Assembly (NCBI RefSeq): GCF_002775205.1
Contig: NC_036458.1
Location: 1,017,483 to 1,081,482, forward strand
Reading direction: 5' to 3'
Origin: Xiphophorus maculatus
Lineage: Eukaryota > Chordata > Actinopteri > Cyprinodontiformes > Poeciliidae
DNA length: 64,000 bases
Below are positions 1 through 64,000 of this stretch, one piece after another. Each line of letters begins with the position of its first letter. Positions within the stretch are counted from its first letter, which is position 1. Position numbers and translations under genes: made by a program. The notes below the pieces were generated by a model, which made no database searches, was not told the origin of the DNA, and saw nothing but the letters and a program-made list of their open reading frames with translations.

Positions 1-100
1 GTTTATTTTTATCCTTTTCCCCCCCAAAACTTTTTTTTTCCATAAGCTGCTTTTACATGTCTCATGTTTTTACTTTACCTTATGCATTTCTGCTTTATTA

Positions 101-290
101 TGCAAATAAGGTGGGCAGTGACATTTTTCTAAAGTCAGCTGGCTGTGGGGACCATCTTAAGCGGGGCTGTCCTTCTTGGGTAAGTTCAACTATTGGTCAA
201 CAGATCTGCACATGGATTCTGCTCCTTCTTGTCTGTTGACCAATAGTGAAGGAGCTGACCCAAGAAAGACAGCACAACTTATTTGCAAAA
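101..290. repeat. Imperfect foldback (inverted repeat)
   Basis: Bases 191-204 (TATTGGTCAACAGA) are the exact reverse complement of 232-245, around a 27-base loop. The pairing continues outward imperfectly (166-190 with 246-273), and a further block at 101-110 pairs with 279-288. This looks like an old hairpin MITE. No transposon family is assigned. Confidence 0.6.
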
Positions 291-534
291 TGAGGCCTAA
301 TACAAGACTGAGATATGTAAAAATAACAATTAAAAAGACTTGAGGGAAGGGGACACACACACACAGACTTAAGACATGAATGCATCTACAAGTAAAGGGC
401 AAACACACATATATATTAAATTATGTGCTACAAAAATATTGTTTGTAGGAACTAAGCTGGAAAAATATCAAGGTAAATAATAAGATATGAGGTGAAGTTT
501 TCTTATTTATTTAATTGGTGCATTTTAAGTGTAT

Positions 535-540
535 TTTATT
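535..540 (-). promoter_or_regulatory. Candidate polyadenylation signal of the 845-2290 minus-strand gene
   Basis: The minus strand reads AATAAA here, about 305 bases beyond the stop codon at 845-847. Position and sequence fit a poly(A) signal, but the hexamer is common in AT-rich DNA. Confidence 0.3.
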
Positions 541-844
541 GGTGAGTTTCAGTCCTCCATTTAAATCAGACCATTATTTTAAAAAACATTCTAACCACGT
601 TGAACAGTGGCAGTGCAAAGTCAATACAACTAGCTAGCTCTCTCAAAAACAGTCCAAAAAGTGCAAAACGATCAGTGTTTTAACAAACTCACAAAAACCC
701 TGAGAGGTTTTTCCACAAATTCAGCACAATGCTAAATGTTTTAGTGCATAACCATTAGTATTAACATTTAGTGCATAGAACAAACTGAACAAATTCTTAC
801 AGGAACTCTTATTTAAGAAAACAAAACTGTAAACATACCAGATG

Positions 845-1174
845 TTACAGTTTGTACCTCAAGATTTTGTTTCTCAAACCATGTACTCGAGCTGAGGCCT
901 GGTCTGGTCTGATCTTCATCACCACTCTCTGAAGAAACTCAAACGAATACTTCATGTCATTTGGATACTTGAGATTGATACAGTAGATGACACCCATAAG
1001 AATAGCAAAGCCAAGTGTCACATCTTTAATGTTGTGAAGCACAATGGTCTCCTCCACCACAACTGCCACGTCGAAGACCTCGTGTGGGATGGCCCCCAGT
1101 TCACTACCTTCACAGGCAATCAGGAGACCAACCTGCATCCCCTTCATGGCATCATCCAGAATATCAGCACGAGC
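845..1174 (-). CDS. Last coding exon of the uncharacterised family gene
   Basis: The acceptor AG lies at 1175-1176 after a pyrimidine-rich tract. The exon has 109 codons followed by TAA at 845-847. The frame is fully open and rich in hydrophobic segments (VGLLIACEG, GFAILMGVIYC) with a basic C-terminus. Splicing from the 1956-2048 exon keeps phase 0. Confidence 0.6.
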   Translation of the reverse strand, partial: ARADILDDAMKGMQVGLLIACEGSELGAIPHEVFDVAVVVEETIVLHNIKDVTLGFAILMGVIYCINLKYPNDMKYSFEFLQRVVMKIRPDQASARVHGLRNKILRYKL

Positions 1175-2290
1175 CTTAAAAATAGAAAAGAAATAATGAC
1201 ATTTGTGTGCAAGTAAAGAATGCAAATACTCAGTTATTTTTAAACTGCAAGTTTTTATGCTATTGTGAAGTTTAACAATCCGCATGTTTTGACACTTGTG
1301 GGGTTGTATGATGCACTTCTGTTTAGTCAGAGAATACCCTGACACACACTCCCAGTTTGACAAAGCATAGAGCATAATGGCAATGAAACAGGCCACTGTT
1401 GTGGATGAGGCCAATATCAAGAAGCTTTAGACATTGAAAATAAGTCCCACCTGAAAAAAAAGCCAGTTTATGTGTGCATATTCAACATATTTTCAGCACT
1501 TTACTTTGTCATCAGGTAGTCCTCCTTTTTGACAAACATTTTTCATCCACAGAACTTGTATTTTCATGCACATGAGCACATTGTATGGCAGATTAAAACC
1601 ACCATTGTGAAGCGCTGAAATTATTCTAAAAATGTAGGACACTAGCAATGTTTCCATTTTAATGCATTTTTTAAATCATCAAATTCTTCAAATGTCAAAA
1701 GAAATGAAAGAAAATGCAAATCAGGCATGTTTCCATCAACTGGCTTTGAGCAAAATCAATCAGGACAGACGGAGTAATTACATCAGAATTTGATGTTATG
1801 CATGACTGTAGTAAACAGGAAGTAATGTCTCTTAAGGACTAAAAATAAGTTTTTGCAAACACAAATACTACAAAAAGATTTTTAAGAAATTATAGCAAGA
1901 AAGAGAAATAGGTAAATATGTAAATAGTCTTTGTAATAACATGTCTTAGTCTTACATCACACATCCTGATGACAGTTGATGGATCTTCCCCAGATATGTA
2001 GCGTGGCAAACCAAGCAGAGCAGCAACCCTTCTCCTTTCATTCGTGTCCTGCAAGAGATGAGACATGCAGTAAGACGAATATATTTTAACAAAAATAACA
2101 AATTATGCCTAGTTTTCTAGCCATCTTCAGTTCTGCTCACATCTTTTGCAAGGCAGTCCAAAATGTCTTTGAGTGGCTGCTTCTTTCCAGATTTGGTTGT
2201 TGCTTTGTAGACCTCCAGCAGTCTCAGATCCAGGCCACTGACAGCTCCACTTCATCCACAGTTGTTGCCAAACTTTAAATAATGGACCAC
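845..2290 (-). CDS. 3' exons of a fish-expanded uncharacterised protein family, probably broken
   Basis: Three exons can be recognised on the minus strand: 2141-2290, 1956-2048 and 845-1174, each with GT donor and AG acceptor, joined in phase 0. They encode the C-terminal part of a protein family that I recall as large and poorly characterised in ray-finned fish (members are often named SAM-domain protein 3-like or left uncharacterised). The last exon carries the typical end, with segments ILDDAMKGMQVGLL, VVVEETIVLHNIKDV and RPDQASARVHGLRNKI. The function is unknown to me. The upstream exon has an in-frame TGA at 2252-2254, and its conserved-looking segments sit in two different frames, so this copy may be a pseudogene or carry a sequence error. 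The 5' exons are not identified. Candidate minus-strand donors lie at 3254-3259 (AAG|GTAAGC) and about 2961-2966 (CAG|GTGAGT). Confidence 0.45.
1956..2048 (-). CDS. Middle coding exon of the uncharacterised family gene
   Basis: The exon is 31 codons long with acceptor CAG before GACACGAA and donor GTAAGA. It encodes NERRRVAALLGLPRY, a segment I associate with the same fish family. It is phase 0 at both ends. Confidence 0.55.
2141..2290 (-). pseudogene. Upstream exon of the uncharacterised family gene, with in-frame stop
   Basis: Splice sites are present (acceptor after TTTTGTGCAG, donor GTGAGC). In the frame that joins the downstream exons the exon reads LDLRLLEVYKATTK and LKDILDCLAKD, but codon 13 is TGA (2252-2254). 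The preceding segment VDEVELSV is only readable in another frame. This implies a frame-changing indel near 2235-2255 or an error in the sequence. Confidence 0.45.
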
Positions 2291-3260
2291 CTGCACAAAA
2301 AAAAAAACCATACATTTCAGATTATGGTATTAAAAAAAAAAAAATTAATACATACGAATGCCAGTTTTGCCACTTAGTTAAAATAACTTGTCTAAATTGT
2401 TATCTTCACCAGCTTCGGTGTCCAAACTAGAGGTTCCAAAGTTTTCAGAATTTGACCCGCACAATAACAGTAACATAGACTGTCCCCAATTTATTTTAAA
2501 TGATATACCTCGATATTGGGTCAAATGAACAAGAACAGAATTCATCATGCTAGTTTAATTCATTTTAAGGTGACCTAAGCACACTCTTTAGTAACAACTA
2601 AAGTAAATTAGTAGTCATCTTTAAAATGTAATTAAATTTAAAAAAGATTTTTCAGGACCTACAGTGGGGTCCTGACTATCTGGAAGCCACCGCAGCTCCC
2701 TGATATGCTATACTCTTGGGCACACGCCCAGACTGAGCAAAGACAAAGCTTGATAAATAATTACTGTAAAATTCAGAATACAGTGTAATCTGCAATTGCC
2801 GCTGGAGGTAGTTTCCTCTCTTTAACAGTGAAATTGCATTTGTCACCGGCAACCAGAAACGGGACACAGGTGCGCACCAACACATGAAACAAAGGACACG
2901 GCTAATTACTGACAAGAAACACGACTAATTACTGACGCACAGCCTTTCCGGAAGCCGCTAACTCACCTGCAGTCAGCACGTCAATGCAAAACTTCGACCA
3001 AGCGCCACATATGTGTTTCTGAGGACGTGTACAATACAAAAATTGTGGTAGCTGCTTGTATTTTCTCTTAAGAAAAGTTCTATAAGCGCAACCGAGTAGC
3101 ATAGTTTAGCTAGGCTCATCTGCATTGACTAACTCGACAATTAGCAAGCTGTTGTTTTATGTCCTGTGTTTAAACATGTAACAGAGACACGAACTTTTAG
3201 CTCTTAACATATTCTAAAAATGGATGGCATTATCAAAAAAAACGACAAATGAAGCTTACC

Positions 3261-4300
3261 TTATTATGGCTCCAGCTCGCTTCGCATTTCAAAAAAAAGG
3301 TCCCGCCGAATTTGAACGCCTTTGGGACAGAGGTCTTGGAAAAATTGGTATTCATCCGCGACTTTGCTTTCGACGTCCTTAATCTGGTCAGGTGATGTTC
3401 CTCTTCTTCATTTAATATGCAATTATAACTTGGATGGATAACTTTATATAGTCTGATTAAATCTTACGTCATATTTAGTCCCTTATCAGATAAAGAGCGA
3501 ATTTCCGGCACTATTTGTATCTCGCATTAATATTGCCAGTGGTGATCAGTTTTTATAAGATCCGGTTACCTATTTAAAACTCGGATTGTCAAGTTATGTT
3601 CACAACTTTAAATTTATGTTTCACTGAACTGACTCACATCCTCGAGTTGAAATGCCGATAACTCAGGAAATTAAGTTGAAATTACATAACTCATTATGTT
3701 AATTGGAAGTAACTTATAGAAAAACGTTATGATAACTAATTGAGAGTATGACTTTTAACAGTGTAATTTTGGACGTTCAGCAGCATGACTGAAAATAAAA
3801 ACCTTCATGAGGTTCAGGTCCTTATTACAACTTTATGTTTTTTCATATCCACAACTTGAGTAAAACAAATTAGTCAAAACATTTTGGGATAACATTTCCC
3901 ATTTTGATTTTAATCTAAATCTACTATGAACAACTAAATGACTAAAACACAGATCAGAAAATAATTCATTTTCTCTTTAAATTAATTCTTGGTTTTGTCC
4001 AATACTGATACCTTTAAATCAAGCTCCAACACAATTTCCTCCATAACTTTCCCAACATTTATGACATTCTGGATGTTAAGCTGAAATCTGCTGCAGCAGC
4101 AGATGGTCCTATTGTTCAGAGAATAAAGAAACAGAACAAGCTGATCATTCATTTCCATGTTCAAACTAATCAACCACTTCAGCTTTTGTGGGATCTGGAT
4201 TAACTTAGATCATCTTCATTTCAATAAATATTTTATGCAAGATATGGATTCATGTCTTGTTGACTAAATGCACAAATTTGATATTTTTATTTAAAATTTT
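3261..4300. other. Intergenic stretch, nothing recognised
   Basis: AT-rich sequence lies between the left-hand gene and the SINE fragment near 4.3 kb. I see no exon with conserved coding content. A minus-strand GTAAGC donor at 3254-3259 could close a noncoding first exon of the left-hand gene, which would make that gene divergent from rasip1. Confidence 0.4.
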
Positions 4301-4304
4301 GAAT

Positions 4305-4478
4305 TTTACCCCTCCAGGGCGTCTTTTGTGGGCTCTAGTGTCTTTTATATGAAAGTAGGCTGACAGGAAAAGGGGGAAGACATGCGGCAAATATCGCCGG
4401 GTCCCCGACGGCCGCATCGGGGACTCGAGGCCTCCTAATGTGGGTCGCGCTATCCCTACGCCATGAGGTAGATCTCAG
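4305..4478 (-). mobile_element. tRNA-derived SINE, copy A (degenerate)
   Basis: Same family as the intact copy at 27563-27760: it starts with ACCCCTCCAGGG and contains the shared GCTCTAGTGTC, GCTGACAGGAAA and GCGGCAAAT blocks and a decayed tRNA-like head ending CCTACGCCATGAGG. Relative to the intact copy it lacks the B-box region, consistent with an internal deletion. Confidence 0.65.
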
Positions 4479-4929
4479 CCGGCTGGTGAGAGAAAAAGTA
4501 GATCTTGGTCTCAAGAAGTTTGGGTCCCCCTGTGTGGATCTGCCGTTTTCCTCATGGAGCGAAAACATTCTGCTGTGACATGAACAATGTTGGAGGCGTC
4601 GCGTGACTCAGACACCTTGATCTCATCCAAAAAAGATGACATTAACTTGTTAGTTCCTCTGTCCATTGTAGCAGCTGATATATTGTGAAAATCCGGTAGA
4701 AATGATGCACTAATCGAGTCATGTTTACATAGAAACAACGGCCGAGGCTTTGTTTGTGAGACTTGCGGTCACTTGGGTCGGTTGTGGGCGGAGCTTGGTC
4801 CATAGAGTTTGTTGGGAATAGTAATGTTATAGAATCTGAAAATGCTATTATGACTATGAACATCTCTAATGTTCGTTTTTCCAAAGGATAGTACATGTTC
4901 AAGTCTGGCCATTAAATGTTAACTTAGCT

Positions 4930-5300
4930 TGCCATACAGAGTGTGTGATTTAGCCCCGCCTCCTCGTGCTCGTGACGTCACTGAGGAAGCTCGAGCTCCA
5001 GCGGCGGCAGTCCATCCACAGTCCGCTCAGTCAGCGCTCCGGGTCGGACGTAACGGCTGCCGACGTGACCCGGGATGGAACTTCACCGCTTTCCCAGAAA
5101 CTTTTTCCAAACGGACTGCCGGTTTACTGCTTTCCGGATTCCAATGTCGACGAATTTTAATGTAAACTTCTGAAACTTCTCCGGGTTTCCTTCTTTTCCT
5201 GTGAAGGAATGTGAACTGACGGTTGGAGACGGTTCGGGTAACGGTCTGTGTACCGGAAGCTCGAGCGGCTGTTGGAGCGGTTTTCCTGCTTCTTTTCCCG
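4930..5300 (+). promoter_or_regulatory. rasip1: rasip1 promoter and 5' UTR region (GC-rich, with CRE)
   Basis: Base composition changes abruptly to GC- and CpG-rich. A GC box (CCCCGCC) near 4954 is followed by a perfect palindromic CRE, TGACGTCA, at 4973-4980, then more CpG-rich leader up to the start codon at 5487. A second TGACGT-like core does not occur close by. The likely transcription start is within about 5000-5060; this is inferred, since no TATA box is evident. Confidence 0.6.
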
Positions 5301-5486
5301 TCTTCTTCTGGGGGGAAGGTTGCCTTGTGGATGAAACTTTTTTGATTTAGAGCTTTTCTATCCCAGAAAGTTCCCGTCTCCCACCGCTAGCTGTAGCGGG
5401 GCGGCGGAGGGAGAATGCGAGCCTCTGCCCACGTCGCCTCTCTCGGTGGTTCCGTCGTGTTTCTGTAGACAAACTGAAGTCAAACG

Positions 5487-5614
5487 ATGATTTCTGAGGA
5501 GAGAAGCGGCCACGTAAATAAACAAACCCTCAACTTCCCTGTGGGTTTGCTCATCCGCTCTCCCAAAAGGCGCCTGGCCAAGCTGGGGAGGAAACCCAGT
5601 AATGGATCTGTCCA
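5487..5614 (+). CDS. rasip1: rasip1 coding exon 1
   Basis: Begins MISEERSGHVNKQ and contains the Rasip1-type FPVGLLIRSPKRRLAKLG segment. It ends with donor GTAAGT at 5615. Two leftover bases (CA) join the G that opens exon 2 to make Gln. Confidence 0.85.
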
Positions 5615-8600
5615 GTAAGTTCAGTAATTTACAAATATTTACTTTTAGCATTAGATTTAACTGTGTTTTAGCCATATGCTTACAGCCAGCTTCCATCAGA
5701 AAACAGCTGCATATACACGTTTAAAAAGTGAACTGATTGGCATCATGAAATAATTTATTTGAACTCCTAATATAAGAGCTGGTTCCACCTCAGTGCCCTA
5801 AAGTAACTTCTATAAGTTTTTAACTATTTAATTCTGACACATACACATTTTAAGGTTGTAGAAAGTTAACCTGACTATATCAGTTCTCAAATATTGATTT
5901 AATTTATTAGAGAGCTTTTCTGTATGTGAAAAGGTTATTGCCTCCTGTAGAAAATAATAATTGGTTATCTGAGTGTTTGTGTTTGGAAAACTTTAAATCA
6001 GTTTTTTACATCATTGTGAAGGAATGTTGACTCTCCTTTTTGCAGAAATGCTTCAATCAATCCGCATTTAAAGGATTTTGAGCATAATTGTCTGTTTCCT
6101 TTAAATCGGGGCTTCATTTGTTGCAGTCTGGTCTACTTCATGTTGTCAGACCAGTTCTGTTTCAGGGGTTTGTTGATTCTACTCATTTTGCAGTAACCAG
6201 GGTGTGTTCAGTGGGACTGAACTAAAAAATGTGGTTAATAAAGTTTATATTTTCAACCCCATAATATAACGAGGGGAGATATTTATTTTTCCACATAGGG
6301 CCAGGTTGGATAACTGTTTTTTCTTACTTTTAGAGTGCAGTCAGCTGGTAATGTCTCTAAACTCATGATGGTGTCTGGATTTAAAGTAATTTTCTGCCTT
6401 CCAGCACTGTTCTGGTGTTTTAATGCCTCTTTTAACAGAGTTTAGGAGGAGATGAAACTTATTTAAACCCTTTACTAGACTCCTGGGTGCACGCTGGGCG
6501 GGTTGTGTGTTTTTACAGAGCTAACCCGCCCAGACTGGGAACGCAGAATTCCTTTGTAATCTGGAAAACGAGGACATTTGATTGAAGTCATTTCCAGTCT
6601 GGAAAACTGTGGTAAAGAATAGAAATATCCTAAACTCTCCCACAAAGGAAAAATTCTGATGCAGCATCAGCAAAGTGACAATCAAAGCAAGTAGATGTAC
6701 AGTAAGGCTGGCGATCAATCTGGTCTTTCATTCTTTAAGATTTAATTTTTGGATATTTTTGTCCAAAGCGTTCATTGCGTTTCCGTAGTTCAGAGTGATG
6801 TCAGCACCACGCCACGCCGCGCCGCCATCTTGTTTTGTGTTTTACTGCTTGCATTTATTTGGAGTATTTGGGCCAGGCTGAGATTTTTTTTTAATTACAA
6901 GAATAAAAACATACAACAATAGTCCAAATACTACCAGAGTAAAATTGCAATATTAAGAGAATAAATTTGTAATTTTACGAGAACTCTGACATAAAAAATA
7001 AGAAAAAATTAGAAATGTTGATCATCTTGTGAAGTTCTACTTTGGTTTAAGTTTCATAGGTAGAAAATACTTCATCTTTTAACACATCAGCATCAACTTA
7101 TTACCATAAGCAGAGCTTTGAAATGATCAGGCAAACGACTGAGCTGCTCAGGTCAGATCACTAGAACTCTATCAAAACCTTTTTCTCGTTAAAACGATTT
7201 ATATCTTGTAATTTTAAGATGTTTTTTCTGGTTAAATTGAGTCTTTATTCTCCTAATTTAATGGCTATGTTTTGTTAATTAAACTAAAATGAATCAGAAC
7301 TAAACACAATAAAGACTAAAATAAAAACGCTGTTCATTAAGGCCAGTTTCAAAGTAAATCCCATGCAGTTATTATAAATAGCTGCTGCTGTCCAAAGGAC
7401 TCAGAGACATTATTACATATTATTGTTTGGTGGAAGCAGAGAGTTTGTTGATGAATAAACAGAAATGTTTGAACACTTTGCAGCCTGACTCTGCTCCTCC
7501 GCTCAGGTCCAACCAGTCGGCCGGCACTGTCCGCTCCACAGAGAGCGTCGGCGTCCGGCAGCCGGCCAAGAGCAAGATCCGGCGTCACAACAACCGGCTG
7601 TCCACGGTTTTCAACTACAGCCCCAACCTGCGGGAGGGGGGCCGGCGGGGCCCAACCCGGGGCGGCCCCGACCCCCAGGCTGCCGACGACCCCGCCGAGC
7701 TCTCCAGCCAGCGCTCCGTCCCGGGGATCCTGAAGATCTTCGGCAGCGACATCTGCCAGGGAGCCCATTACAAGAGCGTGCTGGCCACCAGCCAGTCCAG
7801 CGCCAGGGAGCTGGTGAGGGAGGCCCTGGAGAGGTGAGAGCGCCCCCTACAGCCCGGCCCTGGAGGCCGCCCGCCTCTCAATTCTTATCACATTAAATAT
7901 ATATTGACAAGTCTTCCGATTTTCACTGTAAGATAGGAAATGAATATTTGCAGTTTGAGGAAAACATTCCGTGTTTAGCAAAAATAGTCATAGTAGAGCT
8001 GCAGCCGACAATTATTTTATTAATCGATTATTCTGATTAATCATTGGATAAATAGCAATCATTATTTAACCACTAAAACCTGCTTAATACAGCTGTGCTC
8101 CTGTCGGCCAGGTACTGTCTGGAGAAAGAGGACGCCAGCGACTACGTGCTCTGTGACGTGATTGGTCAGACGGGGGCCGATCACCAGTGGAGGAGGGAAT
8201 GCTTCCGGGTGGTGGGGGCCAACGAGAGGCCCCTGCTGCTGCAGGCGCTCTGGAAGCCCAAGGAGGGTTTCTTCAGGCGCTTCGAGATCCAGCGCCGCTC
8301 CACCGTGGAGCAGCAGAGCCTGAAGCATCGAGACACCATCACGGCAGGTAACCCTGTACCGGCAGGTAACCCCGTACCGACAGGTAACCCCTCCCCCGTA
8401 CCGACAGGTAACCCCGTACCGACAGGTAACCCCTCCCCCGTACCGACAGGTAACCCCGTACCGACAGGTAACCCCTGCCCCGTACCGACAGGTAACCCCG
8501 TACCGACAGGTAACCCCTCCCCCGTACCGACAGGTAACCCCGTACCGACAGGTAACCCCGTACCGGCAGGTAACCCCTCCCCCGTACTGACAGGTAACCC

Positions 8601-11600
8601 CTAACGGACAGTGTACAAACCCCTCATTGCAGATAAACAACATTTTATCAAGTATCCTAGGTCTGGCGTCTTCTCTGCAAATATCTCAGTAAACTTCAAA
8701 TAAGAAAAAAATCACTGGAGTCGCCCTTCAAAAAGAAAAAAAAGCCTGTTAGGGAGACAGGTGGGTTACCTGTACCGACTTCCCCTGTCGGTACAGGTAA
8801 CCCCGTACCGACAGGTAACCCCACCCTGTACTGACAGGGCAGTGGGGTGTGAAGCGTCTCTCTGGACATTCCTCTGTGCTCACCGGCTCCAGCAGGGCTG
8901 AATGGTGTTTGTGTTACGTCAGCGCGACGGAGCGACTGTTGATGTCAGATAGAGGGCCGCTCCGCCCCCCTGCTGTCCTCCGGTTCTGCTGCCTGGAGGC
9001 GGCGCCAGTGCAGTCGAGCATTATGTTTGGGTCGGTTTGGTTTACCAGAGCAATTTCAGGGGAATTTCAGCCACTGTAAACAAGATTTCATAAACAAAAG
9101 CTCTCTTCTGTTTGTGTTTTAGATTAAGTTAAACACTCCAGACATCCAAGGATGGAATTTTTTTCTGTTCTCAAAAACCTAAAATGTTTGGTAACTTTTT
9201 TTATTTATTAAAAAAAACTAAATGTATTATTTACAGTGATGTGGTTTTCTCTCCGAGGAACACTGAAAGGTTAACGAACCATCATGTCTGTTAAAACAGA
9301 CTCACGTTGTTTAAAGTCTACGTCTTTAGACATACAGGTTTTAAATTTCATTCATTAAGGTTTTATAAAGGTCTTTGAGTTGGTGACCCCTGTTGGTGAC
9401 CCCTGCAGACCCTCCTGTTGTTTCTCCACGTGCAGCAGCTGCTTTGAAACCTCTCAGAGGGTGGCGCAGGCAGAAAGCTTGACGGTGCGTCTTGTGGTTG
9501 CAGGGGTGAACGCTCAGGCCCGGAAGCTGCAGAAGAACCGGTCCAGAGTGGCATCCCTGTTCGTGGACAGCGGGGGGGAGGACACGGAGGGCCCGGGCTT
9601 CTGGAGGAGCCTGAGCGACATGGACCTGTCGACCACGGAGAGGGAGGCGGGCCGGGCCCAACGGAGCGCAGTCAGAGAGAACCCGGAGGCCGAGGCCGAC
9701 ACCGAGGTTCTGCGGCTCGGCTTGGAGAAGGAAGAGACGGAGAGCAGCGATGACAACGCCACGCAGTACTCCATACACCCACCTTTCGACTTCCCCTACT
9801 TCCTGCTGCTACAGGGCTACGACCACAGACAGGTGGGCTATCGACCAGAGACAGGTGGGCTATCGACCAGAGACAGGTGGGCTATCGACCAGAGACAGGT
9901 GGGCTATCGACAGGAGACAGGTGGGCTATCGACCAGAGACAGGTGGGCTATCGACCAGAGACAGGTGGGCTATCGACCGCCAGGTTAACGTTTTACTGCT
10001 ACTAGAAGTTGGACTTAGAGCAGATCATTTTAATATTGATTTACCTCCATGTTCCTTCATTTGTTGTCCACTCTTAGTGTTTATGTCAGCTACTCTGAAA
10101 CAAGATGATTACTGATGAACAAATATTAGAAAACTGAATCTGATCTCCATCCACCATCCAACACACTAACACCTGGTAGGGCTGCCAGGGGCACAGGTGG
10201 CTCTCCAGAGGTCAATGGGCGAGAGGCGGGGTCACTTGGACAGGTCTCCAGTCCATCGCAGGACAACACAGAAACAGACAGGACAAGCAACCGCACGCAC
10301 ACGCACACACACACACACACCTACATTAATAGAATTTAGAAAGACCAGTCAACCTGACAATCATGTTTTTCCATATTGGAGGAAGCCGGAGTTCCTGGAG
10401 AGAACCCGCTATGCACAGGGAGAACATGCAGAAAGACCATAGGCTGGGAATTCAGCTTATATTTCATAAAGACCATCAGTTAATAACGTGACGTACTACA
10501 GACGCACCAACACAACGCACCAGTCGAAACACTGAGACTTCCAGCATGAAGCTCTAAATAAAACCAGACACTCTTACTTCCATTAGAGCATCAAGTAACA
10601 AGACGTTTAATAAACATGATTAAATTCCCATGTTGCTTGTTTTTTACAGACGTCTGTTTTGCTTGATGTGGCTGCTGCAGTTTGATGTGTACAGCTTTAA
10701 GCATTCCCAGATGTACAGCCAAAGACAGACAGAATGTACAAATACTTTAACTATACACAAGCTTTCATCATTTATTGGAATACATACATGAATACCATAA
10801 AATACTGTAGTAAAGTTTGGATCTGTTTTCCCCTTGAGCATTTAGAGGTTGCTCAGAAAATCCCTCCAGTGTGTTAAGAGACAACATGGAGAAAAGCAGC
10901 ATGAGAGCTGTGGATTATCATCTTAATCCCTGAGCCTAGTCACATTTTGGTTACCTGGGTCCAAGACGAGCTTTCTCGGGAAGGAGTTACAGAACCAGCA
11001 GATCTATTTCTGAATATCTGCTCTGTCATTTCGTGCCCACAGAAGTCCAAGTAAAAAAACTCTCCAGAATGTTTGACAGATGCTGACCACATCCTGCTTC
11101 TGAAACAATAATAACTCGGCAGCGTTAGAGCTTTGTTTCCTGGACTTCAGGACCGGGTCTAACCACTTTCTCTCCCTGACCCGGTTCCTACAGCAGAGCG
11201 GCTCCGTCCAGCTGCAGGAAGTGCTGCGTGTTTATCGCAGCCGCTGGAGGAGGAGATCGCTGACGGTGCAGGATGGCGCTAGCTCTGCGGCGCGCTGCCA
11301 GCTCCTTTCTCCTGACAATAGGCCAGAACCAGAACCAGAACCAGAGCCAGAGCCAAAGCAAAGAAACAAGGCCTTTCTGTGTTGTGTCAGTTGACATAAA
11401 ACAGGAAGCGATAGCTGATGTTATTAATGCTGGGCTGTTCCAGGCCGACTGAAGGAACATAAAGAAGCATTTCAGCTGAGAACCGTCATCCTGACATTAA
11501 TCATTTAATTGGACAAAGGAAACTGGATCATTCTGCAGTTTTAGTTCAAAATTCAAGATTATTTTAAACAACTTCGGAAATGCATAATAAATACAGATAA

Positions 11601-14600
11601 ATCATTGAACTGCTTCCTAAAAAAAGAAATTAAACATTTCACTGTGTAAAAGTCATCGTTTGATCATTGCAGCTATAAATCCTCAGTTGTTACAGATCCA
11701 GAGGAGAAAGTTCATGCTTTAGATTAACTGATTAATAACTGGACAGCAGTAGGGATTATTAGGAGATTTCTTTACACATTTGAACCAGGTGGGGAAAAAA
11801 CGCTGGTTGAGAAGTTCTGGGTAAAACCTTCTTAAATGCAAAATATTTATATATTTTTTTTATAGTTTTGGTTAATTACAGTTCCGACTGTGTTCTTTCA
11901 GCAAACTGCATTTTTTTGAGTCTGTACTCTTCAGTTTGTAATTAATCGATTATTAAATTAGTTTTCAATAATCTGCTAATCTGATGAGTAGCGGTTAGCC
12001 TCGCTGCATCCCGCCTCGCCGCGCCCCTTCGCCGCGCTGCGCCTGGCCACGCCTTGCCACGCCTCATCCTGCCGCTCCAGGTTGTATTCTTAGCGCCTCA
12101 TCCTGGTTTCCGTTCACACTGCTGGCTGATTTCCTGACTGTTACACAAGGGGATCAGTTGAATCCCAGACACCCTGGCAGGTCCAGAGGATGCGCTAAGT
12201 CTGCTGGATTAGCAGGACATAACGGTGACGGACACCATATTTAAATCTACGACAGTTTCCAGCTTCTGTAATAATATTAGCAGTTTCATCTTTACTTCAT
12301 TTGTTTAGTTTAACTCTGTCTGGCATCATCGGTTATCAGGTCTAGGCTAGGTTAGCGTTAGCATGTTGACCTCTGTTTTTACAGAACTTGTTGATTATTG
12401 ATCTGTAGTTATTGGCTGATTATGCCAACACAAAGGAGCAACTCAACAACTACTTCCTTTCTTATTTCAAAATAAGAGTGCTAAGCAGATGCAGCTTGGT
12501 GTTGCAGTATTTGGAAGTGATTGATTTTGATCTTTTAGGATTTTGTGATCTACCTGATGAGCGGGAGCAGCACCATCTTCGGCTGCTGCAGGGAGCACAG
12601 TACCGGAGAGGATGAGGAGCGGCTGAAGGTCGACATCCTCCTGTTTGCTCCTGATGTGTCGTCACAGCACTGCTGCGTCAGACGCCTGGACTCCAACTCC
12701 CAGAGTTCCTCAGGAAAGCAGAGAAAGACTGTGACCTTGCTGAGGCCCCTCCACGGGGCCCCCGTCACCAGAAACGGTTTCCTTCTGGACAAGGAAGTAG
12801 AACTGAATCCTGGAGATCTGATTGGTTTGGGGAAGCACTACCTGTTCCTGTTCAAGGATCCCACCAGCGGGTCGGGTTCTCCTCCTGCTCCGTCCTGGAT
12901 GGGCCGGGTCCGCCCGGGCTCTGACGCTAGCACTTCCTGTTCGTCCTGCGGCTCTTGCATCACCGTGAAGCGGCTCCAGGGGAAACCACCGGCATCCTGC
13001 TGGAGGAACCTGGAAGGCACCGAGGCTTCGCTGCGCTACGAGCTGCAGCAGGAGGAACGGGTCCTGCAGGAGATCCTGGACATGGTGGATCCCAGTGAGA
13101 ACGAGCCAAAGCTGACTCCTGCTTTCCTGCTGATTCTCTGCATCCAGCACTCCGCCGGCTCCTTCCAACTGACTCACTTCAGGCAGCTGCTGCTCCGGAT
13201 TGCCAGCCAGATCCAGCTCATTACGTGGGTAAGCAGCAGGAACGCTGACTTGAACTCCACTGCATGTTTTCTACAGTTATTCATGTGTTCATGTGATCTA
13301 ACCTTTCAGGAGAAGACAAAGGAACTCGCTGCAATGCAACCAGAAGCGTGAGTCCACATCATCCAGATGTTTAACTGCTGTCTATAAAGAGAAACTAAAC
13401 TAATATCTGTGCCTTACAAAAGTAATCAAGCTCCTTAAATCTTTCTACATTTCGTCACATTAAAGTATTTTTATAGGTGAAACATTTCAGAAACCTTGTT
13501 TCATCACATGAAAGACAGCAAAATTAAACGCAGTCGGCCTGCCGCCGCGGACAGGCAGCAGATTAGCTTCATTTCTGTATTTCCTGTCTGTTCATCAGCA
13601 GCTCTGTTGATGATGCAGCCGATCAGCTGCAGCAGCTCAGCATGGAGGAACTGATCTCAGGTCTGCAGCCGCTGGTCCTGTGGATGGCCAACTCCATCGA
13701 GCTGCTGCACTTCATCCAGCATGAGGTCCCCCAGCTGTTGCCATGGAGACGGGACAGCATGGACCAAGGTGGACATTTTGTTTGTCTCTTTAAAGCCGTC
13801 AGGCCCTCCAGCCCTGGGAAGGTGGTAAAAAGTGTTGTGTTCTGGTTTCCGTCAGAGCGGCTGCAGGCTGAGCTGTGGTCCACCCAGACGGCCTGCGAGG
13901 AAGCCATGACGGTCCTGGAGGAGGTCATCATGTTCACCTTCCAGCAGTCGGTCTACTACCTCACCAAGGTCTGCCCCCCACTGCTACATGTGATGCAGGA
14001 AGCCTGGCTGTGCTAACACAACAGTCTGTTTTCACTGAGCGTTTTCCAGACCCAGAACACAATAACAGCATGGAAACTCTCCGGCAGGAAAGAGCAGGGA
14101 GGTAGAGAGCGGGGCGTCCTTTCCACTCTGCAGTGTAAACACTGGCAGCAGTTATCTGGAGCTGCACAGCTTCCACCGACTGGACCTGCTGGGAAACAAC
14201 CAGTCACATCATCGCTGTCCCAGACTCACTTCTACCTGAGAAAACATTCTCACATCACGCAGGATTCACTGGCACATTTCAGCAAACCAGGGAAACCGAT
14301 GGTTGAACTTCAGATTCTGTCGACTGCAGGAAGTTCAGAGTTTCTGTTTCCATTTTCTGGCACATTCACGGCGCCACAAACGGCTCCGAAAAATCATTCC
14401 TGTTTCAGACAGGACAGTCAGAGTCACTGCATTTGATCTCCAGCTTTAATATTTATTAACCTTCTCATGAAACAAACAGTGGAGAAAACAGAAAAATACA
14501 TTTTCAGATAATACTTAATGATTTTTAAAACCATTAACTGAAATTTATCAACAATGATGAATCAAACTCTTATCATAAGACATTTTTCTGATTCTGGGAT

Positions 14601-15668
14601 GATGAGACTGGGGTCAAAGTTCACCATCTGACCAATCAGCTGTTTAAAGGTTTTCTCCACCAAACCTGACTGAGAAACAGGCAAAAGTTTCAGGTCAGAT
14701 GTGCAGAACTGGTAGAATCAGAACCAGGATAACCTTCCACACTGAGTCAGTTGGTGATGCTGCACTGCAAGGCTGCAGAATGGCCTTAAAGATGGCCGCT
14801 TCCCTGCTGGGTCTCAGATAATTATTGTTCTTATCTATGATTATGATTCCAGACAGAGCTTCAGCCGAACCCGTTTTACTGGAGAAGATCTCAGGACTTT
14901 ACCTGACTTCAGGTCTTCATGTGAACCCAGCAGACCCAAACCCTCTGCAGCAGCTGAGCGCCACTGCTGCGCCCTGACGTCTGACGCTTACTTTACCGAC
15001 TTCCTGTTTGACAATTCTGTTAAGGGGCGGAGCCAGAGGCGAGAAGCTGCTTTACTGATGCGTCTGCTTCATGCAACAGGCGACGCAGCGGCAGCATCAA
15101 CAGAACATCAAACTGATTGGTTCTTATGATCTGAACTTTAACCTGATCGGTTCTTATGATCTGAACTTTAACCTCATCGGTTCTTATGATCTGATTGTCT
15201 GCAGGTCGTCCTGCAGCTCCAGCGCCTCTACAGTGAAGGAAACAAGAACAATCTGCTCTTTTCTTTTAAACCAGCAGATTTGATCCTGAACTGAAGAAAT
15301 GTGCTCCACTGATCTGGTTTTGATTGTTAGGTTATGGATTGGTAATCAGCAGCAGTTTTCAGTGTGGTGTTTTATTAGCTCTTAGTTCTGCTGTGCTCCT
15401 CTGTATTTTAACATACAGACCATTGGGGCGTTTCCTGCAGAGGAAAGCAGCTGTCATCAGAGCAGGGAGGAGCAGAAGCAGCTCTTCCCTGTGATTTCCT
15501 GTGGATGACTGAATGTTCACAATGTGCAAATCGGATTCCTGAGGTGAAGCTGTCAGGTTTTCACCTCGACCCGTTAAAACCAGCCGCCATCTGCTGCTTC
15601 CCAGCAGGGGTCCAACATGCACCTCAGCAGACCTGCTGGCTCTTCCTCAAGTTTCTATCTCACTTATG

Positions 15669-15699
<31 letters not shown>

Positions 15700-18600
15700 C
15701 GCGTGTGCTTCCGGTGCCATAGAAACACAACATACATGCCAGAAAAAGCAGATATTTAGATAGTTTAAAAACACACTTCTTCCCTTTATAACCTTTGACC
15801 TTTTTCACAGAAGGAGAGTCGTGCTGAGCCACTTTTCCCTTCACCAGATCATAAACCGAGCGTAGTTTTATCTCATTAAAACGAGAAAGTTTGTCATTCT
15901 AACGAGATTCTGCTGCTGCATTTATTTCAGTTGTGCAGTTAAAGGCCTCCTCAGTGTTCAGAGTCGTCATGCTTTTGTCCCCTTGCAGAGCATGTACCCG
16001 GCCCTGGGCGGCCTGCTGGATGGGAACCCGTTCTCTGAGGACGGTCAGCTGCGACTTCCTGTCAGCCTCAGCAACATCCTGCAGGTCCTGAAGGAGGCGC
16101 TGGAGCTCCTCTCGGCCTTCCAGGTGCATCCGGACATCTCCCTGCAGCTCTGTGCCTACCTGTTCTTCTTCATCAACGCTTCGCTGTTCAACAGCCTCAT
16201 GGAGAGAGGTAGCAGCACACCTTAGCTTTAGCTTTAGCGTTAGCGTCCCCAGCCTTCTGAATGCGGATCATGGCCGTTTGATTGTTTCTCCCTTTACTTT
16301 AGCTTTTGGCAAACTTCTATATGTTTAATATTTGCATTAACACAGACTGGATGTTTTAATCATTCATGAAGTTTTTCTTTGAACACAAATTTGAATTTAT
16401 CTTTAAAATCAGCTTTTATTTTGAAGGTGGCTACTGTACCACCGTCATGCATGTTGTAATGTCTGAGACTCTTCAGCATCTGCCCTTGGGTTGCCATGTT
16501 CTGGTCCGTCAGGTCAATATGTTATTATTCATGGAAACAGTTTGAGTGTTTGTATGAATAATAAAGTAAAGAACTTTAGGGAAATGAATGTTGGCAGGTA
16601 ACATGTTGAAATGTTCATTATCAGACTAGATGTAATATCAGATCTTAAAACTGACTTTATTACTGAACCAGCAGGAAACCTGAGCTGCATCACAGCAGCT
16701 CGTTTTTATTTCTCATATTTAATGTTCGGGTTCTGTTTATGCTGGCCTTATGGGCTGCTTTGGCTAACTGGAGGTTCTGCTTCTTCAGGGTCCGTGGCCG
16801 GGTTCTACCAGTGGTCCCGCGGCGTGCAGATCCGGGCCAACCTGGACCTGCTCATGGACTGGGTCCAGAATCAGGGCCTGGCCAACATGGCCGCTCAGTT
16901 CCTGCAGAAGCTCTCCGCCGCCGTCAATCTGCTGGCCACGCCCAAAGAAACGCTTCTGCAGGTCAGCTCACACCTGGTGGGCGGAGCCACACTTAGCCTC
17001 CGGGGTTTTATTCCCTCAGGTGTCCCATGTTTCTGTTCTAACTATTCACAGCATCAGGATCTTAGTAATCAGTTCTGATTCTGGACGCGACTCGCTGCTT
17101 GCTCGTTGTTGTTCAGAAGGAAACGGCCTGCGGGAAGCCAGCCAGGAAATGTTCCTGTCATGACATCATGAAGCTGTAGCCGTTCCTGCAGATTATATAA
17201 TCCAGAGTAAATCCTGGAGCGGAGTAATGTTTAACCTGGGGCCGCCTCACATCCTGTTGGCTTTTATCTAGCCGTTCAAACCAAACATCCAGAAAACCGT
17301 TTGTCCAGTTCCTGTCAGACTGCTCTAACTCCTCATCCTCCCTAAGCAACGCGTTCTCTTCCTCACCTGTTCAGGTTCAGCTGCAGGTAAACAGAAAACA
17401 CCCACCGCCCACATTACCACTGAAATCTGATGGCTCGGGTTGCCATGTTACGGTCGTTCTGCCCTCGGGTTGCCATGTTGCGGCCGTTCTGCCCTCGGGT
17501 TGCCATGTTGTGGCCGTTTTGCCCTCGGGTTGCCATGTTGCGGCCGTTCTGCCCTCGGGTTGCCATGTTGCGGCCGTTCTGCCCTCTGGTTGCCATGTTG
17601 TGGCCGTTCTGCCCTCTGGTTGCCATGTTGTGGCCGTTCTGCCCTCAGGTTGCCATGTTGTGGCCATTGCTCCTGTGTTTGGGCAGAGCGTTGCTGTGAG
17701 ACGGAGCTTTGGGAGGAAGTTGATCCTCAGAGGATTAGAGGGAGTTTGAGGGACTTTAGTTCAGGATAGAAACGGTTTGATGAGCTTCGCATGAAGGTTT
17801 GGCTGAGGAAGCAGAGGTCAGTTAAAGTAAAGTTTTATAAAGACTCTTCCTGCCCACCTTCCTACCTTTATTTAAAACTCATAAGCAAACATCATCATGT
17901 TTCTATTTGTTTCTACTGGTAGAAACTTTATGATTTTCAGTTCAGTTTGTTTGAATAGATCCAGATCACTGCAGTGAAGCATTCTGGGACAGAAACGGTT
18001 GAACAGAATCCAGACCAACTTCTCAAACTTCAGCATCTCTTTAGATTTATTATTATTTTCAGGAGACCTCAACCCGTTTCCTCATTGTGTGATTCTGATC
18101 CGTTGTGTTGTGGAAATATGACAGGTTTTAACTGAACCCAAAATATCCGAACCTCGTGTTGGTAGAAAATGTTCCTGTGGGTCAGGCAGAAGGATTTACC
18201 TCCAGTAGAAAATCCCTTAGACTGAACAGAGCGTCCTGTGGCGGCCATCTTGTTTGTTAGGAACTGTGAAAATCTTGTTCCTTTCTAAAGCACAAAGATA
18301 GATGTACTACAGCTCAAATGCAGATAATTTGACCCTCAGGGCATGTTCTAGTATGAGATGTTAGTCTGGCATGTTGAGTTGACACCTGTTTCCACAGCAT
18401 GACTCAAAGCAGCAGCCAGCGGCTCCACGCTGCTGACACGCTGAGGATTTCAGAAACATCACCGCTCTGGAATGAGACGACTTGTTGTGGTCGCTGCAGA
18501 GCGGGACACGAATCCGTGGCTTTTAGTTTTCCATCGGCAGCGGCTGCTGCTGCTGCTGCAGCTGGAGCTGCTGCAGCTGGAGCTGCTGCAGCTGGAGCTG

Positions 18601-21600
18601 CTGCTGTGGTGGATAACCCGGACTGCTGGGGCCTCGCCTACTAGGAGCATTTAGCTGCCAAACAATAACTGGCAGACAAACCATCCAGAGACAGTTTTAG
18701 GTTTCTGTTGTTAACGAACAGATTTAAAACACCGCCTCCAGTTGGACTCAGTCGTCACACAGAAAGTCTTACTTCCTCTAATTCAGCTGGAAACATTCAA
18801 AGAGAACCATGTTACATTTCTGCTGCAATCACAGAAAATCTCCACTGACTCTCGCGTTTCCTGGGTTTTTCCTCATCTGTTGATGTTTTTCACCACCAGC
18901 AGCGACGACCTTTCTGTCTGCCCCTGCAGGCGTCCTGGGCGTCCCTCAGGGCGGAGTTTGCCACCCTGACGCCGGCTCAGCTGCACCACATGCTGAGGGA
19001 GTACGGCGGCGGGAAGCCCCGCCCCCCTGGGTGGAGCCCACCAGCGGAGGAGGCTGAAGACGCGCTCAGGACCGGTGAGACTTCTTAATTTTTCTAACTG
19101 GAGTCTCACTGGACTTCCCAGCATGCCTTGTGTCTGGCTCAGCTTGCCCCCCTGCTGCAGGACAGCATTATTACTCTGCCTCCCCGAATCGGCCTGGCCC
19201 GGCCCAGTACTTTCTAGCAGTGGTCCCCAACCACCGGGCCGCGCAAGAAATAATGAACTACTTCCGGATGTTTTATTTTGAAAATCCTAAACCGGATCTT
19301 ACCGGTTACGTCTTGCGCGTCAAAATTGAGCCGCCAACTTGCAGCAGAATGAGTAACAAAACAACATCGGAGTGCTGCACCCCCACCCGGTACGCAGCAA
19401 AATTGCGAAGGGCTGACCGGTCCGGTTGGGGACCGCTGCTTTATAGGACCGGCGTACCAGCAGTGGCTACTGGAAGGTATTTGGGTCCATTTTCTGTTCT
19501 TGTTCTGGTTTGGGCTCCGGCTGCGTTCTCAATATATTTATATTTAAATTTCTCAGTAATTTAAATATTTTGCCTGATTTAATGTGATCATCATTATAAG
19601 TATATTCATGTGTTATTGTAGTATTAACTGAATCAAATCCCACTTTTCTCACAGTCTGAACCAGTTCCAGCTTTTCACCACTAAACGGTCCGATCTGTTC
19701 CTCTTCCAGATGCGGACTGACTGAGATCCGATTGCTTTCTGCAGTCAGAACCATCGTTCTGTCTGGCTTTTATCAGACGCGTCATAAACCTGGACGTCTG
19801 AATATGATAATGATGAATCAGAAACCGTTCGCTGCACTCGCAGTTAATTACTAACATGAACCACCACAAAACAGTCAGACTCCAGGAAAAACTGGAAATT
19901 GAGCTTCCAGACCTGCTGTGTGACCGGAGACTTTGACTAGGCCACATGAACAGCTCTGTTTCCTGGGTTACCGGGTCCTCCAGGTCAACACTGAGGTTAA
20001 AGAACAGTTTTAGAAAAATGTCCTGATCTTTACATGCTGGATTGATTTCTGTAGCTGTAATTTCTATGAAACTCGTTTGGACCCGTTTGGACCCGGCTGT
20101 TCCCAGGATCTCACTGTTGACAGTAAACTGGAGCAGCAGGAATCCCAGCAGCTCTGATGTGGCTGGCATGTTTGGACCTGATGAACGGAAACCAGGCAGG
20201 AGAAACACGATGACAGAACCAACGGGAACACCACAGGAACCCGGCTGGACCGGACTGGGCCCAGTTATTCTGAATCCAGTTGTTCTGATCCGGTTCCAGC
20301 TGGTTTCATCGATTCTCATTCTTTTTTAAAAAGCTTTCTAAATACTGGAGGAAAAAGATTCACTGCTGATGAGTCCAGAGCTGCAACCAATGATTATTAT
20401 TAGTAATCAATTATTCTGATAACTAATCAGGTGTAAATATTGGCATTTAGAAACTGAAGCTTTTTATACATTAATATTAGAAAAACATTAAAATGAGAAA
20501 ATAAACAATTAATTTCCTGAACGACAATAACAGCAAAACTTCAGTGAACAGATTAAAAATATTCATATCAATCATCAATACAGTCGGGCTGATCTGTTAT
20601 TGATGATTATTGATTGCTCTGTGTTATTATTGATTATTGATTGCTCTGTGTTATTATTGATTATTGATTATTGATTGCTCCTCGCCAGCGGACGTCCTGC
20701 TGAGTCTGGACAGCCATCCTCCTCTCATCCTGCCCAGCAGCTGCTTCCAGCTGGAGCCGGGTAAGGTTCTGTCTGACCCGGTTCTGTTGGAGCAGCTGGC
20801 CTGCCTGCAGGACTGGATCGGCCGACTGACTCTCAGTGAGACCCAGAGCCCAGGTTCTGTTCTGGAGCGGGTAAGGAGGTTCTGTGACCCGGGTCGGGTC
20901 AGGAAAAGCTTTGGCGTCTCTGACCGGTCCCGTGTCGCCCTGACTCAGGTTCCCGATGGACCGAGCGGCGCCAGATCCTCAGCGACCCGTCCCGGTCCGG
21001 ACGGGGAGTCTGACCCGCTGTCCTCTGCAGAACCGGGTCAGGGCAGAGGGTCGCATGGCGACCTGAGCCGCTGCGAGGCGGTTCTGACCCAGAAGCTGAA
21101 GAACTTGCAGCTGCAGAGCGCCCTGCCGGGTCCGGCCGGCACCGGATACCACAAGAGCCTGGCTCTGGACCCGTCCTGCCTGCTGACGCCGCCCAACACC
21201 CCGCAGGGCCCGGAGCCCGGCGAGCCCGAGGCACCGCACACAGGTAAGGTCAGAGGTCAGCGGCAGGCTTCTGTCTTCCTGAGGCCAAACATGGAGAACA
21301 AGACCTGGTTCTATGACCCGGTTCAGCTGCACAGCTTCAGCGCTTTATGAGTTCCTCCTGAAGACACGGTAAAGGTTTAGAGCTCAGCCTCTGATCGGCT
21401 CGGACCGATCCAGATGTTTCTGAGCCTCAGAGGAGGAAACATCTGCAGCCGCAGGAACTTCCTGTCTGATCCGCAGGAATGCTAACCAAGTGCTAACCAG
21501 GCGCTAACCAAGTGCTAACCAGGCGCTAACCCCTAATGCGCTCCATGACCGCCCTGGCCCCCCGCTGGGTGCTTCTCTGCCTTTTTACAGGCGTAAGCAG

Positions 21601-24083
21601 GAGGATTTGGTTGATCTTCATCAGGCGTCTTTACTCTCATTGGCTGCTGTTGTTTTCTCTGAGCTTTTATGGAAAGCAGTTTGGCTAAATGCATTAAGGC
21701 GTTAGCCTGAAATCCAGCCATCTGGCACCGTCACTGTCTGCCTCTAATGGCTGCTAATTCCTCACCAGTAATTACAGTCACATAACTTTAATGTTCAGTC
21801 ATTTACATGCAGAAATAATACAAATGTTTTAGTTCTCATAGGAGAACGCCTGCAGCAGTTCATTGTGACGTCATTTATTATTTGAGATAAAACAGAATTT
21901 CTCAGTAATTTAAATATTTTTGCCTGATTTAATGTGATCATCATTATAAATATATTCATGTGTTATTGTAGTATTAACTGTATTAACTAACGTAGATAAT
22001 GTCCTATAAATTAATAAGTTCTGGGTATTTGATATTAACCGATATTAACTAATATTTTATATATTTTATACAATTTTCCCTACTATTTGGCAACCTTGTT
22101 GGCTTTGCTTCTGTTCTCCGGTTCACCTGTAAAGGTTTAGCCCCGCCCCCAACAAAATGTTACTCCACTGAAGTGGGCGGAGCCAGGTGTGGGGTCAGGG
22201 GAGGGGCTTATCTGGGGCGTGGTCAGGATGGGGAATTGTTGCTGCCACTATGTTGCTTTATTTAGCAACTTTTATTTTAAAAGAGCCCCTGGCTGCCAGT
22301 GTAGCAACTTATTTTCTGTTGTTCTGTTTTTGGAGGCGACATGTGAATCACATTTCAGCCCACAGAGGGCAGCACTGACACGGGTTCAGCCCAAATACTC
22401 CAGAATTGAACAAATTTATACAAAAATGTCCAAATTTGCACAGAAATAAGTTAGACAGTTTACCTGCAAAAAAGTTGATTCAGCTTTTAGTTGCTTTTTA
22501 AACACCCACAATCCTTTGCTGCATGACCAGCCCCTCCCCTCCAGTCAGTCCAGTTTGACCCACTGGTGCTGACGTGAATGCCGACAATTCTTGCTTCCTT
22601 ATTATTATTGATAACTAATATTTTTGCCATTTCTTCCTGGTGGGAGCCGAGTGGCTGGATCCCAATGGATCCCAATGGATCCCCGGCCTGACCCTGGTCT
22701 CTGTGGTTCTGCCCAGATTAGTAATCCTTTAATCTGTGATGTCAGGACGGACAGCAGCGGCCGGTCATGGGAATTTCCAGCTGGGTTGGTGCGTGGAATC
22801 TGAATGTGAGCGGCTTTGTTCAGGCCCGGCCCGGCCCGGCCCGGCCCGGCCCGGCGGGGTCTGACGGGGGTAGGGAGGAGGAGAGGAAGGACGATAACCT
22901 GATGCTGTTTGACTGTTTCATGGTCGGTGATTGCTGCCAGATAAAAGCTTCATGATGTCACCGCTGAGTCATCGGCTCCACCCAGTAATGAGGGTTTCTA
23001 CTGGTTTATTCCCAGTCTAACCACTGGCTTTGGTTCTTCATTCCAACAGTCTGGGAACAGAAAAACTTCATGACCTCATAAAATCTTTGATGAACTTTAT
23101 TTGTTTGCACAAACTAACAGTAGGGCTGGACATTTATCGTAAAAAACTTCCAGATTTATTTATAAACTTCAATTAATGTTTAAAAAAACAAACTGTTAGT
23201 ATTATCGAAAAATTATTTTAATTTATTTCCACTGTTCAACAAAACCAATAAATATAAAAAGTTTGATTTGAATCCAGAGAATTTGTGGCAGATTTTAAAT
23301 TGAACTTTAATTCACTGACTGTCCAACATCTGGCTGACAAACTGGAGACGAGACACAGAGCACTTCTGGACGTCCCCAGGAGGACACGCTGTCCCCAGGA
23401 GGACACGCTGTCCCCAGGAGGACACGCTGTCCCCAGGAGGACACGCTGTCCCCAGGAGGACACGCTGTCCCCAGGAGGACACGTTGTCCCCAGGAGGACA
23501 TGTTGCCTCCAGCTGTCCTCTCTGCTCTGTGCAGTCGGTGGAAGCGGTGATGCGGAGCCGGGAGACGCGGCAGCAGAAGAAGACAGAGAGGAAGTGTTCA
23601 CAGTGGAGATCCACAGAGGGCCCCACGGCCTGGGACTGGCCCTGGTGGACGGGACGGTGAGACACCAGGACAGTAATCACTCCTTAGCGTCTCTACATCA
23701 GAACACCGTCTTTATTCTGTGATGTTGCAGCAAACGGCATTGAGAATGAGCGGCATCTACGTGAAGTCGGTGGTTCCCGACTCTCCAGCAGCTCGCTGTG
23801 GGAAGCTGAGGACCGGCGATCGGATCCTGGCCGTCAACGGCGCCAGCCTTGTCGGAATGGAATACAGCACGTAAGACAGCAGAGACGGCTGCATTCACTC
23901 TGCATTCACTCTGCATTCACCCTGTTAATGCTAACAGTTTAGCAGCTTCCTAACCGTCTGCCATCTGCTTTCAGAGGCAGAGAGTTGATCCGTTCAGCAG
24001 GAGACGCTCTGAGGCTGCTGGTGGCAAAGATGGACACCGGCTGCAGCTGCAGCAGCAGGAATGCAGCTGCAGCTACATGCTGA
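5487..24083 (+). CDS. rasip1: Rasip1 (Ras-interacting protein 1), complete 15-exon model with C-terminal PDZ
   Basis: Rasip1 is an endothelial effector of Rap1/Ras-family GTPases that works with its paralogue Radil and ArhGAP29 to lower RhoA signalling at junctions and allow vessel lumen formation (family knowledge). Coding exons: 5487-5614, 7507-7833, 8112-8347, 9504-9832, 12539-13228, 13310-13347, 13599-13768, 13856-13968, 15989-16208, 16789-16961, 18930-19074, 20689-21243, 23535-23656, 23731-23870, 23975-24083. All phases join, giving 3495 bases, 1164 residues plus stop. Domains: N-terminal LNFPVGLLIRSPKRRLAKLG typical of Rasip1 rather than Radil; RA about 120-225; FHA-like about 325-445; DIL about 590-860; PDZ about 1060-1145 with GLGL binding loop. 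Mammalian Rasip1 is about 960 residues and lacks the PDZ. The N-terminus, FHA and DIL regions fit Rasip1 best, while the LLTPPNTPQGPEPGEP linker and PDZ resemble Radil. The ATG at 5487 is the only in-frame start in exon 1 before the conserved segment. Confidence 0.9.
6774..7506. other. rasip1 intron 1, distal part
   Basis: Short GC-rich patch (6795-6835) in AT-rich sequence. No exon-like content is seen before the exon 2 acceptor at 7505-7506. Confidence 0.4.
7507..7833 (+). CDS. rasip1: rasip1 coding exon 2 (start of RA domain)
   Basis: Acceptor CTCAG, donor GTGAGA. It encodes a basic, Ser-rich stretch and then the opening of the Ras-association domain (PGILKIFG, HYKSVLATSQSSARELVREA). Confidence 0.9.
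8112..8347 (+). CDS. rasip1: rasip1 coding exon 3 (RA domain), donor inside a tandem array
   Basis: Completes the RA domain (YVLCDVIGQTG, ANERPLLLQALWKPKEGF, RFEIQRRS). The expected boundary is DTITAG|V, since Radil and Rasip1 continue with (V/I)NAQAR, which is exon 4. The donor CAG|GTAACC at 8348 is the first of 13 repeated donors (8348-8594), all in the same phase. Confidence 0.88.
8343..8604 (+). repeat. 18/24-bp tandem array carrying 13 repeated 5' splice sites
   Basis: Units are GTAACCCCGTACCGACAG (18 bp) or the same with an extra CTCCCC-type hexamer (24 bp). Every unit contains CAG|GTAACC, identical in core to the exon 3 donor. GT positions are 8348, 8366, 8384, 8408, 8426, 8450, 8468, 8492, 8510, 8534, 8552, 8570 and 8594. 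All spacings are multiples of six. The exon frame stays open to a TAA at 8602-8604, so each donor would add NPVPTG or NPSPVPTG units in frame. Confidence 0.92.
8763..8803. repeat. Perfect 17-bp hairpin made of the donor repeat
   Basis: Arm 8763-8779 (GGGTTACCTGTACCGAC) is the exact reverse complement of 8787-8803, with a 7-base loop (TTCCCCT). The right arm continues into two more direct copies of the exon 3 donor repeat (to about 8836). Confidence 0.9.
9504..9832 (+). CDS. rasip1: rasip1 coding exon 4, donor inside a 22-bp tandem array
   Basis: Opens with VNAQARKLQKNRSR, continues through an acidic Ser-rich linker and ends with YFLLLQGYDHRQ, the first strand of the FHA-like domain, which continues as DFVIYLM in exon 5. 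The donor CAG|GTGGGC at 9833 is the first of seven 22-bp spaced copies. Confidence 0.88.
9823..9985 (+). repeat. 22-bp tandem array carrying seven repeated 5' splice sites
   Basis: The unit is ACAGGTGGGCTATCGACCAG plus AG. CAG|GTGGGC recurs at GT positions 9833 (the exon 4 donor), 9855, 9877, 9899, 9921, 9943 and 9965. One unit (near 9908-9915) has CAGG in place of CCAG. With a period of 22, only the donors at +66 and +132 preserve frame. Confidence 0.92.
10130..10445 (+). repeat. Common teleost interspersed repeat with internal (CA)n
   Basis: Contains GGCGAGAGGCGGGGTCAC, CCAGTCCATCGCAGG, GAGGAAGCCGGAGTTCC and GGGAGAACATGCAGAAAG, blocks I recognise as a very abundant unclassified fish repeat. 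A CA microsatellite is at 10293-10321. A partial second copy lies at about 28495-28590. Confidence 0.65.
10446..12538. other. Remainder of rasip1 intron 4
   Basis: AT-rich with a short CCAGAA-type repeat (11325-11352) and a GC-rich CGCC patch (12000-12080). No coding content is recognised before the exon 5 acceptor TCTTTTAG. Confidence 0.4.
12539..13228 (+). CDS. rasip1: rasip1 coding exon 5 (FHA-like domain)
   Basis: 230 codons, phase 0 at both ends. It carries DFVIYLMSGSSTIFG, HGAPVTRNGFLL, ELNPGDLIGLGKHYLFLFKD (FHA-like fold shared with Rasip1/Radil), a Cys-containing insert, and then KLTPAFLLILCIQHSAGSF, which begins the region leading into DIL. Confidence 0.9.
13310..13347 (+). CDS. rasip1: rasip1 coding exon 6 (38 bp)
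   Basis: Encodes EKTKELAAMQPE, the conserved WEKTKELA helix split by the preceding intron. The acceptor is AACCTTTCAG and the donor GTGAGT. The 81-bp intron before it is stop-free and in frame. Confidence 0.88.
13599..13768 (+). CDS. rasip1: rasip1 coding exon 7 (start of DIL domain)
   Basis: Encodes MEELISGLQPLVLWMANSIE, the characteristic start of the dilute domain of this family. It ends in phase 1 with donor GTGGAC. Confidence 0.9.
13856..13968 (+). CDS. rasip1: rasip1 coding exon 8 (DIL domain)
   Basis: Encodes CEEAMTVLEEVIMFTFQQSV and ends YYLTK. The donor AAG|GTCTGC is weak (poor match at +3 to +5), but the protein break coincides with the conserved LTK junction and the next exon joins in phase 0. 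Confidence 0.85.
13969..15988. other. rasip1 intron 8
   Basis: Holds a 30-bp unit repeated about 2.5 times (15112-15195, GGTTCTTATGATCTGAACTT core) and a GT/GC microsatellite (15666-15703). No exon is seen. Confidence 0.5.
15989..16208 (+). CDS. rasip1: rasip1 coding exon 9 (DIL domain)
   Basis: Encodes MYPALGGLLDGNPF and LCAYLFFFINASLFNSLMER. The acceptor is CCTTGCAG and the donor GTAGCA, ending in phase 1. Confidence 0.9.
16209..16788. other. rasip1 intron 9
   Basis: Only AT-rich sequence and a short GCTTTAGCGTTAGC-type repeat (16225-16247) are seen. Confidence 0.4.
16789..16961 (+). CDS. rasip1: rasip1 coding exon 10 (DIL domain)
   Basis: Encodes GFYQWSRGVQIRANLDLLMD and KLSAAVNLLATPKETLLQ, close to the Rasip1 dilute domain. 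The acceptor is CTTCTTCAG and the donor GTCAGC. Confidence 0.9.
17436..17668 (+). repeat. 30-bp minisatellite in rasip1 intron 10
   Basis: About eight copies of a unit containing GTTGCCATGTTGCGGCCGTT and CTGCCCTCGG. Because the period is a multiple of three and the unit lacks stops, several frames on both strands stay open. These are not genes. Confidence 0.85.
18537..18606 (+). repeat. Trinucleotide-like CTG/GAG repeat
   Basis: GCTGCTGCAGCTGGA units repeated in rasip1 intron 10, a simple coding-like repeat outside any exon. Confidence 0.7.
18930..19074 (+). CDS. rasip1: rasip1 coding exon 11 (end of DIL domain)
   Basis: Encodes ASWASLRAEFATLTPAQLHH, near identical in pattern to the Rasip1 end of DIL. 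The acceptor is CCCCTGCAG and the donor GTGAGA. Confidence 0.9.
19218..19438. mobile_element. hAT-type non-autonomous element in rasip1 intron 11
   Basis: The termini CAGTGGTCCCCAACC and GGTTGGGGACCGCTG are inverted with one mismatch. Flanks CTTTCTAG (19210-19217) and CTTTATAG (19439-19446) form an 8-bp target-site duplication with one change, the hAT signature. It is 221 bp long with no transposase. Confidence 0.85.
19447..20688. other. Rest of rasip1 intron 11
   Basis: Contains one copy of an approximately 84-bp duplicated block (19547-19630; second copy at 21896-21981 in intron 12) and TTATTGATTATTGATTG simple repeats (20590-20680). No exon is recognised. Confidence 0.5.
20689..21243 (+). 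CDS. rasip1: rasip1 coding exon 12 (post-DIL linker)
   Basis: Starts ADVLLSLDSHPPLILPSS, a Rasip1 hallmark, then a helix-rich part and a Pro/Ser/Gly-rich linker ending LLTPPNTPQGPEPGEP, which resembles the Radil linker. A possible internal donor GTAAGG sits at about 20870. The main donor GTAAGG at 21244 gives the phase required by exon 13. Confidence 0.85.
21244..23534. other. rasip1 intron 12
   Basis: Holds short GCTAACCAAGTGCTAACCAG repeats (21478-21534), a GGCCC run (22822-22856), the 84-bp duplicated block and, near the acceptor, the 19-bp array. No exon is recognised. Confidence 0.5.
23374..23504 (+). repeat. 19-bp minisatellite just upstream of the PDZ exon acceptor
   Basis: About seven copies of TGTCCCCAGGAGGACACGC. 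Each contains CCCCAG|G, a 3'-splice-site-like core, but without a pyrimidine tract. The array ends about 30 bases before the functional acceptor at 23533-23534. Confidence 0.85.
23535..23656 (+). CDS. rasip1: rasip1 coding exon 13 (start of PDZ)
   Basis: Encodes an acidic stretch and then EVFTVEIHRGPHGLGLALVD, whose GLGL is the PDZ carboxylate-binding loop. The acceptor CTCTGTGCAG lies just downstream of a 19-bp tandem array. Confidence 0.85.
23731..23870 (+). CDS. rasip1: rasip1 coding exon 14 (PDZ core)
   Basis: Encodes SGIYVKSVVPDSPAARCGKL and TGDRILAVNGASLVGM, the canonical PDZ core. It is phase 0 in and phase 2 out, with donor GTAAGA. Confidence 0.9.
23975..24083 (+). CDS. rasip1: rasip1 coding exon 15 (end of PDZ, stop)
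   Basis: Encodes GRELIRSAGDALRLLVAKMD, the last PDZ helix and strand, and then a short Ser/Cys/Ala-rich tail with TGA at 24081-24083. Confidence 0.88.
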
Positions 24084-24587
24084 GAGCAGAGAGAGTCTTC
24101 TCCTCCGACTGCAGCACCGAGCCAAGGTTCACTGGATCCACCAGACGCAGCACCGCTGCTAGAAACCTGCTTTCTGCTGCTGCAGCTTCTGTCTGGCCTG
24201 CAAACTGGGAGGAAAACCTGCAGCTGCTGCAGCTTCAGGCTCAGATCCAAACGTTTGCTGTAAACACGTGAAAGAAGCAGCAGCTCAGTAATCTGTAAAA
24301 TGTTTTCATGTTCTGCTGCCTTCATGTTTTATAAAAACTGAATTGTTTCGCCGCTGTTGCTCTGCTTCACAGAAAAGTGAAACTGGATTTATTTAAATGT
24401 TCATTTGATCTCAGAAAGATTTTGACTTTTTATCAGCTTCATTATTTTAATGTCTGAGTTTAATCTGGGTTCATAACTGTTTATAGTTTTGTAAAAGTCA
24501 TAATTCTAATCATCTCATTTAACAGGAAGTTTTAAATGTTTGGTTTTACTCTCCAACTGGAAACATGAACAAAGTTCATCTCCATAA

Positions 24588-24593
24588 AATAAA
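24588..24593 (+). promoter_or_regulatory. rasip1: Candidate rasip1 polyadenylation signal
   Basis: AATAAA about 505 bases past the stop codon. Other AT-rich hexamers nearby could serve instead. Confidence 0.4.
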
Positions 24594-24599
24594 AAGTTC

Positions 24600-26560
24600 A
24601 TTTATTTCAGTAATTCAGATTAAAAATGGAAACTTGATCAAATCTGTTTTTGTTGATGATGGCTTCCAGATGAACATTGCTGCGTCAGCAGACAGAAGGT
24701 TTCTGCTGGAGGAGCTTCTGTCTGGGCTGAGCAGAACCGGCCGGGTGGAGCCTGCAGCGGGCCGGGTGGAGCCGGGTGGAGTTGCTGCCAACGGGTGGAG
24801 CCACCGCCCGGCCGCCTTCCAGCGCCCTGCGGTTTCCAGCCTGGCACGCCTGGGGCCCCCGGGGCCCTGAGGTTAAACACTCCATAAACACTGGAACCAA
24901 CGCTAACGCTAGCAGGCTGCTGAGCTGCTGCCCCCTGCTGGTCCTGCACTGAAACGCCTCATGCATTCTGAACATGTTTGTTCCTCAGTCAGAAAACATG
25001 AACAGATTTTCTGCTCACTGCACTTTGTGATGAAATGTGACTTTCATTTCCAGCAGGACTTTAACAATCTGCCTAAAGATCCAGATAATTTTCTGGATTC
25101 AGAAATTTAACCCAAAATTAAAGATCATTATGTTTCATCGTGTTCATTGTAGGGTCTATAATTAATTACATTTTCATCAAGAAAATAAATTTTCAATTCA
25201 GAAACACTCTTTGTTGCAACGTTATGGAGCAAACAGACGGATGACATTTTTATAGTTTTGAATCTGTTCAGGATCTTCAACCATCAGATTGGAGCAAAGA
25301 GTTTCAGGAAGTCCTGGTTATTCATGGAGCTTCTTTAGAAATGTTTACTGTGGATGCTGACATTAGCATTAGCTGCTACATGTTAGCGTGCTACTTTAGG
25401 CTAGCATAGCTTCTCTGACAGCTAAACTCCTTTTTGCACAACTTGAACACAACAACAGTGTTTTCCAGCGTCCAATCAGGCTGGTCAGAAAGAGACATTG
25501 ACCCCATCAGGCCGAGAGAAGCGGCTTCGTTCTCGCTGCTGTTAGCGGATGTAGCTTGTGCGTCAGATTTGTGGATGTACCAGAAACGCATGAAAGCAAA
25601 GTTCCAGTGGAAAACCTATGTCTAATTTTTAAGAAAAGGAAAAAAGCAGTTAACATTTTTAACACGTTAAAATCTGTGGTTACTTAATCAAAGTTAACAT
25701 GTTAAAGTCATAGCCCTAATTAAATGCACAAATTATGTCAAAATCAGTCCAAATGCAAAAACAAAGATTTCTACTGTCTGGTGTTTGGTTCTGGAGCAAC
25801 AAACTGATTTTATCCTCTTTCTGAAACGGTCATGAAATCGTTTCCCACGTCTGACACGGCGTTCCTGGGTTTTTTCTTATGACCTCAAAACGTTTCTGAT
25901 GAAGTGGAACTCCATCTGTCAGCATTAGAAATGAAATATTCTGTTGAATTGTGCATTTCTACTTTTTATCACTAGTTTTTGCATTTTTATTTTCAGGTTT
26001 TAAAAGCCTGGAAGATAATTGACACAGCAGACCTTGCTGAGATCCTTGAGTTTTGGAAATATTGACTTGGTTTTCATAAGGGTGTTTAACTAATGTGGGA
26101 TGAAGTTTTTAAACTGATAGAAAATCAATTGTTTTCTGTCTCCAGAGGTTTAAAGTGTCAGGAAGCTCCAGGTTTCTGTCTGGACAGAAGGAATATTGTC
26201 CTGGTGAGTTTCCCACAGCGTCTCATCGGTGAGGAGAGCAAGAGAGGAAATGAGGCTCCGCTCACATTACTGAACGTCTGATTCACCCAGGAAAACTCCT
26301 GTCTCAGTTTTCTGATGATGGTGATGAACCACGTCTCTCAGCAAATATGAAAACATTCGGCGATACAAGACATTAACTGGTGAGAAAAATACTCAGTTTT
26401 CTCTGAAGACTGAAATATTTCACAGAAATCAAATTTAAGCTTCAGAAGAAGCAGAAAAAAGACTTTTTCCTGTTTAATGAGTCATAAACTCACCAGGCGT
26501 TTCGCTAGGCCACCAACCAAACGGATCCAATCCAGTGTGGGAGTAAGGTCAGGTGCTGGC
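24600..26560. other. Intergenic region between rasip1 and the 15-bp array
   Basis: A GC-rich patch (24720-24870) shows no conserved protein in any frame. It is followed by AT-rich DNA and copy 1 of an unclassified dispersed repeat (25266-25755). Confidence 0.4.
25266..25755 (+). repeat. Unclassified dispersed repeat, copy 1
   Basis: Aligns over most of its length with 33142-33602. Shared blocks include GGAGCAAAGAGTTTCAGGAA, GCTGCTACATGTTAGC, CACAACTTGAACACAACAAC and TTTTCCAGCGTCCAATCAG. No terminal repeats or coding capacity are seen. Confidence 0.75.
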
Positions 26561-26562
26561 GC

Positions 26563-27197
26563 TGGTTTGGACCTGTTTGGTTTGGATTCATTTGGTTTGG
26601 ATTCGTTTGGTTTGGACCCGTTTGGTTTGGACTCGTTTGGTTTGGATTCATTTGGTTTGGACTCGTTTGGTTTGGATTCATTTGGTTTGGACTCGTTTGG
26701 TTTGGATTCGTTTGGTTTGGACCCGTTTGGTTTGGATTCATTTGGTTTGGATTCGTTTGGTTTGGACTCGTTTGGTTTGGACTCGTTTGGTTTGGACCCT
26801 TTTGGTTTGGACCCGTTTGGTTTGGACTCGTTTGGTTTGGATTCATTTGGTTTGGACCCTTTTGGTTTGGACTCGTTTGGTTTGGACCTGTTTGGTTTGG
26901 ATTCGTTTGGTTTGGACCCGTTTGGTTTGGATTCATTTGGTTTGGACTCGTTTGGTTTGGACCCTTTTGGTTTGGACTCGTTTGGTTTGGACCCTTTTGG
27001 TTTGGATTCATTTGGTTTGGATTCATTTGGTTTGGACTCGTTTGGTTTGGATTCATTTGGTTTGGACTCGTTTGGTTTGGATTCATTTGGTTTGGATTCA
27101 TTTGGTTTGGACTCGTTTGGTTTGGACCCGTTTGGTTTGGATTCGTTTGGTTTGGATTCATTTGGTTTGGACTCGTTTGGTTTGGACTCGTTTGGTT
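26563..27197 (+). repeat. 15-bp minisatellite, about 42 copies
   Basis: The unit TTTGGTTTGGATTCG varies only at the last five bases (ATTCA, ATTCG, ACTCG, ACCCG, ACCCT). With a period of five codons and no stops, long open frames arise on both strands (FGLDS on plus, NPNQT/NPNQM on minus). No start context, splice sites or homology support a gene. The plus strand is G/T-only over the GG-TTTGG core. Confidence 0.93.
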
Positions 27198-27562
27198 CAA
27201 ACAGTTAAGAGTATAATCTTTATGTTTCTGAAAATGACATTTCCGTGTAAATTTGTTTAATTCTGCCACATCTGGCCTTGAAGCGCCTCAGTGCTGCCCT
27301 CTTTGGGTTGATCAGTGGCTACTGCAGTTGAATTTTCCTTTTGGTTCCTGGGGCCTTAAAGCCAAATCCCTAAACTAGCAACAGCTGAAAAGAAGGTGTA
27401 ACTACCCCATAAATACTGTTTTTATCCCCTTCTCCTGATGGATACTTTTGTACGATGCAGTCATATTGATCCTTTCTGAACTTTTGTAATTTTTAATTTA
27501 AAAAATCCTGGCATGCATTTTATCCTTGGTGTGTCACTTTTCAGTTCTGAATCACTATTTTT

Positions 27563-27760
27563 GTTTTTACCCCTCCAGGGTATTTTGTGGCTCTAGTGTC
27601 CCTTATATGACAGCAGGCTGACAGGAAACAGGGAAGGAGAGGGGGGAAGGCCTGCGGCAAATGTCGTCGGGTCCGGGAGTCGAACCTGTGACGGCCGCGT
27701 CGAGGACTCAAGGCCTCCAAATACGGGTCGCGCTAACCGCTACGCCACCACGGCACGCCC
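27563..27760 (-). mobile_element. tRNA-derived SINE, copy B (intact, 15-bp TSD)
   Basis: Read on the minus strand it starts GGGCGTGCCGTGGTGGCG, with A-box-like TAGCGGTTAGC and perfect B box GGTTCGACTCC (27677-27686 region), a tRNA-unrelated body and an A-rich end. The flanks CTGAATCACTATTTT at 27547-27561 and 27761-27775 are a 15-bp target-site duplication, proving insertion by retrotransposition. Confidence 0.9.
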
Positions 27761-28494
27761 CTGAATCACTATTTTAGCTGGATTGTCCCAGTGGTTAACT
27801 TTCTGCTTTTCTTATTATTTCAGATCATCATATCTGTGTTATGTAATTTTATGAATTGGATTCCAGATCCAGCAGCTGTGTGATTTCTACCAAAGCTGAG
27901 AAGCTTTTGGTTCAGTCTGCCAGATTAACACGTCTGGTTTCCTTATTGATGCCTGGACATCTTTACATTTACCGTTCAAACACAAGTAATCCTGACCTTA
28001 AACAGAAAGTGAAACAAACTATTCCTCTGATTCTGTTCTTATATGTGCAACAAACCGCAGAGAGAACATGCAGCTCTTGTTCTGATCGTTCCTGTTTGTG
28101 TGAGAGGAAAACTGCAGAGAAGTTAAACTTCTGGTTAAACTGGAGCACAAGCAGCTTCACATCACACAATATCAGAAATACAGGCGAATTTCCCTCCTGG
28201 AAAGTTCAAATGGTTTTTTACAACCCTGGATTCAAAATCCAACATGTCTGCTGTATGCATGAAATGAACCAAATGTGCTATTTAAAGATATTTTTTCCAA
28301 CCCGGACATTAAATTCCAACATGGCTGCCACGTTCACCAAACATACTTAACGACCGTTTGTCGTAAAATCAGAACTTTCTGTTTGACTAACATTATTAGA
28401 AAAAGATGTTTTGCCATTGAAACTCTATTGAAACTGATATTTAGTCAGCTTTAGTCATCCAACATGTTGAATTCATCCATTTTCTTCCACCCTT

Positions 28495-28590
28495 TCACCC
28501 CATTGGGGTCTGGAGGGAGCAGGTGTCTCTCCAGAGGTCAGCAGGCGAGAGGCGGGGTCACCTGGACAGGTGGCCAGTCCATCGCAGATT
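28495..28590 (+). repeat. Partial copy of the common teleost repeat seen at 10130-10445
   Basis: Shares TCTCCAGAGGTCA, GGCGAGAGGCGGGGTCAC and CCAGTCCATCGCAG with the longer copy, then diverges. Confidence 0.6.
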
Positions 28591-28599
28591 GAATTCAGA

Positions 28600-31500
28600 T
28601 TTTTATTCATTCCCAACGTGGGCTTTAGCAGTGAAACTGGGGTTTCTTGTTCTTTCCTTATTATCAGAAGCAGGTAATCCAAAGATCTGCTATATTTTGT
28701 TGTCGTTTATTATTTGAGCTGCAAGACTGGAAATCTATTTTTGGTTTTTCTGTTGCTGCTTCTTCTAGGAGACACAAAAACCCTGCAGAGGTTTTCCTGC
28801 TGACAGCTTTTCACATTCTGAGTTGACTTCCAGTTTTCCTCGGCTGAATTTGGATCAGAACATTTTGTCTCTGATCAGCAGCGGAGACAGAAGGAAGCAA
28901 CCTGGGATGGCTCAGTGACGACTCATCCTTCCTGCTGGTCATGAACAATGGAGACAGGAAACAGAAACTGTGGCAACCAGTGAAAACACAGCGCTGGCCA
29001 CCACTTCCTCGGTTCTACCAGGACCGGGACCCTGGAGGGCCCGGATGGGTCCGCCAGACTCAGACAGGACATCCTGTCTTCAGACCAGGCTCAGCAGGAA
29101 GAGACGGGCGAAATGAGCCGATCAGACTGAAATCACGTTGTTTTGGTTAAAATGGTTTTCAGATGTAACTTGTGGCTCCTTGTGATGCAGGAAGAGCTGA
29201 AAAATAACCAACCGCCGCCCTCTAGTGGCAGCAGAGGGAAATTACAGAAACTACACAGTGAAAACCATCAATCAGTCTTTGAATGAAAACTGTCAGCATA
29301 AAGTTTATATTCATTTACTTGTAACATTATGTTTCATAAACCAGACAAAGTTATCAGCAGAGGAAGAATCATCAGAGTTACAGGTTAAAATCCTCTGTAA
29401 AAATGTTTCAGTGTAAAAGTTTTCTGGTTTATAATTTACGATTAAAGCTGCAGATTGCAATATCATCATGAAACATGGTGGCCTGTTATTATTTAACCTA
29501 ATAACACAAAATGTTTCTTTCCTAAAAAACAGCAGAACTTAAAGAAATCCAAAATTGTACATTATTATTATTATTATTATTATTGTTAGCATTATTAACA
29601 TTATTATTCTACTTATTAGGTTCCAAATGTGGGAAAAATATTGATCAGTCGTTAATAATATTTTTCCATATTTGGAAACTGGTATCAGCACAAAACTTAT
29701 TTTTCAGAGGTTCTCTTGTAATTTCAGAGTTTTTTTTAATTTCCATTATTATTTGAGAAATATGAAACCGTACAGATTTATTTTTTTGTTTTATGTTCTT
29801 GAAGATGTACTAAATATATTTTAATTTTAGGCCAACATATTAAATTTAAAAAAAATTGTTATACGGAAAAACTCAATTTCTTCAAAAATTTTATATTTTT
29901 TGTTATATTATTTCACCCACGAAAGTCGCGATTTTTCACTCGCGCAATGCATGCTGGGCTCGTTTTGTACTGGAGTCTACAGAGATAACAGGAAGGCTAA
30001 CTTCACCCGAGTTGTTTATCATATTGCGCTCGGTGTAGATTCAGACAAAGCCACACTGTGTCGCTGTTGGCTGTAATTCAAAACATAAATAGTGACGTAA
30101 GTCTGGATCATTTTCCACATGATGAACAGAACTTCCCCCGGACTTTTTGTGACCAGAGGAAGAGAACAGAGTTGGATGGAGGTGCTGGTTGTTTTCTGCT
30201 GCTGCCGCCTTCAGCTTCGTAAATGAACCGACATGACAGCACCTCTGGTCGGACTGTGATCCGGTAAGTAGTTGACGTGCTCTGTGTCCGGTCCGCTATT
30301 CGGTCGTTAGCTTTTTAAAGAGCTGCATGTCTCTTTCGTTTCTCCCAGCATTTTAAGCTCGCTAGCCGGCTGCAGCCGGTTTAGGCGCTTTGTAGATAAA
30401 AACTGTCGGCAGGCATTTGGTTTTAGTTTGTGGAGCTAGCATCATCCGTTAGCTCCTTCAACACCTTTCTTCGTACAAATGGCTCAAAGTCTTCTGGAAA
30501 TAAATATTGAGAGCCTCTTCATTGATCCTTGTGATTTCTACATTCCCATAAATTATTTCTTCTTCTTCCCTTTTTATGGCGGTTGGCAAACAACTTTTAG
30601 GTGCGTTACTGCCACCGTCCAGATTGGAGTATGGATCAGAACCTTTTACACATTTCAACGCCTCGCTTCAAATCCTCATCGCTGTTTTGGCTCTAGGGAA
30701 CTACAGTAGCTTACGTCATTTACCCAGAATGCATTGCAGTGTCAACAAGGTGACTCCTTGTGACAATATTTTATTTAAAATGTTAAAACTCAAACAGCAT
30801 ACAGTGTTATTACTGTATTGTTTTCACATCTTAAATAAACATTTCTCAAATAAAATCTGTTGTTTAATTGTGCATCCCTTTAAGGAAAAATACAAAATAA
30901 CTTTTTTTTATCTAAATGTGAAGAAATCTGACAAAAACAGCATCAGTTCTGAGTTTCAGTTTCTTCTTTGGATTAAAATAAAGAAAACAGAAGCATAGAT
31001 GACCTGTGACCTCCAGACAAACAGAGAAAGTACATCGACGCTCTTGACCAAAGTGCAACAGAAACATGTATAAAGAAAATGGCTGCTGTCGGGATCGACC
31101 CATATGAACCAGAGAATGGAAACATGCCAGGCGATGTAAACAAGCGGCCTCCGATCTTCTACCATGTCATCGTTCGCTACCTGGGGAACAGGAAGAAATG
31201 TGAACACCAAGGAGGAAAATCCTTACAGTCGATGTTTAAACGGATTTGAAAAAGACTCTTCATGTGAATAACAAGGTTCTAGAGTAAATACATGGAGCTG
31301 CTCTACCTGAGCAGGTGAGTCTTTCTGCTCTGCTGTGACAGATTTTCCAGGCAGGTACCAGAGTGAACTGAATCTTTGGTCCCGCCCCAAAGCGGTCCTG
31401 ATCGGGCCGGTCCGAACACCAGCCCTGCTGACGGGTTTCTCTTGGTGGGAACCACAACCAAACTGGGAGGCAGAAATGTAAACCTGTACTGTTGAGTTTG

Positions 31501-33140
31501 TCCACTAGATGGCGCTGCTGCGCCAGCTGATTCTGAATCCTTTAATTCGGATCCAGAATGTTTCTGACAGCACAGAAATCATCAAACATTTCCATAAATC
31601 ACCACAATCTGCCAGGACAGTCAGCCGTTCATTTGGTTCTGTTCTGGTTTCTCCCAAAGTCAATGTGCTGGGTCAAAGGTCAAAGGTTACCTCACAGTGT
31701 GAATGTATTTAGATCTGCTGTAACAGAAGAAAACCACCAGAGACATGAATTATTGAGGAAATTCATGCTTACTGTTTTATAATACAATAAGAAATTAAAA
31801 ACTTTAATTTTAAGAAAATTTAAATCCAATAAAAATAAATCAGAAATAACAGATTTTATTTTTTTTTTAGAATAAAATCTGTTTTAAACGAGGCGTCGCT
31901 GCAAGTCGACATGAAAACATCAGTTTGGTTTCACTTTGTTCCATCGTTTGTTTCTTTTCTACTTTGAGTTTATCAGACATCTGAATCTGGACTTTGACTA
32001 GACCAGTGCAGCACCTGGAATCTTTACTTTTTCAGTCATTCTGCTGTAGATTTGATGCTGTATCATCATCCTGTTGATGATCCAGTTTGGACTGATAACC
32101 AGCCCAAATCACCATCCTACCACCGCCGTGCCTGACTATTAATAAACTTTACTTATGAATCTCTTTAAAATTTGTGGAAATGTTGCTTGAAAGCAAATAA
32201 TCCTTTAAAACTGATGATGATGTGGAGCTGGCAGAGCCAAAGCGTCCACATATAGTGATTAATAATCAGTGTTTATCACGAAAGATTACATTTATTCTAA
32301 TGGATTCCCTCTGTCTTGATTTACTGTCCTTGTTTCAGCCAAGAGGCGAAATAAACGACGTTAATCTGCTGAGCCTCAGAGCCAACCGACAGCGTTTACA
32401 GAAACCACAACCAATCAGGTCGTTAAGAGAAACTCCAACCAATCAGGTCATTTTCTGACTTCAACAGGCTGCAGGAGCCACAATTAAGGTTTTTCCTTTT
32501 TTCCCTTTTTCAGGCAGAAAAAAAAGAAAACATACTGAGGAACAGGAGAGCTTGTGTGTGTGCGTGTGTATGTATGTAGGTGTGTGTGTGTGCGTGTGTA
32601 TGTATGTAGGTGTGTGTGTAGGTGGGGATTTGCTTTGTTGTGCTGCACGTGTCCCTGCAGCACTGTGTCTCCTGTCTCCTGCACGCGCTGCTCTAATTTG
32701 TTGGAGTGCTGTGTGTCCTGCACGGCGGCGACTAACACACACACACACGCAGACACACACACACGCAGACACACACACGCAGACACACACACACACGCTG
32801 TCGCCGCCTGGCAGATGTTCTTCACCTTCTCCTTCCTCCTGAGCTCTGACACGTGGAGCAGCAGCACATTTAAATCTCTCGTCCCACAACAAAGACAAAC
32901 TGTTTTATGAAATCTTTACTTTAACTTTTATAAAATATTAATTTGTTCTTAATGCCTGTCTGAATATATTTCCACCCATCCAACCTGATTGGACTCGACT
33001 AATTGCAATTGATTGATTGATGGTATTTTAACTGAAAACCATATATCAACAAAATCAGCAACATTTTCAAATCAAAACCGTTTTTGCTGCTAATTTATTG
33101 AATAAACAGACATATGAGCTGAATAACAGATTATTTTAAT
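28600..33140. other. Intergenic region without recognised genes
   Basis: Contains an (ATT)n run (29559-29585), a CpG-richer patch near 30150-30330 whose nature is unclear, and GTGTGTATGTATGTAG and CACACGCAGA simple repeats (32553-32620, 32733-32798). Open frames near 30.5-31.2 kb show no family I recognise. Confidence 0.4.
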
Positions 33141-33141
33141 C

Positions 33142-33602
33142 TGATCTTCAACCTGCAGGTTGGAGCAAAGAGTTTCAGGAATCCTGATCGTTCATGGAGC
33201 CTCTTTAGAAACATGGACGCTAACATTAGCAGAAGCTGCTACATGTTAGCATTGAGATGCTATTTTAGGCTAGCATAGCTTGGCTGATGGGCTAGCTCCT
33301 TTTAGCACAACTTGAACACAACAACAGTCTTTTCCAGCGTCCAATCAGATGGTTTAGAAACAGAAATGAATCGTAATGATAGAAGCAGCTTCCACCGCTG
33401 CTGTTAGCGGATGACGCTGTGCGTCACATTTATGGGCGTACCAGAAACAACACAATACAAAGGTTCTGGCAGAAACCTGTTTGGAAAAAAATGTAAAAAA
33501 TGTTACTCGCTAAAATCTATGAAATTAGTAAATCAAAACTAAAACATTAAAGTCCCAGTCCTAATTAAGATGCATAAATTTATGTGAAAATCAGCCTCAA
33601 AA
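33142..33602 (+). repeat. Unclassified dispersed repeat, copy 2
   Basis: Partner of 25266-25755 in the same orientation, with scattered substitutions and small indels. The divergence suggests two independent insertions rather than a recent duplication. Confidence 0.75.
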
Positions 33603-34516
33603 TATATCAATTCTAAAATAATTCAATTAATAATTATAAGAGGAATCAACAGGAGCTGCTGATCAAAATAAATAGTTTATTTTAGTACTTATCACATTAA
33701 TTAAGATCTGCAAACTAATAATTACACTGTAAACAAGTCCAAAGCGGTTCTGTTGGTTCTGGTCCAGATGTTGCAGCGACTCGCCTTCATTTATGTAGAT
33801 GGAGGGAAACTTAAACTAAAAATCGATAAATGCAGAATCCTTCATTTCAACTGGATGGAGATTAATTAATTAAAATCTATGCCAATAAAATCAGGAAATA
33901 TGTGAAATTTATCTCAATAGTTTGGATGAAAATGCGCAGCAGGCGGCTGGACCTGCAGAAACACTCAGGAGAAATGCTGCAACAGTTTCTGCTTCTTCTG
34001 CAGAGTCTGAATCTGTGAACCAGGCTCCTCTGACTCCAGGATGCAGTGTGGCATTCTGGGAGTTGAACAGCTGCTGGCTTGGCGGTGAACATGCTGGAAG
34101 GACGAACGATAAAAACAAATCCTCTGGGGTCACAGGGTTTGTGTTTGTGCTGCAGCGGCGGAGCTCATTACGGAGGATTGATCCAGTAATCAGGCTGCAG
34201 CAGCTGCAGCAGCTGATCGGAGGGAAAACTCCTGAGCTGGCTGCAGGAGCTCACACCGCGAATAATTCAGATCTCACAATTACTGCAGGAAATTTAAGTA
34301 AATTAGACTCACTTTTAGAAAGGTAAGCATCATATTCAGAGCTCTTCGACTTTTTATTATCCTAATAGGAAGTTTTTACAGAATGCTCCATTTGTATTGG
34401 CAGACAGTAAAAACGGCGTATCAGAGCCATTGCAGCTAGAAGGGAAAAAATGAGCAAATTTTCACCAAAAAACTCAAATTTTCAGATTAATCTCAGAAAT
34501 GTTCTAAATATTTTTA

Positions 34517-34629
34517 TTTTTTTTACCCCTCCAGGGTCTTTTTGTGGCTCTAGTGTCCCTTATATGACAGCAGGCTGACAGGAAACGGGAAGGAGAGGGG
34601 GGAAGACATGCGGCAAATGTTGTCGGGTT
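34517..34629 (-). mobile_element. tRNA-derived SINE, copy C (head-truncated)
   Basis: Begins TTTTTTTACCCCTCCAGGG and matches copy B through GCGGCAAATGTTGTCGGGT, then stops before the tRNA-like head. This is the 5' truncation expected of an incomplete retrotransposition. Confidence 0.85.
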
Positions 34630-34839
34630 AATCAGACTGGATTAAATCTGTTTTCCAGATTGAAACTATTTTCTCAGCTTGAGAAGTTGGAGGAATAAAA
34701 TAAAAACAGAAACCATTTTTATCCATAAATATGTTTGTTTTTCTGCTCATTTATTTCCAATCATAACTCAATTTTAACCTGAAAGTATAAATTCCTCCAT
34801 CATTAAGGCGCCCCGCTGTTCGTGGCGCCCGCCGCTCTC

Positions 34840-35043
34840 CACTCTGATTGGTTGTCTGGACTCGGTGGGCGGGGCCTCCGGGGACAATAGAGAGCGGCTC
34901 CAGGGAGGCTGATCCGCGGGCAGACGGTGCCGGGATCCGCGGTGTGAAGCTCCAGCTCCGGACCGGGACGGAAGACGCTGCTGCCGCCGCAGGAGGAGCC
35001 GCGGGGCGCCGCTGGGTGGACGGACTGCTGCAGCTGCGATCAG
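34840..35043 (+). promoter_or_regulatory. sbk1: Promoter and noncoding first exon of the SBK1-like kinase gene
   Basis: An abrupt GC-rich island holds an inverted CCAAT box (GATTGGT, 34846-34852) and GC box GGGCGGGGCC (34867-34876). The transcript probably starts near 34885-34900, and a first exon ends at CTGCGATCAG|GTCAGA (donor at 35044). It would splice to the acceptor at 42330-42331 upstream of the start codon. The link across the 7.3 kb intron is inferred from gene order and orientation. Confidence 0.55.
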
Positions 35044-36469
35044 GTCAGAGGGTTTTTATTTCTGAACAGCTGATTGAGGAGCTGCAGCTTCATGCAGCCT
35101 GTCTGTGTCTTTGTGCTGCTTCATCGTGTTTCGTCCCCGCGTTGTTTGCTGTTACAATCATCCAGCTGAGCAGCAGCTGCAGCAGCAGCAGCAGCTCTGG
35201 TCTCTGATTGAAGCGTAAATGTAAAACATTTCCGGCCCTGGATCCGTTTCTGCTCGCAGCGGACATGAAGCCGCTTTGTGTCTGCAGAGTTTCACCAATC
35301 AGCTCCAGTTTCAGATGCTTCTGCAAAACCAGGAAGGAAAATCATCAAATCTGAAGCTAAAAATCCACCAGAATAAAATTTAATCTCATTAAATTCTCCA
35401 GATTTTACAGCAGAAAAAACGTTTTATAAAATCCAATAACAGTTTTAATGAATCTTTGTTTAATATTCAGGTTTAAACAGTTTGACCATTTTAGATTTCA
35501 AACTGTTAAAAAACTTTTTAATAGTCGTTTGATTTCATCCCAAATAGGAACCTGAGGATCAGGATAAAAATGTAAAAACTTTAGTTTTTATTTTAGGCTT
35601 TTGATGCCTTTTGGAAAATAATTTTACTTTTCATAAAGAAAGTGGAGCGCCTCCTCCTTCGCCTGGTTCATTTAAGGTTTTAAAATCATGAGGCAGCAGC
35701 ATTATTACAGATGGAAATATTCTGTATAAATATGTTCTGTGATCAAATGTTTTTATTTCTAATTAAAAACAGAAGCAAGGCATTTTAATTTTGAAATTGT
35801 TTCCTAAAACATGAAGCCCATAAACATTGTTCATGTTCAATCTGCGCTGCTGGACTCGTTATGCTTGATGCTCGTTCAGAAATATGTTCTGATATGTAAA
35901 TAGCTTCATAAAGTGACCTGAGTCCAATCCAGCTTTCTGAAGCTTTTAAATGTTTCATATTAAAACATGAGGAAAATTCAGGCAGCGAGTTTCTTCCTGT
36001 TTGGGTTTGTTTGTTTGTTTCCTGTTTGTTTCCTGTTTGTTTCCTGTTTGGTTTTTCCTGCAGCAGATGAAATTTGTTAAAAAATGTAAAAGATTTCAAA
36101 GTGTTGTTGTGTTGGATGGATTTAAAGGATCCAAAGTTCAGATGGTCCAGAAGATTCTGCACTCAGAGTTTGAAGTTTTTCTTTTTCTTTCTGATGAGTC
36201 GTTTGTTTTTTCTGGACTCTGAACTCAGATTAGTTTATTGACCTCCAGGAACATTCAGGGTAAAAGTTTCTGAGTTCAGTTGAACTTTAACATCTTGAAT
36301 GTTTCTGGGATTTATCCACATCTGTTCTTTAAAACACGGTTAGCTTCCAGGCTAGCTAAGCAGGGTTAGCGTTAATAGTTTACCAAACATTTGATTATCT
36401 ATTCTAGAACAACACTGCTGTTCTTTTTACAGATTTTTATTTATAATTTATTTGGTTGATGTGTTGAAG

Positions 36470-36595
36470 ACGCTGCAAAAATATGAAGTATTTTTGTGCA
36501 AATATCTTAGCACATTTTAAATAAAATGAAAATATCATAAAAGTAACTTTTCTTCAAGATGAACAAGCTTATTTTAAGTCAATATTTATTTAATA
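36470..36595. mobile_element. Partial copy of the foldback MITE at 38403-38776
   Basis: Carries GCTGCAAAAATAT, GCAAATATCTTAGCACA, AAGTAACTTTTC and CTTATTTTAAGTCAAT, the successive blocks of one half of a MITE that is frequent in teleost genomes. Confidence 0.6.
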
Positions 36596-36764
36596 TAGAT
36601 GTTAAAAAAGTCAGATATTTTTGGGTAAAAAAGGAAAAATGTTTTTATAGAAGCAGCAGTGAGTCAAACATTTTCATTGTAATATTGAAAACTGATGAAA
36701 ACTAAAAGTTCTCCAGCTACATGAAACCACCTGTTGTGTCAAATCTACGTCCTTCTTAAACTGC

Positions 36765-36835
36765 GTTTTGGGGGCCACACAAACTCAGTCCAAGGGCCAC
36801 AAATGGCCCCGAACCGCACGTTGGACACCCTGATC
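36765..36835 (-). mobile_element. hAT-type element end fragment
   Basis: On the minus strand it reads CAGGGTGTCCAACGTGCGG followed by GGGGCCATTTGTGGCCC, the terminus of a known class of vertebrate hAT-derived repeats. Only one end is present. Confidence 0.55.
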
Positions 36836-38402
36836 TAAACCGTTAAACGACCAGAAAATTCAGACCATAAACTCAAAACACACTTTGATTATCCAGCAGG
36901 AGAACGATCCAAAGGCTACCATTATGGAGTGGCCTAGTCAAAGTCCAGACTGTAAATCTGACTGTGATGCTACAGCGTGCAGCTGTGAAACAGTTCAGGA
37001 ACATTTACTGGATGTTTGAAACATTTTGCTGTGAATTAAAAGCAGAAATGATTTAATATTTTGAACTAATTTTATGGATTTGTATTTTCATGATGAGATT
37101 TTTAGTCGGCATTTGATCCGTTTTCTGATTCGGTGATAATTTACTGATCTTCCAGATCGTTTCTCACCTTTGACCCTGAACTCATGGAGACTCGTTCAGA
37201 TGTTGCTGCTCTGAGAGAGTTCAGGATTGTGTGCAGAGGTCAGAGGTCATGAACATTTATTTCCTCTGATGTCAGAATAAAAACCTGACAGGATTCATGC
37301 AGACAAGTTGTAACTGCTTTGAGTTTTTCTCAGAGCTGACGCCAGCTTGACTGTTTGGAAAATCATAATAAATGAAAATAAAATAAATCTATACTTTATT
37401 TTTATAAAGTTACATGTAATCTGATTACACTGGAGCAACATAATCTCAGGGATTAGAGACAGCTGGAAACACTGGAGACTCCGTCCTTTAAAACACTAAA
37501 CTGCATTTTTTAATAGTTTAATCACTGAGTTTATGTGAATTGCAGTTACCATGGAAACCATCTTGGCATTGCCATGGAAACTAAGATTCACGGTCTTCCA
37601 GCCAATCATCATCAAGGAAAATAAGGCGCCATCATTCCCGACGGTTCTGTTCAGTCACTTTAGTCCAACTAAAGTTTGTTTGTCTAGTCAAAGTCTGGTC
37701 CGGTTGGTGAGGTGTGAACGCTGGTCGACCTTTGACCTCTGGTCCTCCAAACCTCGTCTGGGTTGCTCTCAGTGTCTTCAGAGGTTTTTGTGTGGTTTCC
37801 TTCAGTGGTTCTTTGTGCAGCGCCCCCACAGGCCAGGAGGGGAACAGGTTGGTTTGACTCAGAGCCACAGCAGCTGGAGACGTTCTGGGTCCAGTAGAAC
37901 CGGGTCGACCGGACTGTTAGCCTCTTAGTGTCAGACAGCAGAGAGAGAACCGTGAGGCACAGTTGGTGGTTTTAGGTGTAAACTTGAACTTTTCAAGCTG
38001 AAGAAGAAGAAGAAGCACAAAGTGCTGATAAATAATTTTTCCTTCATTTTCTCTGAAGTTATAATGAACCTAAAAATCAACAACACATCAAAGAGTTTCT
38101 AGATACAAACAAACAGAACCGAGCCGTGGGATCCGGACGGCTCGGTTCTGCTGCCTCCTGAAGACAACACCCCCCCCCCTGCAGGTGCAGCGTTTCATCC
38201 AGAAAACATGGCGGCTTCCTTTCCCTCTAAGGCCGGCGGCGTTCCCAGGGGGGCAGCCGGGGCGCGTTGGCCCCCCGCTGGGAGCCGACACAAACAGAAA
38301 ACAGATCCTAATTAACGCTGGCTGATGTTTTCCTCCATGCTGTTTGATACGGCAGGTCAAAGTTCAGAGGATCCAGACAAAAACATTTATGATGCATTAC
38401 TG

Positions 38403-38776
38403 CACTGCAAAAACAATCTGACAAAACAATTTTTTGACCAAGTCCAAGTGTCTCAGTACGTTTAAAATAAGATTAATTGTCTTAAAGTAACTTTTCAGCA
38501 CGAGATAACAGCTTGGCCATTAATTTCTTAATATTTATTAAAGTTGTAGTTCCTCTGGCAGATTATTTAATTTATAACATTTTATTGATGTTATAAATGA
38601 AATAAACTGCCAGAGAAATTAGTACTTTTTATCAGCATTAAGAAATGAATCACTAAACCAAACTGTTGGGATGAAAAATGATTTGTAAGTTGGTTTTATC
38701 TGAAGTGTGCAAAGTTAGTACAAAGCACAATAAACTAGTTAAAAAATATTTGGTAAGACTTTGTGTTTTTGCAGTG
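38403..38776. mobile_element. Foldback MITE, near full length
   Basis: Starts CACTGCAAAAAC and ends GTTTTTGCAGTG (inverted termini). The two halves pair imperfectly around the centre near 38585. No coding capacity. The target-site duplication is unclear. Confidence 0.75.
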
Positions 38777-41700
38777 TATTCAATTTACAACATTTAAAAT
38801 CAAACAACTGAAGCCAAAAAAACAAAAAAGTAAATTTAGTATTCAGTTTTTTTAATCATCTTAATAAATGAGGCATTTTGTGGCATTAAGCCTGAAGTGG
38901 ATCAGCGGCGGCCCAGGAAGCTCAGATTAATTTCTCCTCCTTTATCTTGTTCTAAAATCTTCCAGATCAGCTGAACTGTTGACAGTTTTACGTCTCGGTT
39001 CTGATGTCGCTCTGCTGCCAAACTGGACACTGGAATTACAAGCAACACCTTAAAGTTTTGAAATCGGGGAACATTTTTCCAGCTAACGCTAGCAGGAAAC
39101 TCTGCAGACGGGCAGTGGAAGGAAAATCCCCCAGCATGCACTTCTTCTGTCCATAACTGCTTCAGTTTGATTTTCTTTGGATTAATTTCTGCAATAAGTC
39201 GCAGAAACCTGGAGGAAAGCTGCAGCGTCAGCACTAAACCTGGGAATACCCAGAATGCTTCATGCTATAAGCCCCGCCCCCTTTTGACTCCACAATCACA
39301 GTAACTGCTTCCTGATTGGTTGGAGTCAGTGCAGCGGCATTGGCCAGTTAAAAGGGGCGGGGCTTAGTTACAGTTTTATTTTCTGTCAGTTTTGTTTACA
39401 GTTTTAACTTTAATGAATAACTTCTAAGATGATTGTAAAATCACATTAACGGTTAACTAAAGATCAAAATCTATTTTAAAATCTGCTTTTATCTGAAAAC
39501 TTTTCTGATTAATAATCTTTTAATGTTGGACATAAAGAATCTTATTGATGTGAAAATGTGTGAAACCTCGTTGGATCTCCTGACGGGCGCCGTCGATTCG
39601 TCTCTTTCATGCTTTGTGCTGCTGAGGTGACCTTTCAACCTGCTGAGTCATCAGGGCCAACCGGCCGCGTGTGTGTGTGTGTCAGTGTGTGTGTGTGTGT
39701 TGCTGACGGAGCGGCTGCTCTTCATCAGACTCTCCTCTCTGATTGGACGGTGAAATGGATTCTGCTGACTCGTGGTTTTTTCTGATTATTGATCATGTTT
39801 TAGTTTTTGGATCTGATTCAGCAGAAACTTCTCAGGTTTTTGTCGTTTTGCAGACAGATTCATATCCAGGATATCAAGATAATAAATTTACTCTTATTCA
39901 AAGATCAATAATTATTTTCATCTTGTAGGATGAAATAATTTGTCCGTTTCTTGGAAAACAAGCAGAGATTTTGACTAAAGTATAGAAATGTATTGAAATA
40001 TTTTCCTTAGTGTGGAAAATGAAACCAGATCTGTATTTGGCCGACCCGTCAGACCGACCCGGTTCTGGGCTTTTCTGGAAATGTGACTCAAACTTATTTA
40101 AAGATGCAGCTATCGATTATTTTAGCAATCAATTATTCTGACGATTAATTGAATCAAAATGAAAAATCTGTAGAAATTCTGCAGATTTTTCATTTGAACT
40201 CGAGTCTTTTGTGTTCAATTATAGAAACGCATTAAAAGATGGAAATAAATATTTCAGTTTCTCCATTTAATAATAAAATAAACCTTTTATTGCCTTTTAT
40301 TTGGTTCCTTTAGTGAACGTTTGATTGGTAAAGGATGAATCTGCAGCTTTCTGATCAACTGATCAATAAATCAGAGCTGATCTTCAGTTTATTTCATAAA
40401 TTAACTGATTAATATTTGGATGGCCAAAGGTTTTTATTTTACATGTATTTATTTTTTACAGTTTTTAATTACTTCTCTGTGTTCTTAAAGAAAAAGTCCT
40501 TCAATACTCCAGTTAACTATTAATTGATTACTAATCGATCCATCATGACAACTGGATTGATTAGTAATAATTTGATTCATCGTTTCAGCCTCATATTCAT
40601 TTATGGATAGTTCTTCTATTCCCAGATGGTTTTTTAGTTTATCTAAATTATTTTCTCCCAGATTTTTTCTTCCTCTTTGGTTTCAAACTGTCCTGTCCCT
40701 GAAGTTCAGGATGTCAATAATAATATTAATAATAATAATAATAATATTACCATAAGCTGCTCAGTCATCCGTCTCTAGTGAACTTCTGTCTACTTCTCTA
40801 AAATCAGTTCTTCTCATTTTCTTCTGCTGCTGTTTTGTTTTTGCTCGACGTTTTTAGGGAAACAAACTGAAAATATTTATTTCCATAAACAGGAGGAACG
40901 TTTGATCTGAATGTGCAGTTTGCAGTAAAAATAGAAAAGCACCGTTTAGTAAAATCATAAAACTTTTTACCCGAACAAACCTGGTTGCTATAGTAACTAA
41001 AACAACCAAAACTGGACTGAAGGAAACATTTTCATTAACTGAAATAAATGAAAACTGTAACTAATTAAACATAGTGACATTATAGATCATTTGTTTCTGT
41101 GTTTATGAATTATTTATTAGCCTTTCCAGCTGATGAAATAGATTTTTCTTGGTGTCACGTTAATCTGCAAAATGTGGAGAACCGATCAGAATATCAGCAC
41201 ACATTGAATTTTAAAAATAAACATTTTTAAATGTTAATGTTATAATAATTTTTTAGCCAAATTTAATATTTATCTGATCTCCAACAGTAATACAGGACAG
41301 AATATGATAAAGTGGTGAAAAACTGTGACAATGTGAACAATAAAAATGTGACGATATTTTCTTTATCACCAGTTTAAACCATAAAATGTTCTGGATATTA
41401 TTCACTATTTTACACTCAAAGCCATTTTATACTCAGAGCAAATCTTAAAAATATTATTAATGCTTTTTGTGACTTTTAAAGTTTTGGTTTTCAATGAAAT
41501 TGATCAATTTTCCATGCAGCGAAAACCAGCAAAAGATAAATGCGTAAAAGTTTCCTAGTTTTCTGTGATGTTTGGATTTAAATGAAACGTTTTCAACATT
41601 TTTCACTTTGCTGAGAATCATCAGTAAAATGATTTTTATGTGATGCTTCAGCTAAAAGTTATCACATTTTGAACTTTATCATTTTTGTTATGTTGATACA

Positions 41701-42331
41701 GAATTTATAGAAATTATGATTAAAGGTAAAAACAAATGTAATTACTATTGTTTATATTTTTGCCCCAACATGGAGAAAAGAAAAACTCTTGATTGTTTTT
41801 GATTTTCAGTTTTATTTTTGTCCAATATTTCCATGTCGGTTTGCTGCAGGTCGTCTGAGGCATTAAATGAACCGTAAAAGGAAAATAATATGAAAATATT
41901 TTCTATCTTTACCTTCTGTGTGAGAATTAAATATGATATAAATTAAATTATTTAGTGACCTAATAATTTTTGCTAATTGATTTTATTTTAGGGTGACGCT
42001 GGGAACTCAGCAAACCCCAAGTAGGAAAGATCAAAATCTCAACTTTGAGTTTTTATTTTTAGTCTCTGAAGAAGCAGATTAAATTTTTGTGTTTTTCATG
42101 TTTATTGCATTAATATTTCATGCTTGCAGCAAAACAGTTTTTTTTTTATTTCCTTCTTTGGTTTAAATTGCGATTCTTCCAATTAAAGGAAGTTTGTTTT
42201 TTTTCTTGGTAAAAATATCTTTACTTTAAAATGATTCATAATTTCCAACAATCATGTTTGTCCTTAAAGTGTTTCTGTTTGTCCAGAAAACTGGGCGGAC
42301 GTTTTACTTTCCTTTCCTTCCTGCTGCGTAG

Positions 42332-42574
42332 GAACCTCCGTCTGCAGACCGACTTCCCGACCCGACGGCACAATGAACCCGGCGCCGCCCGCCTCCCGCT
42401 CGCCCGCCTCCCGCTCGCCCGCCTCCCGCTCGCCCGCCGACGTCCTGGAGGAGCTGCAGCTGATCGCGGCTCAGAACCTGGAGACTCTGGACATCAGCCG
42501 GTACTACCAGGTGGTCCGAGAGCTGGGCAAGGGAACCTACGGGAAGGTGGACCTGGTCATCCACAAGATCCGAG
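42332..42574 (+). CDS. sbk1: SBK1-like exon 2 (start codon at 42373, glycine loop)
   Basis: The acceptor CTGCTGCGTAG is followed by 41 bases of 5' UTR and the ATG. The N-terminus has three 15-bp repeats encoding ASRSP (42381-42434). Then [16 protein letters not shown] and [13 protein letters not shown]. The donor is GTAACC at 42575, phase 1. Confidence 0.88.
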
Positions 42575-45500
42575 GTAACCCGGCCTGGAGCCGACACAGG
42601 GTCGGCCCCAGGCAGCTGCCGGGGGGGCCCAAAGCACCAAGCTGTGATAAATATTTAAAATTACACTAAATAGTATAAACTAAATGGAAAAAAGATTATT
42701 ATTTTTAAATGCTGCCACTTTGGAGAAATATAATATCAAACTTGTTAATTTCTGTTTTATCAGCTGATGTTTATTTCAAATAATTAAAATAAAATTTTAC
42801 ATTTTAATACAAATTTGCATTTCAGAATTTGTAGTTGTGATGTAAGCTAGTTACAAACAATGCTAATGCTAGCAGCTACGTTTCACTCAGAGCAGCAGAG
42901 GAACGAGGAGTCATTTGGTGTCGACATGTTGGAAAATCTGCTCAGGACCCCAGAAAGGCTGGGAGCGGCCCTGCATGAACATCTTATTGTTGCCAGGAAA
43001 CCAAACATCAGGCTGAATAAAAGTCTGAACTGCTTTTAACAGAAAAGCTCCTGATCTGAACCAAACCCACATGAACGGCTGAATCTGCTCGAAACGAGCT
43101 GATTGGTCCAGAAGCTCCTGGCAGAACATGGAGGACAAATGACTGACGGTGGTTTATTCTGAAAGCAGAGACTGGGCCTGGGTCCGCTGAGTCAGCGCCA
43201 AGAGGTTCAATCAATTGGCTGCAGACACAAACTGCCCAACATCCAGAAATCAACTTAATACATTCAGTTGCTTCATTCTAAGAAATCTGTGCTTTATAAA
43301 CAGTTTAAACTGTTGATCCACTCAGACGGTGGATTATTCTGACATGAAAGCTTTGATTTTATTTTTCTGTTAAAAACCTGCTGAAGTTTTTCTATTTTAT
43401 GTTTTATCACCAAACCTGATCATGAAATAAATTTCTGTTCATTAGAACATCAGCATCTACAGACCCACTGGGAGAAATCTTTCATTTTCATTTCAATTTA
43501 ATATTATTATTAGTGCTGATCACCTACCGGCCAATCAGAGGAGACGTCAGGCAGTGGAGCGATAAGCCCCGCCTACATGTGCAGCGTAGTCGGCCATTTT
43601 GCATTAGAGTTATGGATTCAACTGTAGGAATGAAACAAAACTTTTTCTGAACTGAGTTAAATCAAAAACAAACATCCTGCTGCTACTTCCTGTTTGTTGT
43701 TTGTCGTTTCTGCCAGTAGTAATGTCCGACTGTGGATCATGTGACTCCAAAAACATCCCAACTCATCCCAGTGAAAAATGTTTTATCCAAAAACATGCAG
43801 GATTTTTTCCCAAAATTGTTTCCATTGAACAAATTTATTTTTGTAATTTAATTTCCGTAGTTCTGTGGCTAACAGGAAGTCAGCTACTGACCCTGAACTC
43901 CTCTGACCCAAACGCAGCAGCGACTAAAAAAGGCCCAGTCAAAGTCCGGACAGCACCTGATTGAACGTTCAGTCTCTGACTTTGGACCGGAGCAGCAGAA
44001 TACCTCTGCTGAGTCTCTGGGTTCTCCAGCCATCAGGAACCGGACCGCAGGTTCTGCAGGTTCTGCTCCGGTTCCCCTCGGTTTGTTCTGCTGTCAGCAG
44101 GACGAGCCGCAGCTAAAGGCGTTAGCGTTAGCTTCTCCATCTAATCCCACCTGATGCATCACATGACCCCAACGTGAAGCGAACCAGAAACATCTGGAGG
44201 ATTTTACTCTCCAGCAGAAAAACGTCGGGGTTTAAGTTTGAATTCTTCATATTTTATTCACGTTGGTTTCTGGCTGCCAGGCGGCAGAGCGGCTTACTAA
44301 CGGTTCTGTCCCGTTCCAGGCACCAAGATGGCGCTGAAGTTCCTGAGGAAGAAGAGCACCAAGCTGAAGAGCTTCCTGCGGGAGTACAGCGTGTCGCTCT
44401 ACCTGTCGCCCTGCCCCTTCATCATCAACATGTTCGGCATCGCCTTCCAGACTGACGACTTCTACATCTTCGCCCAGGAGTTCGCGCCGGCGGGGGATCT
44501 GTTCGACATCATCCCGCCGCAGGTCAGAAAGCTAAAAAAACATCCGTTCTTCATGAAACTCGATTCATACCAACAGGGGCACAATACGGGATATTTACTG
44601 AAAATACGGGACAAGGAGGTAAAATACGGTAGTTTCCTGTAAAAAACGGTAGACATGACAGGTACGCATCCATGAGTTACTGCACCAAAAACAACCAATC
44701 AGAGCCGGGAGGCGGGGCTTAGCGCTGTCAATTATTTTCATGTACTCAGTGTTTGGTTTGACTCAGAGCAGAGAGAGAACCACAGCAGCTGGAGATGGAG
44801 CAGGCCATGAAGTTTTGGTTCCAGTAAAAATGTATAAAACCAACTTTTATGGTTGTTGCATTTAACCCAAACATGGCCGCTCATATCCTGTCTGCCTGCA
44901 GCAGTGGGCGTGGCCTCCTGTGTCGTGTTTGACCTGCTGCTCTGTGTCCAGGTGGGACTCCCTGAGGCCGTGGCGAAGCGCTGCGTCCAGCAGGTGGCCA
45001 TCGCCCTGGACTACCTGCATTGTAAGAAGCTGGTCCACCGGGACATCAAACCGGAGAACATCCTCATCTTTGACACCGAGTGCAGAAAGGTCAAGCTGTC
45101 GGACTTCGGCATGACGCGGCGCGCCGGCTCTCCGGTGAAGCGCGTCAGCGGCACCATCCCGTACACGGCGCCGGAGCTGTGCGACGCGGCGCGTCATGAT
45201 GGATTCAGCGTGGACTTCAGCACAGACGTGTGGGCGTTCGGCGTGCTGCTGTTCTGCATGCTGACGGGGAACTTCCCCTGGGAGAAGGCCATGCCGAACA
45301 ACGCCTTCTACGAAGAGTTCGTCCGCTGGCAGCGCCGCCGCTCCGGCGCCGCGCCGTCGCAGTGGCGCCGCTTCACGGATGAAGCTCTGCGGATGTTTCG
45401 CCGGCTGCTGTCCATCGAGCAGCAGCGCCGCTGCGCCATCAAAGAAGTCTTCAGCTACTTCAACCACAGCTGGATGTTGGACACGGAGAACGGGAACGGT

Positions 45501-45698
45501 GGCGCGGCGACCGCCAACGCCGTGGACATCAGCTCGTCTTCGTCGGAGGAGGACGCGCTGGTGGACAGGCTGAAGCAGCAGAGCCTGTCGCCCGGCTGCA
45601 TGGACGCCCACTTCGCCTCAAACGGCGAGCGAGTCAACAGGAACAGCAGCGACAGGAGGCGGATCCTGGTGACCACGCCCATCGAGATCTGCGTGTAG
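42373..45698 (+). CDS. sbk1: SBK1-like serine/threonine protein kinase
   Basis: Coding exons are 42373-42574, 44320-44522 and 44952-45698, giving 1152 bases and 383 residues. SBK (SH3-binding-domain) kinases are cytosolic NKF1-family Ser/Thr kinases of poorly known substrates, expressed in brain (SBK1) or heart (SBK2/3). All catalytic elements are visible: glycine loop [10 protein letters not shown] about 50-58, VAIK lysine at about K74 in [15 protein letters not shown] about 164-171, DFG about 186-188, APE about 208-210, and [19 protein letters not shown]. The wording of the kinase core and the C-terminal PIEICV match SBK1 better than SBK2 or SBK3. The length is shorter than mammalian SBK1 (about 424) because the C-terminal proline-rich part is replaced by a shorter Ser/acid-rich tail. 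The C-terminal ICV could be a class II PDZ ligand (inference). The start codon lies 41 bases after the acceptor. Confidence 0.9.
44320..44522 (+). CDS. sbk1: SBK1-like exon 3 (N-lobe)
   Basis: Encodes [19 protein letters not shown] with the ATP-binding Lys, the alpha-C helix Glu in LREYSV, and [18 protein letters not shown] at the hinge. Acceptor CCGTTCCAG, donor GTCAGA. Confidence 0.9.
44952..45698 (+). CDS. sbk1: SBK1-like exon 4 (C-lobe, stop)
   Basis: Encodes [20 protein letters not shown], the HRD and DFG motifs, and a Ser/Glu-rich tail with TAG at 45696-45698. The minus strand also has a long open frame here, which is a shadow of GC-rich codons. Confidence 0.92.
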
Positions 45699-46041
45699 AG
45701 ACGCAGCGCCGCCTCCGAAGATTTCCCCGACGTGATGACGTCATGACAGAAGAGCTGGAATTAGGTTGGCACCGGAAAATGGCCGCCAGCCTGTTGTCGC
45801 TTCAGCGCCGATCCGACCCGACAGTTTCCGATGACGGAGGAACCGGAAGAAAGTCAAACCGTGACGTTGGTTCAGTCCCGGAAGCAGCAAAACCCGGAAC
45901 ATGGAAGAAACCAGGAAGCTGAGAGAGACGTGATGAAAACTGTGACTCGTGTTTCTGTGACGTGAGTCTTTATTGATCAGATTAATATATTTATGGATTG
46001 TTTGTGACGGAAAAGATCTGAAGTTTATTTCCTTTAAGGGA

Positions 46042-46047
46042 AATAAA
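46042..46047 (+). promoter_or_regulatory. sbk1: Candidate polyadenylation signal of the SBK1-like gene
   Basis: AATAAA 344 bases past the stop codon. Confidence 0.45.
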
Positions 46048-46309
46048 AATCTGTAATTTAGTAGTAAAATGGAGGCAGAATCATTCTGACGTTGTTTACC
46101 GTCTCATGTTAATCAACCACCAGTCCTCCCAGTTCGTCTCCCAGTTCGTCTCCCAGTTCGTCTCAGAACTTTTCTCATTTTGGAGCTGAAATGTGAATTT
46201 CCAGTGATAAAGTCTTATTAAAAAGAAGAAAAGCAGAGAACAATTTGGATTTTTCTTTCCTGTTCACTAAATCAAAGATGAAATTATTTGTGCTTCCTGT
46301 GAGAAACTG

Positions 46310-46395
46310 GACAGGAAATGAGGTTTGTTTAACCTCATTTCCTGTCACGAAACACGTCGTTTTTCCGACGTGTTTCCGTGGAAAAACGTTTTTCC
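46310..46395. repeat. Cluster of three tight perfect inverted repeats
   Basis: Arms GACAGGAAATGAGGTT (46310-46325) and 46331-46346 are perfect 16-bp with a 5-base loop. GAAACACGTCG (46349-46359) pairs with 46366-46376. GGAAAAACGTTTTTCC (46380-46395) is self-complementary. Confidence 0.9.
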
Positions 46396-47287
46396 TTTTC
46401 GTTTCTGTGTTTCTTGCATGATGTCTCGTCTCTGTGGCATTTCTGGAAATAAAAACAGCTTCCTGTCTTTGCTGCTTTTACTCCTCAGTTTTCTCAAAGT
46501 CGAATCGAAACATGAAGGATAAAAGTTATAGAGAAAAATTTATTCAAATCGACTCGTTGAACTAAACTACAGAAACTAAGAATCACCCAAAAGCTCATGG
46601 TGTCGCACCATAATCAGCTAATTGAGTTCTGCATCCAATCAGATTTACAGAAAGTTCAGTGGAAGGAAAAGGTATGATCTGAATAGGTGCATTAAGAACA
46701 GGGAGATGCTGATTTTATTTTCCAGCAAGATTTGGCACCAAAAGCCTTCAGTCACCATGGTGTTTGGATGCCCTGACCTTTGACCCCACAGGGAATGACG
46801 AGATTCAAACGAAGATCAGAGGCTGCAGAACCAACTCAGGCTATAGACAAAAAATTTAATGTTTTATAATTACTTTTTATAAAATATTAACATTTTCTGA
46901 GACTGAATTTGGGGTTTTGGTTATTTGTGAGCCATGATCCTAAAAATGACAAGAAATAAAAGCTTTAATGTGTCATGAATGTGGAATAAGTACCAAAAAT
47001 AGTCGACTAATAATAATATTCTCTGAGCTGCAGTTCACATCTGAGATGAGAAAAAATATTCAAACTGTTTTCTCCAGTTTTACTCTGAACTAAACAACAA
47101 GCAGTTCAGGTTGTCACAAAGAAAAACTAAAAACTCAATGTTATTGAATTAATTGCACTAAACTTATTCTAACGTGTTAAAATCTGTTAGTTGAACGATC
47201 CGCAGCAGAGCCGACTGAACCACTGGAGTTTCACTGGAAGATGATTTTAGGTTTTCATGATTTTTCAAGCAAATATAAACATGAATG

Positions 47288-47331
47288 GATTCACTCGTTC
47301 ACTTCCAGGTCAGGAAGTGAACGAGTGAATC
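47288..47331. repeat. Perfect 19-bp hairpin with 6-base loop
   Basis: Arm 47288-47306 (GATTCACTCGTTCACTTCC) is the exact reverse complement of 47313-47331. The loop is AGGTCA. Confidence 0.92.
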
Positions 47332-47463
47332 AAAAACAGACGGGAAGGAATCGATCGTTACGTTGGTCACATTAAAAAGCTTCAGAAGAACCGGACTTTA
47401 AATGAGCAGCTGCATCACCTGACCGGAGGCTGAATTACGTCAAACTCCCAGCAGGTGGCGCAA

Positions 47464-48241
47464 CCTGCACATTCAGCAGCAACCAGCAGCAACCTGCACG
47501 TTCAGCAGCAACCAGCAGCAACCTGCACGTTCAGCAGCAACCAGCAGCAACCTGCACGTTCAGCAGCAACCAGCAGCAACCTGCACGTTCAGCAGCAACC
47601 AGCAGCAACCTGCACATTCAGCAGCAACCAGCACGTTCAGCAGCAACCTGCATGTTCAGCAGCAACCAGCACGTTCAGCAGCAACCTGCACGTTCAGCAG
47701 CAACCAGCAGCAACCTGCACGTTCAGCAGCAACCAGCACATTCAGCAGCAACCTGCACGTTCAGCAGCAACCAGCAGCAACCAGCACATTCAGCAGCAAC
47801 CAGCACATTCAGCAGCAACCTGCACGTTCAGCAGCAACCTGCACATTCAGCAGCAACCTGCACATTCAGCAGCAACCTGCACGTTCAGCAGCAACCTGCA
47901 CATTCAGCAGCAACCTGCACATTCAGCAGCAACCTGCACGTTCAGCAGCAACCAGCAGCAACCTGCACATTCAGCAGCAACCTGCACGTTCAGCAGCAAC
48001 CTGCACATTCAGCAGCAACCTGCACGTTCAGCAGCAACCTGCACGTTCAGCAGCAACCTGCACGTTCAGCAGCAACCTGCACGTTCAGCAGCAACCTGCA
48101 TGTTCAGCAGCAACCAGCACGTTCAGCAGCAACCTGCACGTTCAGCAGCAACCAGCAGCAACCTGCACGTTCAGCAGCAACCAGCACATTCAGCAGCAAC
48201 CTGCACGTTCAGCAGCAACCTGCACGTTCAGCAGCAACATC
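47464..48241 (+). repeat. Composite 19/29-bp minisatellite
   Basis: About 35-40 units built from GCAGCAACCTGCACGTTCA and the variants GCAGCAACCAGCACATTCA, with optional GCAGCAACCA inserts. Long open frames across it (Gln/Ala/Ser-rich) are a consequence of the repeat. The right edge abuts a SINE fragment. Confidence 0.92.
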
Positions 48242-48310
48242 CCGCTCAACCTGCGTCGAGGCCTCCAAACGTGGGTCGCTCTGTCCCCTACGCCACCGCT
48301 GCACGCCCCA
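48242..48310 (-). mobile_element. tRNA-derived SINE, copy D (head fragment)
   Basis: Shares GCGTCGAGG, CCTCCAAA, GGGTCGC and CCTACGCCACC with the head of copy B. Only the tRNA-like part remains, immediately beside the minisatellite. Confidence 0.65.
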
Positions 48311-51075
48311 CATCAGGCAGTTTCATCAAATTATTGATCAAGTTAAATTAAAATAAGGTCAATTTCTATTATGATGATTAAAGTGTTTTAAGGATAATTT
48401 GGTTTAGAGACCAATAATAGATATTTATTTGTAGTTTCAGTTTATTTCATTTTTTAGTGCTGTTTTGATTTTGGATATTTAAAATATTTTTCAGTTCCAG
48501 TGTTAAGTGTTCATCACTAAATTAAAGTTTGAACTTACATTATTGTGGCATTACAACATATTAATTGAAAATGTCAAAACATTATTATTATTATTGCTAT
48601 AATAATATTATTAATGTTTTTTCTGTCTTATTTTGTTTTGCAACAACCAATCACAGCCAGGATTAGACATGTTGATTTATTTCAGAAATGATAAAGAAAT
48701 AAAAACTTCCAGGACAAATTCTAGTTTTAACATTTTCCTGACTGGTTGTCCGGTTTCTGGCTGACATTTGGTCCAGACCTCCCACCACCAGGTGGCGCTA
48801 ACGCTCCACTAATCTGACCAAATGAAGCCAACTCTGGTCCAGACCTCGTCTGGGTTCAGTTGAACTGAACTCTGGTTCGATTTGAACGGCAAGCGGACCG
48901 GAGGCCGCTCCAAAAGCAGGAAGTGGACTACAGCGCAGGGCATTCTGGGTAAATACAAAGAAATTAAACATGCTAGCGCTAGCAAGAGAAACAGACCGAA
49001 ACAAACGTTACAGAAAGTGAAAATAATCATCATTCATACATCTTAACATTTTATGACAAAGAAACTGATTCTCTTATTTATTTTCATTAAATAACGTTCA
49101 TCTTTATTCTCAGATAACGGAAAGTGCCGACATGAATCCAACTAAAGACGTTTATGTTAAACATCGATTTATTTAAACCAATCTAACCTGAAACAGCCAT
49201 GGATCAACTCTGGGTCCAACAGACGGTCCAGTCAAATCACAGCAGCTGCTTTCAGCTTCCAGCTGCTTTCACTTTCATTTTCTGCTGTTTGCAGAGTGTG
49301 AGGCGGGAGACGACGGGTCCAAAAAACAACAGGACGTTAATTACTGGCCTGCTGCTGCTTAGCAACAACAGCAACTGGTTTCCAGGGAGGCAGTTCAGAT
49401 ATTTTAGTAACCCTAAAAACTGTCATCAACTCTTAAATATCAAAATAAACACTTAGGAAGTTGAATGTTTCAGAATGTGAAGGTAGATTATAATCAAGTT
49501 TTAACTTTTTAAGAGGCAAAAATGATCAGTCTGGATTTAAATGGATTATCTGGGTTTTATCTGAACTGGGGTTCTATAGAATAGTGATCAACAGTCAGTA
49601 TCTTACTCCCTGGCAGTGGAGCCTCATGAGGCAAAGCTGCATCAGTAGAACCTCTGTCCAATTTCCAATGTAACAAACACAAACTGTTCATTTCCAACCC
49701 TGCAAAATGAATCTAAATTATTATGAAAACATATAATCAGTGACTAAAATTGTTCTGTTTAGTAAAAAAAAAAGGGAGTTAAAATCATGAAGACAATCGA
49801 AATGCACCAACCGGAACGACTTCACCTTTAAATCAAGAACTTTTTCTGTTTAAACAGATTCTATAAAATCCCTTCATCTGGTTTGAATCGACTCCCGTTC
49901 GTACGGAGGCCCCTGAGGGACATGAAGGACTTTTGTTTTCTTTTGGGTTCCTCGCAATAAGCAAATACACCACGATCTACTTTGTAGAGTCACAAATGTC
50001 AATTTAACATTTCAAATATCTACATATAAAGAGCCTCAGTGTTTGTTATTATCAACTCTTTGGTGCAAAAAACTGAAACTCAGTTTATTGTTTATGCTTT
50101 ATGTCTGATTGTGCAGGTTGAGACGGAAACGGCCCTTTAATAAAGAGACAACACAAAAAGACAATCAAAACTGACTTCAGTAATGCGTGAAAATAAATAG
50201 TCTAACAGTAAATTGTATTTTTTTTCTTCATTCTTACGGAAAGTTTGATGGAAAGTCGACGTTTGTTTTGTATTTTGCACAAAAGTTTGTGGTTCATTTC
50301 TATCCTAAAGAAAAAGATATAAAACTTCAGATATCTCACAACGAGATGCAAACATACAAGGAAAAACCTTAAGAAAACCTCGAAGCAGGAAGTACGATGG
50401 TAAGAAAGACTTCCAGTCTTAATTTATGCCACATGAACTGATCAGGACAAAAGAAACACAATCCTCCATGTCCCAACGGGATCCGCAAGTTCACACAGCA
50501 ACCAACCAATAAACACGTTAAGAGCCGTTTAGATCCATCCAATAAAATAAAAATAAAAATCATCATTAAGAATGAAAGCCAAAAGGCCTGAAGTTATATT
50601 CCAGGTTTAGACATTAACTATTTAGTTTTACAGTTCAACTGTAGCGTAGTGCAGCTTTATGTCAGATTTAAAAGAACAGATTTAAATAACTGATAGAAAA
50701 CTGTAATAAAGTGCATTGTAGCAAATATGAGCTGTGCATGCATCAAGGAGAAAACAAACACGACAAAAAACAACAGGAAGGATTAAAAAAGTCGTACAAA
50801 AACTTGTAGAAAAGTGGCCTGTTATCCAAGAGATCAATAAAACTCTGATATAATACCTATGTTCAAATAATAAACTTGTTTTTAGCAGCTAGTTGAAGTC
50901 AGGATGTCCAAACGCTGCCGGTTCATCCCGGAGAGAAACGGTGAGCAAAAAGGAACCGAACAAAAGAACTGAGCAAAGGTCAAAATGTCCAGAAATAAAT
51001 AAAGTGGACCCTGATTCAGTCATAACAGGCGAAGCGGGTTCGCCTGGCCCGAAACGCCGCCGCTACTCCGGTTCC
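48311..51075. other. Region between the SBK1-like and ePHD genes
   Basis: AT-rich. A short TGGTCCAGACCTCGTCTGGGTT motif (48836-48858) resembles sequence at 37740-37762, suggesting another decayed dispersed repeat. I see no exons. Confidence 0.4.
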
Positions 51076-51144
51076 TCAGAACGCTTTTGAGGTGAAGCCG
51101 CCGTCATGGCCGCCGCCGTGCCCTGAGGAGATCAGTGGAGCATT
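51076..51144 (-). CDS. Candidate last exon of the ePHD gene (Gly/His-rich tail)
   Basis: Acceptor GTCTCCTGTCCCAG, then 22 codons ending SGHGGGHDGGFTSKAF and TGA at 51076-51078. Phase 0 fits the donor after NEENFSMRCPEHK. An alternative downstream exon begins near 52378 (PDKTRDDSEDVRR), so the 3' end may be alternative. Confidence 0.45.
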   Translation of the reverse strand, partial: NAPLISSGHGGGHDGGFTSKAF

Positions 51145-54100
51145 CTGGGACAGGAGACACAATAACAGGCGAGTCAGAGGAGCGCCAGGATGATTAACAA
51201 CATCTGGTGTATGAACTAGGCCATTACAGTAATGGATGGAAAACCTGTTAGACGTTTTATTTACAGTAAAACAGCAGACGACGCCGTTACTTCTTAAAGA
51301 ACAAAACTCAGAAAACGTTTCAAAGTCAGAGCTAGATCAGAAGACTTAAAAAAGTAAAATAAAAAATAAAACATGGAAATTTTACTAAAAATCTAAAGCA
51401 GGAAGCAGAAACATCAGAAGGTCTCAGACTGAACCGGTGGTCATTTCCAAAAACAAAACAAAGTTTGGTCACCTGGTTCACTTCCTTCAGGATGTTCTCA
51501 TGTTTCATTGGATTGTTGGAGAATAAAATCATTTTTTGCCATAACACAGTCTTATAAAAAAGTTTAAATTGCAGCACACAACACAAAGGACAACATCTTA
51601 ACAGTTAGAATTTAAAGACCAAAGAAAATCCTGTCCTAAGGAGAGGTCAAAGTGCAAATATGTGGTCAAATTCCATATATGGTCATTGAAGTTAACAGGA
51701 ACTTTATACTGGAGAAGCAAAATCCTACAGGAACATTTAAAAATGTTTTTTTTCCCAAGAATAAACTAAAAAGGCTAATATTACAGTTTAGCATCACATG
51801 TTTCCATCTTGCAGGTTTACTTTGAAGAGACGAAACAGGAAGTTCAGTCAGAAGAAGCCTAACTAATGGGATTGGTTGAAATTCAGGTGAGTTGCAGTGA
51901 TTGGTCAGAAAATAACAGGTGACTGAATATTACTGAAGATAACTTCATGAACCCTGAACTGGACTCTTCAGATGTCATTTGTTGTGATGAACGACGTGAG
52001 TTGATTTGGTCTCCATGACGACCAGCGTGTCAGAACCACAGAAGTTAGGATTACATTACAGATTACATAAAACCTGACCTCCATGTCAGGAAGGAGAAGA
52101 ACCTGCAGTTCTTCAGGTTTTCTCAGCAGAACATCGTCTCAGTTCTGAGCAATGAGCTGATGCTGCCCCCTTGTGTTAACATGAGGAACTGCAGGGGCAT
52201 CATGAGCATCATGAACTTTAAGAAGCTGAACCGTCAGCAGCCTGATTTTGAGGAAAACTAAATAAAGAAACTTCTGTGTGTTATCAGTGGAACAGATAAA
52301 AACAGAAAGAGGACAAACCTCCAAACCTCCATGGCCGCCGCACGTCTTCACTGTCATCTCTTGTCTTGTCTGGCTGCAGGTGGGAACGTTTTATTCTGGT
52401 TGGTTTCAAAAAAGAAGAGAAATATCAGAAATTAACTTTATGACATTTTTCAAAGCAGAACCAGATGAAAGTCATCAGTTCATTTACTGTATTCACTAAA
52501 AGCCGTGTGCGCAGTCAGTTACTGGCACTTTTTACACAACAGAGGAATTTCCTCTGCCAGCACCGACCTGTATGAAGCAGAACCTTTAAATGGACCCGGT
52601 TACAGGCGGTTCTAAGAACCGGACCAGCTGCAGTCAGTACAACGCTAACACACATAAATAACCTTCATATTAACAAATACAAATTAAAGTCAAAGACAAA
52701 ATACATTAAAGTGACCATCAGGATCAGACTTCATCATCCATCCAAACTGGATGGATGGATGGATGTTGGATGTTGGATGTACGGATGGATGGACGGACGG
52801 ACGGACGGATGTTGGCTGTACGGATGCTCACCTTGTGCTCTGGACATCTCATGGAGAAGTTTTCTTCGTTGAGGACGGCGCCTGAGAGAGAATCAAGATG
52901 GAGGAAAGCTGAACAGAACTGTTCACCACAACCAATCAATAAAGGTTTGATTCAATAATCAATAAATCAAACCTTTAAACACGGTTTACCTGACTGAATG
53001 GCACATGGGTAGTGATAATTCCTCAGGCAGCCCTTCTGGAAACATCCCATAATGGCACCAGGCTGATGACAGGTGGAGCAGATCTACAACCAATCAGATC
53101 AAAGATGCAACATAAAACCTGAACAAGTTGCAGGAATCCAGAGACGTTTAGATGGATCCACAGAGTAATGATGGAAAACAAAGAGTGAGGAAAATATAAG
53201 TTAACCATAATCAATCACTTCCCCACAATATTCACCAATAATGTCTCAATGACATCACTTCCTGTTCCTGTGCAGCCCCAGTTTCTTACCACCATATTGG
53301 TTCCACTTCCACACCGACCCGTTTCCCTGACTGTCAGTCTGCAGAATTTCCCTCCATCACTGGGAGGTTTCTGCTGCTCCACCAGCAGTTTCAGCCTCAC
53401 AGCAGCACTGCTGCTCTGTGTGGAGTCCATCCAAAGCTAAAGCTACAACCGATAACCAAACAGGAAGTCACTCACCGTTTCCTGTGCGATCTGGGCGGCC
53501 TCCTCCAGGCCGTACAGCTTTCCCCGGACTAGAAAGACGCCGGCAGACCAGATACCGCAGTCCTCGTGTATCCAGCACTCGCTTAGATAAAGAGGCACCT
53601 TAGTGGGAGAGACTTTCTCGCTTTTGAGCAAAGTTTTATCAGGAGTGCAGTCGTCCTCAGAGGAGTTCGGCAAATGGCCGTTGGAGAGTTTCTGCAGGTC
53701 GTCGCTCTGATCAGTTCTGCGCGTCTGACCGTCTAGAGAAGCGCCGGCGGGGCAGTAGGGGCCGTGGAGGTCGCCAAGGCCCATGGTGTTGGCCGTCCAT
53801 CCACACAGGCAGCAGAGCAGCTGGTCCGGACCGCCGCCGTCTGAGCTGGACCGACCCAGCTGGAAGCAGGACGTGCAGGGGACAAACCCAGACACAGATT
53901 TGGAGACGGTCTTCCATCCTTTGTTGCTGGGAATCGTCCCTTCGTCGTCCTGGTAGTTGACCACCCTGCACAGCTGCTGCTCCATGTGGACAAACGGGCA
54001 GAAGCTGGCAGGTTTTCTGTCCTTTTTATCCTTAGATTTTGCATATTTGAGCAGAATTTCAGGTTCTCTGGGAGAAAACAGCGCAGAAGGTCCGGTCTGT

Positions 54101-57100
54101 GGACGCCTTTTCCTTTTTCGCCTCGCAACCCGTTTTTTCCCAGCTGGGGTCTGACTGTCAGAAACCGTCTGTTGCTCCGCTGGGGGGATGCTGCAGATCG
54201 GCTTCTGCTTTGCTTTTTGAACGTTTTTAATTTTAGGAAGACTGAGAGTCTTTTTTTGTTTGTAATTTATTAGTTTTGTGAATTGAGCTTCCTTCGGAGG
54301 AGACTTCCTGTCAGTTTGGGCGTTCCCGTTGGATTCCTCTGAATGGCTGCTCGCTTTCTGTGGAAGGTTCGGCTGCGAGACGGATTCTTCGGAGCTGGAA
54401 AACTTCAGAGCGTACTCGATCAAGTCCTCAGAGTCACTGCTTTCGTTATAAATACCCACTGCGTCGTTTTTGACGCGTCTTCTCAAGCTGTGCCGTGACA
54501 CGGAGCAGGTTAACCGAGGCATTTCTGACTCAGATTTTCTGACTCTGGAACTGCGCCGCACCTCTCTAGAAGACGCCTTTTCCCCCTCTCTCTTTATTTT
54601 AGGCGGACTTTTCTTGTAGCATTGCCTTTCCTTCTTACGGTTCGTGACAGAAACTTCAATGACGTCGCTGTCGTCACTTGAAGCATCCGCGACCGATTCA
54701 CCAGGGTGTCCGTAAACGGTGTTGAGGTCTGAAAGGAGGACTACGGGTCTGGCATGGTGCACTGGAATGTCTACCGAGCTGTCCGACGAGTCCTCCGAGT
54801 ATGAGCTGTCGGCACTCGGTGAGCTCATGGGCTGAGGTAGGAGATAGCAACCTCTTCCTTCATCCAACGAGGACATGGCAGGGGAAACGGGCTCCACGAT
54901 GTGCCTCACGCTGTCCTGGATGAAAGAGCCACACAACAGAGGCTCCTTCGCGGAAGAAACCAGGAAGATAACGTCAGAGCCGCTGTCACTCTCTTCTGCG
55001 CCGCTGCTTTCGGGAACTGGATCCCCGCTTTGGTCGGTTCCGTAGTAACCACCGTGCCACAGGTTACCATGCGTTCTGCTGTGAAAAAGATCCAGACCCG
55101 GAGCCACAGTTGAGCTTATGTAGCTGCCTAGAGACTCTGGCCCCTGCTCCATGTCTCTGCAGCGGACAGGGACCCCCTGCTGGGAGAGCGGACTGTAGGA
55201 GGACGAGGATCTGTATGCTGAGGTACCATCTGTGCTGCAGTTCGCCGGCCGTCTGTGGTACCACTCAGGCTTTTTAGCTAGGTCTGAGGCTTCGGTGCGG
55301 CTGCGAGTCAGCGGAGTGTAGCTCTTCGATAGGTCCATGGCCATGAGAGGTGGGTCCTGAGAAGACACGTCCATCACTGCAAAACAAGAGGACACCATTA
55401 AAGGGGTCAACAGTTGGTTTTACTGGATACTCTATTTAGTGACACCGTAAACAGACATGAAGGATGAGGACAGAGTGAAAATACTGGAAAACATTTCTAC
55501 ATCGGTCTCATCTTTCCAAATGAAATTCTTCCACAAGTTCTGCAGTTCACTCAGATGCAACAAGTTGTGTTGCCATATTGATTTTAGGGAGATTTCTCCT
55601 TCAATGCGTCTAATGCGCCAAGCCACACAAACTAAGTTCAGAATCTTATCTATGGCCATGAGATCACAGCCGAAAAACAAAATCCTGGATACAAAAGGCC
55701 GAAGTGCTCATCCTCTGTTGGGTAGCTGGACTCCGCCTTAGAGAAAGGATGAAGGCCCCCACACACCCAGGCGTACGTCACGCCGCGAAGTGAGGCGGAC
55801 TCAATGTGGACGTACAGGAACCAGCTGGTGTTCACATCACACCGTTTGTCTGCGACACCAACCTGATAATATTGAGAGTTGGATCAGTCAGTCTCAAGGA
55901 GGCTCCCCAACCAGACAGCCCTTTGTGCCGCGCCGCCTGGTTATGACGTTCCTTCAGGTCTCTTACACCCAGCAGCTAACTGCTCAACTTTCTCCATGTT
56001 GGGTCCTGTCTGGCTGATCCTTGACCTCTGCAGCTCTTGTGCCGAATGCCTCTTCCTGTGCTGCCATGATCAATGCTTCAGTCTGTCTTTCCGTCCAGCC
56101 CTCTCGTTGCCATAAGCCACATCGTAGGCGGAGTATTTCTCTCCCAGGAAGGTTTCTCCTGGTCATTCTCTGGCACATTAAGTTGTTGCTGCTTTTACTG
56201 AGTAGCTCGTCATGTGGGCCCATCTTCCCAATTTAAAGATTTCTGCTGTTTTATTCGGTACGGTGGTTCTAATGGTCACTGGATCTGCACCTCCATTCTT
56301 CCTCTTAGCATGCACAAGGTGCTAGATGATGGTGAAACCTTCAATGCATTGCACGCAACTTCCTTGTCATGATATCACTTTTTTTTTATTTCAACAGAAG
56401 CAATATTGCATGTTTTTTCTTCCACTCAACTTTCTCCTAACAACCAGCTTCTTTAGCAACAACCTCTTGTGACTGCGCCTGTCACAATAGCAAATTTTTC
56501 TGGACAATTAACTGTCTCAGAAGTTATTTCAATCAACGATAATATTGTTATTTTGAGATCATTTCCAAGTACCGTATTTTTCTCTACTTTTTCCCCACAT
56601 TTTGAACCAGGCGGCTTGTAGCCCAGCGCAGCTTTTCTGTGGATTTTTCTTCAACCGCCAGGGGGCTCTTCAGCAGGAAGTGAATCATTGGAAGTCAAAA
56701 TTGGAAATCAAAGAAGAAAGCGCTGATTTTCATTCAGAACAAGCTCATGCTAGCAGAAGCACTTTCTTCAAACTCATCTGATGCAGCTTCTAAGTTGAGG
56801 GTTATGATCGGCGGCCCAGGAGGGAAATGGAGCCGCTGCAGTAAAACTCAGCGACTTTTATTATACAGTTTTTGGTAGAAAGAGAAAAACAGTAAATTAT
56901 GCAAATGGAAATTATTGAGTTCGTTTTAATTGATCATGTGATTAATTATTCTATTGCTTATTGCAACAGGCCTAATCGTGACTTGCCTTTCTTGTGGATG
57001 ACTGTTAATGACTGGACAGCTGTTAAATCTTCCTCTTCCACATCATAATATTTTTGTATTTAAAAAAATGTAATTACGATATTAGTCTAATTTTCTGAGA

Positions 57101-60100
57101 AACTTCTGTTAAGAAAAAGGATTAATTTTAGTGCTTAATACAGTTAATCTACGACATGCGTAACAGTTAGATTCAATACTCTTATTTGGAACAGGTTTCG
57201 TCTGAGATGCGGTAAGCAGGCCGAAGCAGGGCCCTTTTCCTCCCCCGCTGGCAGACAGAGCAATAAAATGTACATTCCGATGGGGGGGGAAGAGACTTTT
57301 TGGCGCCAGGGATCTCCCCGTACCAGACAGAGATGAACACGAAGTGGTCCGCCCTTTTACTTAGACAAAAACCAGACACCTTTGCCATAATGAGGGGAGT
57401 TTCCAAGTTTTTCTGAGTCCCTACAGAGTTTCTAATTGGTCAAAGAACGGAACGCCTTGACTGCATATATTAAATAGGGAAACACCTCTTTACTTTAAGA
57501 TTCCGCGTTAAAAAAAAAACCAGAGAGAGAGAGAGACAGCGGCCGCTATTTTTGCCTTTTTGTCTTTGTTTCGTGTTTGTTTGTCTTCCCCTTGTGTGTT
57601 TTTATTATTATGAGAAAAATGCATATCTCTGTTCCTCTGCAGCTTTGTTAATTGATTCATGCGTTGCTTTGTATGAGATTAAACTCTGTGACCTGTGACG
57701 TCAACACGCTTTGTTGTTGTTTCGTTTTAGCAGCACGCCGTCGCTGCACGTCGCCCACGGAGAACGTCGCTCGCCAAGGACTCGGGGAGAAAAGAGGAAA
57801 GAGCCAAAACTTTTTGTCCAAAGCTAGCATTAAATTACCTCTTTTTTAATACTTCCTTTCCGGGTTTTTGTTATAGTAAAATCGACATATGAATTATTTC
57901 ACCTCATATAATCACATATACCGTTATATGAATGTAGTGGTATAGAAATATACATATTTCTATACAAATAGTTTCAAGGTAGGAAGTTCCGGTTGGGTAA
58001 AGTGGGCGTGGTGTATAAGAAGCCGCTGCGTGACGGGAGTCACGTGGGACGGCGGAGGAAGATGGCAGCACGCTAAGAGAGCTCTGGAAACCCACAATTT
58101 TCTTTCACATTTATCTGGAATATACACCTCAATTTACCCGGATATAAATACTTCTGTCAAGCTAAATCCTACAGTCTTTCTAAAAAGTCAGATATTGATA
58201 ATTTACTGACGAAATGTCAAGCAACAACAGAGCTAACTTTTTCAAAGGTGCAGCAACGAGAAGCAAGCTAGCAGCAGGACCTGAAAGCACTTCCGCTAAC
58301 CCGCTAACAGAATCAAGCTGCACTGAAGGGAAACATACCGACTCCAACTTCATGGAAGAAATACGGAAAATGAGCGCAACACTACAAACTGTTGCAGCAG
58401 ATGTTGTCTCGATTAAAGAAACAACTAAAGAGCTTAAAGACTCCGTGGAAAATATCCTAATTAGGCTGGGCGAGGTTGAACAGCGGGTGTCCGACATTGA
58501 GGACACAAGAGCTCAAATGGAGAAACGTGTGGAGAAACTGGCGACTCTGTGGGAACGAGTCAAAGACTTGGAGAACCGCAGTCGGAGGAACAATGTAAGA
58601 ATGGTGGGACTGAAAGAAGATAAAGAAGGAAGAGGAAACATGCGTCAATATGTGGAAAGGATTATTGCTCAAGGGTTCGGCCTCACGGGCAGCGAGTTCG
58701 AAGTGGAGCGGGCCCACCGTTCACTGGCGCCCACCGTTCACTGGCGCCCACCGTTCACTGGCGCCCAAACCAGATGTTAATAAATCACCCCGAACCATCC
58801 TGATACGGTTCTGACGCTCATCAGGCCGGGACAAGGTGCTACAGATGGCCAAAGAAAAACGTGGGCTGGAGTGGGAAGGCTGCAAATGATCTTTCTTTGA
58901 GGACCTGCTGGTGGAGAAAAGGAGAGCTTTCAACACCGTAAAGAAATGTCTCCGGGAAATGGAGGTGAAACACCGGCTGCTGTTCCCAGCAACGCTCATC
59001 TTCACCTGGAAGGGAGAAAGGAAAACTTTCCGGGACAATTCAGAGGCTGGAAGGTTCCTGCAACAAGCTAAGTGAAAGGCAAGTGTTATTATCTGAGGTG
59101 TATATTTATCAAAAATAGTTTGTAAAATTTAAGTCAGTTGTGTGTTTCGGGGTTCGGACGGCTGTGTTGCCCAAGGACAAATTTCAACGTGTCTCACGGA
59201 CCAAGTTTAAATAGAGGGGCTAAGAAAAGGACTGGAAGCGGCAGCATGTTCTGTGTTGCTTTTCTTTTCTTTTCTCTGCACCAGGTCAGTGTACTTCAGT
59301 TTGTTCATGTCGTTAGTATTAGTTATTATGCTGTTGTGTATGTACCTCGTTAAGTGGCAGATCAAATCAGCAAAGTGTACCAAATAGCAAAAGATGTCTA
59401 AGGGATAAATTAACATAATTTCATGGAATATTAATGGATGTGGGCACCCAATTAAAAGACAAAAAGTTTTGACTTACCTAAAATCCAAGGGTGCTGATAT
59501 TGCATTCATCCAAGAATCACATATAATTGGGGATGAAGAAGCTGCTAAGTTCAAAAGAGGCTGGGTGGGTAAAGTGTGCCACAGCTCATTTTCAAGAAAA
59601 CCAAACCGTGTAATGATCCTTGTTAATAAAAATATAAGTTTTGTTAAACTTAAGCAACATAATGATAAGGAAGGGCGCTTCATATGTGCTGAAGCCTTGC
59701 TGAACGGAACTAGGACTGTCCTCTGCAACATTTATGCTCCTAATCAGGAAGAACCCGACTTCTTTCATGACGTTAATAGCATAATAGGAAACACCGAGGG
59801 CCAGATTATTCTGGGGGGCGATTTCAACCAGGTGATGGATGGATTTATTGATAAAACACGCCAAGGGGGAAACCAGCACCTAAGGACTGGGCCGCAATCC
59901 AAATACTGGCACAGGACTGGAATCTGGTTGATATATGGAGACTGGTAAACCCACGAGAGAGAGAATATACTTTTTACTCTCACAGTCATAAAATATATTC
60001 TAGAATTGACTTTTTCTTAATATCTAATAAGCTAGTGGAGTCCGTAATGGGCTGTGAAATAGGAACAATTATTATAAGTGACCATGGTATGGTGGAGTTA

Positions 60101-63100
60101 CTTATAGACTTCAATGTGGAAAAAGAAAGGAGAGGACGTTGGAGACTTAATACTATGTTACTTCACAATGAGGCATTTAGTAACTCTATTCTGGAGGATC
60201 TTAATTTTTTTCTCCAAGTAAATATTGGTTCCACGGATAATATAGCCTCTGTGTGGGAAGCGTCCAAAGCATCGATACGGGGAAAATTCATTGCATATGC
60301 ATCAAAAATTAAGAAAGAAAATAATGGGAAAGAAAAAACGTTGGAAAAAGAAATTTGTTTGTTAGAGAAAAAATAGCACAGAATAACTCAAATCATCTAC
60401 ATCAGGGGTCCCCAAACTTTCTCCTGTGAGGGCCACATAACTTGTCCCTTCTCTGATGGGGGGCCGGGGTCAGTTTGTAACAGAAAAAGTGTGACGGTTG
60501 TAAGAGTGTTAAACATAAAAATGTATTGTTTTTCAGAAAGCACAATCAAATAACCTTTTCTGGATTCTTCAGAGAACAAAAGTCAGGAAATAACACTATT
60601 TATGAAATAAATAATAACCAAATAACACTGGGTTCTCCACATAAAAAAAAGGGTTAGGGTCAATTATATGCATGTATAAAATAGTTACTAACTAGTAGTT
60701 AATAATAAATAAAGTTCATTACTAACATTTATTTTATTGTAAAAGTCCAACTTATCAAATAAAAATGCACATATATGAAAATACCCTGGTATTGTTCAGG
60801 GGGCCGGACCAAATGTGGAGGCGGGCCGCATCTGGCCCGCGGGCCGTAGTTTGGGGACCACTGATCTATATGAAATACTTTGTAATCTTAAATATCAGTT
60901 ACATGATTTATATAATAAAAAAGCTGAATATGCCTTATTTAGACTTACAATTAAATATTATGAAGGTGGAGAAAAAAGTGGGAAATTACTAGCGAGACAA
61001 CTTAAACTCTAATAACATTCCTCTAATTAAAAAAGATGGTAAAACATTCACTGCAGTCACAGAAATAAATGGGATTTTTGAAGAGTTTTATAAAAACTTT
61101 TACACATCCACTAACAAACCTGACATGGAGGAAATGAATGTTTTTTTCTCATCACTGAAGCTGGCCACCATCTCCAACGAGAAAAGAGAACAATTGGATT
61201 CTCCTATCACTTTAGAAGAAATCAAAGCTACGATCTTGTCTATGAAACCTGGGAAATCGCCGGGCCTGGATGGCTTTCCAGTTGAATATTATAAGAAATA
61301 TATTGACACCATTGCCCCATTACTGCATGATGTATATAGAGAAGCCTTTGAGTCAGGTTCTCTACCTGGTACTTTCAATGAGGCTCTCATATCACTTATT
61401 CCTAAAAAGGACAGAGATGTTTCAGATCCATCTAACTTCAGACCCATTAGCCTCATAGGAGTAGATTGCAAAATCTTAACAAAAACACTAGAAAAAGTAC
61501 TTCCAGATATTATAAATGGAGATCAGGTAGGCTTTATTAAGAACAGGTCTGCAGTCGATAATATGAGAAGACTTGCTCATCTAATACAGTGGTTCTCAAA
61601 TGGGGGTACGTGTACCCCTGGGGGTACGTGGAGGTACTGCAGGGGGTACGTGAAGCTTTTCAAAATATCTTTAAAAAATCAGTAGGCTCCTCATAATAAG
61701 TCTTGGGAAAAATTATTTTGTAAAAAGTTCGATAAAATATAAATGTGTGTTCATGCACTGAAATTTATATTCAGTATTTAGTTTCAATATCCTTTAAAAT
61801 AAAACGGTTTGACTGGTTTTATACATTCCTGGTGGTCACCGTCTTCTGTTTTTCTTTTTTGATTAACCATGCAATGTTTGCAATATGGATGTATTTGTCA
61901 GGTTCACTGATATAAGTTGTTTGGCTTTAATAAATCAGACAGTGATTTTACAGCACTGTACTTCTTTTTAATTCCAAAAATGTTTTGCCCGTGTCAGGGG
62001 GTACTTGACTAAAAATATATTCTTAAGGGGGTACATCACTGAAAAAAGTTTGAGAACCACTGCTCTAATACATTTGAATCACTCTAACACATTCTCTGTT
62101 GCATCATTCTCTGTAGATGCTGAAAAAGCCTTCGACCGCGTGGAATGGGGCTTTCTTAAAACAACACTTGAAATTTGGATTTGGATCTACGTTCTGCAAA
62201 TGGGTGGAAATGTTATATTCCAAACCAAAAGCAGCAGTTATGACGAATGGTCAATTATCCAATTTTTTTCATCTCTCCAGAGGGACAAGGCCAGGCTGCG
62301 CCTTCTCCCCATTACTTTTCACGCTGGTCGTAGAACCGTTGGCAGTAGCAATAAGAGTCAATCCAAGAATCAAAGGAATTTATGCAGGAGGAAAAGAGCA
62401 GAAGTTGCTTATGTATGCCGACGACATCTTAGCTGTTATAGCAGATCCAACCGTCTCTGTTCCAGCTCTACTACAATGTGTTGAATCATATTCAAAATTT
62501 TCAGGATACAAGATCAACTGGAACAAATCCGAGTGTATGCCCATATCAAAGGCATGTCACTCAAATGATATTACACAATTTAACTTTAAATGGTTCCCCC
62601 GGGTATGAAATATCTGGCTGTACGACTTCATCCGAATCTAGAGGAAATAATGCTTCTGAATATGGAACCGCTTCTTCAGAAAATAAAAACTAATCTTAAT
62701 AAATGGGCAAAATTGAAGCTTTCCTTATGTGGAAAGGTGAATGTAATAAAAATGGTGATAGCCCCATTGTTAAGTTATGTGTCCATGATGGTGCCTGTTG
62801 ACATCCCATCACAGGTATACAAACAATACGAGACTTTTGTAAAGGACTTTCTTTGGGACAAAAAGAAAGATTTAGTAAATAAAACCATTTACAATTTAGC
62901 TTAAATTTTATCTACTCAATTTAAATAATTAATGTTTGTATGGTTTTACGTTTATTTTTTATTTTCTATTTTAAATAAAGACTACATGTTTTCAGGTTAA
63001 TGATGTTTAAAAAGTCAGCAATGTTTTTAACAGGGAGGCCTGGTTAGTAGCTTTCCCGGTACCAGCTGCGTAAAAACGGTCAGTTACGGTTAGTGACGTC

Positions 63101-63262
63101 GGTCAGCTCACCCTTCAGGCGGCGGCGGTTTGGACGGACCGACCCGGTCCGAACACGGCGGGTTCCCGATGACGCCTTCCCTGGAAGCAGGTCGAGTAGC
63201 GGGGTTAGCCAACACGCCTCTCCGGGCCCATCATCACCATCATCTGGACTGGATGTAAACAA
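51076..63262 (-). CDS. TCF20/RAI1-type extended-PHD-finger protein
   Basis: Model on the minus strand: 63112-63262, 53476-55376, 52990-53083, 52832-52881, 51076-51144, giving 2265 bases (754 residues). TCF20 and RAI1 are nuclear nucleosome-binding regulators whose C-terminal ePHD reads chromatin (family knowledge). Seen here: a Ser/acid-rich N-terminal half, basic stretches (RKKERQC, AGKKRVARRKRKRRPQ), then the ePHD about 540-730 with CTSC, CCLCGW, LGDLHGPYCP, ECWIHEDCGIWSAGVFLVRG, KLYGLEEAAQIA, CSTCHQPGAIMGC, CLRNYHYPCA and NEENFSMRCPEH. It is far shorter than TCF20 or RAI1 (about 1900-2000 residues), so it is a short paralogue or relative rather than either gene itself, and I give no symbol. 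The central three exons are firm. The first and last exons are inferred from phase, splice sites and composition. Confidence 0.78.
52747..52811. repeat. GGAT/GGAC tetranucleotide repeat
   Basis: (GGAT)n and (GGAC)n with interspersed GTT and GTAC, in the intron immediately after the 52832-52881 exon. Confidence 0.85.
52832..52881 (-). CDS. ePHD gene exon (end of ePHD)
   Basis: A 50-bp exon encoding AVLNEENFSMRCPEHK, the last zinc ligands of the ePHD. Acceptor TTCTCTCTCAG, donor GTGAGC. Confidence 0.85.
52990..53083 (-). CDS. ePHD gene exon (second half of ePHD)
   Basis: A 94-bp exon encoding ICSTCHQPGAIMGCFQKGC and LRNYHYPCAIQS. Acceptor GGTTGTAG, donor GTAAAC, phase 0 in and phase 1 out. 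Confidence 0.88.
53476..55376 (-). CDS. ePHD gene large exon
   Basis: 1901 bp. The acceptor TTGTTTTGCAG is followed by TGATGGACG; the first internal ATG is 55374-55372. The frame is open for 633 codons and ends at LEEAAQIAQET with donor GTGAGT. If the 63 kb exon is not used, translation would begin at this internal ATG. Confidence 0.88.
55500..56235 (-). mobile_element. Possible remnant of a non-LTR retrotransposon 3' end
   Basis: Minus-strand frames include TEALIMAAQEEAFGTR and LWKNFIWKDETDV interrupted by frameshifts. The first motif resembles the region after the reverse transcriptase in some LINEs common in fish. The similarity is recalled, not computed. Confidence 0.3.
57180..57790 (+). 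other. Unassigned block with TATA-like box and poly(A)-like motifs
   Basis: CATATATTAAATAGGG (57462-57477) followed about 190 bases later by GAGATTAAACTCTGTGACC (57675-57693) gives the promoter and poly(A) layout of a solo LTR. No partner LTR, primer-binding site or open frame was found, so this stays unassigned. A GA repeat lies at 57518-57538. Confidence 0.25.
58214..59075 (+). pseudogene. LINE ORF1 remnant
   Basis: Open from ATG 58214 to about 58717, with heptad-like stretch VSIKETTKELKDSVENI and an L1 ORF1-type central domain. After three copies of a 17-bp unit (CGTTCACTGGCGCCCAC core) the frame changes, and a stop interrupts the C-terminal domain. The end is near QQAK and TGA at about 59075. 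Confidence 0.8.
60403..60863. mobile_element. hAT non-autonomous element nested in the LINE (1)
   Basis: Termini CAGGGGTCCCCAAACT and AGTTTGGGGACCACTG are inverted. The 8-bp duplications ATCTACAT (60395-60402) and ATCTATAT (60864-60871) differ by one base. 461 bp, no transposase. Confidence 0.9.
61587..62062. mobile_element. hAT non-autonomous element nested in the LINE (2)
   Basis: Termini CAGTGGTTCTCAAA and TTTGAGAACCACTG are perfect 14-bp inverted repeats. Flanks ATCTAATA (61579-61586) and CTCTAATA (62063-62070) are the 8-bp duplication with one change. 476 bp, with internal GGGGGTACGTG repeats. It splits the reverse transcriptase between LAHLIQ and the next conserved block. Confidence 0.92.
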
Positions 63263-63490
63263 AAGCGGCGGCCGCCCCAGTTCATGCTAGCCAGGCGGCC
63301 GGGAGGACGCTACCCCGCCAGGCGGCTCCCGAACCGAGCCGAACCCGCTTTCATTCTCACCGAACAGGTTCCAGCAGCTACTATCGCCTCTGACTGCAGT
63401 TGGGATTTTAAGTTGTCATCATGGACACCATATTCCAACAGAGTCAATCAGCGGTTTTATGTCCGACACACCGGAAGAGACGCGCGCTCC
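63080..63490 (-). promoter_or_regulatory. CpG-rich promoter-like region, probably of the ePHD gene
   Basis: GC- and CpG-dense sequence in an otherwise AT-rich flank, with GCGGCGGCCGCC and several CGG/CCG clusters, directly upstream of the candidate first coding exon on the minus strand. The plus-strand open frames across it have no recognisable content. Confidence 0.5.
63112..63262 (-). CDS. Candidate first coding exon of the ePHD gene
   Basis: Within a CpG-rich patch, the minus-strand ATG at 63262 opens 50 codons (MFTSSPDDGDDGPGEACW and a basic end RPNRRRLK) and ends with AAGG|GTGAGC in phase 1. That is exactly the phase needed to join the large exon (G|TG ATG GAC). The join is a prediction across a 7.7 kb intron. 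Confidence 0.42.
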
Positions 63491-64000
63491 TTCAAAATAA
63501 AATCTTTGAGGGAACGGATTATATTTTATACATTATATTTATTATTTGCTAATATTTATTTAAAAATTATTCAATAGCGATTAATTTAACAAAGAACTTA
63601 TTTTTTGCTATATTTGACTACCGCAGTGGTTTTAAAAGATCAGAAATAGAAGAAACTAGGAGATATTCTCTTAAATGAATATTATCATCTTAATAATAAA
63701 TGGATATATTGTGAAAAATTATGAAATTATACAAATCTTTTTTTATAAAACCAGAGTAAAAAGGATATTGACAGCAGAAGATATTCCAATATTTTTAATA
63801 TCTATTATGAAAAGTGGAAAAATCATCCTCCCTCCCTCTTTGCACACAAGTGTCTGCAGTTTGAGGATGAATTTGAAACCTTTTGCTTACAAAAAAATAA
63901 ATATATTTTAATGCAAATAAATTGCAACATAACCTCTGTTTGTTTTCTTTTGACTAAATAAATCAGAAAGTAATATGTATTTTTAGGACAGATTCAGTCA
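63491..64000. other. Right flank, nothing recognised
   Basis: Very AT-rich sequence without recognisable coding content. Confidence 0.4.

Follow-up and report, generated by a model that had tools for sequence, protein, structure and literature searches.

Tandemly repeated splice donors at two consecutive exons of a radil-like gene in Xiphophorus maculatus

Tandem alternative 5' splice sites lie a few bases apart, compete with one another and shift protein length by whole codons. Repeats with longer units also touch splice junctions, according to the consulted parts of the following papers. In human segmental-duplication genes, internal tandem repeats with units of about 30 bp and about four copies on average straddle exon-intron boundaries; such minisatellites are either retained in the transcript or spliced out of it, and they can alter splicing (PMC2812944). 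The first introns of the GH and MSTN-2 genes of the fish Sparus aurata carry polymorphic minisatellites, with extra splice sites predicted in one MSTN-2 allele (PMC3045353), and minisatellites of C. elegans have been linked to multiple alternative splicing (PMC4039745). Introns can be gained by tandem duplication of exon sequence that contains AGGT (PMC4974935). Short-read aligners, for their part, create spurious junctions between repeats (PMC10632439).

Here, we describe an array in which the donor of a coding exon, in what is predicted to be a radil gene, occurs 13 times in tandem (array 1). Candidate competing donors and whole-codon changes in length are common to array 1 and to tandem alternative 5' splice sites, from which it differs in its 13 donors, 18-24 bp apart and made by a repeat. 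Like the human boundary repeats, it is a minisatellite straddling an exon-intron boundary; the consulted part of the human report (PMC2812944) stresses new introns and RNA-supported changes, whereas array 1, a feature of the genomic sequence, repeats the donor of a conserved old intron 13 times in phase. The Sparus repeats are likewise minisatellites of fish introns, and a repeated canonical donor is not mentioned in the consulted part of that report (PMC3045353). AGGT-mediated intron gain (PMC4974935) has in common with array 1 the tandem duplication of a stretch carrying splice signals, but it yields a new intron, whereas intron 3 of the radil gene is old, with the same position and phase as in the copy on C10 described below. 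We found no paper on a donor repeated in this manner in fish radil in the open-licence PMC literature, surveyed mostly as listings. Boundary tandem repeats in human and intronic minisatellites in fish are already known, and array 1 is, by the consulted parts of those sources, an extreme case.

The window, by which we mean the whole stretch of 64,000 nucleotides that was analysed, covers positions 1,017,483-1,081,482 of the 25.8-Mb C16 sequence, about 1 Mb from a chromosome end. On its plus strand, CAGGTAACC, with the donor CAG/GTAACC (the slash marks the exon-intron boundary), forms 13 perfect tandem copies at 8345-8599. These start at 8345, 8363, 8381, 8405, 8423, 8447, 8465, 8489, 8507, 8531, 8549, 8567 and 8591, and each of the 12 spacings is 18 or 24 bp, the longer units containing six extra bases (CCTCCC or CCTGCC). 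TRF reports a 42-bp (18+24) higher-order repeat with 97% matches over 8352-8559 and a score of 395; the array is therefore no chance cluster, and it is confirmed as a real feature of the sequence. Its head-to-tail 18/42-bp units of high identity lie within the range of about 10-60 bp that characterizes minisatellites. Two further copies bring the plus-strand total to 15; these are donors at 8794 and 8812 which, together with one inverted copy ending at 8772, are stray units further down intron 3 (8758-8836). The second of the two minus-strand copies ends at 10957. Array 1 and exon 3 have only CGGCAG in common. A DNA search of the fish's own genome placed the array at this locus alone, plus a stray copy 200 bp downstream, and led us to reject a dispersed repeat family as the source of this array and of the second one described below, bearing in mind that absence of a match in that search is not proof of rarity.

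The frame of exon 3 reads through array 1 as GNPVPT/GNPSPVPT until it is closed by the TAA at 8602-8604, right after the 13th donor. Joining every donor to the start of exon 4 at 9504 left all 13 products in frame and open, with 0 to 246 nucleotides added as whole NPVPTG or NPSPVPTG blocks that introduce no stop. In the protein, the blocks follow the RA domain, which exons 2-3 encode, and precede the FHA-like domain in exon 5; both domains were assigned with Pfam. The earlier note had described 13 in-phase tandem donors at spacings in multiples of six, each usable without loss of frame up to the TAA and each adding such blocks between these two domains; our computed joins bear out this description.

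The name that the earlier note gave to the gene, rasip1, did not hold. The closest solved relative of joined exons 2-4 is PDB entry 3ec8 (FLJ10324, which we take to be RADIL), with an E value of 8.4e-57 versus 4.5e-26 for RASIP1 (5kho). By these alignments, the gene is identified as a copy of radil, a paralogue of rasip1, and the endothelial rasip1 test suggested earlier therefore aims at the wrong gene. Pfam finds RA, FHA and DIL domains in this order on the plus strand, as a radil gene should have: RA on exon 2 (E 1.5e-06; exon 3 alone is sub-threshold, with 18.4 vs 21 bits), FHA on the open reading frame 12539-13348 (E 2.3e-04) and DIL on 16602-17075 (E 9.3e-12). PDZ-like text is visible by eye near 23.5-23.9 kb, and Pfam returned nothing for 23534-23659 and 23730-23870, each scanned alone. 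A C-terminal PDZ domain would be expected of radil and, to our knowledge, is lacking in RASIP1. All exons discussed here are on the plus strand. Exon 2 (7469-7833, the part used) encodes the first half of the RA domain and ends at an unrepeated donor, GAG/GTGAGA, with an open join to 8112. Exon 3 (8112-8347), placed by the 3ec8 alignment, encodes the second half and ends in DTITA-G at the first CAG/GTAACC. The alignment runs unbroken over the 8347/9504 join, across a phase 1 intron, into exon 4 (9504-9832; VNAQARKL...LLLQGYDHRQ), which also joins openly. Exon 5 (12539-13200) carries the FHA-like domain; its start is an in-frame join and its 3' end is approximate, set by eye.

A genuine coding-exon donor is part of array 1: use of the donor in its first unit rebuilds a 3ec8-like protein across 8347/9504. 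Splicing from this donor (8348) gives DTITAG-VNAQARKLQ, and human 3ec8 reads DTITAG-INAQARRLQ, without an insert. Searched at the protein level, the same genome yielded radil-like copies on C5, C10 and C3, the C3 matches being at 38% and 50%. The C5 copy matches 3ec8 at 3.2e-47 and RASIP1 at 1.5e-30; the C5 and C10 copies are presumably radil paralogues, the PDB comparison covering C5. In the C10 copy, exon 3 ends with DTVTAG and exon 4 starts with INAQARKLQ, at a place and phase identical to those of the C16 gene. Its exon 3 donor, CTG/GTAATA, is unrepeated in the stretch read, as is its exon 4 donor, CAG/GTACGT. The C5 exon 3 donor, CTG/GTAAGT, is similarly unrepeated; the protein search did not recover an exon 4 on C5. 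With unrepeated donors in these two copies, and an intact junction in the C10 copy and in human 3ec8, array 1 is therefore specific to C16 among the copies examined. By these comparisons, donor 8348 is the canonical one and recreates the ancestral junction. A new intron gained by tandem duplication is ruled out by the identical position and phase of the C10 intron.

The next exon carries a second donor array, on which the earlier note was silent. TRF and a motif search delineate seven tandem exon 4 donors, CAG/GTGGGC, at 9830-9970 on the plus strand, with a period of 22 bp, in phase 0 and out of phase with one another (array 2). Consecutive radil introns thus have repeated donors, 13 at exon 3 and then seven at exon 4. 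The array 2 unit and the exon 4 tail plus GT agree at 20 of 22 aligned columns (exon, GGGCTA-CGACCACAGACAGGT; array, GGGCTATCGACCAGAGACAGGT). This score is reached by 5 of 3000 44-base stretches drawn at random from the window, among them any that overlap the array. The own-genome DNA search found array 2 at this locus alone. Donors 1, 4 and 7 are in frame (3/7), the seventh adding 44 residues, whereas an early stop follows the use of donor 2, 3, 5 or 6. Array 2 departs from phase, so frame is not what preserves the extra donors, taken as a class. Free donor choice would spoil over half of the exon 4 products, and one may argue, short of a measurement, that choice is disciplined or that the cost is borne.

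Both arrays lie in DNA that is rich in minisatellites. With periods of 9-70 and at least 2.5 copies, we counted 34 arrays in 104 kb (the window and four flanking 10-kb pieces) versus 9 in a 200-kb sample (20 x 10 kb from ten other chromosomes), leaving L038, seen by TRF only, out of both counts. This density makes arrays that touch junctions less surprising than array 1 alone suggests. At the threshold used, a donor-like motif was present in the units of 5 of the 34 arrays, where 1.52 were expected from shuffled units, in a region that was picked because of the finding and hence provides no clean test; the sample had 0 of 9, with 0.49 expected. One of the five is GT-rich (32554-32618) and one (L028) has the motif on the strand opposite to a GRB2-like gene, which leaves three that coincide with donors, known or probable. 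The L028 array is a 39-bp repeat in intron 1 of that gene, which is on the minus strand (E 4.3e-29 against GRB2), and copies acceptor-like sequence, not a donor. The third donor array (L026) lies on the minus strand, less than 10 kb outside the window; there, a probable coding exon of a nearby gene, its frame being inferred, ends in GAG/GTGAGC, and this donor occurs three times at 24 bp.

The repeated donors are on the weak side. In a position weight matrix of human donor frequencies, on which all of the scores rest, each array 1 copy of CAGGTAACC scores 3.28 and CAGGTGGGC scores 4.67, compared with 5.85 for the unrepeated exon 2 donor GAGGTGAGA and a maximum of 8.63. RNA folding of the region showed no excess stability over 100 shuffles (z 0.09, 51/100), and we rejected on this ground an RNA structure exposing the first donor.

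Overall, we consider it probable that locus-specific minisatellites have grown across splice junctions, the first donor being canonical and the rest tolerated. A tandem duplication across the boundary of radil exon 3 and intron 3 would have seeded array 1, each copy bringing its donor along. Donor 8348 would restore the conserved protein. The other 12 donors, extra, moderately weak and identical, would be splice-competent in principle and yet tolerated, being ignored or, if used, adding just whole blocks downstream of the RA domain. The same kind of origin would apply to array 2 and probably also to the L026 array. We infer that the origin was by slippage or unequal exchange, that the first donor is predominantly used and that near-neutrality applies. 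Two observations stand against this reading. First, phase is kept in two donor arrays out of three (period modulo 3 of 0, 1 and 0 for array 1, array 2 and L026, respectively). Second, donor 9-mers are intact in 13 of 13 array 1 units and 7 of 7 array 2 units while other unit positions vary, which is the direction expected if donors are maintained. For array 1, Fisher tests gave p = 0.011 when the last unit was counted and 0.066 when it was dropped, and both arrays without their last units gave 0.019; the hint at maintenance is weak, as units are non-independent through shared descent.

The main alternative, proposed in the earlier note, is that choice among the 13 donors, together with repeat copy number, which it took to be likely polymorphic, sets the length of a Pro/Thr/Gly linker, with several isoforms functional. 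The in-phase, open joins of that proposal stood, and the identical, intact donors of array 1 and an insertion point flanked by the RA and FHA-like domains also speak for it. As a device, however, it is confronted with an out-of-phase array in the same gene, four of whose seven donors give early stops, and with paralogues and a human protein that lack the insert. Moreover, an in-phase array is no rarity under chance. Random intronic 18-mers are open in the required frame in 74% of cases and 24-mers in 66%, and roughly one array in four would be both in phase and open (1/3 x 0.74 for 18-bp units). Selection for reading frame is unsupported, at least two in-phase arrays among three having a chance of 0.26 (hand calculation, p = 1/3). 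Nor do the unit variants of array 1 help; they change residues (T/A, S/C, P/L), with a single silent one, and are too few for testing. We regard a linker-setting role as unlikely.

When equal donors compete, splicing often prefers the intron-proximal one, a tendency that weighs against dominance of the first donor. Accordingly, most radil mRNA could contain a long insert of up to 82 residues whose length follows genomic copy number. Donor strength is equal throughout array 1, and SF2 reportedly activates proximal 5' splice sites, as the title of one reference has it. Against this, the insert would split DTITAG-INAQARKL, whose conservation extends from human to this fish, and we find such a dominant long form quite unlikely. 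At exon 4, the proximal rule favours the seventh donor, which is in frame, so array 2 is not decisive here. Finally, it is highly improbable that the copy number or array 1 itself is an assembly artefact: near-identical repeats are difficult to assemble, but the regular 18/24 pattern with private variants, a 704-Mb assembly in 101 contigs, which suggests long reads, and the similar arrays nearby all speak against it.

Thirteen identical donors, followed by seven at the next exon, constitute a natural experiment on choice among equal competing donors, in which array 1 forgives donor choice and array 2 mostly punishes it. A broader and decidedly doubtful conjecture is that splice junctions are recurrent seeds of minisatellites in the subterminal genes of this fish, with donor arrays acting as mutable rulers. 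If so, gain or loss of a unit would change the set of possible donors; with units divisible by three, it would also alter the length of a linker in the protein, within and between individuals. Should minisatellites in fish often be seeded by junctions, they would generate splice variation fast, and short-read transcriptomes would misread it.

The donor of radil exon 4 is itself tandemly repeated, in seven copies with a 22-bp period (9830-9970); this array is out of phase, and its units match the tail of the exon. Within intron 3 of the same gene, stray and inverted copies of the unit of the tandem donor array at the exon 3 boundary lie at 8758-8836, where they form an inverted repeat.

In a piece flanking the window (L026, minus strand), a probable coding exon of a coiled-coil-like gene has its donor, GAG|GTGAGC, in three copies at 24-bp spacing (L026:2381-2458). 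The same piece holds a 24-bp array of nine copies (L026:1079-1293), which, by eye and on the minus strand, follows a possible open-frame end (QKYLRS stop).

Acceptor-like sequence was also found inside arrays. A 39-bp array that makes up most of intron 1 of a GRB2-like gene (L028:5578-5681, minus strand) carries copies of such sequence, and the acceptor-like word CCCCAG is present in every unit of a 19-bp array of just under seven copies (23372-23500). A likely acceptor lies about 35 bp past the end of the latter.

Elsewhere, the window contains two long minisatellites of approximately 42 copies each, with units of 15 bp (26563-27197) and 19 bp (47484-48238), and open frames at 58202-62904 that by eye resemble reverse transcriptase and look like a LINE element. 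On another chromosome of this genome, the 10-kb sample at C10:5.0 Mb (L023) consists throughout of a 21-bp satellite (approximately 478 copies, L023:13-9988).
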